From the NCBI GenBank assembly GCA_947561395.2, contig OX387184.1, positions 31,734,766 through 31,798,765 on the forward strand: a stretch of 64,000 nt of DNA, written 5' to 3'. The notes under the pieces were generated by a model, which saw only the letters and a list, made by a program, of their open reading frames with translations, was not told the DNA's origin and did no database searches. Both the position numbers and the translations under genes were made by a program. The DNA comes from Buxus sempervirens. Lineage: Eukaryota > Streptophyta > Magnoliopsida > Buxales > Buxaceae. This document shows positions 1-64,000 of this stretch, piece after piece. Each line of letters starts with the position of its first letter. The first letter of the stretch is position 1.

Positions 1-164
1 AGCCTCGCGTGCTTCTGCAGGAACGATCCCACGTTCGACCGGAAAGACCCGTCGAGGTTGCTGGAGAACAAATCTTCTTCTGCAGCCGGAAACGTCAGAA
101 AATTGTACAGATCTGCGGTCACCCTCCTCTTCAACCGCTTCAACGGCCGGCCGTTCACTACCAT
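1..164 (-). CDS. N-terminal fragment of a conserved plant protein (host gene, partial)
   Basis: On the minus strand an ATG at 164-162 opens a frame that stays open to the window edge (54 complete codons). It starts MVVNGRPLKRLKRR and continues VTADLYNFLTFP, then an acidic stretch (AAEEDLF), and near the edge FRSNVGSFLQKHAR. The basic start could serve nuclear or nucleolar targeting (inference). The base composition is GC-richer than the flanking DNA and the ATG has G at +4, so I read it as exon 1 of a host gene running out of the window. The start resembles that of a plant-conserved family whose name I cannot give with confidence. It is the only sequence here that looks like a non-transposon gene. 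Overlapping plus-strand frames lack these signs and were not called. Confidence 0.55.
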   Translation of the reverse strand, partial: MVVNGRPLKRLKRRVTADLYNFLTFPAAEEDLFSSNLDGSFRSNVGSFLQKHAR

Positions 165-379
165 GTTATCAACAGATATTCCTTTTGTTTCAGGCGCCGT
201 AAAGTCAGATCCCGGCGATGGTCTGCCAGATCTAGCGTTTCCACGGCGATCTCGAAAGATCGTCTCAGATCTGGTATTGGCTGTTCAAGATCGTTCGATG
301 TATCGAAGACAGGGATATAGAGAGAGGGAGAGTTGTGTTTGGAAAAGGAGGGAAAAGCTGAGAGGCTAGAACGGGCTCT

Positions 380-430
380 ACCCTAATTAGGGTTTCTTGC
401 GGTATCGGGGTCCATATTTTTATATTTTTA
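380..430 (-). promoter_or_regulatory. Putative core promoter: TATA-like box and telo-box
   Basis: On the minus strand a TAAAAATATA-type box lies at about 421-430. Some 30 bp downstream is a telo-box (AAACCCTAA read on minus, about 386-394), inside the palindrome ACCCTAATTAGGGT at 380-393. TATA, then a telo-box near the start site, then a leader of about 220 bp to the ATG at 164 fits a plant promoter. Telo-boxes are known near start sites of plant translation and ribosome-biogenesis genes. The assignment to this gene is inference. Confidence 0.4.
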
Positions 431-967
431 GATGGTTTTGGGTTTCGAAAAAGTTAAGTCGGTTCAGAGAAAGAGGGTTTTCTTTAATATAATTTGGGTT
501 TTATTCTAATCTGATATTTACCGGCATTAGCGGGTCGAGAAAATTTTGAAAAGGAGATGCTGTCGGTGAAATTACACTAATACCCTCACCAGACCGCGAA
601 GTGTTTACCGCTTAGGTTTCGTGGAAAGGAGGGGTAGTTGTGGAAGTTGAAATGGTAAAACCAAAACTTTCCAAAATTTCGCAAGTCTAGCGGTGGTTTG
701 GGCCAGTGAAACGGCTCATGGTGCGGGATCTAGAACTTAATGACCAAGGTACCCTCCAGCTTTTGTAAAGTTGGATTGGCAAGACCCTTTTTATATTTCT
801 CTTTCTTTCCTTTTTTTTTTCGGCGAGAAACTTTTATTAAATCATATTTGATACGAATTACATGTAATAAATCTGACCATAGATCTATTTGGAGTATGAG
901 GTAATTCATGGTGGCTAGAAATAGAGATGAAATAGAATGTTTCTCTATTAACATGAGTAATCAATTG

Positions 968-1004
<37 letters not shown>

Positions 1005-1591
1005 TACCATTAATTTTATTTTCACCTACATAAAATATCCTTTCTAGAATCTTTAATCTCAAAAGAACGTTTTTTTTTAAATTCCCTCAATTAATTAGCC
1101 ACCCTTGGCTTGTAGAGTTCTTCTCCAATACTTATCTAACTAAAAGAGTTTTAATAATTGAATTACTTATAAAATCTTTCTAAATTAGATTTCTTCTCCA
1201 AAACTTATCAAAATAAAAGAATTTTAATAAATTGAAATACTAATAAAATCCTACCAAATTAAAAAAAAAAAGATTTGCAATAATGTGCTTTCACTCTAAT
1301 AACACGAGGAAGATTTGCAATATATAATATGGTTTGTAGCCTTGTAATCCATATTCCAGGTTTCATTTAAATATAATTATTCCAGGATGCATGCTCATGT
1401 TGCTTACTTTCTAGGATTTATTAGATATACTAAGCTATCAACATCATTTCAAAGTGCAAGGGATCATAACACGATAATAAAATTAGTCAAATAATATATT
1501 AATAAATACTTACTAATAATTATCGAAACTTTTATTTTAATTAATTAAATATATTAAATATTAGAATAATTAATATATCATATAATTATTA
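431..1591. other. AT-rich intergenic DNA, no gene seen
   Basis: No convincing reading frame. The segment holds homopolymer runs, an (AT)n microsatellite and degenerate AT-rich sequence. It separates the promoter of the left-edge gene from the first retrotransposon (E0). Confidence 0.6.
970..1004. repeat. (AT)n microsatellite
   Basis: An uninterrupted run of AT dinucleotides, about 17 units. Likely length-polymorphic. Confidence 0.9.
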
Positions 1592-2534
1592 TCGAGACCC
1601 CCGATCTTAGATAATTTGTTTTTGTGCTTAAGCAAGGGATATTTAGCAAATCCTAATATATTTTTATATTGTATTGCAAAGGTGAAGTGGGAAAAGCCCA
1701 AACTTGAACCATGAAAGCCAATCAACTGGCTAAGTCAAGGGCTTGTCAAAATGTGTAAAGGCATCTCTTTTATTAGGAAAATTTCCACAGTTATTAAATA
1801 AACTCCATTTATATGAGAGAATGGCATGGTTGTAATTTGTGTGTGCAGTAGGAGAGTTGCATGGTGGTAAATGCATGGTGTTTGAGAGAGAGGGGCAAAC
1901 TTGGAAGTGCCTTAAAAATATTTGGGGAGAAATTTGTTGAAGTATGAAAAGGGGAGGGTTTTGTCCCATACAATTGAACCCAAACACAAACCCTTCTTTT
2001 CACACCTTCTCTTCTCTCCATTCTCTCCTCTCCACTCTCTTCACTCCCTACACACTCTTCTCTTCCACATTTCTCTTTTCTTTGTTGGGCAAAATTGGGG
2101 GAGGCTCTCATTAGAGAGAAGGAGAACCAAAGCCCTTGTTCTTGAGTTGCCATTTCCACATTTGCTTGGAGGATTGTCGAGGAATCTCCAAGGAAGCTCA
2201 AGAGGAGCTGCTCGTGGGTTGTGCTTGGGAGCAAAGAGGTCATGCTTGCTTGAATCAGGTAAACAACACCCTTCCAACAAAAGCTTTCTTCATTTCTTGA
2301 TTTGAAAATGGATTTGAGATTTAGGGTATTTGTGTTTTCATGATTTCTTTATGAATAAGTTGAGCATGTGTTAATAGTTAGATGGAGGCTAAGTATTAGC
2401 TCATTCTAGATGGATTTAACAAATAAAAACAGTAGCAAATGGGTTACATTTGAGAAAAACCCAAAAAATTTCACGTAGGGATTTCGCGACCTGGAAAATC
2501 GCCAGGGCGCTCAACATAGCGCTTAAGCGCTATG
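1592..2534 (+). mobile_element. E0: probable solo LTR, left part
   Basis: This is the left piece of an LTR-like sequence interrupted by E1 and resumed at 34,311. It has a long CT-rich leader-like tract (about 1,985-2,080), a splice-donor-like CAG|GTAAAC at 2,257-2,263, and a GC-rich inverted-repeat patch (2,510-2,534) ending at the E1 insertion. The proposed left end follows TATTA (1,587-1,591), and TATTA also follows the right end at 36,042. In such AT-rich flanks a 5-bp match is weak, and the start (TCGAGACCCCC) lacks a clean TG. The right end (GGGTCGTTACA) is a convincing LTR terminus. Joined length is about 2.7 kb and no coding part exists, so a solo LTR is the simplest reading. Confidence 0.45.
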
Positions 2535-3695
2535 TGTAACACCCCGAACCCGAGTCAGTGCAAACCGGCACCCAACCCGAACCCGGTTCGCTATTGTGAC
2601 AACCCGAATTCAATTCAACAACCAAATTCGAGGTGTCACTGGCTCATATCAAATAATCATCAAGAATATACCAGATTAAAGAATTTAAATTTCCATTCAA
2701 TTAAGTAACTATCAGAGTGCGGAAACAATTATGTGCGGAAGTGTAGTCTAAAATCCTCAAATAAACATTAAAGTTAATCATCAATCATTAATATCAAAGT
2801 CTGGTAAATAAAATGATTACTATCTCTCTCATCTCTCTAGTACATCAAATCCAATGAATAATAGTCTATCAAATATGACTAAGTCTAAACAATCCTCCAT
2901 CTCAAATAAGATCCGGATAAAAGTAATCCTCCGGTGAATACTCAGCTACCTCTCCCTGGAAATCACTAAGATCCCCCTCTCGCGTATCAGCTGAAAAATA
3001 AAATGAAATTAGGGTGAGATACGAATATCCCAGTAGGTAACACATGCATGATTAAACCGTTAATATAAGTAAAGTACAGTTCATGCACGATTAAGCAATA
3101 TCGACTAATCAGGCTCGTATAATCATTCGTATCATTCGTGAATACAAAACAGTATGATAAACAGTTCTAGAGATGAATTTTAGCAAGTTCTATTATAAGA
3201 ATCCAATATCAAAATCAATGACATAATTCATACTTTGCTAGGATGCACTAAACAGTCACATCCGATCAATATCTCAATCACATGCTTCCAGCATGTATAC
3301 AATAATAATAACAAGTGTTTGTGATTTCAGTGTCATTGTACGAATCACAAAGATAGATAAACCTTTTGAGATGATTCTCAACCAATTGCTATACTATCGT
3401 GCGGCTTAGGAGAAATGCTACTAATGATACTCAAGTCCCATGCAGCGCGGCTTAGACAAGAGCCGTAGTCACTGACTTATTACACACGTACCCATCAGAG
3501 TTGGCATGCACCACCAGCATGCAGCACCGAATCAATACATGGAGATGGTCGCTTATCCACATGTACAGGGAATCACCAGCGCCTCACCAGGGTGTCCCTC
3601 CAGACATAGGACCTTCCCAGACAAACTAACTTGCAAAGGAAGCGAGTCGCATATAGGAGTAACTCAACCCAAATGACATATCCCTCAGCTATCTA
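2535..3695 (-). mobile_element. E1: Tekay/Del-like solo LTR, left part
   Basis: It begins TGTAACACCCCGAACC directly after CTATG (2,530-2,534). The same CTATG follows the other end at 34,306-34,310, giving a perfect 5-bp TSD. The sequence is collinear with the uninterrupted LTR of E4 (42,852-45,218). It breaks at the E2 insertion, whose TSD copy is 3,691-3,695, and resumes at 33,125. Only one LTR and no internal region are present, so it is a solo LTR of about 2.34 kb. Orientation is that of E4. Confidence 0.85.
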
Positions 3696-4300
3696 TGTAA
3701 CGCCCCGGATCCGTGTTGTTCAATAAAGATATAACACGTCTCACGGAGTTTAGGCAAGGATCGATAATTAAATATGATCGCTGGATAATCATCTAACTAT
3801 AACCTGTCAGAGTGCACAATTTGATTCATCCAAGAAATGTAACGTTTAGACTTAACTAGAAACATATGGTTCAACCCCCAAATAGATTTTAATACACCTC
3901 AATTATTCAAAGTACTCAAATTCAGAACAAGATAACCTACAAGTCTAAGGAAGGTAATAGTAATCTTCCTCCCTGTAAGCCTCAGCAGGATCTACCCCAA
4001 TAGTCGCCTCACCACGAGTATCTGAAAATCACAACAAAACAATAGAGTGAGATACGAATATCTCAGCGAGTAGCACATGCATGCCGAAATAGTTAATCAC
4101 AGTTCAAAGCTATGCATCGATAAACGTTCCGTACGATGAAACAACTCATATCAGAATCAAGTTCAAACCAAAACCCATCTCATCGGTCAAATTACATCTC
4201 AGTTAAGTACGACAACACATCGATCGGTCAATGTCATGACTATTGTTTAGTTGATAAATTAAACATGCCAAGTAGACACTCCACACCTCCATGTACACAG

Positions 4301-4392
4301 TTCCGGCCTACTCAGGGTTTCGGAAACTCTGAAATGACGGCCTACTCAGGGTTTCGTCATCCAATGCAGGCCTACTCTCCGGGTTTCTGCAT
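4301..4392. repeat. Stem-loop cluster with constant loop in E2 LTR
   Basis: Three consecutive hairpins share the loop GCCTACTC...GGGTTT but have different perfect stems: TTCCG/CGGAA (4,301-4,305 with 4,321-4,325), ATGACG/CGTCAT (4,334-4,339 with 4,355-4,360) and ATGCAG/CTGCAT (4,364-4,369 with 4,387-4,392). A fourth loop copy follows at about 4,402 with a weak stem. The twin LTR has the same cluster at 31,263-31,354. Confidence 0.75.
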
Positions 4393-5029
4393 TGACAACC
4401 AAGCCTACTCAGGGTTTCTGGCTGCTCTACACCGGTCGTGGCAACACACAAGGCCATGCAATTCCAACAACCAACAAATAACATTACATTACTAAGCTTA
4501 GACTCTGGATCCAGGACAAGCTAGACCAAAACAGTAAAACATCGTATAATCTCAATTTCACATTTAAAGTAAAAACCATTCATTCCACATCATGTATATC
4601 TCATCATAATTCATCACCTGTCCCTCTGGACCAAACAGTATCCCAATACTTTCAGTATTTCTCATTTCCACAAAACCATGCCATTTGAATACAAACACAG
4701 TTATTTATAACAAGACAATACATTTCAGCATTTCCCAAAACAAATGAAACCAGAAGTCAATCATTTCTCAATTAGAACAGTGTATAAGTTCGAGGAGAAA
4801 ACTACTAAGAACTCCTAGAGTTTTGGTATCCAGCACAATCATATATAAAATAACCCACACTCATCTTGGAAACTTTTAAGAATTTGCCACTAGAATTCTC
4901 CTAGGAATTAAATAAGAAATGCAGGTTCCAAGGTTACCAACAAGTGATTGGTGAAGTGATATAAACCCCAAGACATCAAAATCCCCCTTGGTTCAGTCGG
5001 AAATCAAATTTGGTAAGTTAAATTGGGTA

Positions 5030-5280
5030 TGCGCTCACTTCCTGAAGTGAGCGCCAATCGGCGGATAGAAAATAGGTGGAAAAGGACCATGCGCTCACTC
5101 GACGCTAAGTGAGCGCGAGCTGAGCGGGAGAAAGGCGCGAGCTAGGCGCGAGAAAAGCGCGTCGGTTTCAAGTAGGCGCGAGCTGAGCGCCAGGTAGGCG
5201 CGAGCTCGGCGCCAGATCGAATTTCCTAGGCGCCTACTTCCCGAAGTGGGCGCAAGTGGACGCCAAGTGGGCGGATACCC
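5030..5280. repeat. GC-rich inverted-repeat island in E2 LTR
   Basis: This is a GC-rich patch in an AT-rich LTR, made of reiterated GCGC/GAGC words. It contains hairpins such as GCGCTCACTTC/GAAGTGAGCGC, GCGCTCACT/AGTGAGCGC and GCGCCTACTTC/GAAGTGGGCGC (one wobble). The twin copy lies at about 31,990-32,240. Confidence 0.7.
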
Positions 5281-6149
5281 ACTGCGAATTTCGAGTCTCT
5301 GTTATTTCAAGATCTCCAACTCTGGCTGGTTTCTTTAGGTCTGTTATTGCTCAATTACACTCCTAATGCTCCCAGAAGACTTCCCAACCCATTTTGGATT
5401 TAATCTAAACATCTTTAATTTCACATTAATTTTCAATCTTCGTTCGTAACTCGTGGTATCCCAAAAAAACACAGAACTCACAATACGACCATGCATTTCA
5501 AAATACATTACGAATAAACTAAAACCTCGGTTTTAAAACAGTGCTACTCACCAGTGTGCGCTTAATCCCAGGACAACAGCTTCTTCCCCAACCGGCCGAT
5601 CGCGATTTCCGGCTGCGCGCGAGGAATCGACTGTAGTTGATATATCCCCTGTTCGCGAGAATAAATAACCGACTGAATCTCTATCTCCGACTCGAACTAT
5701 CCGATCGCAGCTAATTGCACCTTTCGTTCTTCTCAGCAAAACCCTAATCGCCACACCAGAGCCGCGAATCGCCAAGTCGCCCAACTTCTTCAGCAAACAA
5801 AAGTATTGCCAAAAGTATTCATACGAGTATTCTATAAACCCAAACCCTACTTTCCCTTTTTTGTATATTTACCTTGCGATACATACGCCGCCCGATCAAT
5901 CTTTAACTCCTTGATCCTATGCGTGCTCGCCCATTGGAAACTCTACATGTTCCGCATCCACTTATGTTAATAAGCACACAACTATACTTTAATAATAATA
6001 ATAATAATATAATTTTTCAGAAAAACGGCTATATAACGCCTGTACATACGAGTATGGGCTAAGCCCTCAAACCACAAAAATCACCTGATCAACACAGTTT
6101 ATATATCAAAAATAAATAAATAAAACTCACCAAAAATCAGGGTCTTACA

Positions 6150-6161
6150 TCCTCCCCTCCT
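6150..6161 (-). promoter_or_regulatory. E2 polypurine tract
   Basis: The plus strand reads TCCTCCCCTCCT, so the minus strand has AGGAGGGGAGGA directly next to the LTR. This is the expected plus-strand primer site at the 3' LTR boundary. Confidence 0.85.
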
Positions 6162-6188
6162 ACGAAAAATTTCGCCTCGAAATTTACT

Positions 6189-8483
6189 TCAAGAAGGAAC
6201 AAATAATTCCGGATACTTCTTCTTCATCTCTTCCTCACCTTCCCAAGTGCATTCTTCCATAGTATGATTCTGCCATAGCACTTTCACTAAGGGAACAACT
6301 TTGGTGCGAAGAATCTGCTCACGACGGTCTACGATCTGAACTGGCCTCTCTTCGTATGTCAAATCTTCCCGGATCACTAAAGGTTTAGGATTTATCACAT
6401 GACTAGGATCCGCTATGTACTGCCGCAACATGGATATATGGAATACGTCATGGACTCCTGCCAATTGGTTTGGCAAAGCTAGTTTATAAGCTACCGGGTT
6501 AATCACCTTCACAATCTCAAACGGCCCAATAAAGCGTGGAGACAACTTCCCTTTCTTCCCGAATCTCAAGATTCCTTTGGAAGGCGATATCTTCAAGAAC
6601 ACTTGGTCTCCCACTTCAAATTTCAGCTCAGGTCGTCGGGTATCTGAATAACTTTTCTGACGACTCTGTGCAGTCAACAACCGCTGTCTAATCAACTTCA
6701 CCTTTTCCATACTGTCTTGTATAATCTCAGGCCCAAAGTACTGTTTCTCTCCTACCTCCACCCAACACACAGGAGATCTACAAATCCTGCCATAAAGTGC
6801 CTCATAGGGTGCCATCTGTATACTAGCCTGATAGCTATTGTTATAAGCGAATTTGGTTAAGTGTAAATACTTACCCCAATTGCCACCCCAATCCATGACA
6901 CAACACCTCAACATGTCCTCCAAAGTCTGAATAGTTCTCTCTGACTGCCCATCGGTCTGTGGGTGGAAACTAGTACTAAAGCTTAACTTCGTTCCCATGG
7001 CCTCCTGGAAACACTGCCAGAAATGCGAGGTGAACCGAGAATCCCTATCCGATACAATGGACACTGGAACCCCATGCAACCGGACTATCTCTTGAGTATA
7101 CAGCTCAACCAATGATGCTAAAGTCTGAGTGGTCTGGTAAGGCAAAAAGTGAGCTGATTTGGTCAGTCTATCCACAATCACCCATACGCCGTTGTGGTTC
7201 TTAGCTGTAGGCGGTAGCCCACACACAAAATCCATTGATATATGTTCCCATTTCCACTCGGGAACCGGCAAAGGTCGCATCAAACCTGGAGGTCTCCTAT
7301 GTTCTGCCTTCACTTGTTGACAAGTAAGGCACCTTGCTACATACTCCGCAATGTTCTTCTTCATTCCTGACCACCAATATACTGTCTTTAGATTCTTGTA
7401 CATCTTAGTACTCCCAGGGTGAATTGCATATCTGGACCTGTGACTCTCATCTAGGATCAATCCCTTGACTTCAGCATTATTTGGAACACAAGTCCGCCCT
7501 CGAAATCTCACCAATCCATCCTGAACATCAAAATCTTTCGTGGCCTCATCATCCTTCTCTACTAACCCTTTGATGCGTAACAAATCAGAATCTGCCAACT
7601 GACCCTCCCGTATACGCTGAATCAACTCTGGCTCTGCTTGGACTCGTGCCATGATCAATCCATGCCCATGAGTGCTGAACTCCCCAGGCCAATCTACAAC
7701 TGTATCAACAAGAGTGCACTGACTAGCCATGAAAGTAGCTAGTGTGGCCACCTCATCTTGGGAAACAACCCTACGACTCAGTGCATCTGCCACCACATTA
7801 GCCTTGCCCGGATGGTAATGAAGTGTGAAATCATAATCCTTTAGAAGATTCATCCATCTCCTTTGCCTCATATTCATCTCTCTCTGGGAAAATATATATC
7901 TCAAGCTCTTGTGATCTGAGAATATCTCGAATCGGGCTCCCATCAAATAGTGCCTCCACAACTCAAGTGCAAATACGATCGCTGCCAACTCCAGATTGTG
8001 CATAGGATAATTCTTCTCATGAGTGCGTAGCAACCTTGAAGCATAGGCTACCACACGCCTCTGCTGCATCAAAACACAGCCCAACCCTACTCGAGAAGCA
8101 TCACAATAGATCGAAAATCCCTCACTCACTGATGGCACAATCAAGACTGGAGCTGAAGACAATTTGCCCTTCAATTCTTGGAAACTAGACCCACACTTGT
8201 CGTCCCACTCAAATTTCACAGCCTTCTTAGTGAGGTTAGATAAAGGTGTCGCCACTCGGGAAAAGTTCTTGATGAACCTTCTATAATAACCCGCCATTCC
8301 CAAGAAACTCCGTACCTCAATCACCGACGAAGGTTTAGGCCAATCTGCCACAGCCTGAACCTTAGCTGGGTCCACTGCTATTCCATCTCCTGAAATCACA
8401 TGCCCCAAGAAACTCACTTCTCTTAACCAAAATTGGCACTTGCTGAACTTGGCATACAATCTGTGCTCTCTCAATGTCTGCAA
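6189..8483 (-). pseudogene. E2 pol, part 3: RT end, RNase H, integrase, chromodomain-like tail
   Basis: The frame is open for 764 residues. It begins in the RT thumb region ([19 protein letters not shown]). RNase H follows near residue 125 (IYCDAS) and 190 ([10 protein letters not shown]). The integrase HHCC zinc segment is at about 345-392 and the catalytic core has Asp near 417 (SMDFVCG), Asp near 478 (VSDRDSRF) and Glu near 512 (GQSERT). The end is a chromodomain-like motif ([13 protein letters not shown]). Known role: reverse transcription and integration in a virus-like particle. It is cut from the rest of RT by an in-frame TGA at 8,487-8,489 and so has no start of its own. Its integrity contrasts with the damaged upstream half. 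Confidence 0.9.
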
Positions 8484-8489
8484 TACGGT

Positions 8490-9364
8490 TCAGAGGTGCC
8501 GTACATGATCCTCTCTACTTCGAGAATACACTAGAATATCGTCAATGAACACAACCACAAAGCTGTCTAAGTGGGTGTGAAATATCCGATTCATCAAGTT
8601 CATGAAAACAGCTGGGGCATTAGTCAGCCCAAAAGGCATAACCAGAAACTCGTAGTGCCCATATCGAGTACGGAAAGCCGTCTTCTCTATATCATCTGGG
8701 GCTACTCTCAACTGGTGGTATCCAGATCTCAGTCGATCTTAGAAAACCAAGACGCTCCCCTCAACTGGTCGAACAAGTCATCAATCCGAGGTAATGGATA
8801 CTTATTCTTGATAGTGACTTGATTCAACTGGAGGTAATCTATACACATCCGCATTGACCCGTCCTTCTTCTGGACAAACAGGACCGGTGCACCCCATGGT
8901 GACACACTGGGTCTAATAAAACCCTTCGCTTCCAGTTCATCCAACTGTTTCTTCATCTCGCAATTTTCAAGTTGTGACATCTTGTATGGCGGTTTGGATA
9001 CGGGTGCCGTACCAGGTAAGAGTCGTATACTGAACTCAACTTCTCTAGGTGGCGGTAATCCCGGTAAATCGTCTGGGAATATGTCATCAAACTCTGATGC
9101 TACAGGCACACTAGAAAGACTAAGTGCCATAGACTCTGTTTCCTCAACCTCAATGGATGCTACTATACTGATCTGAGTTCTCAACCCTTCACATCGGAAA
9201 CAGTGCACTGGCTGGTCTGGCTGACACACTATAATGGTACCCCTATAGCAATCGATGCTCACATGGTGTCGAAAAAGCCAATCAATGCCTAGAATCACAT
9301 CAAACTCCCCGAATTCCAGTTCTACCAAGTCCCCTGGCAACTCCAAAGATCCCAACCTGATCAT
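8490..9364 (-). pseudogene. E2 pol, part 2: protease end and RT core, frameshifted
   Basis: Two frames belong together. 9,364-8,729 carries the end of the protease region ([12 protein letters not shown]) and the RT N-terminal half ([26 protein letters not shown], ending WFSKID). 8,711-8,490 continues with [18 protein letters not shown] and the catalytic box [11 protein letters not shown]. They are in different frames. The break is at about 8,737, just after KID, and is consistent with loss of one base. The second part ends at the in-frame TGA 8,487-8,489. The active-site FIDD is intact, so the loss of function comes from frame damage and not from catalytic change. Confidence 0.88.
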
Positions 9365-10488
9365 GCATTCCTATATACGGTCTGTACTCTAGTGGCTTCC
9401 CCCAACGGTGTGTGTACTAGTAACTCGGACTTGAGTGTGGAAGAAACCAAACCAATACGGCATGCACAAACAGGAGTAATGAAAGACCTAGAAGCACCCG
9501 AATCAAATAAGCATATGGCTGATCTGCCATGAATGAAAAGAATACCTCCAACCAACTGTGGTGCCTCTGGCTCCTCCTCACGAGCCTCTTCAACATGCCC
9601 CTCCTCAGGCTCATCCTCCTGAGCTGCTACTGCATACACTCTAGTCTGCAAAGGGCGTGGAGGTGGTGCCTGCTGCCTCTGCGGTGCCCGCTGCCTCTGA
9701 TATCCCCCACGGCTCTGACCCTGAAATCCCGGTGGTGCTGGTAGTGCTGGCATGGGTCTAGAATACTGAAATCTCGAAGCCTCGGCCGACTGGGTATCCG
9801 TAGGTGCAGTAAGGGCTGGCTTAAGTAACTGGTAAGTATTCGGGTGTGGACAGTCAGCAACCCGATGCCCATGCTGGCCACATCTGAAGCACGTGCCTGG
9901 CGGTGATACGCATGGACCTGGGATGTGAAATCGGTCGCAACTGAAGCAACCCCCTGAGCCTCTCCTGTCTCTTTGTCCATAGTCGATCCTCGGTCTCTTC
10001 TCCCTATCCGGGACCCTCCGTGTCTCTGTGCCGCTCGGCTGTGCTCTAACTTTGCTCTGCTCAGTCCCTGAATCTCTAATCTCTCTCTCAACCCGCAGAG
10101 CTCTCCCCACCAGATCAAAGTATCTGGTGCACATCAGCACCGAGACCATGCGCCTGATGTCTGCCCTCAGTCCTCTCTCGAAATGCTGGGTGCGCCTCTG
10201 CTCATCATGCACTATATGGTGAGCGAATCGAGAAAGAACCGCAAACCGAGCCTCATACTGTGCTACGGTCAAGGATCCCTGAGAGATATCCATGAACTCT
10301 CTCTCCTTCTGCAACCTCACCTCTGCTGAGAAATACTGCTCATAGAAGACCTGCCTGAACTGGTCCCAAGTCATCTGTATCCCATCTACCGCCTATCTCC
10401 GTAATGACTGCCACCAGTGCTGAGCCTCGCCCTCTACGGTGAAGGTAGCCAATCTCACCCTCCGGTGCTCTGGACAGTCCATCGTGTC
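9361..10488 (-). pseudogene. E2 gag C-terminal part with CCHC knuckle and protease start
   Basis: From 10,374 the frame reads MTWDQFRQVFYEQYF, typical of the chromovirus gag, followed by an arginine-rich stretch, a zinc knuckle (CFRCGQHGHRVADC) and the protease active site LFDSGASRSFI. It stops at 9,361, where the next frame (MIRLG...) takes over, consistent with a one-base deletion at the junction. Upstream, between 10,375 and 10,488, gag sequence continues in frame apart from a TAG at about 10,394-10,396. At 10,488 it is cut by E3, and the N-terminal part resumes at 30,144. The reading frame would continue across the TSD, confirming E3 as an insertion. Confidence 0.88.
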
Positions 10489-11789
10489 TGTGCGCACCTC
10501 GGGCGCGCGGAAAAAGCGCGTTACAATCTGTTATAGAGTCGCCACTACCTGAAATGGTGCAGGTAGACACCTTGTTGATTTTTGGTCTGCACCAGTGATT
10601 CCGGTTAAGTGACCCGATTACAACCTAGGGAAGTCCTTGAACACCCTGGGTTGTCCCATCGAAATGGATTCCCTTAAATTAGTTGGATATTTAATGAGCT
10701 CTCTTATTTATTATTTTTATTTTTTTCTTTTCTAATTTTTTTTCATTTTAAGCGTACAACAAATATTAATCTATATGTACATGGCCTCCACAAAATTACA
10801 TTGAAAGTAAAAACATATGAACAAAACAAAACCATGCTAAAACAATTTTCAACCACAAGAAAGAATCATCGCTTCAATGCTTGTTTCATTTGCTTTTTCC
10901 CTTTCTTATTATTTATTATTTTTTGTTTTGTTTTGTTTTCTATTGTTTTTATCATGCAAGATTAACTAATTACTAATTTACAAAGTAAGAAAATGAGACC
11001 ACCTGAACTACTTTTAACCATGGCCTAATTACTAATTTACAAAGGAAACAAACAAAATGAAACAACCTGAATTACTGCGCTATCCACATTCAAAGATTCA
11101 TATCTCCCTCAATTCTTAACCAAATTGTGCAAAATTTGATTCCTTAGAATCATGACTTTAAACACTAAAATAACCTATAGCAGTTTTCAAAAATTCATTT
11201 TCATTTAAGAGATATGAAACTCCAAAAGTTACTGTTATACATTTCCAATTGAAAATCTGAACCAAAGAAAATTAAAAATAAAATACCTACTCATAGTGTA
11301 AGGTCTCGAGCGTATTTTTAGATTAAACTAAAATAAAAATACCACAAATCTCATGAAGGACTCCAGAATTGAATCAAACTAGAACAAGGTGAAAAAAATT
11401 AGTTTATCTGGAAAACAGGTGCAAACCTAATGCAGGAAAAAAATTCAGAACTTTACATCTTTGTCTTTTTTTTTTTTTTTACATGATAAAATTACCCAAA
11501 GCCATCAAACATATATACATGTCTCTCATCAATCATGTAATCTTATCTCAAAAATTGTAATGAAAGAGAGGTCTCATACAATGTATTAAACAAATGACTC
11601 ACCTGTTATGGATTGACACTTCAAATCAAGTCTTGGAGCCTTGGTGTGTCGTGAACAGCAGTTTTCCTTTCTCCCTCCTTGCTAGTAGACGTCCCTCTTC
11701 TTTTCTCCACTTCTTCCTACCTCCCCTTTTGCTCTCAACTTCAAGCCCTTTTATAGAGGATTCTCACCCATTCAACTTCTTAACTTCTC

Positions 11790-11960
11790 CTTTTAAACAC
11801 CTAAGCTCCTAACTCCTTTCTTAAACACCTAAACTCCTAACTCCTCTCTTAAACACCTAAACTCCTAACTCCTCCTCTTCCTCTCTTAAACCTCTCATTT
11901 TCTTAACTTCTCCTCTTAAACACTTAAACTCCTAACTCCTAACTCCTAACTCCTATTCCT
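11790..11960. repeat. Short tandem repeat in E3 U3
   Basis: About five degenerate copies of a 25-30 bp unit of the form CTTAAACACCTAAACTCCTAA lie just upstream of the TATA box (in the LTR sense). An inverted copy is in the right LTR at about 28,665-28,850. It could be promoter-proximal, but no function is shown. Confidence 0.75.
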
Positions 11961-12233
11961 CTCTTAAACCCTTCATTCATTTAGGTTTGGTCAAAGTCTA
12001 TATTGTCCCCCATTTTTATTAGGCTTATATTTTTTAGGTTTAGTTTCAATATCTCAAGAGAACATGAGTTGGACCAATTCGTCCAACTCATTTCTCTTTG
12101 TTTATTTTTATTATTATTATTTTTTTAATCTTAATCTTTTATTAACTTTGTTATTTATTTGCATAAGAAACCCCATTAGGAAACTTAATTATTTACTAAA
12201 ACAACCCCACAAAATTTTAATTTGTCATTGGTT

Positions 12234-12271
12234 ACATGGCAGCCACCATGGTGTACACGTGGCTGCCATGT
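12234..12271. repeat. 13-bp perfect inverted repeat in E3 U3
   Basis: Arms 12,234-12,246 and 12,259-12,271 (ACATGGCAGCCAC and its complement) are separated by 12 bases. The right LTR carries the same hairpin at about 28,360-28,400 with small changes. Confidence 0.8.
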
Positions 12272-12521
12272 GGCATCCAATTTCGGTTTTGTAAAAATCC
12301 CCAAACTACCCTTTATTTATTTTATTCATAACTTAGCCGTCTGACATCCGATTTGAGCACGGTTCGGTGCATCGGAATCGGTTAAGAATTCTCTTTGTTA
12401 TGGGCTTGTTATTTCAAAAAGATGGGTCCACTATAAAAACCTCGATTTACGTGCCCACATATATGCCAGTTTAAGATATGCTTCTTGGGCAATTTTATAG
12501 TGCAAAAATGGGGTGCTGACA

Positions 12522-12537
12522 GCTGCCCCTCTTTGTC
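12522..12537 (-). promoter_or_regulatory. E3 polypurine tract
   Basis: On the minus strand GACAAAGAGGGGCAGC directly abuts LTR start TGTCAGCACC. This defines the LTR boundary. The inverted copy at 28,093-28,108 has one C-to-T change. Confidence 0.85.
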
Positions 12538-14534
12538 AGAGTCACCAAGGTGATGAATGACAAAGAATAAAAAGAACCCTATTTTTGCATTTTGCATTTC
12601 TGTCGACATAACCGACGAGTCAAGTCCTTTAATGTTTTCAAAGATGTGGAAGCGCCGGTGCAAGCTCTGCGTTGCTTTAGCTCACTTCTAAGTTCTGGGG
12701 AATTTCCTTGCCATTGGGCGTTTGGAATTGTTCCCCTTTTTTAGTTTAAGTTGAAAATGATGGATTGGACTTAGACTCACCGACTTGTTTCGGCGTTGAT
12801 GCAAAAGTGCTTCAACAATGCTCTTTTCTTCTTGTTTATTCCATTGACTTTTGACTTCTTCTTTTATCTTTTCAGATTTATTCACTTTTTTTTATTATTT
12901 ATTTTTTTATTATTATTTTTTATTATTTTGTTTTATTATTATTATTACTTTTTTTTTTTTTTTAAGTTTGAAATTCTTTATCCCCCATGTAGGTGCACTA
13001 CCCTTAACTCTATTTGGCTAAGAGTCACTGCTGCCCAGCACACCGAGGAAATCCGAATCCTGGTTCAAATCCTATGATACAAAAGTGGGAAAATGAAAAT
13101 TACATGAGGGCCTTCTCTGCCCTTTAAATCTTCAAAACATGTCTTCTCCTCTTGGTCTTGAGCTTGCCTGAGCTTTATTGTTCTTGATGATTCTCCACTG
13201 GGATTTGTAAAACTCCCTTTTCAAGGAAAATTCTTTTGAGAATTTTATGAGAAATTTCTCATCTGTCATCCTGTTTCATCCAGTGTGTCTCTATGTAGAA
13301 TGGCGCTGTTATTTCGCCTATCTGAGGTTCTCATGTTCTGACAATGTCTCTCCCTTCAATTGGTACTCTTCTTCTGTTGGGTAATCACCTCTTCTCGACG
13401 AGGAAACTCCACTGGGCATTTGTAGAGGAAGGTGTCACCTCTCTTGCTTTTTTTTTCGGCATTCTCTGGTGGGGTCTTGGATGAGAAGCTTGTGTGTCCT
13501 TTTGAGTGTACTCATCTTCTTTGTGGCGGATTCCCCTTGTTTGCTTCTCTTTCCCTTTGCCTATTTGCTCCTGAGAAAAAGAAGATCAATTAATCATTGT
13601 TTATTAGGAAGTAAAAAAAATATATTTTTATTATTATTTTTTTTATTATTATTATTAATTTTTTTTAGCATGGTCCACTGCAGAAGTGGGCGGCCTTCAT
13701 TGGGGTTATGAACCTGTCAACTGAGGCTAATAGCACAATAAGTTCAAAAAAAGTATAAGCTGAAGTAAACAAAGCATTGCAAACGTGTCTGTGTGTGCAC
13801 GTGCTTTCAGTCTTAAAAGATCGGTCCCAAGGGCCAAACGGGACTTGGTATACTTGGCATTTTCAGTATCATTGTCATCACGGGCCAGTGAAGCTTTGAC
13901 TCAGACACATTCCGCTAGTCCGAACCCTTCAGCTTCTATTCAATCCATTTTGGCTTTGTCAAACTCATTTACTGCTCTGCTTTGTTCTCATTGTGCTGTT
14001 CTTTCAGTAGAATTCTATTCCTTTTTGCTCTTTTCGACCCTTTTTTTTTTTTTTTTTTGCCATGTCTAGTTTCTTTGAGTGCCATGGGTTCCGTCATCAC
14101 CAACAAGTGTAGACCCGAAGTTTGCTGAGATCATTCTTTTTGGGATCTGAGAGGTCTTGAGAATAGGACGAAACATAGGCAGGGTTTCAAGTTATGAAAA
14201 GAAAGTAGATGGCTCAAAAGGCTTGATTAATTGGGTTCTCAACAGTAATCTACCCTTTTATTACTTTTGGGGGCTTACATCCTTTTTTTTTTATTGGGCA
14301 ATGTTTGCCCCAGTTTTGCTTTTGCTAGGCAAACTTTGCCTCGGTCTAACTTTTTTTTTTTTTGAAATGCCCCAGTTTACTGAGTAGATCACATGTGCAG
14401 GGTTGAAAGAAACTTTATTTAAGGCTCAAAAGGGGTTCACTAGGGTGAAAGAATTTTAGGGTTTTATTGGAGGGATTTACTATTTAAAGGAAAGGTCAAA
14501 GATGGCCTCTCTTCATTTCTCAATTAGAATGATC
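12538..14534 (-). other. E3 3' non-coding region between pol and PPT
   Basis: About 2 kb without a credible reading frame, rich in T runs on the plus strand. Long 3' regions between pol and PPT are usual in Tat/Ogre elements. Two exact copies of ACTGGGGCA (minus sense) lie at 14,306-14,314 and 14,368-14,376. The part up to 14,003 is duplicated in inverted orientation at 26,622-28,092. Confidence 0.75.
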
Positions 14535-17500
14535 TCAAGCATAGTACAACTTGACTGCATCTGCATTTATTGGCTCAGGAAAAATGGCTCCGTCCATCTC
14601 TTGTAAGATCAATGCTCCCCTGGACAAAACCTTATGAACTACGAATGGTCCTTCGTAATTTGGCTTGAATTTTCCTCTATTGTCCTCTTGGTGGGGAAAG
14701 ATCCTTTTGAGTACTAGATCTCCCACCTTGAAATGACGTGGCTTGACTTTCTTATTATAGGCTCGTGCCACTCTCTGCTGATAGAGTTGGCTATGGCATA
14801 ATGCCTTTATCCTTTTCTCATCCAACAGCTGAAGTTGGTCAAATCTGGATTGTTCCCATTCAATATCGTTTATCTCGGCTTCCTTCAGAATTCTTAGTGA
14901 AGGAATCTGTACTTCAATAGGGAGAACAGCTTCCATTCCATACACAAGGGAGAAGGGAGTTGCCCCAGTTGAAGTCCTGATTGATGTTCGATACGCGTGC
15001 AGCGCATAAGGCAACTTCTCATGCCAATCTCTGTAGGTAACCGCCATTTTCTCCAGTATCTTCTTCAGATTCTTGTTAGCGGCCTCTACTGCTCCATTCA
15101 TCTTAGGTCGGTAAGCTGTAGAATTCAAATGTCTGATCCTTAGATCTTCACACATCTTGTCCATGTCTTTATTGTTCAAATTCTTTGCATTATCAGTGAT
15201 GATAGCCTCTGGCACGCCATAACGGCAAACGATGTTGTTTCTGATGAACTTCAACACATGAGACTTCTTCACATCCACAAAAGACATGGCTTCTACCCAC
15301 TTCGTAAAATAATCAATGGCAACCAAGATGAATCTGTGTCCATTAGAAGCTTTCGGATGAATCTGTCCTATCATATCAATTCCCCATATTGCAAATGGCC
15401 AAGGTGACGCCATGGAGTACAGTGTGTTTGGCGGTGCATAGATGTTGTCTGCATAAATCTGGCACAAGTGGCATCTCCTGACATGGGTGTAGCAATCTGT
15501 TTCCATCGTCATCCAATAGTAACCCATCCTTAGGATCTTTCTTGCAAGCATGTGGCCATTCATGTGTGCACCGCACAAACCTCCGTGCACTTCATTGATC
15601 AAGTTTCGTGCTTCTTCTTCTTTCACACACAGTAGCAGTGAGTCATTGAATGACTTCTTATATACTCTGCCTCCGCTGAGAAAATACTGTCCTGCGAGCC
15701 TCTGTATTGTTCGCTTCTCTGCAGCCGTGGCACTTTCTGGCAAAGTTCTGTCCTTTAGATACCTCTCAATGTCTGCATACCACGGCTCATCCTCTGGTTT
15801 ACTCCTCTCGATGCTAAAACAGTAAACTGGTAGATGGCGAACTTCAATCTCTAGAGGTTGCACAAATGCATTGTCTGTGATAGTTGCCATGGAGGCGAGA
15901 GTTGCCAAGGCATCAGCGAACTGATTATTGTCTCGTGGCATATAATTGAATGTCACTTTCTCAATCTGCTCCTCTAATTCTTTGATCAATTCTTGGTACG
16001 GCACTAGTTTTACATCCCTGGTCCTCCAATCTCCCATTACTTGATAAATGATAAGACTTGAGTCTCCGAATACCTCCAACTTTTGTATGTGCATTTCGAT
16101 TGCTGCTCGCAAACCCAACGCACACGCTTCGTATTCCGCCATATTGTTGGTGCAGTCAAATAGAAGTTTTGCTGCTACTGGGTGATGAACACCATCTGGG
16201 GAGACTAACACTGCCCCAATTCCCTTTCCATTAACATTTACCGCTCCATCAAAAAACATTCTCCACTTAGTTTCATCCATTTCTTCCGTCGACTCCGTAC
16301 ACATCACATCTTCATCTGGGAAGTGAGTCAGAAGTGGCTGGTAATCTAGGAGAGGATGTGCTGCCAAATGATCTGCTACTGCTTGTCCTTTTATCGCTTT
16401 CCTTGTCGTATAGACAATATCATACTCAGATAAAAGGACTTGCCACCTTGCTACCCTTCCAGTTGAGATTGGCTTCTCAAAAATATATCTTAACGGATCC
16501 AAATTTGATATTAGCAGAACTGTATGACTGAGCAAATAATGCCGAAGCTTTTGAGCTGCCCAGACTAAGGCACAACACGTTTTTTCAAGCACTGAATATT
16601 TCGACTCATAATTAGTGAATTTCTTACTCAAGTAGTAGATTGCTTGTTCTTTTCTTCCTGTTTCATCGTGTTGTCCTAGAACACATCCTATAGCTGTTTC
16701 TGAGACTGTCAAGTACATGATCAAAGGTCGCCCAGGCACCGGTGGTATCAGTGTCGGCGGATTCATGAGATATATCTTGATTTTGTCAAAAGCTTCTTGG
16801 CAATCTTCATTCCAGACCACTGGGTTATCTTTTCTCAGCAATTTAAATATTGGCTCACATATGGGAGTCATCTGTGCAATGAACCGACTGATGTATTGCA
16901 ACCTGCCAAGAAACCCTCTTACTTCCTTCTCTGTTGATGGTGGAGGCATTTCTAGAATTGCCTTTGCTTTGATAGGGTCAACTTCAATTCCCCGCTTTCC
17001 AACAATAAAACCGAGTAGTTTTCCAGATGTAACTCCGAACACACATTTGCTTGGATTGATTCTGAGCTTGAACTTTCTGAGCCTATCAAAGACTTTTCCA
17101 AGGTTTATTAGATGATTTTCTGATTCTTTTGACTTTGCTATCATGTCATCCACATACACCTCCATTTCTTTGTGTATCATGTCATGAAATAACAGAGTCA
17201 TTGCCCTTTGATAGGTTGCACCTGCATTCTTTAGTCCGAATGGCATCACTTGGTAGCAGTACGTGCCCCAGTGTGTGATAAAGGATGTCTTTTCCATATC
17301 TTCTGATGCCATCCTTATCTGGTTGTAACCAGAAAATCCATCCATAAATGAAAACATTGAATGCGTTGCAGTGTTATCCACTAGAACATCAATATGGGGT
17401 AATGGGAAGTCATCCTTTGGGCTTGCCTTGTTCAAATCTCTATAGTCAATACACATTCTGACCTTTCCATCCTTCTTTGGTACTGGCACAATGTTAGCTA

Positions 17501-20500
17501 ACCATTCAGGATATTCCGTTACTTGCAAGAACCCTGCATTCAACTGTTTGGTAACCTCTTCTTTGATCTTCAGGGCCCATTCTGGCTTCATGCGTCTGAG
17601 TTTTTGTTTCACTGGAGTGGCCTCAGACTTTGTGGGTAACCGATGTACAACCAAGTCCGTATCTAACCCGGGCATATCCTCGTACGACCAAGCAAACACG
17701 TCAGAATATAATTTTAAAAATTCAGTTATTTGCAACTTCAATGTTTGAGACAGCTTTTTACCAATTTGAACTATCTTGGGTTGTGTTGGTTCACCTATAT
17801 CAATGGGTTCAGTTTCCTCAATGTTGGCCTGGAGACCCCTTTCATGTCTTTCCAAAGCAGATTGGATTTCAGGTGGGGTCTCCAATGGTTCATAGTCGTC
17901 CTCATATTCTAAAGACCTATCTTGGTCTATATCAGAGATGACGTCTAAATCATTATTCTGCAGTGAGCTTATGCTCCAATCTGACCTATTAAGATCTTTT
18001 TCATGCTCGACATCTAATATTTGATCATGTTTTTCTGTTATTAAGTTTGCCTGCTCAGTTGGTTTTTCAAAGCCAAGGCTTGTTATTTCTTCTTCTTTTT
18101 GTTCAATTACTTTTGTCTCATTATCTATCTCGAGTTCCGGCTTGCCCGGGTTTGCATCGAGATTGATACTAAGATTACTGGATTCAGATTTATTATTACT
18201 ATCAGACACATGCAAGTAGTAGAACTCAGTCAGGTACTCATTGAATAATTTAGAATCAGTTACAACAGAAATGTCAGAAGAAGTATCAAAAACTCCCTTA
18301 AAAAGGTCAGCCCGGCTGACTGCAAAAGGCATGGAGCTCCAATTCTTGATTGGTGCTGAAGCTTCTTCCTCAACTGTTGCATCATTCTTTTTCTCTTGAT
18401 TCTTCTCAACCATGAAAATGTGCATTTCAGGATCCCTCTCATTAGTGAACAGAGTGTCCAGACCTATGGCAGGAAAAGTGGGTGGTTCTTCAGCTTCAAA
18501 TGGCATAGCAAGCGGTTGAAAAGCATCAGCAGATGTTTCTTTTGGGCCTAGCTCTGGCAGCTTGATCAAGTCTGAAGAGGACCAGTCAACAAATGGGTCC
18601 TGCAAGTTCACGGTGGGGGATTCAGCAATTGGCTTATTCATGATAGTTGATTCATTCCAAAACATCTGTGCTATTCCTTCCAGATTATCTTCATCTTTCT
18701 TTGGGGAAGGTGGAAAGTCATCACCCCATCCTTGGGCAACTACATTCTCAAGGGACCAGAGTGCCTTCAAACGGTCATTAGTAAATGTTCTGTACAACTC
18801 TTCATAGAAGTAAATAGGCCATTCTGGTTCTCTGCCTTCTGCCTTTGCCCTCCTCAACTCTGACTGACGCCTAAAAAGTTTTGCACAGTCATGTGGTCCT
18901 GGGGTGTAACCAACTCCAAATCCAGTGATTTTTTCTGCCACTTCAATGGCCTTCTTCATTCCTTGCTTGTAACGGCCCAGACCTTCTCCTGCACGAAGTC
19001 CCCAGTCGGCACATTCAACAGTTCCGAACATGCATTCTCTCTTCCTTCTCTTGAATTTTCTTCCCCTTTCATATGCTGGGATATTAATCACATTAACTAG
19101 TTCTGTAGCATGGAATGCCAAGGATGTTGGCAACTCATAATCAACATAGGGAACACCTAGTCTTTCAAATTCCCTGTGGTCCTCAGCATGTACCGTGATT
19201 AACTCATTGCCAGAAATGAATCGGATCATTCTATGAAGAGTGGAGGGTACTGCCCCAGCATGATGAAGCCAAGGTCGGCCAATCAACAAGTTGAAAGAGG
19301 AATTCAGATCCATCAGTTCAAAGGCTAGGGTAAACGGCTTCTCTGCTATGATGATCGTCATAACAATCTCTCCAACAGAATCTCTTTTGGCATTATCAAA
19401 ACCTCTGACATTATGTGTACTAGGCTTGATCAAGGAAGAGTCAAGCTGCAATCCATAAAAAGTCCTCATTGGGCAAATGTTCAAAGCGGAGCCATTGTCA
19501 ATCATTGCCCTTTTTACTACCTTGTCATTGCATTTGACCATGATGTAAAGAGGTTCGATATGATCAGGGCCATCAGGAGGTAAATCATCATCTGAGAAGG
19601 AGATAGCCTTTGGTGCCATTATCTGAGAGACTATAGCTTCCAACTGTTCAGGTGCAGTTGTTTCCGGCACATGGGCATCAGATAAAACTTTCATTAAAAC
19701 ATCCTTGTGCTTTGGGGAGTCCATGAGTAGTCGCATGATAGAGATCTGTGCAGGGACCTTGTTCAACTGTTGAACAATGTCATAGTCAGGCACGTGTATG
19801 CTGTTATACAATTCCGTGATATCATCATCAGATGCTCGTCCCTTTCTCTTTTGGGTAAATGACTGCTCGACTGCCACTTCCTTCCCTTTCTCCTTCTTTC
19901 TTTTATCTTCTTCTGTCTCTTCCTCGGGTGCAGGTGTAGGGTCTGTGTTCACATATCGACCCGATCGGGTGATCCGGTTGACTTCAGTTTCAGTAAAAAG
20001 GCGGGGAAGTTCATAAAAAGCGGGATCAATGGTATAGGCAAGTGGAGCGGTGTGGTATGATGGGGGATCTAAGGTGAGTTGGGAAAGATTCAGGCTTTCT
20101 GGCTCAACTGGGATGATGGTAGGGTTAGGTATTACTGGGTTCCTGAGAGAGAAGAGGTTGATCAGTGGTGCTCTGGTAGGGATATAAGCTGGTGGAGTGA
20201 TATAGCTAGATGGTGTGGGATCATCAATGGGTGATGGGAGAAGATACTCAGATTCTGAATTGGGGTGTAGATGCACTCGAGGGAATTGTGGAGGGAATTC
20301 TGTTCTATCTTCTCCTCCGATGACATTTACTTCTTGCCATTCAATTTCTGCTTGGAGGTTAACCCTCACTGTCTGTCCGAGATGTCCAATCAAAATTGAT
20401 GGATCAAATTGCATTGTGTTGCAACTGGTGCTTATATGATTGACAGTCTTACTAGTAGATGCTTGAGAATGACTAGGCAAAGGGTTGGTTGCAACACCAG

Positions 20501-20561
20501 TGGCTGGAGTTACTGGAGGCGGTGCCGGAGGATCGACTGTAAGGCGTTTCTGATCAATCAA
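14535..20561 (-). CDS. E3 pol: protease, G-patch-like segment, RT, two RNase H domains, integrase
   Basis: An unbroken 2,008-residue frame. Protease lies near residue 355 (AMIDNGSALNICPM). A G-patch-like segment (GLRAGEGLGRYKQGMKKA) lies near 525. RT has MCIDYRDLNK near 1,040 and the catalytic YVDD near 1,137. The gypsy RNase H spans about 1,270-1,370. A second RNase H (MFFDGAVNVNGKGIGAVL ... FGDSSL) spans about 1,435-1,555 and is typical of the Tat lineage. Integrase has an HHCC segment (about 1,655-1,700) and core residues Asp 1,727 (GIDMIG), Asp 1,790 (ITDNAKN) and Glu 1,823 (GAVEAANK), then GDLVLKRI. The first Met is not a natural start, because the same frame continues upstream to the TGA at 20,691 and beyond it into gag. 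No pol intron is needed, unlike the best-known Ogre elements. All catalytic residues I checked are present. Confidence 0.93.
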   Translation of the reverse strand: MIDQKRLTVDPPAPPPVTPATGVATNPLPSHSQASTSKTVNHISTSCNTMQFDPSILIGHLGQTVRVNLQAEIEWQEVNVIGGEDRTEFPPQFPRVHLHPNSESEYLLPSPIDDPTPSSYITPPAYIPTRAPLINLFSLRNPVIPNPTIIPVEPESLNLSQLTLDPPSYHTAPLAYTIDPAFYELPRLFTETEVNRITRSGRYVNTDPTPAPEEETEEDKRKKEKGKEVAVEQSFTQKRKGRASDDDITELYNSIHVPDYDIVQQLNKVPAQISIMRLLMDSPKHKDVLMKVLSDAHVPETTAPEQLEAIVSQIMAPKAISFSDDDLPPDGPDHIEPLYIMVKCNDKVVKRAMIDNGSALNICPMRTFYGLQLDSSLIKPSTHNVRGFDNAKRDSVGEIVMTIIIAEKPFTLAFELMDLNSSFNLLIGRPWLHHAGAVPSTLHRMIRFISGNELITVHAEDHREFERLGVPYVDYELPTSLAFHATELVNVINIPAYERGRKFKRRKRECMFGTVECADWGLRAGEGLGRYKQGMKKAIEVAEKITGFGVGYTPGPHDCAKLFRRQSELRRAKAEGREPEWPIYFYEELYRTFTNDRLKALWSLENVVAQGWGDDFPPSPKKDEDNLEGIAQMFWNESTIMNKPIAESPTVNLQDPFVDWSSSDLIKLPELGPKETSADAFQPLAMPFEAEEPPTFPAIGLDTLFTNERDPEMHIFMVEKNQEKKNDATVEEEASAPIKNWSSMPFAVSRADLFKGVFDTSSDISVVTDSKLFNEYLTEFYYLHVSDSNNKSESSNLSINLDANPGKPELEIDNETKVIEQKEEEITSLGFEKPTEQANLITEKHDQILDVEHEKDLNRSDWSISSLQNNDLDVISDIDQDRSLEYEDDYEPLETPPEIQSALERHERGLQANIEETEPIDIGEPTQPKIVQIGKKLSQTLKLQITEFLKLYSDVFAWSYEDMPGLDTDLVVHRLPTKSEATPVKQKLRRMKPEWALKIKEEVTKQLNAGFLQVTEYPEWLANIVPVPKKDGKVRMCIDYRDLNKASPKDDFPLPHIDVLVDNTATHSMFSFMDGFSGYNQIRMASEDMEKTSFITHWGTYCYQVMPFGLKNAGATYQRAMTLLFHDMIHKEMEVYVDDMIAKSKESENHLINLGKVFDRLRKFKLRINPSKCVFGVTSGKLLGFIVGKRGIEVDPIKAKAILEMPPPSTEKEVRGFLGRLQYISRFIAQMTPICEPIFKLLRKDNPVVWNEDCQEAFDKIKIYLMNPPTLIPPVPGRPLIMYLTVSETAIGCVLGQHDETGRKEQAIYYLSKKFTNYESKYSVLEKTCCALVWAAQKLRHYLLSHTVLLISNLDPLRYIFEKPISTGRVARWQVLLSEYDIVYTTRKAIKGQAVADHLAAHPLLDYQPLLTHFPDEDVMCTESTEEMDETKWRMFFDGAVNVNGKGIGAVLVSPDGVHHPVAAKLLFDCTNNMAEYEACALGLRAAIEMHIQKLEVFGDSSLIIYQVMGDWRTRDVKLVPYQELIKELEEQIEKVTFNYMPRDNNQFADALATLASMATITDNAFVQPLEIEVRHLPVYCFSIERSKPEDEPWYADIERYLKDRTLPESATAAEKRTIQRLAGQYFLSGGRVYKKSFNDSLLLCVKEEEARNLINEVHGGLCGAHMNGHMLARKILRMGYYWMTMETDCYTHVRRCHLCQIYADNIYAPPNTLYSMASPWPFAIWGIDMIGQIHPKASNGHRFILVAIDYFTKWVEAMSFVDVKKSHVLKFIRNNIVCRYGVPEAIITDNAKNLNNKDMDKMCEDLRIRHLNSTAYRPKMNGAVEAANKNLKKILEKMAVTYRDWHEKLPYALHAYRTSIRTSTGATPFSLVYGMEAVLPIEVQIPSLRILKEAEINDIEWEQSRFDQLQLLDEKRIKALCHSQLYQQRVARAYNKKVKPRHFKVGDLVLKRIFPHQEDNRGKFKPNYEGPFVVHKVLSRGALILQEMDGAIFPEPINADAVKLYYA

Positions 20562-20693
20562 GTCTTGGATATCATGCCTCAGATCCCAACATCGGTTGGT
20601 GTCATGTCCTGGTGCCCCTGAGTGGTACTCACATCTCTCATTAGGATTGTAATTCTTGCCAATGAATGTTCTAGGATTTGGTGACTTGATTCA
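20562..20693 (-). other. gag-pol junction with a single in-frame TGA
   Basis: Gag ends ...LLKGGYL then TGA (20,691-20,693). The same frame continues without another stop through a CCHC-like segment (CEYHSGAPGHDTNRC) into pol at 20,561. Gag and pol are thus one frame interrupted by one codon. It may be a leaky stop, a real gag terminus, or a recent mutation. Confidence 0.8.
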
Positions 20694-22004
20694 CAAATAC
20701 CCTCCTTTCAGTAGTGTGGGTAATAACTCAGCTGGTGTGTAGGGAAGTGGAGTGAATACTCTTTTAAACCTTGCCTCCATTTCTTCTCTTGTCCGTCTCG
20801 GTGGACCCTGATATGGTACGGCCACTTGCCCTTGATTCTGTGGAGCTGTTCGCGAAATGTGATAAGGTTGAGTAGGCTGTACATAATTCACTGCCTGCCC
20901 CTCAGTTCTCCTTGGTTGCTCTTGTCCCTGGCTTCTATTACCCTGATTTGCCATTGGTCTCCTCTGAGTAGCATTCTGTCCACTGCTATCTATCTTCCCT
21001 GACCTTACTGCATCTTCAATTCTGTCAGCTGTTAGAATCAAGTCATTAAAACTTGTAGAACTCTGCCCCAGTAACAGAGTGAAGAAAGGTTGACCAAGTG
21101 ATGCTATAAACAAAGATGTCATCTCTTGCTCTAACAGTGGTGGCTGGACTAGTGTTGCCAGCTCTTTCCATCTTTTAGCATAGTCCCGAACTGACTCATG
21201 ACTCTTCTTTGCTAGCCTTTGCAGCTCTGCCCTTGTTTGAACCATCTGGCTGTTCAAACGATATTGCTGAATGAACACCGCAGCGAGGTCATTCCAAGTC
21301 TTTATCTTGGCTTTGTCTAAGCTCAAAAACCAAGAATAAGCAGCCCCAGTTAAAGACCGCTGAAAGAACTGTACCATGATTTTCTCATTTTTTGCGTATT
21401 GGCACATGTCGCCTGAATACGACCTTAAGTGGTTTAGCGGACAACCAGTTCCATTAAACTGGTGCAACTCAGGACATTTGAACTTGGTAGGGAGTTGTAT
21501 ATCTGAGAAAAAACAAAGGTTTTCCAGAGTAGCCTCACTTTGAACAGTGTTTGGCTGTAGCTGCTTTAAAAGATCTTCCTTCATGGCCGCCAGACGGGTC
21601 TCGAATTGAGCTTCTTGCGTTCTATACCAGTCTTCTTCATCCTGCCCCAGTTGGACAGGCGCGAATTGTTCTTGCTGCTGTATCGGGTGGACAAGATCTA
21701 CCACAGGAGGTGGGAATGGAACAGCTTGCGGTGGCGGATGTGGCGGTGCCATAGGTAGAGGTTGTGCTGGTTGTGGTGGAAGCAGTACTGCTGGCACTTC
21801 TGCCCGTGGTGGGAGTGGTGGTTGGTGCTGTTGAGTGATCGGAACAGTTGATTGAACTTGTTTCAGATCCCTGATCTCTGCCATGAGGGACTGAATAACC
21901 ATAGCCATGTTTTCGACCTTTTGGGTTAGGTCATTAACCACTTGGGTTTCACTAGATTCCGCTTGGTACTGAGCTGGCGGAGTCTGATTTCCTTGTGCAT
22001 CCAT
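20691..22004 (-). CDS. E3 gag (capsid protein)
   Basis: 437 residues. The N-terminus has a helical segment (VVNDLTQKVENMAMVIQSL), then a proline/glutamine-rich linker, then the retrotransposon gag domain at about 170-330 (FKCPELHQFNGTGCP, RSLTGAAYSWFLSL, RDYAKRWKELA, ASLGQPFF), then a Q/R-rich tail. It forms the virus-like particle and binds genomic RNA (family knowledge). The start ATG at 22,004 has DAQGNQTPP after it. About 40-65 bases upstream a CAACAG|GTATCC resembles the acceptor-like site before the E6 gag. The TGA is discussed separately. The capsid domain shows no frameshift. Confidence 0.9.
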   Translation of the reverse strand: MDAQGNQTPPAQYQAESSETQVVNDLTQKVENMAMVIQSLMAEIRDLKQVQSTVPITQQHQPPLPPRAEVPAVLLPPQPAQPLPMAPPHPPPQAVPFPPPVVDLVHPIQQQEQFAPVQLGQDEEDWYRTQEAQFETRLAAMKEDLLKQLQPNTVQSEATLENLCFFSDIQLPTKFKCPELHQFNGTGCPLNHLRSYSGDMCQYAKNEKIMVQFFQRSLTGAAYSWFLSLDKAKIKTWNDLAAVFIQQYRLNSQMVQTRAELQRLAKKSHESVRDYAKRWKELATLVQPPLLEQEMTSLFIASLGQPFFTLLLGQSSTSFNDLILTADRIEDAVRSGKIDSSGQNATQRRPMANQGNRSQGQEQPRRTEGQAVNYVQPTQPYHISRTAPQNQGQVAVPYQGPPRRTREEMEARFKRVFTPLPYTPAELLPTLLKGGYL

Positions 22005-22228
22005 ATCCAGTCTTTTGCGAGATCGAAGATTGTATGGGCTTCTTGGAGCAATTTTGGATACCTGTTGATCATTTTGCAGAAGTTAGTGCATTTCTTTGGC
22101 AATTAATCATATATACATATTTTTATGTTTTTTTTTTTTTTGCCATGGTCAATCGAGATCAAAATTTGTGATTTGATTTAGCTGTGTGGAAACAACGTAG
22201 GGGGAATCTATAAAAATGTATCATTTTT

Positions 22229-22652
22229 AGTTGCACAAAGGCAATTGGGAGAGAAAACCTAAAGAAATGATCTATTTTAGCTGCGCAAAGACAACTGGGA
22301 GAGAAAACCCTATGTCTACTGGTCTGTCTTAGTCGTCTATGGACAACTAGGAAAGAGAACCCAAGGTAGTGATCTATTTTAGTTGCACAAAGGCAACTGG
22401 GAGAGAGAACCCAATGTCTAGTGGTCTGTTTTAGTCGTCTGGTGGACGACTGGGAAAGAGAACCCAAGGTAGTGATCTATTTTAGTTGCACAAAGGCAAT
22501 TGGGAGAGAGAACCCAATGTCTAGTGGTCTGTTTTAGTCGTCTGGTGGACGACTAGGAAAGAGAACCCAAGGGATTGATCTGTTTTAGCTGCGTCAAGTC
22601 AGCAAGGAAAGAGAACCTAAAGAATTTGATCTATTTTAGTCGCTTACGACAA
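22229..22652. repeat. Array of about nine stem-loops in the E3 leader
   Basis: About nine ~52-bp units lie between ORF1 and gag. Each has a hairpin flanked by constant text (GAGAACCCAA... and GATCTATTTTAG). Two stem types alternate: AGTTGC/GCAACT (22,381-22,398; G-T wobble at 22,229 and 22,484) and AGTCGTC/GACGACT (22,433-22,452 and 22,536-22,554; one pair is G-U in the sense strand at 22,331). The outer units are degenerate. A ~104-bp higher-order period is visible. Confidence 0.8.
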
Positions 22653-22730
22653 GGAAATAGAACCTCTTGGCTCATGCCCTAATGAACCGGAGCTTGCTTA
22701 TAATGAATTGAACTCAAATATCACGGGATT

Positions 22731-23035
22731 GGACTTATGTCTCCGCAGGGGGTGAGCTAAAAACAACACCCGGGCTCACCCAGCTGGTCTCCGATTTAAG
22801 AATCGGTCGCCAAGTGCCACAATTTTTGGACTTATGTCTCCATAGGGGGTAAGCTAGAAAGCAAATACCCGGGTTCACCCAGTTGGTCTCCGATTTAAGA
22901 ATCGGTCACCAGGCACCACCATTTTTGGACTTATGTCTCCATAGGGGAAGGGCTAAAAAATAGCCGCCTCCGGGCTCATTTGAAGGGTTGGTCTTGATGG
23001 GGCCACCTTCAAACGCCACCAATTTGGATCGTTGG
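22731..23035. repeat. Three ~100-bp tandem repeats with hairpins, E3 leader
   Basis: Three units each start GGACTTATGTCTCC. The first two carry CCGATT/AATCGG (22,791-22,806 and 22,890-22,905). The first also has GGTGAGC/GCTCACC (22,751-22,757 with 22,774-22,780). The third replaces the stem with TTTGAAGG/CCTTCAAA (22,979-22,986 with 23,006-23,013). Confidence 0.75.
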
Positions 23036-23421
23036 ATCCAGGGCAAAAACCGAGTGATCTTGTAAATAATGCATTCGGGTGTGATCTGAGTTCAATCCAT
23101 GAGCGCTTTAAGAAACGCCTATAAGTATTAATATTAGGATAATTAAGGAGTAGGATTTGAAGGAAGGGATCTAATATGACCAGAAATCATGATTTTGTAT
23201 AACTGGAAAGAGAGAGAGTCACTTAGGACCAAAAGGCAATATTAACTTTACAACAAGCATCTGCAAACTAATTTCTGTTTCTTCATTTCCATTCAAAATT
23301 AAAATTAAAGCATTAAACTGAAATAAAAACATATGCATAAATTATATCACAAAAAAAAAAACAAACATGGCTCAAAATACATCAAAGTTAGGTCCAAAAA
23401 CGAAAGCATCCTAGCCAATGT

Positions 23422-24897
23422 CTAACTAGGTGGGTCATCATAAGAGGAGGACACATCCTGCCTCCTAAGGGCGCGCAGAAGTTTATTCCGCAAACGCCTG
23501 TCCTCATCTGCGTGCTTGCGCACGCCACTCAATTGATGCTGGAGGGCCTCATTGGCCTGCCTACTCTCCCGCTCCGATTCAATGTAGGTTAAATGGATAC
23601 GGGAGTGTGCCTCCTGCAGTTCGGCCACCCTATCTCCATAGATATCAGGGGGCGGAACCGGAATGTCCTTGGGTATGCCAGTCTGGAGAGGTGGGACGCC
23701 GTCATGGCCAAAATCCCTAGCCATTTTTTGCTTATATTCTCGAATATTATGTTTCGAGAATATATCATGCTCGTGCTTGCGCACAGTCTTCCACTCTATC
23801 AGTAACTGTTTCCTCAACTCCTTCGAAAGCGGGCCTGTCAGATTAGTCGCATCATCCTCAAGGGGAATTCCCTGCGGTTTCCCAAACTGTCTCAAAACTC
23901 TTATTGGATAGTACGGTACAGCATGTGTGAGGCCAATTAAGGCCAGGCATCTCCTATCTCTGAAGGCTAAAATGGGGGTATAAGTGAAATGGAAGGTTCC
24001 CCACCACCTGATATCAACATCCTCATCTAGGTGTAGAAAGTAGTTCAGCCACTCCTCTCTAGTAGGTAAGTCTGGATGTATTTCTCTTCGGGCCATGTAT
24101 GTGACGTTGTCACGGACTAGCCCATATCTGTCACTAATGGGTTCTGCCACCATCAGATGGTCTTGCAGCCATATATGAAGAAGGGGAGCGCACCCTTGAA
24201 ACCTTCTGGTTCCATTCTTGGACAAGGTTAAGGCATGATAGAGTTGAGCAAGTATCAGTGGCATGATCCGGTATCCAACCGAGAGTTGATCCACAATTTC
24301 CATGAGGGCCAAATTAATGGTGTCTCCCCCAGTTGGAAAAAAAATTTGTGACAGAACCACAAGGGTGAAGGTGTCCAACCAAACACGGGGTCTTTCCTGC
24401 TTTTTGTTCCTTATCTTTTCTGCGAGGAATTTCTTGGAGACCCTCGTGAATGATTTGTCACCTCCTAAAGTCTGGAATTCTTCCCTCGAGAGGCCAAAGA
24501 AAGTACAAGCTTCATTCTTGTAACTGTCTTTGAGGTTTGGCCTGGCGGGTTCTCCACGATCACGAAACCTGAGGAGTAATTCTAACTCCTCAATTGTGGG
24601 TGTCAACTCTATAGTCCCAAATCGGAAAACTGAAAATTGAGGATCCCAGAATAACAAGGATGACTGAATCATGTTCCAATTGATTGGCACATTCAATAGG
24701 GATAAGGTTTGCCTCATGTGGTATTGTGCCTCCCACTTAATTTGCTCATCCCCCTGGAGCTGCCGTGTCCAAGATCGGATCCAAGGAGTATCCCAGGCAC
24801 ACTTCTCTATCCTAGGGAACTTGGTTTTCTCAGAAGACGAAGACGATGCCATGTACTGTACTATCCAATTAGTGTTCCAAGTCATTTTGGATTTCAA
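23422..24897 (-). CDS. E3 ORF1, Ogre-type extra protein of unknown function
   Basis: 491 residues, intact, upstream of gag in the same orientation. The body (WDTPWIRSW, HMRQTLSLLNVPINWNMIQSS, LTPTIEELELLLRF, GGDTINLALMEIVDQLSVGYR, YYPIRVLRQFGKPQGIP) resembles the plant 'ORF1/DUF7745-like' proteins found in Ogre-type elements and distantly the plant-mobile-domain proteins. The C-terminus (from about residue 425) is charged and probably coiled coil. Function is not known for the family. Two close Met codons (1 and 5) could each start it; I kept the first. An extra ORF at this position marks the Ogre branch of Tat. Confidence 0.8.
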   Translation of the reverse strand: MKSKMTWNTNWIVQYMASSSSSEKTKFPRIEKCAWDTPWIRSWTRQLQGDEQIKWEAQYHMRQTLSLLNVPINWNMIQSSLLFWDPQFSVFRFGTIELTPTIEELELLLRFRDRGEPARPNLKDSYKNEACTFFGLSREEFQTLGGDKSFTRVSKKFLAEKIRNKKQERPRVWLDTFTLVVLSQIFFPTGGDTINLALMEIVDQLSVGYRIMPLILAQLYHALTLSKNGTRRFQGCAPLLHIWLQDHLMVAEPISDRYGLVRDNVTYMARREIHPDLPTREEWLNYFLHLDEDVDIRWWGTFHFTYTPILAFRDRRCLALIGLTHAVPYYPIRVLRQFGKPQGIPLEDDATNLTGPLSKELRKQLLIEWKTVRKHEHDIFSKHNIREYKQKMARDFGHDGVPPLQTGIPKDIPVPPPDIYGDRVAELQEAHSRIHLTYIESERESRQANEALQHQLSGVRKHADEDRRLRNKLLRALRRQDVSSSYDDPPS

Positions 24898-26267
24898 CGT
24901 GAAAGTTCTCTATTAGTGTAATGAACAGTAAAATCAAAGCAAGTAAAAAAAAAACGGGACATCACCATATTTCATGTCTCTAAACAAGAAAAGAAACCAT
25001 GCACACAAAGTGTGTGATCCTAAGGGTTGGTGCCTGTCAAGGCATGACTCCTAGACATACTTGTGTAAGGAAGCACACCTAAGTCCTGACCAGCCTTATC
25101 CTTTCATCTGCTCTTTCATCCGCTAATGTTAAACTTACAACTTGCCAGCTAGGGCGAAAATTACATGATGTTCAAAAAGCTAAAAAAAAATAATGCAATC
25201 TTAGGGTTGTTGAGAACTCTAAGAAAGGATACATTTGATTCAAAAAGGGTAGGTTAAAAAAAAAAAAGCCTAAATCTAGGGTTCAAATTTCTTTGTTCTG
25301 ATCTGGCCTGCTTTCATCTGCTTAAAGACTGATCCGGACTCAAGATACTTCCCACGGACTCAATGGGTCGAGGCCCACGGCTCTCCGGACTCAATGCATG
25401 GATCTGGGGTGGTTCCCCTGATCAAAGTTTAGGTAAGCTCCCTAATTTAGGGCTGAGGTAGCCCAGAATCTAGGGTCTACTCAATTTGATACAAAAAGAG
25501 GCAAGGGTTGTTGCCCCTGATGGACTCATGGGTTTTAGACTTCATTCATCATTCACATTCACATTCACATTCACATTCACATAGTAGGGTGTATCAGAGC
25601 ATTAGGTGGGAAAAGGGTACCCAGCCCGAGACAAATGCCTACAAGGGTCTGAGCCAAGTATTAGACCCTCGCATACCACGGCAAGAAACCAGTGGCGCTA
25701 TAGGAATCCAGATACCTGGGGGGATGTTTTACCTCGCTTTCCCTGGCAAGCCAAGGGCGCGTGAGGCTAATACCATCCCAAAATTTGTTTATACGATAAA
25801 GAAGGGTGGCTGCTAGAGAGATCTAGGTTTAGGTAATCATTCAATCGGATCACCCACACGGGCTCCCTCGCGCGTGTCACCCCACACAATTTATATCAAA
25901 GCATGTAAAGAAACCACAGTGTGCGTGAGTGCACATGTGTGCATGGGAAGGAATTTTCACTGTCTCATATAGTAAAGTGATGAATTGGTACACAAAACAA
26001 TGTTCCGGGAGAGTTCCCAGGTAATTGGAGGGGTCACAGTGGTCCCACTTAAAAACCAATTTCCTTAGGCAATTATCTCGTCCTTTATGACAGAACTCCC
26101 CAGAATATGTTATTGTGTATATTCAACACTTACTAAATAAGGAGGCAAATCTTCCTTGACCCATTTGTGCATATGTACAAAAAGAGTGTGCGTGTATGTG
26201 CAAGTGTGTGCACATGTGCAAAGAATAAACCCATTATAATCCAACTAATCAAACCGGGTTAGGTCGG
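24898..26267 (-). other. E3 5' leader
   Basis: Non-coding sequence between PBS and ORF1. It includes an (ATTCAC)n-like microsatellite at 25,546-25,580 and repeated GGACTCAA words at 25,330-25,400. Short plus-strand frames here look like chance. Confidence 0.65.
25546..25580. repeat. (CATTCA)n microsatellite
   Basis: Six or so copies of a 6-bp CATTCA-type unit in the E3 leader. Confidence 0.85.
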
Positions 26268-26285
26268 TCCCCAGCAGAGTCGCCA
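26268..26285 (-). promoter_or_regulatory. E3 primer binding site, tRNA-Arg type
   Basis: The plus strand reads TCCCCAGCAGAGTCGCCA, which looks like a tRNA-Arg 3' end including CCA. The minus (sense) strand therefore pairs with that tRNA. It lies three bases from the LTR end at 26,289. A tRNA-Arg primer is known for Ogre/Tat elements. Confidence 0.88.
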
Positions 26286-26288
26286 AGC

Positions 26289-26596
26289 TGTGCGCACCTC
26301 GGGCGCGCGGAAAAAGCGCGTTACAATCTGTTATAGAGTCGCCACTACCTGAAATGGTGCAGGTAGACACCTTGTTGATTTTTGGTCTGCACCAGTGATT
26401 CCGGTTAAGTGACCCGATTACAACCTAGGGAAGTCCTTGAACACCCTGGGTTGTCCCATCGAAATGGATTCCCTTAAATTAGTTGGATATTTAATGAGCT
26501 CTCTTATTTATTATTTTTATTTTTTTCTTTTCTAATTTTTTTTCATTTTAAGCGTACAACAAATATTAATCTATATGTACATGGCCTCCACAAAAT
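26289..26596 (-). repeat. E3 5' LTR remnant: last 308 bp only
   Basis: Identical by eye, and equal in length, to 10,489-10,796. It abuts the PBS as a 5' LTR should, but stops after 308 bp. The TATA box and promoter part of the 5' LTR are absent. Confidence 0.93.
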
Positions 26597-26621
26597 GTGT
26601 GAAGATCAGCACAATCTCTGT
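26597..26621. other. Junction filler in E3
   Basis: 25 bp join the U5 remnant to the inverted block. Read on the minus strand, ATTGTGCTG(T/A)TCTT occurs twice, once in the flank and once in the filler. The filler thus looks copied from the adjacent sequence. Confidence 0.7.
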
Positions 26622-28092
26622 AAGAACAGCACAATGAGAACAAAGCAGAGCAGTAAATGAGTTTGACAAAGCCAAAATGGATTGAATAGAAGCTGAAGGG
26701 TTCGGACTAGCGGAATGTGTCTGAGTCAAAGCTTCACTGGCCCGTGATGACAATGATACTGAAAATGCCAAGTATACCAAGTCCCGTTTGGCCCTTGGGA
26801 CCGATCTTTTAAGACTGAAAGCACGTGCACACACAGACACGTTTGCAATGCTTTGTTTACGTCAGCTTATACTTTTTTTTGAACTTATTGTGCTATTAGC
26901 CTCAGTTGACAGGTTCATAACCCCAATGAAGGCCGCCCACTTCTGCAGTGGACCATGCTAAAAAAAATTAATAATAATAATAAAAAAAATAATAATAAAA
27001 ATATATTTTTTTTTACTTCCTAATAAACAATGATTAATTGATCTTCTTTTTCTCAGGAGCAAATAGGCAAAGGGAAAGAGAAGCAAACAAGGGGAATCCG
27101 CCACAAAGAAGATGAGTACACTCAAAAGGACACACAAGCTTCTCATCCAAGACCCCACCAGAGAATGCCGAAAAAAAAAGCAAGAGAGGTGACACCTTCC
27201 TCTACAAATGCCCAGTGGAGTTTCCTCGTCGAGAAGAGGTGATTACCCAACAGAAGAAGAGTACCAATTGAAGGGAGAGACATTGTCAGAACATGAGAAC
27301 CTCAGATAGGCGAAATAACAGCGCCATTCTACATAGAGACACACTGGATGAAACAGGATGACAGATGAGAAGGTTCTCATAAAATTCTCAAAAGAATTTT
27401 CCTTTAAAAGGGAGTTTTACAAATCCCAGTGGAGAATCATCAAGAACAATAAAGCTCAGGCAAGCTCAAGACCAAGAGGAGAAGACATGTTTTGAAGATT
27501 TAAAGGGCAGAGAAGGCCCTCATGTAATTTTCATTTTCCCACTTTTGTATCATAGGATTTGAACCAGGATTCGGATTTCCTCGGTGTGCTGGGCAGCAGT
27601 GACTCTTAGCCAAATAGAGTTAGGGGTAGTGCACCTACATGGGGGATAAAGAATTTCAAACTTAAAAAAAAAAAAAAAAAGGTAATAATAATAATAAAAC
27701 AAAATAATAAAAAATAATAATAAAAAAATAAATAATAAAAAAAAGTGAATAAATCTGAAAAGATAAAAGAAGAAGTCAAAAGTCAATGGAATAAACAAGA
27801 AGAAAAGAGCATTGTTGAAGCACTTTTGCATCAACGCCGAAACAAGTCGGTGAGTCTAAGTCCAATCCATCATTTTCAACTTAAACTAAAAAAGGGGAAC
27901 AATTCCAAACGCCCAATGGCAAGGAAATTCCCCAGAACTTAGAAGTGAGCTAAAGCAACGCAGAGCTTGCACCGGCGCTTCCACATCTTTGAAAACATTA
28001 AAGGACTTGACTCGTCGGTTATGTCGACAGAAATGCAAAATGCAAAAATAGGGTTCTTTTTATTCTTTGTCATTCATCACCTTGGTGACTCT
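26622..28092 (+). repeat. E3 inverted copy of the 3' non-coding region
   Basis: Reverse complement of about 12,538-14,003, near-identical with a few substitutions and homopolymer length changes. It precedes a PPT and LTR in the plus orientation, as if it were the 3' end of a second, oppositely oriented element. Confidence 0.9.
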
Positions 28093-28108
28093 GACAAAGA
28101 GGGGTAGC
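28093..28108 (+). promoter_or_regulatory. PPT of the inverted E3 arm
   Basis: GACAAAGAGGGGTAGC directly before LTR start TGTCAGCACC. It differs by one base from the left copy. Confidence 0.8.
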
Positions 28109-30143
28109 TGTCAGCACCCCATTTTTGCACTATAAAATTGCCCAAGAAGCATATCTTAAACTGGCATATATGTGGGCACGTAAATCGAGGTTTTTATAGT
28201 GGACCCATCTTTTTGAAATAACAAGCCCATAACAAAGAGAATTCTTAACCGATTCCGATGCACCGAACCATGCTCAAATCGGATGTCAGACGGCTAAGTT
28301 ATGAATAAAATAAATAAAGGGTAGTTTGGGGATTTTTACAAAACCGAAATTGGATGACACATGGCAGCCACGTGTACACCATGGTGGCTGCCATGTAACC
28401 AATGACAAATTAAAATTTTGTGGGGTTGTTTTAGTAAATAATTAAGTTTCCTAATGGGGTTTCTTATGCAAATAAATAACAAAGTTAATAAAAGATTAAG
28501 ATTAAAAAAAATAATAATAATAAAAATAAACAAAGAGAAATGAGTTGGACGAATTGGTCCAACTCATATTCTCTTGAGATATTGAAACTAAACCTAAAAA
28601 ATATAAGCCTAATAAAAATGGGGGACAATATAGACTTTGACCAAACCTAAATGAATGAAGGGTTTAAGAGAGGAATAGGAGTTAGGAGTTAGGAGTTAGG
28701 AGTTTAAGTGTTTAAGAGGAGAAGTTAAGAAAATGAGAGGTTTAAGAGAGGAAGAGGAGGAGTTAGGAGTTTAGGTGTTTAAGAGAGGAGTTAGGAGTTT
28801 AGGTGTTTAAGAAAGGAGTTAGGAGCTTAGGTGTTTAAAAGGAGAAGTTAAGAAGTTGAATGGGTGAGAATCCTCTATAAAAGGGCTTGAAGTTGAGAGC
28901 AAAAGGGGAGGTAGGAAGAAGTGGAGAAAAGAAGAGGGACGTCTACTAGCAAGGAGGGAGAAAGGAAAACTGCTGTTCACGACACACCAAGGCTCCAAGA
29001 CTTGATTTGAAGTGTCAATCCATAACAGGTGAGTCATTTGTTTAATACATTGTATGAGACCTCTCTTTCATTACAATTTTTGAGATAAGATTACATGATT
29101 GATGAGAGACATGTATATATGTTTGATGGCTTTGGGTAATTTTATCATGTAAAAAAAAAAAAAAGACAAAGATGTAAAGTTCTGAATTTTTTTCCTGCAT
29201 TAGGTTTGCACCTGTTTTCCAGATAAACTAATTTTTTTCACCTTGTTCTAGTTTGATTCAATTCTGGAGTCCTTCATGAGATTTGTGGTATTTTTATTTT
29301 AGTTTAATCTAAAAATACGCTCGAGACCTTACACTATGAGTAGGTATTTTATTTTTAATTTTCTTTGGTTCAGATTTTCAATTGGAAATGTATAACAGTA
29401 ACTTTTGGAGTTTCATATCTCTTAAATGAAAATGAATTTTTGAAAACTGCTATAGGTTATTTTAGTGTTTAAAGTCATGATTCTAAGGAATCAAATTTTG
29501 CACAATTTGGTTAAGAATTGAGGGAGATATGAATCTTTGAATGTGGATAGCGCAGTAATTCAGGTTGTTTCATTTTGTTTGTTTCCTTTGTAAATTAGTA
29601 ATTAGGCCATGGTTAAAAGTAGTTCAGGTGGTCTCATTTTCTTACTTTGTAAATTAGTAATTAGTTAATCTTGCATGATAAAAACAATAGAAAACAAAAC
29701 AAAACAAAAAATAATAAATAATAAGAAAGGGAAAAAGCAAATGAAACAAGCATTGAAGCGATGATTCTTTCTTGTGGTTGAAAATTGTTTTAGCATGGTT
29801 TTGTTTTGTTCATATGGTTTTACTTTCAATGTAATTTTGTGGAGGCCATGTACATATAGATTAATATTTGTTGTACGCTTAAAATGAAAAAAAAATTAGA
29901 AAAGAAAAAAAATAAAAATAATAAATAAGAGAGCTCATTAAATATCCAACTAATTTAAGGGAATCCATTTCGATGGGACAACCCAGGGTGTTCAAGGACT
30001 TCCCTAGGTTGTAATCGGGTCACTTAACCGGAATCACTGGTGCAGACCAAAAATCAACAAGGTGTCTACTTGCACCATTTCAGGTAGTGGCGACTCTATA
30101 ACAGATTGTAACGCGCTTTTTCCGCGCGCCCGAGGTGCGCACA
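28109..30143 (+). repeat. E3 right LTR, inverted relative to the left LTR
   Basis: 2,035 bp from TGTCAGCACCCC to GGTGCGCACA, abutting the TSD. TATAAAAG is at 28,876-28,883 and splice donor CAG|GTGAGT at 29,026-29,034. It is in plus orientation, whereas E3's genes are minus. Its transcripts would leave the element rightwards into E2. Confidence 0.92.
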
Positions 30144-30502
30144 GTGTCAAACATGCGCTCCACTCTAGCCACCCAGCTCTCCGTCTCCAACGGATCTGGA
30201 ACTCCATAAAATGGCGGGGTAGTCAGCTTCCTGAACTGATCGATGTCCCTCAAGGACAACTCCTCTCTCACCCGCAGCTGATCCACTGCAGCTCAATGAC
30301 CATTTCGCTGGCCATTTCCATTCCCAGTTTGACTCATCCTTTCCTCCCTCTCCATCGCAAGGAGGTGGGCAAGTGAGCCAATTGCAGCCCAAATGTCCTC
30401 CACTGGTGGTGGGGCTCCCCGTGGTGGTGTAGGTGGCTGCTCCTGTGGTATATCCCCCTCTGGATAATCCACAGCCCTCGCACGTCTGCCTCTACCGGCC
30501 AT
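30144..30502 (-). pseudogene. E2 gag N-terminal part
   Basis: The ATG at 30,502-30,500 starts MAGRGRRARAVDYPEGD, matching the start of E4 gag. An in-frame TGA at 30,293-30,295 breaks it. The frame then continues through DIDQFRKLTTPPFYGVPDPLE...RVERMFDT to the E3 insertion at 30,144-30,148. The rest is at 10,488 and below. It would be the capsid N-terminus. Confidence 0.88.
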
Positions 30503-30640
30503 GTATACCTGTAAGCACAAAATACCACATTAGTTAGGAACTCTCTTCTAATCCTCATGGTTCTATCTAACGTACACACAATATTTCCCCAGGGTTTTCT
30601 ATGGTCATACTACCTAGGAACCTCAAATTTTCCAGCTTGG

Positions 30641-30653
30641 ATCTCTGATACCA
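30641..30653 (-). promoter_or_regulatory. E2 primer binding site, tRNA-iMet type
   Basis: The minus strand reads TGGTATCAGAGAT, the usual initiator-tRNA-Met PBS of plant gypsy elements, four bases from the LTR. Confidence 0.85.
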
Positions 30654-30657
30654 TCTA

Positions 30658-33067
30658 TGTAACGCCCCGGATCCGTGTTGTTCAATAAAGATATAACACG
30701 TCTCACGGAGTTTAGGCAAGGATCGATAATTAAATATGATCGCTGGATAATCATCTAACTATAACCTGTCAGAGTGCACAATTTGATTCATCCAAGAAAT
30801 GTAACGTTTAGACTTAACTAGAAACATATGGTTCAACCCCCAAATAGATTTTAATACACCTCAATTATTCAAAGTACTCAAATTCAGAACAAGATAACCT
30901 ACAAGTCTAAGGAAGGTAATAGTAATCTTCCTCCCTATAAGCCTCAGCAGGATCTACCCCAATAGTCGCCTCACCACGAGTATCTGAAAATCACAACAAA
31001 ACAATAGAGTGAGATACGAATATCTCAGCGAGTAGCACATGCATGCCGAAATAGTTAATCACAGTTCAAAGCTATGCATCGATAAACGTTCCGTACGATG
31101 AAACAACTCATATCAGAATCAAGTTCAAACCAAAACCCATCTCATCGGTCAAATTACATCTCAGTTAAGTACGACAACACATCGATCGGTCAATGTCATG
31201 ACTATTGTTTAGTTGATAAATTAAACATGCCAAGTAGACACTCCACACCTCCATGTACACAGTTCCGGCCTACTCAGGGTTTCGGAAACTCTGAAATGAC
31301 GGCCTACTCAGGGTTTCGTCATCCAATGCAGGCCTACTCCCCGGGTTTCTGCATTGACAACCAAGCCTACTCAGGGTTTCTGGCTGCTCTACACCGGTCG
31401 TGGCAACACACAAGGCCATGCAATTCCAACAACCAACAAATAACATTACATTACTAAGCTTAGACTCTGGATCCAGGACAAGCTAGACCAAAACAGTAAA
31501 ACATCGTATAATCTCAATTTCACATTTAAAGTAAAAACCATTCATTCCACATCATGTATATCTCATCATAATTCATCACCTGTCCCTCTGGACCAAACAG
31601 TATCCCAATACTTTCAGTATTTCTCATTTCCACAAAACCATGCCATTTGAATACAAACACAGTTATTTATAACAAGACAATACATTTCAGCATTTCCCAA
31701 AACAAATGAAACCAGAAGTCAATCATTTCTCAATTAGAACAGTGTATAAGTTCGAGGAGAAAACTACTAAGAACTCCTAGAGTTTTGGTATCCAGCACAA
31801 TCATATATAAAATAACCCACACTCATCTTGGAAACTTTTAAGAATTTGCCACTAGAATTCTCCTAGGAATTAAATAAGAAATGCAGGTTCCAAGGTTACC
31901 AACAAGTGATTGGTGAAGCGATATAAACCCCAAGACATCAAAATCCCCCTTGGTTCAGTCGGAAATCAAATTTGGTAAGTTAAATTGGGTATGCGCTCAC
32001 TTCCTGAAGTGAGCGCCAATCGGCGGATAGAAAATAGGTGGAAAAGGACCATGCGCTCACTCGACGCTAAGTGAGCGCGAGCTGAGCGGGAGAAAGGCGC
32101 GAGCTAGGCGCGAGAAAAGCGCGTCGGTTTCAAGTAGGCGCGAGCTGAGCGCCAGGTAGGCGCGAGCTCGGCGCCAGATCGAATTTCCTAGGCGCCTACT
32201 TCCCGAAGTGGGCGCAAGTGGACGCCAAGTGGGCGGATACCCACTGCGAATTTCGAGTCTCTGTTATTTCAAGATCTCCAACTCTGGCTTGTTTCTTTAG
32301 GTCTGTTATTGCTCAATTACACTCCTAATGCTCCCAGAAGACTTCCCAACCCATTTTGGATTTAATCTAAACATCTTTAATTTCACATTAATTTTCAATC
32401 TTCGTTCGTAACTCGTGGTATCCCAAAAAAACACAGAACTCACAATACGACCATGCATTTCAAAATACATTACGAATAAACTAAAACCTCGGTTTTAAAA
32501 CAGTGCTACTCACCAGTATGCGCTTAATCCCAGGACAACAGCTTCTTCCCCAACCGGCTGATCGCGATTTCCGGCTGCGCGCGAGGAATCGACTGTAGTT
32601 GATATATCCCCTGTTCGCGAGAATAAATAACCGACTGAATCTCTATCTCCGACTCGAACTATCCGATCGCAGCTACTTGCACCTTTCGTTCTTCTCAGCA
32701 AAACCCTAATCGCCACACCAGAGCCGCGAATCGCCAAGTCGCCCAACTTCTTCAGCAAACAAAAGTATTGCCAAAAGTATTCATACGAGTATTCTATAAA
32801 CCCAAACCCTACTTTCCCTTTTTGTATATTTACCTTGCGATACATACGCCGCCTGATCAATCTTTAACTCCTTGATCCTATGCGTGCTCGCCCACTGGAA
32901 ACTCTACATGTTCCGCATCCACTTATGTTAATAAGCACACAACTATACTTTAATAATAATAATAATAATATAATTTTTCAGAAAAACGGCTATATAACGC
33001 CTGTACATACGAGTATGGGCTAAGCCCTCAAACCACAACCTGATAAACACAGTTTATATATCAAAAA

Positions 33068-33098
<31 letters not shown>

Positions 33099-33124
33099 AA
33101 CTAACCAAAAATCAGGGTCTTACA
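30658..33124 (-). repeat. E2 5' LTR
   Basis: 2,467 bp and collinear with 3,696-6,149. Differences are about a dozen substitutions, a short indel in a CACAA stretch, and a longer AAAT repeat near the end. Confidence 0.93.
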
Positions 33125-34305
33125 ATCTAGCAACAACTATGGATCCATAACCAGCTATGCCCACTAGACTCCAAAATTTCCTAAAATATAATATTTCTAT
33201 AAGGGTTGGTGCCTAGCGGCATATAAAGGTTAAATCTGTCAATTACTTCAATATTCGGCCATTTGAGTTCTGAATTCTCTTTATAAAGTTTTCTGGTTTA
33301 TAGTGTCATTTAGAGTTATTTTGAAAATCAAATAATAGTTAGGTTTTCCAAAAATTAGATTTCTCAATTACTTTCAAAGTTTGGCAACTAATGTCCTAAA
33401 TATTTTCCTAATTTATTTTTCTGTAAAACAGGGTATTAGATAATTTATTTTGGTCTTAAAACATCTTAATTAATCATTAAAATTGTCTAAAAATAGTTTG
33501 GAATTGAATCGGGGTTTGAAATTACGAAAATCTGCAAAATCTGTACAGTGCGCCTAGGATCGCTCAGGATCACCCCGGCGGTCTGTGGTTGGCGGTAGTT
33601 CAAATCAGAACGCCGACGATACGTCTTTCAGTAGTCTTCGGCGATCTAATATTTTTAACTAGCGCCGAAGATCGCCAAGTACAGTCGAGGTCGGCGGTCA
33701 TCCAAAATCGAACAGAAACAGTTCTAAATCGTGATTTTTCTCGTCTAACCTCATTCTATCATACATATAACATTGATATTAAACTAAATACATCAATAGA
33801 TCATATAAAAACATGCTCTTGCAATTAAACGAACGTAAAATACCAAAAACGAATGTAAACGGTGTCACCTACCTCTTCTACGGTTGCTTCTCCTTCTCTT
33901 CTCCAAACAGTGATACTCACGATTGCGAGTACTCCCTAGGTGATGAAAAACGAAGCCAACACCCTTCCTTCTTCCTCTTCTTCTCTTCCTCCTCAATCAT
34001 TCACGGTTGTTGCTTGCGGCTGTCGAATACAAGCGAAATACTAAACGTGTATGATTTAGGTTATTAAACTAATATATATACTTCTTGATCCCATGTATCT
34101 CACATGTAAACTTTCCTATACACCCTGCCCAATCAGAACACATACCTCGATATCTCATGATTGGACGGTCAGATCTGCGTCTAACTCTGGATCTCCACTA
34201 ATTAGATCATCTCCTACAATAATAAAATATTTTCATCAATTATAACTCTCAAGAATATTGTTTATTAATTTAATTTATTATTTAAGGAAAATTCGGGGTT
34301 TTACA
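33125..34305 (-). mobile_element. E1: Tekay/Del-like solo LTR, right part
   Basis: Starts with the E2 TSD copy ATCTA, continues collinear with 44,010-45,218 of E4, and ends GGGGTTTTACA before CTATG (34,306-34,310). Contains a GC-rich inverted-repeat island (about 33,545-33,705). Confidence 0.88.
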
Positions 34306-34310
34306 CTATG

Positions 34311-36042
34311 CCAGGTGCCCATTTTATCTTTTGTTAGTAAGCGTGGCTACTCGAGCACCTTGCCTGTGTTTTTTCTAAACTCATAAACCCGAGAGTTGGA
34401 TTTTTTGGTTAAGTCGAGCGCCCAACCTTGCGGTCAAGCGCGATGGTAGGCGCCAGGTCCAGTTTTGTGTATTTTGAGGATTTTGGGGTGATTCTAATTA
34501 TGGATTGTTTTTATTTAAATCTAACCTATGTAAATATAGGATTTAGTTGTCTAGGAAGTGTTCACACTGGAATTATCTGAAAAGTCATATTAACCAATAG
34601 TTTGGGTACATTCTACTGAACTAGGTTTTGTAGAGAGTTTTGGTTCCAAATTACTATAGGAGTAATATATTTTAATTCCACCACTTGGAACACCTTCCAA
34701 ATGATCATTGGAAGTAGAGAATCAAAGCCAAAACAATGTTGTGAATATTCTTAATGAATTGGGGTCTAGGTTACCCAAATTAGTGTATGTGGATAATGTT
34801 TGATTTATCACCAGGAAGTGATACTTGCATATGGAATGAACTCATGAGAATGACTTATTGTTATTAATTGCTTATATAGCATGTGATATATTATGAAGGG
34901 CATTGGCCTAGTTAATTAATATGACATGAAGGGTAGTGGCCCAGTTAATTGATGTATTGTGGAGGGCAGTGGCCCGAGTTTATGAGATGATGAAAAAGGG
35001 CATTGGCCGAAGTATATTGGGGTAAGGCTTTGAGGCTACTCCTTTTATATTGTATATGCGTGAATGGCATGAGACATTATACATAATAAATTAAAGGATA
35101 TTGCATAATGAACAAACCTTAAGTTATGGATCCATAAATCTTAAGTGGGTAAGTTTGTGTATAATACCATGACCTTGTTACCATTGTTCCTTGTATCATC
35201 ATGCTTCATTCCAGCACCAAGCAACACCGGTGGCCGATGCCCATAGGTACGGGGAATCAGCGTGGATGCCCAACGTCAAGGGGAATTGGCATATGGATGC
35301 CTAACATCAAGGCAAATCGGTGTTAGATGCTTAACCCACCACGTGAAATCGGTGGAGTTAGATGTGGTCATGAGCGTATACTAAACTACCTCGATAACTA
35401 ATTGATGAGACTTACTGTGTCATTATTTATTGATTGCTGGACTTGTTCACGTAAGCACATAATTATATCACTTTTATTGATATTGAATTGTCGGCGATTT
35501 AATTGTTGTTTTAAACTATCCCCATGTCATGGTTTATTCCAAATGATATTAGCATGAACTGTGTTTTCGTAAGCATGCATGTGTTGCTTACTGGGACCAT
35601 CGTCTCATAAGTTGTTTTATCGGTTTTGTTTTCAGAGCCGTCAACCTCCGGTGCGAAGGACCGGAGTAGGGAAAAAGGAAAAAAAAAGGCACCCGGGAAT
35701 AGAGAGGAGGACTTTTATCGTCCTACCTAGGGTTTCATTTCATATGTATGGTAGCTTTGTATATTTTTGGACTTGTAGAACCTTGTAACTGAGATGAGTG
35801 GATAGATACTCATCATTTTGTAATAGCCAAGTAGTATATGTACTTAACATTGTAGTTCATCACAAGACTTGTTTATCATTATATACACATTTGATATGCA
35901 CATGTATCAATTGTTCCATCACTGTCACTTCTATAGGAAAATTTTTAAATTACCCACGTTTTATTAGGTCGAAAGGCCTATCTGTAAGGACCGGGGACAG
36001 GTTAGTGCCTTGGATGGGTAGACCTGGTTCCGGGTCGTTACA
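34311..36042 (+). mobile_element. E0: probable solo LTR, right part
   Basis: Continues from the E1 TSD to the terminus GGGTCGTTACA. Contains GC-rich words (34,350-34,460), four copies of a ~33-bp AGGGCAGTGGCC repeat (34,893-35,010) and repeated GATGCC...AATCGGTG units (35,225-35,360). No coding region. Confidence 0.6.
34893..35010. repeat. Four degenerate ~33-bp tandem units in E0
   Basis: Units centred on GAAGGGCATTGGCC, at about 34,893, 34,927, 34,961 and 34,991. Confidence 0.75.
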
Positions 36043-37454
36043 TATTAAATATGACTATATTAATTATTTTGTATTAGATGATATATTAATATAATACTTA
36101 TATTGTTAATAATTATCAAAATACTTACTTTATTTAATAAAATATATTAATTATTAAACTAAATACGAGACTTAGGGCCTTAAAATATAATGCATGAAAA
36201 ATGGAGCTTTGATTTATTTTAATAATTTAAAACAACTGCTATACTGGTACATTTTAGTGAAGTCATTTTAATTCTAAAATTTTTATAGGATTAATATTTT
36301 ATGTATATTTGATTGTATTCCAATTCTCTCTTAATTAATTTAAATGTGTCCTTGTAATTATTAAATAAAAATATAATGATTTAATAGTATAAACTTTAAT
36401 TATTAGTTTCTTCAAAGAGTGAAAAAGTGTGGCTTCATGTACATAGGTTATTGCAAATAGTTTAATATTGTTTTCTCATTTTATAGCATTGTGATATTTT
36501 ATGAATAGTTTGTGACACGTCTTATATTTTGAATGATCCTAACAAATTATTTAAAGGTTCAAACATATAAATATATTCTTAAGATTGTTACCCCCTCAAC
36601 CTTCACCGTCACCCATAGATGCTAGTTTCTATACCTTTATAATGTGCATTTTCTAAATGAAAATAAGTAAATATTTTATCATCAATAAGTAATTAAAATT
36701 TCATGAAAGTTATATTTATTCTCTCTCAATTGAACTCTTGTTTAATTTTGTTTGATTTTTGTTTGCCTTTTATATAGTACTTTGTTCAATATTGTTCTCT
36801 CATTTTAGAGCATAGTGAAATTGTTATGAATAGATTGTCACACGTTTTATATTTTAAATGATTCCATATGAATGATCTTAACAGATTATGTACATGATTC
36901 AAACTTATAAATATAATGCTTAAGATAATTGCTATCTTTACAACTTTTACCATCACCATTTCATAGATGCGAATTTCTATATCTTTATAATATGCATTTT
37001 CCTTCATTAAATAGGTAAATATTTCATCGTCAATAAGTAAATAAAATTTCATAAAGTTATATTCACTATCTCTTAGTCTAATTATTATTTATTTTTTATT
37101 GATTTTTCTTGCCTTTTATATAGTATTTGGTTGAGACATTGGAGCAAGCTAAATGTTTCGTAACTTTAAGGTAGTAATTTATTTTATTATTTTCAAAATT
37201 GTAGGGTAATAGAGAAATATTATTAAGCATCTTAATTAATAATTATCTATTTGTTGAATGAGTTAAGATATTAAAATCTAATTTTACTTATTCGAGCAAC
37301 CTTAACCAAATGTAATATCTTGAATTTTTTAATATAATAATATAATTAAATAAATCTGAAAATATTTTGAAATAAAGATTTATTCGAAATATTTGGAGGT
37401 ATAATATTATTAGCCCAAACTTATATAGATAATTAAATAAATGAATAGTAGTGA
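36043..37454. other. AT-rich DNA with no gene
   Basis: No believable reading frame. It contains a two-copy degenerate tandem duplication (about 36,460-37,100). This may be older unrecognised transposon DNA or intergenic sequence. Confidence 0.55.
36460..37100. repeat. Degenerate ~320-bp tandem duplication
   Basis: Two copies begin near 36,460 and 36,783. Both carry AATATTGTT-TCTCATTTTA, then CACG-CTTATATTTT / CACGTTTTATATTTT, then CATAGATGC and TCATCAATAAGTAA-type words in the same order. Confidence 0.7.
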
Positions 37455-38192
37455 TGTAACGCCCCAGATCTGGGTTACGTAATAAAAACCGTAACTTATC
37501 TCTGAAGGTTAAATTTCCACACAAGATCGATATATCAGAGTGAAGGAAAAACATGAATGAAACAATAACTAAATAATCAAAGTGCGCTATAGTCCCAAAC
37601 TAAAATAATAAATACAGTAATACAACTCTAAACTCACATAACCGAGCAATTACCCGCAGGTATCGTCCTCTCCAGGAGCAGCTGAAAACAAAACAAAACA
37701 ATACGGAATGAGATACGAATATCCTAGTAAGCAGCACATGCATGCACAAATACATTTTTCATAGTTATAAAACATGGATTGAATAATACGCCGGTAACGA
37801 AGGCGATAACACGATTAATCCCACAATAATACAATAGTCAACATGTTATAGCTAATGAAATTCCACATGTAAGTCAAAGCTGTAGCATCAACGTAAAAAT
37901 AACCCGATTAATCACGTAATCCAATATAATCATAAAACCACGTCCCGATGAAACCAATCTTTCAAAACAAACCAATGGATATATCTCAATTCAAAACAAT
38001 TTCCAATAACGGTAAAGTCACATCATACTCAAGTCCACACATCCATGTGTATATCCGCTTACCAGGGATCCGATATTGAAATGACGTCCCACTCCAGGTA
38101 TCGCCATCCAATGCCGCCTACTCCGAGTATCAGCATTGACAACACCGAACTACTCATAGTGTTGCTGTTGCTCTACACCGGGGTGGAGATAC
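37455..38192 (-). mobile_element. E7 left: Tekay-like LTR fragment
   Basis: Starts TGTAACGCCCCAGATC and follows the order of the E2 LTR (AGATACGAATATC, CACATGCATG, hairpin cluster) until it meets E8. Hairpins AATGC/GCATT (38,110-38,114 with 38,133-38,137) and CAACAC/GTGTTG (38,140-38,145 with 38,159-38,164) are present. Confidence 0.7.
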
Positions 38193-38796
38193 TGTAAGCA
38201 CCTTATTTTGCACCCCTGGAAGTGCTGAAAATGAAAAACCTGGCGGAAAAGTCAAACCCTGAGGGGACGAAAATTGACTTTTTGATCAAGTGATAATTGG
38301 CTACCTCGCTTTATCTCAATGGATAAAGAATCCCGACATGGTTCCAACACAACTGAGTTTGCAGGAATCGGGGTCCGGATGAAGGTTCTGCAGGCCGGTC
38401 AAACTTGAAGGGGAGCCGAAAGTTGACTTTCTGCTGAACCCCGATCCAGGTGCTTACCCCCATGCCATTGGATAGAGGGCTCCGATATGGTTCTAACGCA
38501 ACTAATTTTGCTGGAATCAGAGTCCCGATGGGGAAGATATGAGCTGTCAAAGTTTCCGGGCGTCAAAACCGGCAAACTGCACACATGGCATAGAGCTGCA
38601 CACGTGGCAAGTGGCGCAAGAAAATATCTCGGGGACCAAATCCGTAAATATCTAAACATTCAAAATATCTCAAGGACTAAATCTGTAAAAATCCAAGAGT
38701 ATCGGATTAAATAAAAAATGTCCAGGGACTAGATCTGTAAATATGAGATTTTTTCGACAGATCAGCGGCCGTAGTAATTATTTTTAATCACTGTGT

Positions 38797-38814
38797 CTTG
38801 CTCGTGCGAGCAAG
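38797..38814. repeat. 8-bp perfect hairpin in E8
   Basis: CTTGCTCG/CGAGCAAG with a two-base spacer, followed by GGCGCC...GGCGCC (about 38,835-38,851), upstream of the TATA box. Confidence 0.8.
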
Positions 38815-39990
38815 GCGAGCACGAAAAGCGCTCGGCGCCAGCTTGGCGCCAACCCAGCGGATACCCCTTTTTTCTCTATAAATACCGCAGCCCCCTTTCT
38901 TGTGAGAAGGTTGGATTTTTTCTTGTTGGGGCTCTTTCTGGTTCGGCTTTTTTCTGGGTTTGCTCCCGGCCTTTGTTGGTTTTTCTTCTTGTTGGAGGGC
39001 TTTCTCTGGTGTTGGCTCTTCCCACAGAGAACTCGTCTTCCCCACACCTTGCTTGGTTCGAAACCCAGCTTCCTTTGCCACACCTTGCCTCCACAAAAAA
39101 ACCTCCCACAACACCTGAAGCTCCTCCGACTTCGAGTTCCCCGTTTCCTCTTCCTTCTCATCCAAGCCAAGGGAGGAGATTGTGCTGTTGGTAGTGAAGA
39201 AAGCGGTTCCAGCCACGGTCGTGTTGCAAGAGGAAACTCACCCACTTCGGAAAGGTGTTAAAACACCAAGGTAATGTTTCCTGCTCAATATAAATAAGAA
39301 TAAGTTCATTTCAAGCATGTTAGGGCGTTTTCCATCTTTACCACGTTGTTTGCTGTTATTGCTTGTCTGATTCGAAGGTGGGAGCATGTTCTCGACGGCC
39401 AGTTCATCTCATGTACCCCAATGTAAACCCCCATTTTCCCTTCTTCGTTAGTCGCATTTCTGTTTGGTTTTCGGATTTGGGTGTTTTCGAAGAGATTTTG
39501 GTTTGGGTTATAGAGTAGCTTAGATTAATTTCAAATTGAGTTTAGACGTCTTCTGGGAGTCTAAGGAACACCAGGAAGGTGTTACAGAGGTTAAAAAACC
39601 AGACAGTCATGGAGTTTTCCAAAAAACAGAGAGTTGCCTTCGCAGAGGGGTGTCCACCGAGCTGGCGCTGAGCTCGACCTCGCGGAGCTCGCGCCCCGCT
39701 TGTGCCGGGCTCTTTTTGCGCCTGCCTTGCTCACGCCTAGCTCGCGCCGGGTGCCTTTTTTCTAATTTTTGGTTCGGTTGAGCTCGCGTAGAGCGCCTGA
39801 GGTCAGCGCACCCTCTTAAAAGGCCAAATTGCTTGCGGCCGACTGATCCAGCCCTATTTTTGCTGTTTTGAGACTTCAACCCCTTATTTCAGGACCTGAT
39901 TAGGCATGTCGTACCGCGGGGGGCGAAGGCTTCGCCCCCTGCACCCCCCAACCCCGTTGTTCACCGCATGTCCAACCTGTTCCTTAGCGT

Positions 39991-40053
39991 GGGGAGGGAC
40001 CTTGCCCCTGGGCTCCGCTACGCTCCGCCCACAGGGGCCCCAGGTCCCTCCCC
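39991..40053. repeat. Long GC-rich hairpin in E8
   Basis: Outer arms GGGGAGGGACCT (39,991-40,002) and AGGTCCCTCCCC (40,042-40,053), inner arms CCCCTG (40,005-40,010) and CAGGGG (40,032-40,037). A GGGGCGAAG/CTTCGCCCC palindrome lies just upstream at about 39,920. Confidence 0.85.
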
Positions 40054-41137
40054 TTGGACCCAAAATATGAGCCATCAGTTCCAACCCAATCGGAGATTGT
40101 CAAGTGAGCCATCTCCCTTGAAAAATGCCATTTTTGCATATTCTGTGAGTATTGTGATTTGTTGATTTTTTTGATTTTTGTGATTTTGCTGGATGTGGGT
40201 GACCTCTTCAAGCCGAACCAAATGAACCAATAGGGTTCCCGGGTCACCCGGAAACCCAACGTGGGACTTGGACCCCTGGTCCAACTTGATTTCTAGTGGG
40301 CCTTCCAACGGGGTCCACCCAGCCCGAACCATTCAATTGTGCTTAAATAAGATAATTAAAAGAATTGAGTGGGCCAGACCCTTTGAGGCTCGCCAATGCC
40401 CAATTTTGGAAGCATGCTTAGATTTAGGCATGGTTTGGTCGAGACCACGGGTAGGGCCTCTCGGGCCCGCTAAAGCCCATTGAACCAAGCTAACTTAGGG
40501 TTTCTAAACCCTAACTCAGGAAGTCTTGGGCTTTCAAGCCCAAGCCCAGGTAAAAGGCCCCAAGCCCAATGCCTGGCTCGCTTTGACATAACTAATTAAG
40601 ATAATCTCAAATCAATTTGGCAACCAATTGTGGGGCCCACTCAGGGGCCCGCAAAGCAATCCGGCCCACTTTGTATGGAAATCACTTAATAACCCAACTT
40701 GAACTTCAAAATAAAATCAAGTCAAATTAAACCAAAGTCCAAAAAGCCTCTCAGGCTTAGACTGAGGCCCACCAGGGGACACATGGGCTTAACCAAGCCC
40801 ACCAAGGGATCCGCAGGCCTTCCAACAGGGCTTGCCCAACCAGACTCAGATCACTTTAAGCTAAAGAAGATAAAATCAAGTAAAGGGACCCACACCACTT
40901 TGGCGGTCCCGCCAGACTTAACCAAATGTGCATGTTGGAATACAAATCGGGTGAGTGAGAGAACAAAGTTGAATCAAACCAAGGAAACCTATGGGACCCG
41001 TCATGTGACGGGGTGGACTGGGTGTTTATGGACTTCCCCAGACCGCAATCGAGAACTTGCTTAGAATCTCAAAGCCGCAGACTAAGCCTAATAGGAAATC
41101 TAGGCACCCAGGTGTCCGCCTGCACCCCATCAGGCGG

Positions 41138-41146
41138 TGGCGACTC
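41138..41146 (+). promoter_or_regulatory. PBS-like word in E8 U5
   Basis: TGGCGACTC, the first nine bases of the tRNA-Arg PBS, occurs inside U5 about 45 bp before the LTR end, after a CCTG/CAGG stem-loop. Confidence 0.65.
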
Positions 41147-41195
41147 CAAATTCCCATTTTTACCCGTGCGACCGAGATCAGGTGCGCATAGATAC

Positions 41196-42851
41196 AAATA
41201 CCGATAAAACAAACCATAGAGGCCAATGTCATGTAGTTCACTTATATTGGGTAATTCGCATGCCAGAGTGACATCCAAGCCTTTTGGTACACAGTCTGGT
41301 CAACATAGACTCGGTACTTTGAAATGACTGCCTACCCAGGAACTTTGTCATCCAATGTCGGCCTACTCCGGGTTTCAACATTGAAAACCTGGCCTACCAA
41401 GGATACTGGCTGCTTTACCCTAGTCATGGCAACACTCATGGCCATGCAATTACAGCAATAAAGTGAACACATCACATTACTAAGCTTAGACTCTGGATCT
41501 AGGACAAGCTAAACCAATACTTAACTCAAAACCATTACTTTTAATCACAATTGAACTTGCAATAAACTAACCTCTGGTAACAAATAAACCAACCTCTGGT
41601 AGCAAATGAACCAACCTCTGGTATCACAATTACTAAAAAATCATCTTTATCATGGGTCACTCAGGACCAGAACAATACTCTATGGAATTCCAAATGTATT
41701 TTCAAAACCAAAGAACAATATTCAAACCAATCTGTGTAAACAAATAACTCAAGAAAACCTCTTTTAAAAATTCTGTCAAGCACACTAAAATTAGATAAAA
41801 CTCAGTTTAAATGATATCACAATCTGAAATTCAGTAGTAAAACATGGGTTACAAAAATACCTGAAATCAGCAAAAGTTCTACTAAAATACTTCTATTATT
41901 TTGGATGAAAGTTTTCTAAATTTTTTTCTTAATATTCATTGCTAAGGCTTCTTTTTTCACCTACTTGAAATTGATGTAGAAGTTCATTGTTTAATCTTTC
42001 TAGATCATGACCAACCTTAATAAGTTCTGAGAATAAAAGCTAATAGATGAAAATTTGAATTTGAGTTGTTAAAGAAATCATCAACAACTCACTACTCAGT
42101 TCTTTAAATATTTCTTACATCTAGACTTACTTCAATTTACTAACTAATACTCACTTTAGCAACCTGGCAACACTGAATTTGCTATCCTACAGTAGCAAAT
42201 AGGTTTAAGAATTGAAATTAACTAACCCAGGAACTCAGCCACACTAGGCTGTAACCAAACCAGATGAGTAATCACCATAAATTCAAACCTTTAATCACTT
42301 TAATTCTCTCAATATTTATTAGTATAAATTCTATAGATTATAATTACCTTTAAACTAATGCTAACCTCTTAATTAAACTCTTAGATAGGTTTTTGAACAA
42401 TTATATTGAAGAAAATAGCTTAGAATTGATCATCCGCACTTGACATGGCATTTTGGTATGTGCGCTAACCTCCTGTAGGTCAGCTGCACTCAGAGCTACT
42501 CAGCCGATCCAAATTTTATAACAGCAGCTGAGTACCATTGGCCTCACGTCAGTCAGCCATACTCAGCGCACCATGCTTTGTTCTTCCGAAACCCAAAATA
42601 AACACTGTTAATTCCATTCCAGCTAGGATTGATCTAAAATTAAAGTTCTATAAAAATTTAATCATGCTCGTAATACCTCTAACAACCTTCTAGAACTAAT
42701 TTGGATTTAATTCCTTCATAAATATGCTTCGATTCAAATATTAACTCTGTAAAACCCCGTTCCAATATCCCTAGCACACCATAACCAATGAGTGTGATGT
42801 ATAGGTGAAGCTGGAGAAGCTTAAGCTTGAAGCCAGTCAAAATGGCTAAGC
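41196..42851 (-). mobile_element. E7 right: Tekay-like LTR fragment
   Basis: Resembles the E2/E7 LTR family (hairpins ATGAC/GTCAT at 41,324-41,351 and AATGT/ACATT at 41,354-41,382; GACTCTGGAT-CTAGGACAAGCTA as in E2). Contains a GC patch closed by GTGCGCT/AGCGCAC (42,460-42,466 with 42,565-42,571). It overlaps in content with the left E7 piece, so the two are not simply one LTR. Confidence 0.6.
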
Positions 42852-45218
42852 TGTAACGCCCCGAACCTGGGTCAGTGCAAACCGGCACCTGACCCGAACC
42901 CGGTTCACTACTGTAACAACCCGAATTCAATTCAACAACCAAATCCGAGGTGTTACTGGCCCATATCAAATACATCATCAATAATATACCAGACAATAGA
43001 ATTAAATAATCCATTCACTTTATTATACTATCAGAGTGCGGAACAAGTATGTGCGAAAGTGTAGTCTAAAATCCTCAATAACCAATATAGTTAATCATCA
43101 ACATTAATATCAAAGTTTGGTAAAATAAAAGGTCACTATCTCACTCATCTCTCTAATACATCAAACCAAATGAATAATAGTCTAATCAAAGAAACTAAGT
43201 CTATATTAATCCTCCACCTCAAACAATATCCGGGTAAAAGTAATCCTCCGGTGAATACTCAGCTACCTCTCCCTGGAAATCACTATGATCCCCCTCTCGC
43301 GTATCAGCTGAAAAATGAAATAAAAGTAGTGTGACATACGAATATCCCAGTAAATAACACATGCATGATTAAACAGTTAATATAAGTAAAATAACGGTTC
43401 ATGCACGATTAAGCAATATCAACTAATCAGGCTCGTATAATCATTCGTATCATTCATGAATACAAAATAGTATAATAAACAGTTCTAAAGATGAATTTCA
43501 TCAAGTTCTATTATAGGAATCCAATATCAGAATCAATAACATAATTCATACTTTGCTAGGATGCACTAAACAGTCACATCCGGCCAATATCTCAATCATA
43601 TGCCTCCAGCATGTATACAATAATAATAACAAGTGTTTGTGATTTCAGTGTCATTGTAGGACTCACAAAGATAGATAAACCTTTTGAGATGATTCTCGAC
43701 CAATCGCTATACCACCGTGCGGCTTAGGAGCAATGCTACTAATGATATTCAAGTCCCATGCAGCGCAGCTTAGACAAGAGCCATAGTCACTAACTTATTG
43801 CACACGTACCCATCAGAGTTGGCATATACCAACAGCATGCAGCACCAGAATCAATACATGGAGATGGTCGCTTATTCACATGTACAGGGAATCACCAGCG
43901 GCTCACCGGGGTGTTCCTCCAGACATAGGACCTTCCCAGAAAAACTAACTTGCAAAGGAAGCGCGTCGCACAAGGGAGAAACTCAACCCAAATGACATAT
44001 CCCTCAGCTATCTAGCAACAACTATGGATCCATAACCAGCTATGCCCACTAGACTCCAAAATTTCCTAAAATATAATATTTCTATAAGGGTTGGTGCTTA
44101 GCGGCATATAAAGGTTAAATCTGTCAATTACTTCAATATTCGGGTCATCTGAGTTCTGAATTCTCTTTATGTAATTTTCTGGTTTATAGTGTAATTTAAA
44201 AGATGTTCTAGTAATTAAATAATAGTTAGGTTTTCCAAAAAACTAGATTTCTCAATTACTTTCAAAGTTTGGCAACTAATGTCCTAAATATTTTCCTAAT
44301 TTATTTTTTTGTAAAACAGGAAATTAGATAATTTATTTTGGTCTTAAAACATCTTAATTAATCATTAAAATTGTCTAAAAATAGTTTGGAATTGAATCAG
44401 GTTCGAAATTACGAAAATCTGCAAATTTTGCACAGAGCGCCTAGGATCGCTCAGGATCACCTCGGCGGTCTGTGGTTGGCGGTAGTGCAAAATAGGTCGC
44501 CGACGATAAGTCTTCCAGCGGTCTTCGGCGGTCTAAAATTTATAAGTAGCGCCGAGGATCGCCAAGCACAGTCGAGGTCGGCGGTCCCCCAAAAACGAAT
44601 AGAAACAGTTTCAAAACGTGATTTTTCTCGTCCAATATCATTCTAACATACTTATAACATTGTTATCAAACTAAATACATCAATATATCTCATAAAAACA
44701 TGCTTTTGCGATTAAACGAACGTAAACATAAATCAATAGAACAAAACCGTGTCACCTACCTTCCACGATTGTTTCTCCTTTTCTCTCTAAACAATGATTC
44801 TCACAGGTGCGAGGTACTCCCTAGGTGATGAAAACGCAAGCCAACACCCTTCCTTCTTTCTTTTCTTCTCTTCCTCCTCAGTCAGTCGCTCACGGTTTAG
44901 TTTGTCACTTGCGGCTGAAGTATACGAATGAAAATACAATCATATGTGTTTAGGTTATTAAACTAATATATATACTCCTTGATCCCATGTATCTCACATA
45001 CAAAAGACTCCATACACACACCCAATTATAGCTCTTAAAATTAAAGTGTTAATCATACCTTGATATCTCATGATCGGACGGTCGGATCTACGTCCAACTC
45101 TGGATCTCCACTAATTATATCATCACCTACATTAATAAAATATTTCCATCAATTATAATTCTCTAGGATATTATCTATTAATTAATTATATTATTTAAGG
45201 AAAATTCGGGGTTTTGCA
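42852..45218 (-). repeat. E4 3' LTR
   Basis: 2,367 bp from TGTAACGCCCCGAACC to GGGGTTTTGCA. Collinear with E1, and at 44,010 it shows the site uninterrupted where E2 entered E1. GC-rich island at about 44,430-44,595. Confidence 0.9.
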
Positions 45219-45230
45219 TCCTCCTCTCCT
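45219..45230 (-). promoter_or_regulatory. E4 polypurine tract
   Basis: Minus strand AGGAGAGGAGGA next to the LTR. Confidence 0.8.
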
Positions 45231-45375
45231 AAAAGAAAAATTTCGTCCTCGAAATTTACCTTGTGATTCTGGAAATAGGTTAGGATACTTTCTCTGCATT
45301 TCTGATTCCAATTCCCAAGTAGCTTCCTCAGTTGTGTGATTTTGCCAAAGTACTTTTACAAGTGGAATTACTTTA
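45231..45375 (-). pseudogene. E4 pol C-terminal tail (chromodomain-like)
   Basis: On the minus strand it reads [23 protein letters not shown]...YPNLF, the chromodomain-like end of a Tekay-type polyprotein. No stop is seen in this frame before the PPT. It would read a few codons into the LTR. E5 separates it from the rest of integrase. Confidence 0.8.
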
Positions 45376-48300
45376 TGTAACGCCCTGAACCCGGGTCAGT
45401 GCAAACCGGCAACCAACCCGAACTCGGTTCGCTACTGTAAAAACCCAAGTCCGGTTCAACAACCAAACTCGAGGTGTTACCATGAAGCTGGGGTCAGATA
45501 CCAACAAAGATTCACAATAATTTTAAAACTTTAACGAATTATATCAGAGTTTTGGTGGCCAATAAAAACAATTCTTTAATCAATATATTCAATTCAGTTT
45601 ACAATAAAGTTTATCTAATCAACATGTGTCATTAATACCAATTATAATTCTACCCATCAAATTAAAACCCCATCTTCGCGATCTCTCCAAGCAACCTAAA
45701 AAATAGGGGAAAACGGAGTGAGATTTACATCTCAGCAAGTAGCAGGTGCATGCAATTAGAAATAGTCCAATGTAAGCAAATAGTCATGAGGTATTCGATT
45801 AATCAACGATAAGACGAGAAATCCAAGTTATTCATGGCAATTCCAAATAAAGCGATAAAACAGATGATCATGTACAAATACCAGTAACTTCATGTTAACG
45901 GGGTAAAACCGATAGAAGCGATAAAACACGTGCCATTGTAGGATTCACAAAGATGATAAGTATTTGAGATGACACTCAACTAACTCCTATACCACCGTGC
46001 GGCTTAGGGTAGTGCTACTTAATGATACTCAAGCCCCATGTAGCGCAGCTATAAACAAGAGTCGTAGTCACCAACTTATTCGCACGAACTCAACAGAGTT
46101 GGCATGTACCACCAGCATGCAGCACTAGAATCCATACATGGAGATGGTCGCTTATCCACATGTACAGGGAATTACTAGTGGCGCACCGGGGTGTCCCTCC
46201 AGACATAGGACCTTCCCAGAGCAAACTAACTTGCAAGGGAAGTGCGCTCGCATATAGGAGTAATTCAACCCAAACTAAATACCACTAAGCTAATCAGCCA
46301 AAACTATGGATCCATATACAGCTAAGCCCATTGACACAAAACACGATAAAACCACATACGGGAGGACATGCTAATGTAGGAGGCATACATACTTTTACCC
46401 GTAAAGGATTACACATCTCTACACAGAGGATTACCCATCTCTGTCGTAAAAGTTAGTATCAACTCAACCACAGAAGCCATATCACTCAACCGTAAAAGTA
46501 AAGTGAACAACATCATACTACATACCAAACCATACCTAAGTATTCCATTCCATATGAAAATCATGATTCAATCATTACAAATCCAATTATAGGCTTTTTC
46601 AGGATAACATATGCAATTCTTCCAATTATATTCAAAATAAAACTCATGTTTCATAAGTTCGATAAAACTCAGAATTTATACAATTACAGTAGCCAATATT
46701 CCTATTAAAAGCTCAAAATAAAGCAATTCCAATCTTACTTAGAGTTTTCCTTATTAATCCCTTTTAATATAATCCAATTTCCTATCTTAACACCTAGGCT
46801 AGTTTCTATTTAAATTTTCTGTATTTTATTTCCCCAGCATGTTCTACAGACCTAAAATAAAGTTTATAAGATGTTTATAAGCTATATGTACCAGTAGTAT
46901 TATTTCTAGCAATATCCATATCCTTTGACCCTTTTATAGACAAACCTTTCATTGAAACCTTCAATTTATTGGTTAATCTTTCCAATTTAATTTTATAATT
47001 TTTATACCTTAATTAGGTCCTTATAAAGATGCTAACATGCTTAACTAATCAGAAAATTTATTGGATAATTATTCAAATAACAAAATCCCCAAAATCTGCA
47101 AATTTTACATAGAGCGCCGACCTCTACAGGGCTAGGCGATCCTGGGCGATCCTAGGCGCTCGTGCAAAATTAAACAGAATTTTCCAGATTTTTAAAGTTT
47201 GGATTTTTAGGCCTTTGCTATATGTTTTCTTGGTCCAAATTAATCTACAAACTTTCTGAAACATACCTAGAGCCTTCTAGAGTAATTCTTATAAATTAAA
47301 TACCCTCCTACATTTATTTACATAATCAATCTAAGCTTTCTTCTTTAATTTTGACAAATCTATCAAGAACACCAATCATTAAACTATAAGCACTTTGATT
47401 CCATGTAAATACAGTTCTGACTAATCCATTCAAACCGTATGAAATCACAGAAAGCAAAATCATGCAATTCCTCACGTTTTCCAAGGTTACTACTTGCCTT
47501 ATACGTTAAAATCCTTCTTCCATTGAAGCTCCTAATTTTGGACCTTACTTTTGCTCCCAAACGCACCAAGCTAGAGTCTCCCAATTCAAATCTCCACCGT
47601 ACACAATGTAGTTCTATCAGTGATGAACAAAAACCCCAAATTTGACGGCAATCCACCGTACGGATTTTCCCTGATCAGGTTCTGATGATGGCTAGTCAGA
47701 CATCTCCATTAGCAACCTCCTTCCTTTCTCTCCCTCTTTTCTCTCAATACTAAACCCACGAAAATTCTCTCTTGCCTAACCTTAATCTCCTATTTATATT
47801 AGGCTTTAGAAGTCCTCAATCAACCCTAATAGGCTACTTTAATTTGGGCTAACCCAACCATGGTCTAATTAAAGTCCAACCCATTCTAATTAATTCCTAC
47901 TTTTTCTCCACCTTTTATTTTTCTAATTAAACACTAATAATTTAATCTCTTATCATCTAAAATCCTATTTACAACCTATTTTCGTGCATAATATTTAATT
48001 AAACTTTAATATCATCTTAAACCTTATTTTCTCCAAATTAAGACGTGAAATCTCCTAATTACCCTTTTTCCCACTTTTAGGCTTTTATTAATTCCTTTTA
48101 ATTTCTAAATTGTCAAAATAAATTATTTCCTTCTATTTTCAAATTCTAGTTATTATTTAATGATCTATTTATTAATTACCCTTTTTGAAAATTACCAAAA
48201 TACCCTTTTGACTCTTTTAAGCTAATTTCATTAAAATTCTTTCTTTATTTTCAACTTGTGACTTATTCGAATTAATTATCTTCTACATCTTCACTTTTTA

Positions 48301-48377
48301 TTTTAACCAGGACTCAACTCCCATTTTCTTTTATTTATTATTTATTTATTTATTAGGTGAAAATTCGGAGTTTTACA
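45376..48377 (-). mobile_element. E5: Tekay-like solo LTR
   Basis: 3,002 bp from TGTAACGCCCTGAACCC to TCGGAGTTTTACA with TSD CTTTA (45,371-45,375 and 48,378-48,382). It interrupts the E4 pol frame, which resumes with the expected residues. No internal region. GC island closed by GAGCGCC/GGCGCTC (47,112-47,118 with 47,155-47,161). Confidence 0.9.
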
Positions 48378-50128
48378 CTTTAGTACGAAGAACCTGCTCC
48401 TTCCTGTTCAAAATCTCAACTGGATGTTACTCATAAGTCAAGTCCCCTCGCACTACTATCGGCTCATGCTGAATGATATGAGTAGGGTCATGCACGTACT
48501 TCCTCAACATAGAAACATGGAATATGTCATGAACTCCTTCTAGCTGTGTAGGCAAAGCCAATCTGTATGCTACTGGTCCCACTGTACCCTTAATCTCAAA
48601 TGGACCTATATATCTTGGAGCCAACTTGCCTTTCTTTCCAAATCTCTTAATCCCACGAGATGGTGATATCTTCAGAAATACAAAATTACCAACCTCGAAA
48701 TGCAAATCTCTCCTTCGGGTATCTGCATAGCTCTTCTGACGACTCTGGGCTGTAAGCATATTCTGCCTAATCTGATTTACCTTCTCAATGCTATCCTGTA
48801 CAATCTACGGCCCAATAAGTTGTCTTTCTCCAACTTCCACCCAGCACACTAGGGATTTACACGGTCTGCCATAAAGTGCCTTAAATGGTGCCATCTAAAT
48901 ACTTGCTAATAGCTATTATTATAGGCAAACTCCACCAATGGTACGTGCTGATTCCAACTGCCTCCCTAACCCATAACACAACATCTTAGCATGTCTTCCA
49001 ACGTCTGAATGGTACGCTCAGATTGTCCATCTGTCTGGGGATGATAGCTGGTGCTGAAATTAAGCTTAGTGCCTAAGGCTGCCTGAAATGCAAGCCAAAA
49101 GCGTGCCATGAATCGTGCATCTCTGTCAGAAACTATGGAAACTGGCACTCCATGAAGTCTCCCTATCTCCTTGACATATAGCTCAGCTAAAGACTTCAAC
49201 TGCTGTGTAGTGCTAATAGGCAAGAAATGCGCTGACTTAGTCAGTCTATCCACAACAACCCAATTAGCATCTTCCTTCTTGACTGTCAATGGTAACCCAG
49301 ATACAAAATCCATGGTCACATGTTCCCACTTCTACTTTGGAATAGGAAGTGACTGAAGTAAACCAGGTGGTTTCCGATGTTCAGCCTTCACTTGCTGGCA
49401 TGTCAAGCACTTAGCCACATACTCTGCAATCTCTCTCTTCATTCCTGACCACCAATAGATTTCTTTCAAGTTTTTGTATATCTTTGTACTTCCTGGGTGA
49501 ACTGCATACCTCGATCTATGACCTTCTGTCAATATCTTCTCCTTAATCTCCTCATCAGCTGGAACACAAATACGGCCTCTATATCTCAATAGCCCATCTC
49601 TATCTGAAAAGTCTGCAGCTGCCTCAGATCCTCTACTCATCATCTCCCTAGTCTGAATCAATTGTGGGTCAGTCAACTGTCTCTCCCAAATCAACTAAAC
49701 CAAATATGGCTCAATCTGAACACGAGCAACTCTGATCACTCCATCCTGTGGCATGCTAAACTCTCCCTGCCAATCTCTGACTGAATCAACCAATCTACAC
49801 TAGCTCATTATAAAATCTGCTAAAGTGGCTACCTGATTCTCAACTGCACTTTTTCTGCTCAAAGCATCAGCCATTACATTTGCTTTACCAGGGTGGTATT
49901 GCAAAGTGAACTTGAAATCCTTTAGCAGATCCATCCACCTTCGCTGCCTCATATTCAAGTCTCTCTGTGAAAACAGATTTCTCAAACTCTTATGATCAGA
50001 AAAGATCTCAAACTCTACCCCATAAAGATAATGCCTCCACAGCTTCAGTGCGAAGACTATGGCTGCTAACTCTAGATCGTGAGTAGGGTAGTTCTTCTCG
50101 TGCGGTCTCAACAATCTCGAAGCATACA
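48378..50128 (-). pseudogene. E4 pol middle: RNase H end and integrase, degraded
   Basis: Fragments in several frames. 50,129-49,800 carries the RNase H part ([26 protein letters not shown]). 49,694-49,332 carries the HHCC region (HRSRYAVHPGSTK...CLTCQQ). 49,319-48,966 carries the integrase core ([25 protein letters not shown]). 48,759-48,427 carries the GPFEI...[13 protein letters not shown] region, ending at a stop in LTYE. Similar throughout to E2 integrase. The upstream end is cut by E6. Confidence 0.88.
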
Positions 50129-50544
50129 TGTAGATACCCCAAATTGCACTAAAAATGAGAAAATAATTGAAAATATTAATTGGGATTTGAAACAGGTCAA
50201 AAAAGTGTAAAATCTGGCCAAATTGGTCATGACCGTATTTTGTCTACGGACTGGTCATACCTGCAGTTGATATACGGTCACGGCGTGCCCGTATTAATAA
50301 TACGGGCAAGGCGCGACCGTAATATATATACGGGCACGGGGGTCTTTGTGCGAATTTTACCTTTTTGATTTTTGAGCCTTATCTGCACCCAAATATCTCT
50401 CTTGGATAAGCGAATTTTCTTATTTATCTGTTCGAATTATCTCATTTATCCTTGTGGATAAAGGATTGGCATGATCTTGTGTTTAACTCAAACTGAAACT
50501 CTATCTTGCCAAAACCTTGGACCAACCATGCCCCTGGGTTTGCC

Positions 50545-50552
50545 TATAAATA
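50545..50552 (+). promoter_or_regulatory. E6 TATA box
   Basis: TATAAATA followed by AGAGG, in the middle of the LTR and about 100 bp before a consensus splice donor. The 3' LTR has the same. Confidence 0.75.
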
Positions 50553-50646
50553 GAGGCTTTCTCCTCTAGCTTAGGGCCACGAAATTTTGAAGAATCAAAA
50601 GCTCCAAGAGAAGGAAAAGAACCCCTGCTGCTCTGCCTGCTCAATC

Positions 50647-50655
50647 CAGGTAAGT
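50647..50655 (+). promoter_or_regulatory. Putative leader splice donor in E6 LTR
   Basis: CAG|GTAAGT, a consensus 5' splice site about 100 bp after the TATA box. The partner acceptor is proposed at 54,208-54,212. Confidence 0.55.
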
Positions 50656-51946
50656 CCCCTATCCCTTTTTATTTTCTGTCTTCAATTCTAGATGTAATAG
50701 GATCATCTCTATTGCTGTAGAATAAGGCCATATCTGTTTTTGTATTCCTAAACTTGTCTCTAAGTACCTCAAGGGTCTCTCTAGCCGTAAAACGTGAAGA
50801 GAGAACTAGGGGAAAGGGGAACAGGTGGATCCCTAGAATAGAACCCCATATCTGTTTTTCTCTTTTTCATAGAATAAAGCCTCTGATTGTGTTTGTGTAA
50901 CCAAACCTATCTACAAGTACCTCAAGAGTCTCTCTAGCCGTAAAACGTGAAGAGAGAACTAGGGGAAAAGAGAACAGGTGGATCCGTAGGGTAGACCCCA
51001 TGTGCTCTAATTTGTGAGATGTGGCTATTTTAAATATCCTGATCATGTTTTAATGCTTTTTATGATATATCTGAATGAATTACATGAATCTATGATGTTT
51101 ATAGCATGAGATCCCCTATTTTTGCCAAAATTTGGATTTTTGCCACTTTTGCACCTATAGCACTGTTTTCGTGATTTTTGTGATTTTAGGCTAAGATCTT
51201 GGATTTATCATGATCAATATGATAGATCTAAATCCAGAAGCCTAAAAGTAAATTCTAGGGTTTCATGAGATGATTTTTAAATTGTTTTTCATTATTGAGA
51301 TAAGACCCTACGGTCTTAGTTCTCCCCTTTTGGTGTTTTTCACCAATAAAGGTATTTTTGGTTTTTATTTTCTGATTTAACGTGAAATTTGGGCTTTATC
51401 TATATCCTGGACTGTTCAAGTTCAATTTTGAAATATTTTATAAAAATCATATTTTTCTAGATTTCTAGAATTTTGACTTGAAACCAGATTTTTGGGATTT
51501 TTCACTTTAAATTGATTTTATTTGATTTTATCTCAATTTTATTTTGATCATGAAACCCTAGGAATGGTATGATCATGTTTGATAGTTCTGGATCAATCAG
51601 ACTATTCATATGAAAAAACCATATATTTTTGCTTTTTTTTGTGATTTTTTCATGATTTTTATAGCAAGCTTTTTCCTTAATTTTAACATGAACCAATACC
51701 TGGCAACCACCTTGTGTGGATGAATAGGGGTGCCTAACACCTTCCCCTGTTCATTACCTAATCCCCTTACCCATCTCTGGTTGTTTTTTTAGGAGGGATA
51801 TTTTGCCCTAAAATTGCCTTTTGTGCTTATTTAATATTTTGGTGTCCATTCACACCTAAATTGAATGGTGGCGACTCTTTGCTTTGTTTAATCCCGTGTG
51901 ATGATTGAGGAAATCATTAGATTGATTTTTTCCCATGTCTCACAAC

Positions 51947-51964
51947 TGGCGACTCTGCTGGGGA
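51947..51964 (+). promoter_or_regulatory. E6 primer binding site, tRNA-Arg type
   Basis: TGGCGACTCTGCTGGGGA, two bases after the LTR. Exact complement of the E3 plus-strand PBS. Confidence 0.9.
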
Positions 51965-53182
51965 CTTGTGGATTTGAGCCTTTTGGTGTTTCAGTTCATG
52001 ATTTTGATATTTTTGGATTTGCTTGCTATTTTGTGTTCTTAAGCATGATGGGTATGTTTTAAATCTGAATTATTGCTTAAGAATTCATGGGGGTAGAAAC
52101 ATGCTTAATTTTGATTTATAGGATTGTTTCTACAAACATGCGTAGGGGAGGTCCGTTTTGCTGAACCATGCTTATTTTTTGCTATATTTTTATGATAGCA
52201 TGTTTTAATTTTCAACATGATCTCCATGATAATTTTGGGTGTATAACATGATCATATGTTTGCATGATTAGATATTTTTTATGAGCATGTTTTAGGTGCT
52301 ATAGGATTGCTTTATTTACTTGTTTATTTTAAATATGCTTTCCTATTATGCCTTGGTTTGTTTATGCATGGCTGCGAAAAGAGTGGCAAGGGTTTGGGAC
52401 GTTGTGAATGCACCCTATTTTTACAATGCACTGTGCACCTTTTGTTTTTACACAGCCTACCCTTAACCTATAGGAAGTTAAACCCGACTGTGTGTAGCTT
52501 GGCGCAACGAGGTTGATACTTCGGAAAGCGAAAGTGAAAACATTCACCTTAGAACTTTGAGCTAATGATGTGATGATAACGTGGATCTGGGATTCTGGTC
52601 ATCACTAGGCTTGAGTGCTAAGTTGCCATTAAGCCAAAACCCAAAACCCCTACGCTTGAAGGTGGAGTTACACGTTTTTGGCTAAATTACACAATTACGG
52701 GGGAATATGGGGTTGTATGATTGAGGGAAGGCCGTGTGCATGGCTTACAAACCAGGGCATAATGCGGATGCTATATTCAAGGTAAACAAGGTAACAAGGT
52801 AATCCTATTGTTTTACATTATTTTCATGTCATAGGGGTGTCATGGTGCCCATTGGTTCGGGATAAAATTGGTCCCAAAATATGCATATTTTCTAAAATTG
52901 GTGCAGCCCATAGGAAGAGTCTCTCACTCTATTTAGAATCAATCCTATCCAATGTTCATGTAAGAGTCAACAAAAGGGTGCCAAATTCTTGAGTATGGTG
53001 TCAAGTTGGAGGGTACATGTGCCCTCCCAAGCATGTGTTTTTACAAATAGGCCAAGGTCCACTTTGGGACAGTTTAGAAGCTCTGCACTGGGTGAACCGT
53101 ATGTTTGGATGAGCAATTAAAGTGATCAAACCACTAAAAACTGGAAAAATATAACAGGGTTCCGTAAAACCGCATTTAGTAC

Positions 53183-53286
53183 ACGGGCTGGGCTTGCCCG
53201 TATTTGTTATATGGGCTAGGCTCGCCCGTGTTTTCCATACGGTCACGGCTTGCTCGTAATTTGAATACGGGCAGGGCTGGACCGTA
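53183..53286. repeat. ACGGGC/GCCCGT hairpin cluster, E6 leader
   Basis: ACGGGC/GCCCGT (53,183-53,188 with 53,196-53,201), GGGC/GCCC (53,213-53,230) and TACGGTC/GACCGTA (53,238-53,244 with 53,280-53,286). The words match those of the LTR island at 50,231-50,333. Confidence 0.75.
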
Positions 53287-53462
53287 CTGTGTATACGGTT
53301 TTCTCGGAATATTCAACTTTAATCAGTTTTTTTCCACTAAAATCTTCCTTTAACTTTTAAATAATGATAAAGGGAAACAAGTTTGAATAAAAGGCTTAAA
53401 AAAAAAAACAAACAAACAAAATAATTAAAAGAAAGAAAATGTGAGAGAAAAGTTCCTTGGGC

Positions 53463-54078
53463 TTCTGAAAGCCTTTGAATTTCAGACTTTTTCAAAACTC
53501 TTGGGCTTCTGAAAGCCTTTGAATTTCAGATTTTTCAAAAAAAATCCTGGGCTTCTGAAAGCCTTTGAATTTCAGATATTTCAAAAAATTCCTCGGGCCT
53601 CTGAAAGCCTTTGAATTTCAGACTTTTTCTCAAAAAAACTTTTGGGCCGTCTAAAAGCCTCTGAATTTTAGACAAACCTTTTCTTTGGGCCGTCTAAAAG
53701 CCTCTGAATTTTAGACAAATCATTCCTTTGGGCCGTCTAAAGGCCTCTGAATTTTAGACAAATCATTTCTTTGGGCCGTCTAAAAGCCTCTGAATTTTAG
53801 ACAAATCATTTCTTTGGGCCGTCTATAAGCCTCTGAATTATAGACACATATCCTTTGGGCATCTGAAAGCCTTTGAATTTCAGACTTTTTTCAAAAATAT
53901 CCCTGGGCCTCTGAAAGCCTTTGAATTTCAGACTTTTTTCCAAAAATATCCCTGGGCCTCTGAAAGCCTTTGAATTTCGGACCTTTTCCAAAAATACCCC
54001 TGGGCCTCTGAAAGCCTTTGAATTTCAGATCATTTTCTCTTTTTGTGGGACCTGTTGGAAGCCCTAGAATATTCCAAC
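53463..54078. repeat. Tandem array of 14 stem-loops with changing stems
   Basis: Period is about 42-50 bp. Units 1-4 and 10-13 have TCTGAAA/TTTCAGA. Units 5-8 have GTCTAAAA/TTTTAGAC (unit 7 one pair shorter). Unit 9 (about 53,821-53,845) has GTCTATAA/TTATAGAC. Unit 14 (about 54,054-54,078) has GTTGGAA/TTCCAAC. The loop (GCCTTTGAA or GCCTCTGAA) and the leading TGGGCC are nearly constant. Unit 12 has a G-U pair. Confidence 0.88.
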
Positions 54079-54207
54079 AATTCAATTCAAAAAAAAAAGA
54101 AGAGAAGCAAATAAAGAAAAAATCCAAACTCGTGTTCACCCAGCTTGCACATAGGCAGTCCTAGGCATGTGAATGAGATTAATTGGGCACTGATATTTTT
54201 TCCTTTA

Positions 54208-54212
54208 TTCAG
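54208..54212 (+). promoter_or_regulatory. Putative splice acceptor before E6 gag
   Basis: TTTTTTCCTTTATTCAG then GTACCAAG, a pyrimidine-rich tract ending in CAG, 54 bases before the likely gag ATG. The E3 gag has a similar CAG|GTATCC. Confidence 0.55.
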
Positions 54213-54266
54213 GTACCAAGTACACTTGCAACCATCACTCCTGTAACCAAATCAAGAGCTCGCGCC

Positions 54267-55945
54267 ATGAATCCCATTGAGAATGAAGCTGATGCTCCTC
54301 ACCCAGATATTGTCCTGCTTCAGGAGCAGGTGGCAGGACTAGCCCGAATGCTAGAGAACATACTATCGGTGCAGGCCCAACAAGTTCAAGCCCAGAACCA
54401 AGCACCTCCACCTCCAATCAATATCCCACCTCCGGTTCAACCTATTCCTGAACCCATTTCTGAACCTACCCCTGAACCTATACTGATCAGGGAGGAGATG
54501 GTTGAGTCTGAGAAAGAGAATGAAAAAGAAAAGATGAGGGATGAAATAGAAAGAAAATTCATGCACAGGCTGGAGATGATCCAGGATGAAATGAGGGAGT
54601 GAAAGGGATACGTAACTTTGGGGGCACCAATTTTGAAGATTTGTGCCTATACCCCAATGTATGCTTACCGGCCAAATTCAAGTGTCTGGATTTTGATAAA
54701 TATGATGGCACTGGCTGCCCAATGAGCCATTTGAAGTTATACTGCGGGGCTTTATGCCAGTTTGGCCGGGATGACGGCATACTAATTCAACTCTTTCATA
54801 GGAGTTTAACTGGAGCTGCTTTGAGGTGGTTTACCACTTTGGATCATGGGAAAATAAGAAGGTGGAAGGATTTAGCAGATTCCTTTTTGGCACAATACAA
54901 GTTTAACTCAGAGATCGTGCCAGACCGGTACGACATGATGAGGATGAGCAAGAGAAATGATGAGACCATAAGGCAATATGCTAAAAGGTGGAGGGAGTTG
55001 GCTGCACAAGTCAAGCCACCCATGGGAGAACCAGAAATGATTTCAACTTTCATCATGACATTGGGGCAACCATTTTACAGTCACTTGGTAGGTCAAACTA
55101 CCACCAACTTTGCTGCCCTAGTGCAAGTGGCAGACAGAATTGAAGATGGGATCAAGTTTGGGAAAATAGCTGATTACTCTGCAGTGTTGAACCAGGAAGC
55201 TTCCACCACTTTCTCTACACAGAAAAAGGAAAATGGTAATGGAAGAAGAAAGAATGAAGAAAGGAGAGAAGCAGAAGTGAATATGGTACAACTTCCCAGG
55301 GAACCCTTTCAAATCAATGTCCATCCACCTCCTATCAAGCCAACCCATCAAGTTCCTTTGATGCCTATCCAAATTAATGTCCCTTTTGCACAGCCTGTGA
55401 AGGAGGAAACAGAAGTAAGGAAGAGAAGGGAATTTTCTAAACTGCCTATGAGACCATTTGAACTTTTGCCTACCTTACTTCAAAAGGGTTACGTGACTTT
55501 GAGGTTGCCAAATCCTCATGCAAGCAAAGGGAAGGGTTATGATTCATCTGCAATATGTGATTATCATATGAGCAATCCAGGGCATACCACAGATCGTTGC
55601 TTGGACCTAAAGCATGCAATTCAGGATTTGCTGGATAATAACTCTTTATCATTCAATTCAGTCACTCCCATCCCACCTACCGATAACAATGGGGCAGGTA
55701 GCTCAAATGCAATAGGGGCAATTTTTTCTGGAAAAAGAAGATTTGACCCTTCTCAGCTTATCGCTCCTATTGGTCCAACAGTCAGGGTTTATCTTGAAAT
55801 AAATTCTCCTGGTTATGAGCAGGAAGGCTTGCCTTACTCAGTAGGAGAAAGAAAGTATCTGAAAAAGGGAGAAAAGTCAATTTTTGCCTTTGAGAACAGG
55901 GGCAGTTTTCGAACTCCCATGTTCTCTGAAAAGAAACCTGCATAA
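54267..55945 (+). pseudogene. E6 gag, one frameshift, pol absent
   Basis: The likely start ATG is 54,267 (context GCCATGA; MNPIENEADAPHPD), because upstream codons in this frame fall before the proposed splice acceptor. The first frame ends EMRE with a TGA at 54,600-54,602. The capsid domain continues in another frame from about 54,599 (NFGGTNFEDLCLYPNVCLPAKFKC, RSLTGAALRWFTTL, QYAKRWRELA, TLGQPFYSHLVGQ), so one small indel separates them. Near the end come CDYHMSNPGHTTDRC and FDPSQLIAPIGPTVRV, which in E3 lie just after the TGA, then a stop at 55,943-55,945. No protease or RT follows. The 448-residue second part is otherwise clean. Confidence 0.88.
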
Positions 55946-58900
55946 GAAGAATGCACATTTCCTGAGGATCCTAAGGAGCCTTGTTCTCAGGAAGTGATTT
56001 TAATAAAGGCTCTTCAAAAAACAAAAGATTTTTCCCTTTTACATTTTTCTAGAAAAAAAAAAGAGTTTTCAGCAAGGTCCTTTTACTTATGAATCATATC
56101 TCTTATTGAATTTCATTGAGTTGAATATGACTTTGACATTGGGCTCAATTTTGAGACCAAAATCGAAGAAAAAGACATTTTATATGAAAATTCAAATCTT
56201 TTTAAGTGTCATGAGAAGAATATTCTGCAAAATTATGAAGTGACCAATTTTATGGCCTTTGGAACCAAAGATGACCCATAGTCTTCAACAGAAAAGATAG
56301 AAGAAGATTTGAAGTTTCTTCATTAGAATACAGAAAGGATCGCACCACTTGCTGATTCGTTCAAAGGGAAGTTGAGAATATTGTTTGAAGAAATTTTGGG
56401 GGCTTTGCACTTGAAAATATGGGAGAATCTGACCTTTTCGTTGGAAATAGAATTGGGCATCATTTGATGGAAAGAATCCAAATTCATAAGATTGATCAAA
56501 AGGTGAAGAACTTGTTCATAACATAAGTTTTATTTAAAGAGGCTTTCATGTTGACAGAAGGTGATTAAGAAGAAAAAAAAAAGAAAAGAGAAGAAAAATC
56601 CTGAGCCAGTCATGTAGTGCAACTCTACCAAGTCTAAAATTCAAATTTTTCTTAAAATGATAAGAGGCCTTTCTTTCTTATATCCCCAAAATTTTTGAAA
56701 TCCCTAGTTAAACCCTTTGAGCTTGATACATTTTTCCAAGTAACCTAAACTGAGAATTGTAACCCCACACTGGGGCAAATTTATTAAGGCATAAAAAAAA
56801 AAAAGAATGAAGGGACAATTATTGAAGTTCAAAAGGGATTTTGAATATGTTTTCAGAAGATAATCAAATGCTATTTGGAGAATGTCTTCAAAATTGTGAA
56901 GAAAAGAATGGAAAAAAGAAGTTCAATACTGGAGAATATGTTTTAAATGAAGAAATCAAATTGAGAGAAGAACTTCATTACTGGGGCAATTTTGTATTCA
57001 TTCCAAGGGAAGAAATGCCTTAAAAATTACAATTTCAGTTAACCCATTTGATCATATGGTATTTGAGCCTTTTATTCCTTTTCTTTCTAAACTAACACCA
57101 AGCCTTCGTTTCGTCCCATTCATAAGTCCTCTTTGATTAAGAAATTTTGAATTAAGGCAGTTTTGACTACATGGTTGCTGGTGATGAAGGATTAAAAAAA
57201 AGAAAAAATAAAAAAAAAAAAAAGAAAAAAGAAGAAGAAAAAAAAAAAGGAAAAAATGGAGAAAATGTAGTGAAAACCCGGAAGGGCGCTACATGGCAAA
57301 TAATCAGCTATCTACAAGAAGGAAATCGTTAGAGTGGAAAGCCCAGAATTGGCACAGATCCAAGTGAAATCTTCATGTTGGTGGTTATTTTGAGATACAT
57401 CCACTCTTCAAGTGATTGAGAAAAATTCTCTTTTCAAGACTGAAGCAACATAATCAAAACTATGGTATGAATCATCTGTGAACAAGTTGATGGCCATCAA
57501 AATTGCCATTAGGAAATTATTGCTGAAGTTGAAGTCATAAATTCTCATATCATGGATACAATGGAGAAACAATTGTTCTTCAATTGGATGAAGGAAGATG
57601 TCTTTCTAGACTGGGGCAAAATAGTCAGATTGAAAGAGTTGTCATATCAGGAGCATTAATTGACAAGTCGATGGTCATGGGAATGATTCTAAAGGTTCCA
57701 AAGGTTGATTTTGGTCTTTCTGTATTTTCTGAAATAATCTTCTCATTATTCAACTTGATTTTAATTCTTTTGGACTATATGCTAATAAGTGATTGGATCA
57801 TTTTTTCAAAAAAAAAAAATATATAAAAACACAAAAAAGGCAAAAACTATATTTTTGGCCTATGATGAGAATCTATATCTTTTCATAAAACATTGGTTTT
57901 GCAAGCATTAGAGAATTCTGAGGCCACTAGTATAAAACATATTTTCTTATATTTGCATTTGAATTTGCATTCTTCTATTAGGGTTTCTTTTTGGCAAAGG
58001 TTAAAAAAAAAAAAAAAAGAAAAAGAAAGAGAAAAAAAGAGGAAAAGAAAAAAAGAAAAAAAAAATAAAAAGGAAAAAAGAGGATCATCTCTACTGAGGG
58101 GCAAATACTTCTTCAAACAATCAAAACCGGGGCATGCTCAATGTCTTTCCTTCTGGGTTTTCATTGGAATGAATTCCAACATCTGGAAGAAGCAATCAAG
58201 CTTTAGTCTTCGAATTTGAAAGAAAAAAAAAAGGCTTCGAAGCAATTGCATGTTTTCTCTGTTAAACAAGGGTTCCCAATTCTTCAATCATGAAGAAGGA
58301 TTTTACTGGGGCAGCAAGAAGGCATGAAAGACAAATCAAGGGTTGTAAAGGCATGAGGTTAGATCAACAGATCATGATCCATCAATCAAGATGGGGGCAT
58401 TCACTTGGGCAATTAAAAAGCATGAAGACAGGTTATAGGCAGTAAGGGCACATACATCATTATTGAGAGAGCAAGAAGATAAAGAAGCAAAAGCAAGTTG
58501 CAAAATATTCAAGCACAGGTTCGGGCATCAAATGGCACCCAGGTATATCAAATAAGAAAATCAATCAGGAAAATTCAAAAAGTGAAAAACATCAAAATCA
58601 ATTGAGTTTGCAGTGGTCAATTTTAAATCCACATTATTTTCAAAAATTGCTTGTCTCAGATTTCTTTTTATAGCCACGAGAGCTCCAAGAAATCTGAGAT
58701 AAGGAAGAGACGCCACCCCACTTCAAGCAGGGGTTTCATTGGCTATCTTCGAATCCATGTTTTTATCATTTCTTTGTTGGATCAAAGCAAGTTCAATTAA
58801 TGAGATATTTTTCGAATGTGTAATTTTGAGTTGTGTCTGTTTTTTGCTGTTCATTATGCTACAACTGCAGGCCACCCAGAAAAATTGTCTTTTTCATCAT

Positions 58901-59205
58901 TTTCTCCACACTTTTCAGGAGATCAATGTTTATATTAGTTGTAAGTTGCAAGGATTGCCACCTTACCCACTTTTGTTTAAAAATTTTGTCTCAAATCTCA
59001 CTTCATAGCCCACAAGTGCTCAGTGAGAGGAGAGAGGAGGATTTGCCCCTTAAGCTGAGGGACTTTTAGCAAATCTTCCGCAATGAATTATTTTTCCCAA
59101 CATCATCTTTTTAATCCTTGCAAAGTGCAATTAGTCAGACAAAGATCTCAAAAAGTGCAATTAGTGGGTCTTTTTACTCTCTGCTAATAATTGGTTCCAA
59201 TCACC
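55946..59205 (+). other. E6 3' non-coding region in place of pol
   Basis: 3.3 kb with no RT, RNase H or integrase motif. Four exact ACTGGGGCA words (56,769; 56,990; 57,610; 58,305) and related ones, and two long purine tracts (about 57,194-57,262 and 58,002-58,085). Small lysine-rich frames come from the purine runs. Confidence 0.75.
58002..58085. repeat. Purine-only tract in E6
   Basis: About 80 bases of A and G with almost no pyrimidine. A second such tract lies at about 57,194-57,262. Confidence 0.85.
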
Positions 59206-59222
59206 AGCAAAGAGGGGGCAGC
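59206..59222 (+). promoter_or_regulatory. E6 polypurine tract
   Basis: AGCAAAGAGGGGGCAGC directly before LTR start TGTAGACACC, parallel to E3. Confidence 0.85.
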
Positions 59223-61037
59223 TGTAGACACCCCAAATTGCACTAAAAATGAGAAAATAATTGAAAATATTAATTGGGATTTGAAACAGGTCAAAAAAGT
59301 GTAAAATCTGGCCAAATTGGTCATGACCGTATTTTGTCTACGGACTGGTCATACCTGCAGTTGATATACGGTCACGGCGTGCCCGTATTAATAATACGGG
59401 CAAGGCGCGACCGTAATATATATACGGGCACGGGGGTCTTTGTGCGAATTTTACCTTTTTGATTTTTGAGCCTTATCTGCACCCAAATATCTCTCTTGGA
59501 TAAGCGAATTCTCTTATTTATCTGTTCGAATTATCTCATTTATCCTTGTGGATAAAGGATTGGCATGATCTTGTGTTTAACTCAAACTGAAACTCTATCT
59601 TGCCAAAACCTTGGACCAACCATGCCCCTGGGTTTGCCTATAAATAGAGGCTTTCTCCTCTAGCTTAGGGCCACGAAATTTTGAAGAATCAAAAGCTCCA
59701 AGAGAAGGAAAAGAACCCCTGCTGCTCTGCCTGCTCAATCCAGGTAAGTCCCCTATCCCTTTTTATTTTCTGTCTTCAATTCTAGATGTAATAGGATCAT
59801 CTCTATTGCTGTAGAATAAGGCCATATCTGTTTTTGTATTCCTAAACTTGTCTCTAAGTACCTCAAGGGTCTCTCTAGCCGTAAAACGTGAAGAGAGAAC
59901 TAGGGGAAAGGGGAACAGGTGGATCCCTAGAATAGAACCCCATATCTGTTTTTCTCTTTTTCATAGAATAAAGCCTCTGATTGTGTTTGTGTAACCAAAC
60001 CTATCTACAAGTACCTCAAGAGTCTCTCTAGCCGTAAAACGTGAAGAGAGAACTAGGGGAAAAGAGAACAGGTGGATCCGTAGGGTAGACCCCATGTGCT
60101 CTAATTTGTGAGATGTGGCTATTTTAAATATCCTGATCATGTTTTAATGCTTTTTATGATATATCTGAATGAATTACATGAATCTATGATGTTTATAGCA
60201 TGAGATCCCCTATTTTTGCCAAAATTTGGATTTTTGCCACTTTTGCACCTATAGCACTGTTTTCGTGATTTTTGTGATTTTAGGCTAAGATCTTGGATTT
60301 ATCATGATCAATATGATAGATCTAAATCCAGAAGCCTAAAAGTAAATTCTAGGGTTTCATGAGATGATTTTTAAATTGTTTTTCATTATTGAGATAAGAC
60401 CCTACGGTCTCAGTTCTCCCCTTTTGGTGTTTTTCACCAATAAAGGTATTTTTGGTTTTTATTTTCTGATTTAACGTGAAATTTGGGCTTTATCTATATC
60501 CTGGACTGTTCAAGTTCAATTTTGAAATATTTTATAAAAATCATATTTTTCTAGATTTCTAGAATTTTGACTTGAAACCAGATTTTTGGGATTTTTCACT
60601 TTAAATTGATTTTATTTGATTTTATCTCAATTTTATTTTGATCATGAAACCCTAGGAATGGTATGATCATGTTTGATAGTTCTGGATCAATCAGACTATT
60701 CATATGAAAAAACCATATATTTTTGCTTTTTTTGTGATTTTTTCATGATTTTTATAGCAAGCTTTTTCCTTAATTTTAACATGAACCAATACCTGGCAAC
60801 CACCTTGTGTGGATGAATAGGGGTACCTAACACCTTCCCCTGTTCATAAGCTAATCCCCTTACCCATCTCTGGTTGTTTTTTTAGGAGGGATATTTTGCC
60901 CTAAAATTGCCTTTTGTGCTTATTTAATATTTTGGTGTCCATTCACACCTAAATTGAATGGTGGCGACTCTTTGCTTTGTTTAATCCCATGTGATGATTG
61001 AGGAAATCATTAGATTGATTTTTTCCCATGTCTCACA
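59223..61037 (+). repeat. E6 3' LTR
   Basis: 1,815 bp, near-identical to 50,129-51,944 and ending CCCATGTCTCACA. Differences include T/C near the start, a T-run length change and a short block near 60,846. Confidence 0.93.
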
Positions 61038-61042
61038 ATATG

Positions 61043-62360
61043 CTATAACTCTGCTCTGCTGCATCAAAACACATCCTAAGCCAATCCTAGAAGCATCACA
61101 ATATACTGCAAATTCCTCATCCATGGATAGCACAATCAAAATTGGGGTAGTAGTCAACCTCTACTTCAATTCCTGGAAACTCTGCTCACATTTCTCATCC
61201 CAATGGAATTTCACTGTCTTTTTGGTTAAGTTAGACAAAGGTGCAGCTATACGAGAAAATCCTGCGATGAATCTCCTATAGTAACCTGCCATACCAAGGA
61301 AACACCTGACCTCTATCACTGTAGTGAGTCTAGGCCATTCTGCCACTGCTTTAACCTTCTCAAGGTCCACAGATATACCCTCACCTGAGATAACATGACC
61401 TAAGAATGAAATCTGTCTCAGCCAAAACTGACACTTACTAAATTTCCCATACAACCTGCGGTCTCTCAAAGTGTGCAATACTGCCTTCAAATGCCCAACA
61501 TCTGCCTCTCGGGTCTTAGAATATACTAGGATGTCATTAATGAACACCACTACGAAACTGTCCAAGTATGAATGAAAAATCCTGTTCATGAGGTCCATGA
61601 AAACAGCTGGGGCATTGGTTAGCCCAAAAGGCATAACCAAGAACTCATAATGCCCATAGCGTGTACGGAAAACTGTCTTCTCTATGTCCTCCTTTGATAC
61701 TTTCAACTGATGGTATCCTGACCTCAAGTCTATCTTGGAGAACCAAGATGCACCTTCTAACTGGTCAAACAGGTCATCAATCCTAGGCAACGGATACTTG
61801 TTCTTCATTGTCACTTGATTCAGTTGCCTATAATCGATACACATCCGCATACTACCATCTTTCTTCTGCACAAACAGAACTGGTGCGCCCCATGGCGACA
61901 CACTCGGTCTGATGAATCCCTTTTCCTGAAGCTCATCTAGCTGCTTCTTCAGTTCCTCTTGTTCTGGTTTCACAAGCCGATAGGGTGGCTTTGAAACTGG
62001 AGCCGTACCAGGCATCAACTGGATCCTAAACTCTACTCCTCTAGTAGGTGGTAATCCAGGTAACTCCTCTGGAAACACATTTGCAAACTCTTGAACTACA
62101 GGTACATCGGAGATGACAAGGGTGTCACTTCTCAGCTCCTCTGCTATCACAGATGCTACCAGACCAATTTGCGACTTCAACCCCTCACATTTGAAACAAT
62201 GAGTGGTTTGATCTAGCCCTCTAACAATCACTGTCCCCGCATAGCAATCCAACGTCACATGGTGTCTACATAACCAGTCCATCCCCAATATCACGTCAAA
62301 ACCTCCAATGTCTAAGGCAATCAAATCGCTAGACAACTCCAGTCTACCCAATCTAATCAT
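61043..62360 (-). pseudogene. E4 pol start: protease end, RT, RNase H start
   Basis: A 399-residue open part from 62,360 has [53 protein letters not shown] and [15 protein letters not shown]. The RT active-site box reads [11 protein letters not shown], with Asn in place of the first catalytic Asp of FIDD, so RT would be inactive. It stops at 61,161; the rest (VYCDAS-like and MQQSRVIAY) reaches E6 at 61,043. A TGA separates it in frame from the gag/protease part above. Confidence 0.88.
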
Positions 62361-63828
62361 TCAGTCTCTATACATATGTTCGACTCTAGTAGACTCTCCC
62401 AAAGGTGTGTGTATAGACAATGCAACATCCAATTCAGTGGGTGGCAAACCAATCCGTCGTGCACATGTAGGTGATATAAATGAATGTGAAGCACCAGAAT
62501 CAAACAGAACACATGCTGATCTACCACAAATGAAAAGAATACCTCCGATCAGCTCAGGTGCCTCATGATCAGCCTCGATATCCTCCACACGCTCAGGCTC
62601 ATGCTCCTCATGTGCCTCCACTGTATACAGTCTAGCTGGCTGTGGCTGTTGAGCAGGTACTGCCTGCCTCTGGCCTCCTCTTTGAACTGGTCCCCTGCCT
62701 TGGGGCTTCTGCCCAACTGGTGCATTCTGAGCTGTCTGCTGAAACTGTGGCCTTTGTGGGAAAGCAGATGCGGTCTCTGGCTATGGTAATGCTGGTCGTG
62801 GCACTGTTAACGACTGATAACTAGGAGAGCATTGACAATCAGTGATCCTATGACCCGCCTTTCCACATCTGTAACAAGTGCCCGGTGCTGCGACACACGG
62901 ACCAGGTACATGATACCGGCCACAACTGGCACATCCCCTTTGAGCTGGCTTATACTGTCCTCCTGAAGGCTTCGCCCTAGTCCAATCTCTGGGCCTCTTG
63001 TTTCCACTAAGGAAACCTCTCTGGTTTGCAGGCCTCATAAGTGGTCTAGCTCTGCTTTGGCTCACTCTAGCTTCTATGTCACTCTCAGCCTTGGTGGCTT
63101 TACGTACCACGTCCTTCAGTTCAGTGCATAAGAGTACCATCAGCATACTCTTTATCTCGGGCTTCAGACCCCGCTCAAAGTGCGAAGTCAACCTCCTCTC
63201 ATCCTGTGTCATGTGGGGTGCAAATCAGGACAAGGCTGCAAATCTAGCCTTGTACTAGGCCACTTTCTGGCTCCCCTGGGTAATCTCTATGAATTCCCAC
63301 TTCTTCTTGAGCCAGACTTCCTCAGAAAAGTACTGGTCATAGAAGACCTCTCTGAATCTATCCCAAGTCATGTATGTAGCCTGTGGGTCCTGCCTCTTCC
63401 TGGCTGTCCACCAGTGAACTGCCTCACCCTCAAATAAGAATGTTGCCAATCGCACTCTCCTGTCCATCGGGCATCCTATGGCCTCAAAAATCCACTCCAC
63501 TCTCATCAGCCATCTCTCAGCCTCCATCGGATCTGGATGTCCATTGAAGATAGGTGGATCCAACTTTCGGAACTGTTCTAGATCCTTGGCCGTCTGTATG
63601 GCCCTCTCATGTACAGGCTCATCTCCATGACCATTGCCATCATTTCCACCATTACCATACTGGCTCGTCTCTCCTCCCTTTCCTTGGCAAGAAGCTCTGG
63701 CAAGCTGCTAACAACTGCCTACACATCACCCCTGGAGGTGGTGGAGGTAATGGAACATCCTGCTGCTCCTCCTCAACATCATCTCTTTCAATAGGATCAG
63801 CTCTAGCACGTCTCCCTCTACCAGCCAT
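62361..63828 (-). pseudogene. E4 gag and protease start, degraded
   Basis: Start ATG 63,828-63,826 (MAGRGRRARADPIERDD). Pieces: 63,563-63,255 (LDPPIFNGHPDPMEAERWL, MTWDRFREVFYDQYF), 63,212-62,781 (zinc knuckle CYRCGKAGHRITDC), 62,621-62,361 (protease site VLFDSGASHSFI). Several stops and frame changes. Confidence 0.85.
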
Positions 63829-63928
63829 CTGCAAAATTCACTTGTTAGAATCCAATAATTCTAGGGGTTCTATCTAGCATACTCACAATCCCATTCCCCT
63901 AAAGCTGGCTATCTAAGGTTAGCACCAT

Positions 63929-63941
63929 TGCTTTGATACCA
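63929..63941 (-). promoter_or_regulatory. E4 primer binding site, tRNA-iMet type
   Basis: Minus strand TGGTATCAAAGCA, one change from the usual TGGTATCAGAGC. Confidence 0.75.
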
Positions 63942-63945
63942 TCTT

Positions 63946-64000
63946 TGTAACGCCCTGAACCCGGGTCAGTGCAAACTGGCACCTGACCCGAACCGGGTTT
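63946..64000 (-). repeat. E4 5' LTR, first 55 bp only
   Basis: TGTAACGCCCTGAACCC as in the 3' LTR; continues beyond the window. Confidence 0.85.

Follow-up and report, generated by a model that had tools for sequence, protein, structure and literature searches.

The packaging signal (psi) of retroviruses lies downstream of the major splice donor. How the LTR retrotransposons of plants separate messenger from genome is an open question. BARE is a worked plant case of such a separation: BARE1 has a spliced gag RNA, in which 104 nt are spliced out within gag, and separate RNA pools (PMC3735527). In Ogre, an intron lies between the gag-pro and RT open reading frames, and both Ogre and Retand, of the Tat lineage, carry a second RNase H (aRH) between RNase H and integrase (PMC6317226); tandem repeats are described in the 3' UTRs of Tat/Ogre elements (PMC7004042). 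The export element of MusD folds with a pseudoknot and a kissing loop (PMC12786077), and export of unspliced Cer1 RNA uses a protein (PMC10309623, PMC12786077).

The window analysed here, a 64,000-nucleotide stretch of Buxus sempervirens DNA, contains an element (E6) with an array of tandem hairpins in its leader. Like psi, this array lies between the primer binding site (PBS) and gag, consists of stem-loops and is part of the RNA that splicing would remove; unlike psi, it comprises 14-49 near-identical tandem units, and the putative spliced product is the gag mRNA itself. As in the 3' UTR repeats of Tat/Ogre elements, the units are short, tandem and variable in number, and the host element probably belongs to the Tat lineage; the E6 array is, however, on the 5' side, in a putative leader intron, and has a palindromic conserved core and a largely fixed layout. 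E6 would share with BARE1 and Ogre, likewise LTR elements of plants, the use of splicing to give RNAs different fates, whereas its putative intron is a leader of about 3.6 kb that runs from LTR to gag and holds both the PBS and the hairpins. No plant element with a tandem-hairpin leader intron was found among the literature titles and openings of abstracts listed, in a search that covered the subscription literature thinly.

The E6 element and its hairpin array

The 5' LTR (50129..51945, + strand) and the 3' LTR (59223..61038, + strand) of E6, delimited by their BLAST match to each other, are 99.56% identical over 1817 positions. The PBS, TGGCGACTCTGCTGGGGA, is located at 51947..51964 (+), and an open reading frame at 54599..55945 (+) matches the Retrotrans_gag domain. 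In the window copy gag is broken into two frames, the list of open reading frames holds no pol frame of at least 90 amino acids between gag and the 3' LTR, and the five-base flanks of the element are unlike each other (ATACA and ATATG). A second element in the window, a Tat element described below, has an 18-nt PBS that is the same in every letter (26268-26285, - strand); these two are the only matches to the 18-mer in the window, allowing up to 3 mismatches. The gags of the two elements are identical at 126 of 298 aligned positions (42%). Because the PBS is shared and the gags are similar, features that support kinship to a Tat element without defining it, E6 is probably a gag-only Ty3/gypsy element of plants within the Tat lineage.

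Nine relatives of the E6 gag passed E≤0.001 in a protein search; where a source is named, in four cases, it is a legume. The C-terminal part of gag, in the frame at 54599-55945, reads CDYHMSNPGHTTDRC (C-X2-H-X5-H-X4-C) and, judged by eye, may be a zinc knuckle. E6 itself sits within a Ty3/gypsy pol gene of the minus strand, whose RT and integrase parts flank it (48966-50129 and 61161-62360, - strand). A search of Rfam over 49000-62000 gave two weak matches, each under its gathering score.

The hairpin array occupies 53464..54079 (+) and consists of 14 units in the order A4-B4-C-A4-D, the letters denoting stem types. A sequence-only reading of the window had described fourteen tandem stem-loops between PBS and gag, with stems changed on both sides of a constant loop. 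The number, the place and the four stem types, all of them paired, were recovered; the span proved to be off by one base, and the loop is nearly constant (GCCTTTGAA and GCCTCTGAA, with GCCCTAGAATA in unit 14). Stem A (TCTGAAA/TTTCAGA) is found in units 1-4 and 10-13, stem B (TCTAAAA/TTTTAGA) in units 5-8, stem C (TCTATAA/TTATAGA) in unit 9 and stem D (GTTGGAA/TTCCAAC) in unit 14, where the terminal hairpin spans 54053..54079 (+) with the stem TGTTGGAA/TTCCAACA. Between types, as many as four of the seven pairs differ, with complementarity retained: when the arms of the four types were recombined, 1 of 24 combinations was fully paired, and it is the true one. In units 7 and 12 a change in one arm produces G.U on the + strand.

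Within the 64 kb, the array is unique in its clustering of perfect hairpins (at least 7 bp, with two or more G/C in the stem; at least three within 120 bases of each other), and among the 12 tandem arrays examined in the window the median shuffle fraction of the unit hairpins is lowest here. When units 1-13 were aligned, leaving out unit 14 with its longer loop, 2 of the 7 stem pairs were changed on both sides and no cell was unpaired; two such pairs were reached by 32 of 500 shuffles, and the covariation score by 2 of 500. An open reading frame antisense across the array had no protein relatives in the search.

Outside the genome, the A core had no match in IMG/VR, and tblastn with gag against IMG/VR and prokaryote genomes gave no relative. 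The loop-plus-arm pattern occurred in 41 IMG/VR stretches, in none of which was the 5' arm within 2 mismatches of pairing. The sole contig outside the genome that contained the PBS 18-mer (L042) was rejected as phage-like from its open reading frames, judged by eye.

A putative leader intron

Copies of E6 were sought in the 676.5-Mb genome; 40 of 2002 candidates were scored and gave 30 loci, the window copy included. The TATA box of the LTR (TATAAATAG, 50545..50553, +) is unchanged in all 20 of the copies that were fetched, from the 29 others, for comparison of this region. About 100 nt past it lies CAG|GTAAGT, a putative 5' splice site (intron side 50650..50655, +), indicated by a weight matrix as well as by the copies. 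On this matrix the candidate donor has the maximal score and is the best in 4.2 kb, and TCCAG|GTAAGT is the same in 20 of 20 fetched copies, whereas its surroundings are only 87-94% identical to the window.

Candidates for a branch point (CTGAT), a pyrimidine tract and the 3' splice site (TTCAG|) lie together at 54190..54212 (+). The start of gag was found in 26 copies, the search pattern having missed it in 4 of the 30 (L051, L052, L054 and L055), and AG|GTAC is present in 24 of these; the two exceptions read CAG|GTAAC and CAG|TTACC. The pyrimidine tracts vary in sequence and length, and a branch-point motif following the CTRAY rule occurs in 22 of the 24 AG|GTAC copies. Donor and acceptor are thus both conserved across copies, the pattern looked for in a spliced leader intron.

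The gag ATG (54267..54269, +) is the first ATG past the acceptor, and the leader between the two is free of ATG in 24 of 24 copies. With the transcription start site assumed, the unspliced leader of 3693 nt contains 72 ATGs and the two exon parts contain none. The exon leader looks noncoding because its length is 53 or 54 nt, differing between copies. For the same reason, a difference of one base between copies, the fusion of ORF1 to gag by splicing, an idea prompted by the upstream similarity of a Mucuna protein seen by eye, was set aside for E6. The end of the hairpin array is about 130 nt before the acceptor. Both the PBS and the array are inside the putative intron, and they would therefore exist only in unspliced RNA if splicing occurs as we infer.

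We propose, tentatively and with slightly less than even confidence, that splicing removes the hairpin leader from the gag messenger of E6 and that the array marks the unspliced RNA as genome. Transcription would begin shortly past the TATA box of the LTR, and the transcript would meet the strong 5' splice site at about the distance given above. Splicing from this donor to the acceptor before gag would take out about 3.6 kb, with the PBS and the whole array, leaving an RNA whose short leader has no ATG before that of gag. The unspliced RNA would retain the PBS and 14-49 near-identical hairpins, and the array might tag this genomic RNA for packaging, dimerisation or export. Most probably, Gag or a host factor for export or packaging would bind the repeated hairpins and their loops multivalently. 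Comparison of the copies supports this proposal, in that the splice signals are conserved, the hairpin cores are conserved and pairing is kept among the amplified types; splicing, folding of the hairpins in RNA and use of the array as a genome mark are what we infer beyond this. Such a leader intron would offer a directly testable rule, by which spliced RNA is message and unspliced RNA with hairpins is genome. The copies of 14 to 49 units would provide a natural dose series, and the conserved core a defined RNA bait for whatever plant Gag or its host partners recognise.

A more specific form of the proposal, possible but rather doubtful, is that an array of variable length with one distinct terminal hairpin, placed in a leader intron, is a multivalent tag of genome identity whose avidity is set by the number of units, which may also form an H-type pseudoknot. 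Splicing would then erase the tag together with the PBS to give gag mRNA, and RNA that escaped splicing would be recognised as genome.

Variation and apparent constraint among the genomic copies

A sequence-only profile derived from the units of the window, and hence liable to overlook decayed ones, found 14-49 units per copy across the 30 copies. Its 862 matches yielded 855 aligned units; 49 that lacked stem or loop letters were dropped, leaving 806 for the count of variants, and 73 of the 855 were left out of the column conservation and column-pair analyses, leaving 782. Exact stems A, B or C, all fully paired types, are present in 737 of the 806 complete units, and each of the three occurs fully paired in 29 or 30 of the 30 loci. 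A D unit was found through its 3' arm in 28 of the 30 copies, with the 5' arm GTTGGAA in all 28; of the remaining two copies, L072 has D with two mismatches and L054 has other DNA after the array. In 25 of 30 copies, counted by eye, the last B or C is followed by exactly four A units. Close relatives occur among the copies: L060 and L064-L067, all within 1.6 Mb, have nearly one layout.

The other 69 of the 806 units deviate from these types, in 33 arm combinations. Counted over the combinations, 36 changes are one-sided (13 G.U, 11 A.C and 12 other) and 2 are both-sided, the latter at the same stem pair. Single units account for 23 of the 33 combinations, which may represent damage after insertion; the 10 that recur in at least two loci are one-sided in every case. 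A strand test by G.U asymmetry had been suggestive in the window units and was abandoned, as the 13 G.U and 11 A.C of the copies show no bias.

When the 378 column pairs of the 782 units were ranked, stem pair (12,26), the site of the B-to-C change, came first, and within the 342 B and C units it is unlinked to other columns (0.75 bits, against 0.017 for the next pair). Stem pair (11,27) ranks 5-6, as part of a linked set of five columns in which A differs from B and C, and the other five stem pairs rank from 14 to 275. The paired evidence amounts to about five pair differences among four stem types. The sequence-only reading had taken the paired changes to indicate selection for pairing, and had held that one-sided changes as frequent as paired ones in other copies would refute it. 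It is partly supported, in that the amplified types are paired, pair (12,26) ranks first and cores are far better conserved than spacers; it is not supported by the rare variants, where one-sided changes prevail and the paired change expected of a conserved RNA secondary structure was not the pattern found.

In a comparison of the last four A units between 30 copies, the 23-nt core differs by 0.29-1.97%, against 9.1-17.7% for the spacers, each compared in 24-29 copies; for the first 150 nt of gag the figure is 10.5% in 26 copies. With four near-duplicate copies left out, the core differs by 0.3-2.3% and the spacers by 10.5-18.1%. The core differs far less than the spacers and the start of gag, and so it looks constrained. 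The ratio of core to spacer divergence is an upper estimate, because the spacers are rich in homopolymers and readily gain or lose bases, so that their difference is inflated, and because homogenisation among units could depress the divergence of the core.

Homogenisation is also at the heart of an alternative that we consider unlikely, namely that the array is a neutral minisatellite. In this view a founding hairpin would have been multiplied by slippage and template switching, which would also have made the units alike, and the paired changes would have arisen when template switching corrected an imperfect palindrome. The range of unit number between copies would fit this explanation, as would the preponderance of one-sided changes among rare variants and the lack of stem conservation in the second element of the window. 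It accounts less well for cores that differ 9 to 48 times less than the adjoining spacers in the last four A units, and for a block order that is largely fixed at the 3' end, where four A units are followed by D.

By column, the arms differ by 0.71% and 0.58% and the loop by 0.70%, so that stems are no better conserved than loops, which is not what pairing alone predicts. The constraint could therefore be on sequence, as in a DNA-binding site. Each unit might accordingly be a palindromic site for a host transcription factor and the array an intronic enhancer, an explanation we regard as distinctly unlikely. TGGGCY and GTGGGNCC in the E6 units resemble TCP-factor sites, stem and loop are conserved alike, and in all 14 window units GGG closely precedes the stem. 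A second family of palindromes, of 28 bp (TACGGNC..GNCCGTA), forms an array just 5' of the hairpins (53183..53298, +) and recurs upstream of the TATA box in both LTRs (50270-50339 and 59364-59433). Palindromes of this family lie no more than 420 bases upstream of the hairpin array in 28 of 30 copies, the exceptions, L059 and L071, having little DNA there. Their stems are nearly constant and their loops variable, the opposite of the main array, which makes them more like a DNA-binding motif. The hairpin stem types, in contrast, differ at several positions and yet stay complementary, unlike a sequence-specific duplex site; GGG is absent before D in 7 of 28 copies, 6 of which have GGAACC there, and the array is about 2.9 kb downstream of the TATA box.

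The remaining alternative, that the hairpins export the unspliced RNA or slow splicing to the gag acceptor and have no part in packaging, agrees with the position of the array in the putative intron close to its acceptor and with the need of unspliced retroelement RNA for export elements, as in MusD and Cer1 (PMC12786077, PMC10309623), but with sequence alone it is inseparable from packaging, and we think it very improbable.

Folding of the units

The thermodynamic support for the hairpins is modest. Local folding of the array in the sense orientation gave z of -2.76 (span 35) and -2.55 (span 60), with 0 and 1 of 100 shuffles as low; antisense values were -1.66 and -2.70, and the sense strand is not the stronger folder at span 60. 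Folded without a span limit, the whole array had z of -1.58, and 1 of 20 shuffles was as good. The named hairpin formed with a probability of at least 0.5 in 8 of 14 units at span 30, in 7 at span 60 and in 5 without limit. A competing GGGC:GCC hairpin, between the upstream GGGC and the GCC of the loop, wins in units 1, 2, 3, 7 and 10 at span 30.

In 14 of 14 window units the upstream GGGC and the GCCU of the loop could pair in an H-type pseudoknot, which is better than the nested fold in 7 of them according to a rough energy model with a pseudoknot penalty of +9.6. The pseudoknot was rejected as a general feature, since five tested units of the second element have no S1 partner and the GGG before D is not fixed. 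S1 pairings as strong arose from shuffled spacer and loop in 48, 54, 105 and 245 of 4000 trials.

A second Tat element and other features of the window

The open reading frames of the second element (14535-24897, -) encode an ORF1 with a plant mobile domain, gag, RT, RNase H, a second RNase H-like domain and integrase, and RVT_1, RT_RNaseH, RVT_3 and rve are found in that order. The element fits the Tat lineage because its second RNase H-like domain lies between RNase H and integrase, the position by which aRH is defined (PMC6317226).

Its ORF1-to-gag interval contains a comparison array of nine hairpin units of unrelated sequence (22228..22652, -), and the positional likeness of the two arrays, each before gag, is real. 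In the nine units both sides have changed in 3 of 7 pairs, a U.G intermediate exists for each of the three, and 83.9% of cells are paired; 41 of 500 shuffles had three such pairs and 0 of 500 reached the covariation score. Scoring 40 of 1337 candidate copies gave 30 loci (L093-L122). Relative to the window copy, their stems differ by 1.9% and their spacers by 1.2%; in the four most divergent copies, stems differ by 6.7% outside CG and by 11.7% at CG sites, and spacers by 4.5%. Stem changes across the copies are one-sided by 36 to 2, and 29 of these weaken a Watson-Crick pair. Local folding gave z of -4.4 and -4.8 for the antisense strand and -2.6 and -2.3 for the sense strand. The second element gives no support for constraint, because its stems vary like its spacers and its antisense strand folds better; as judged from the copies, constraint is seen in the E6 array alone, the stems of the second element being no better conserved than its spacers.

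A search outside the genome with the spacer pattern of the second element gave no match, and an open reading frame in sense across its array had no protein relatives in the search. Its 3' LTR copy contains a donor-like CAG|GTGAGT 154 bases past a TATA-like site, and the corresponding acceptor has a weak pyrimidine tract.

Most copies of the second-element array (26 of the 30 loci) are 97-100% identical to that of the window, a sign of a recent burst. Between its ORF1 and the array, at 22729-22947 (-), a 99-bp repeat that contains a CCGATT/AATCGG hairpin is present in about two copies. LTR-like segments of the element are located at 10488-14011, 26288-26596 and 26615-30144. Where a direct 5' LTR is expected, the 3.5-kb LTR-like sequence is present as an inverted copy (99.4% identical), preceded by just 309 bp in direct orientation; the inverted copy is a rearrangement or an assembly fault. 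The window also contains a direct duplication of 2.4 kb, 99.3% identical, at 3691-6124 and 30653-33079.
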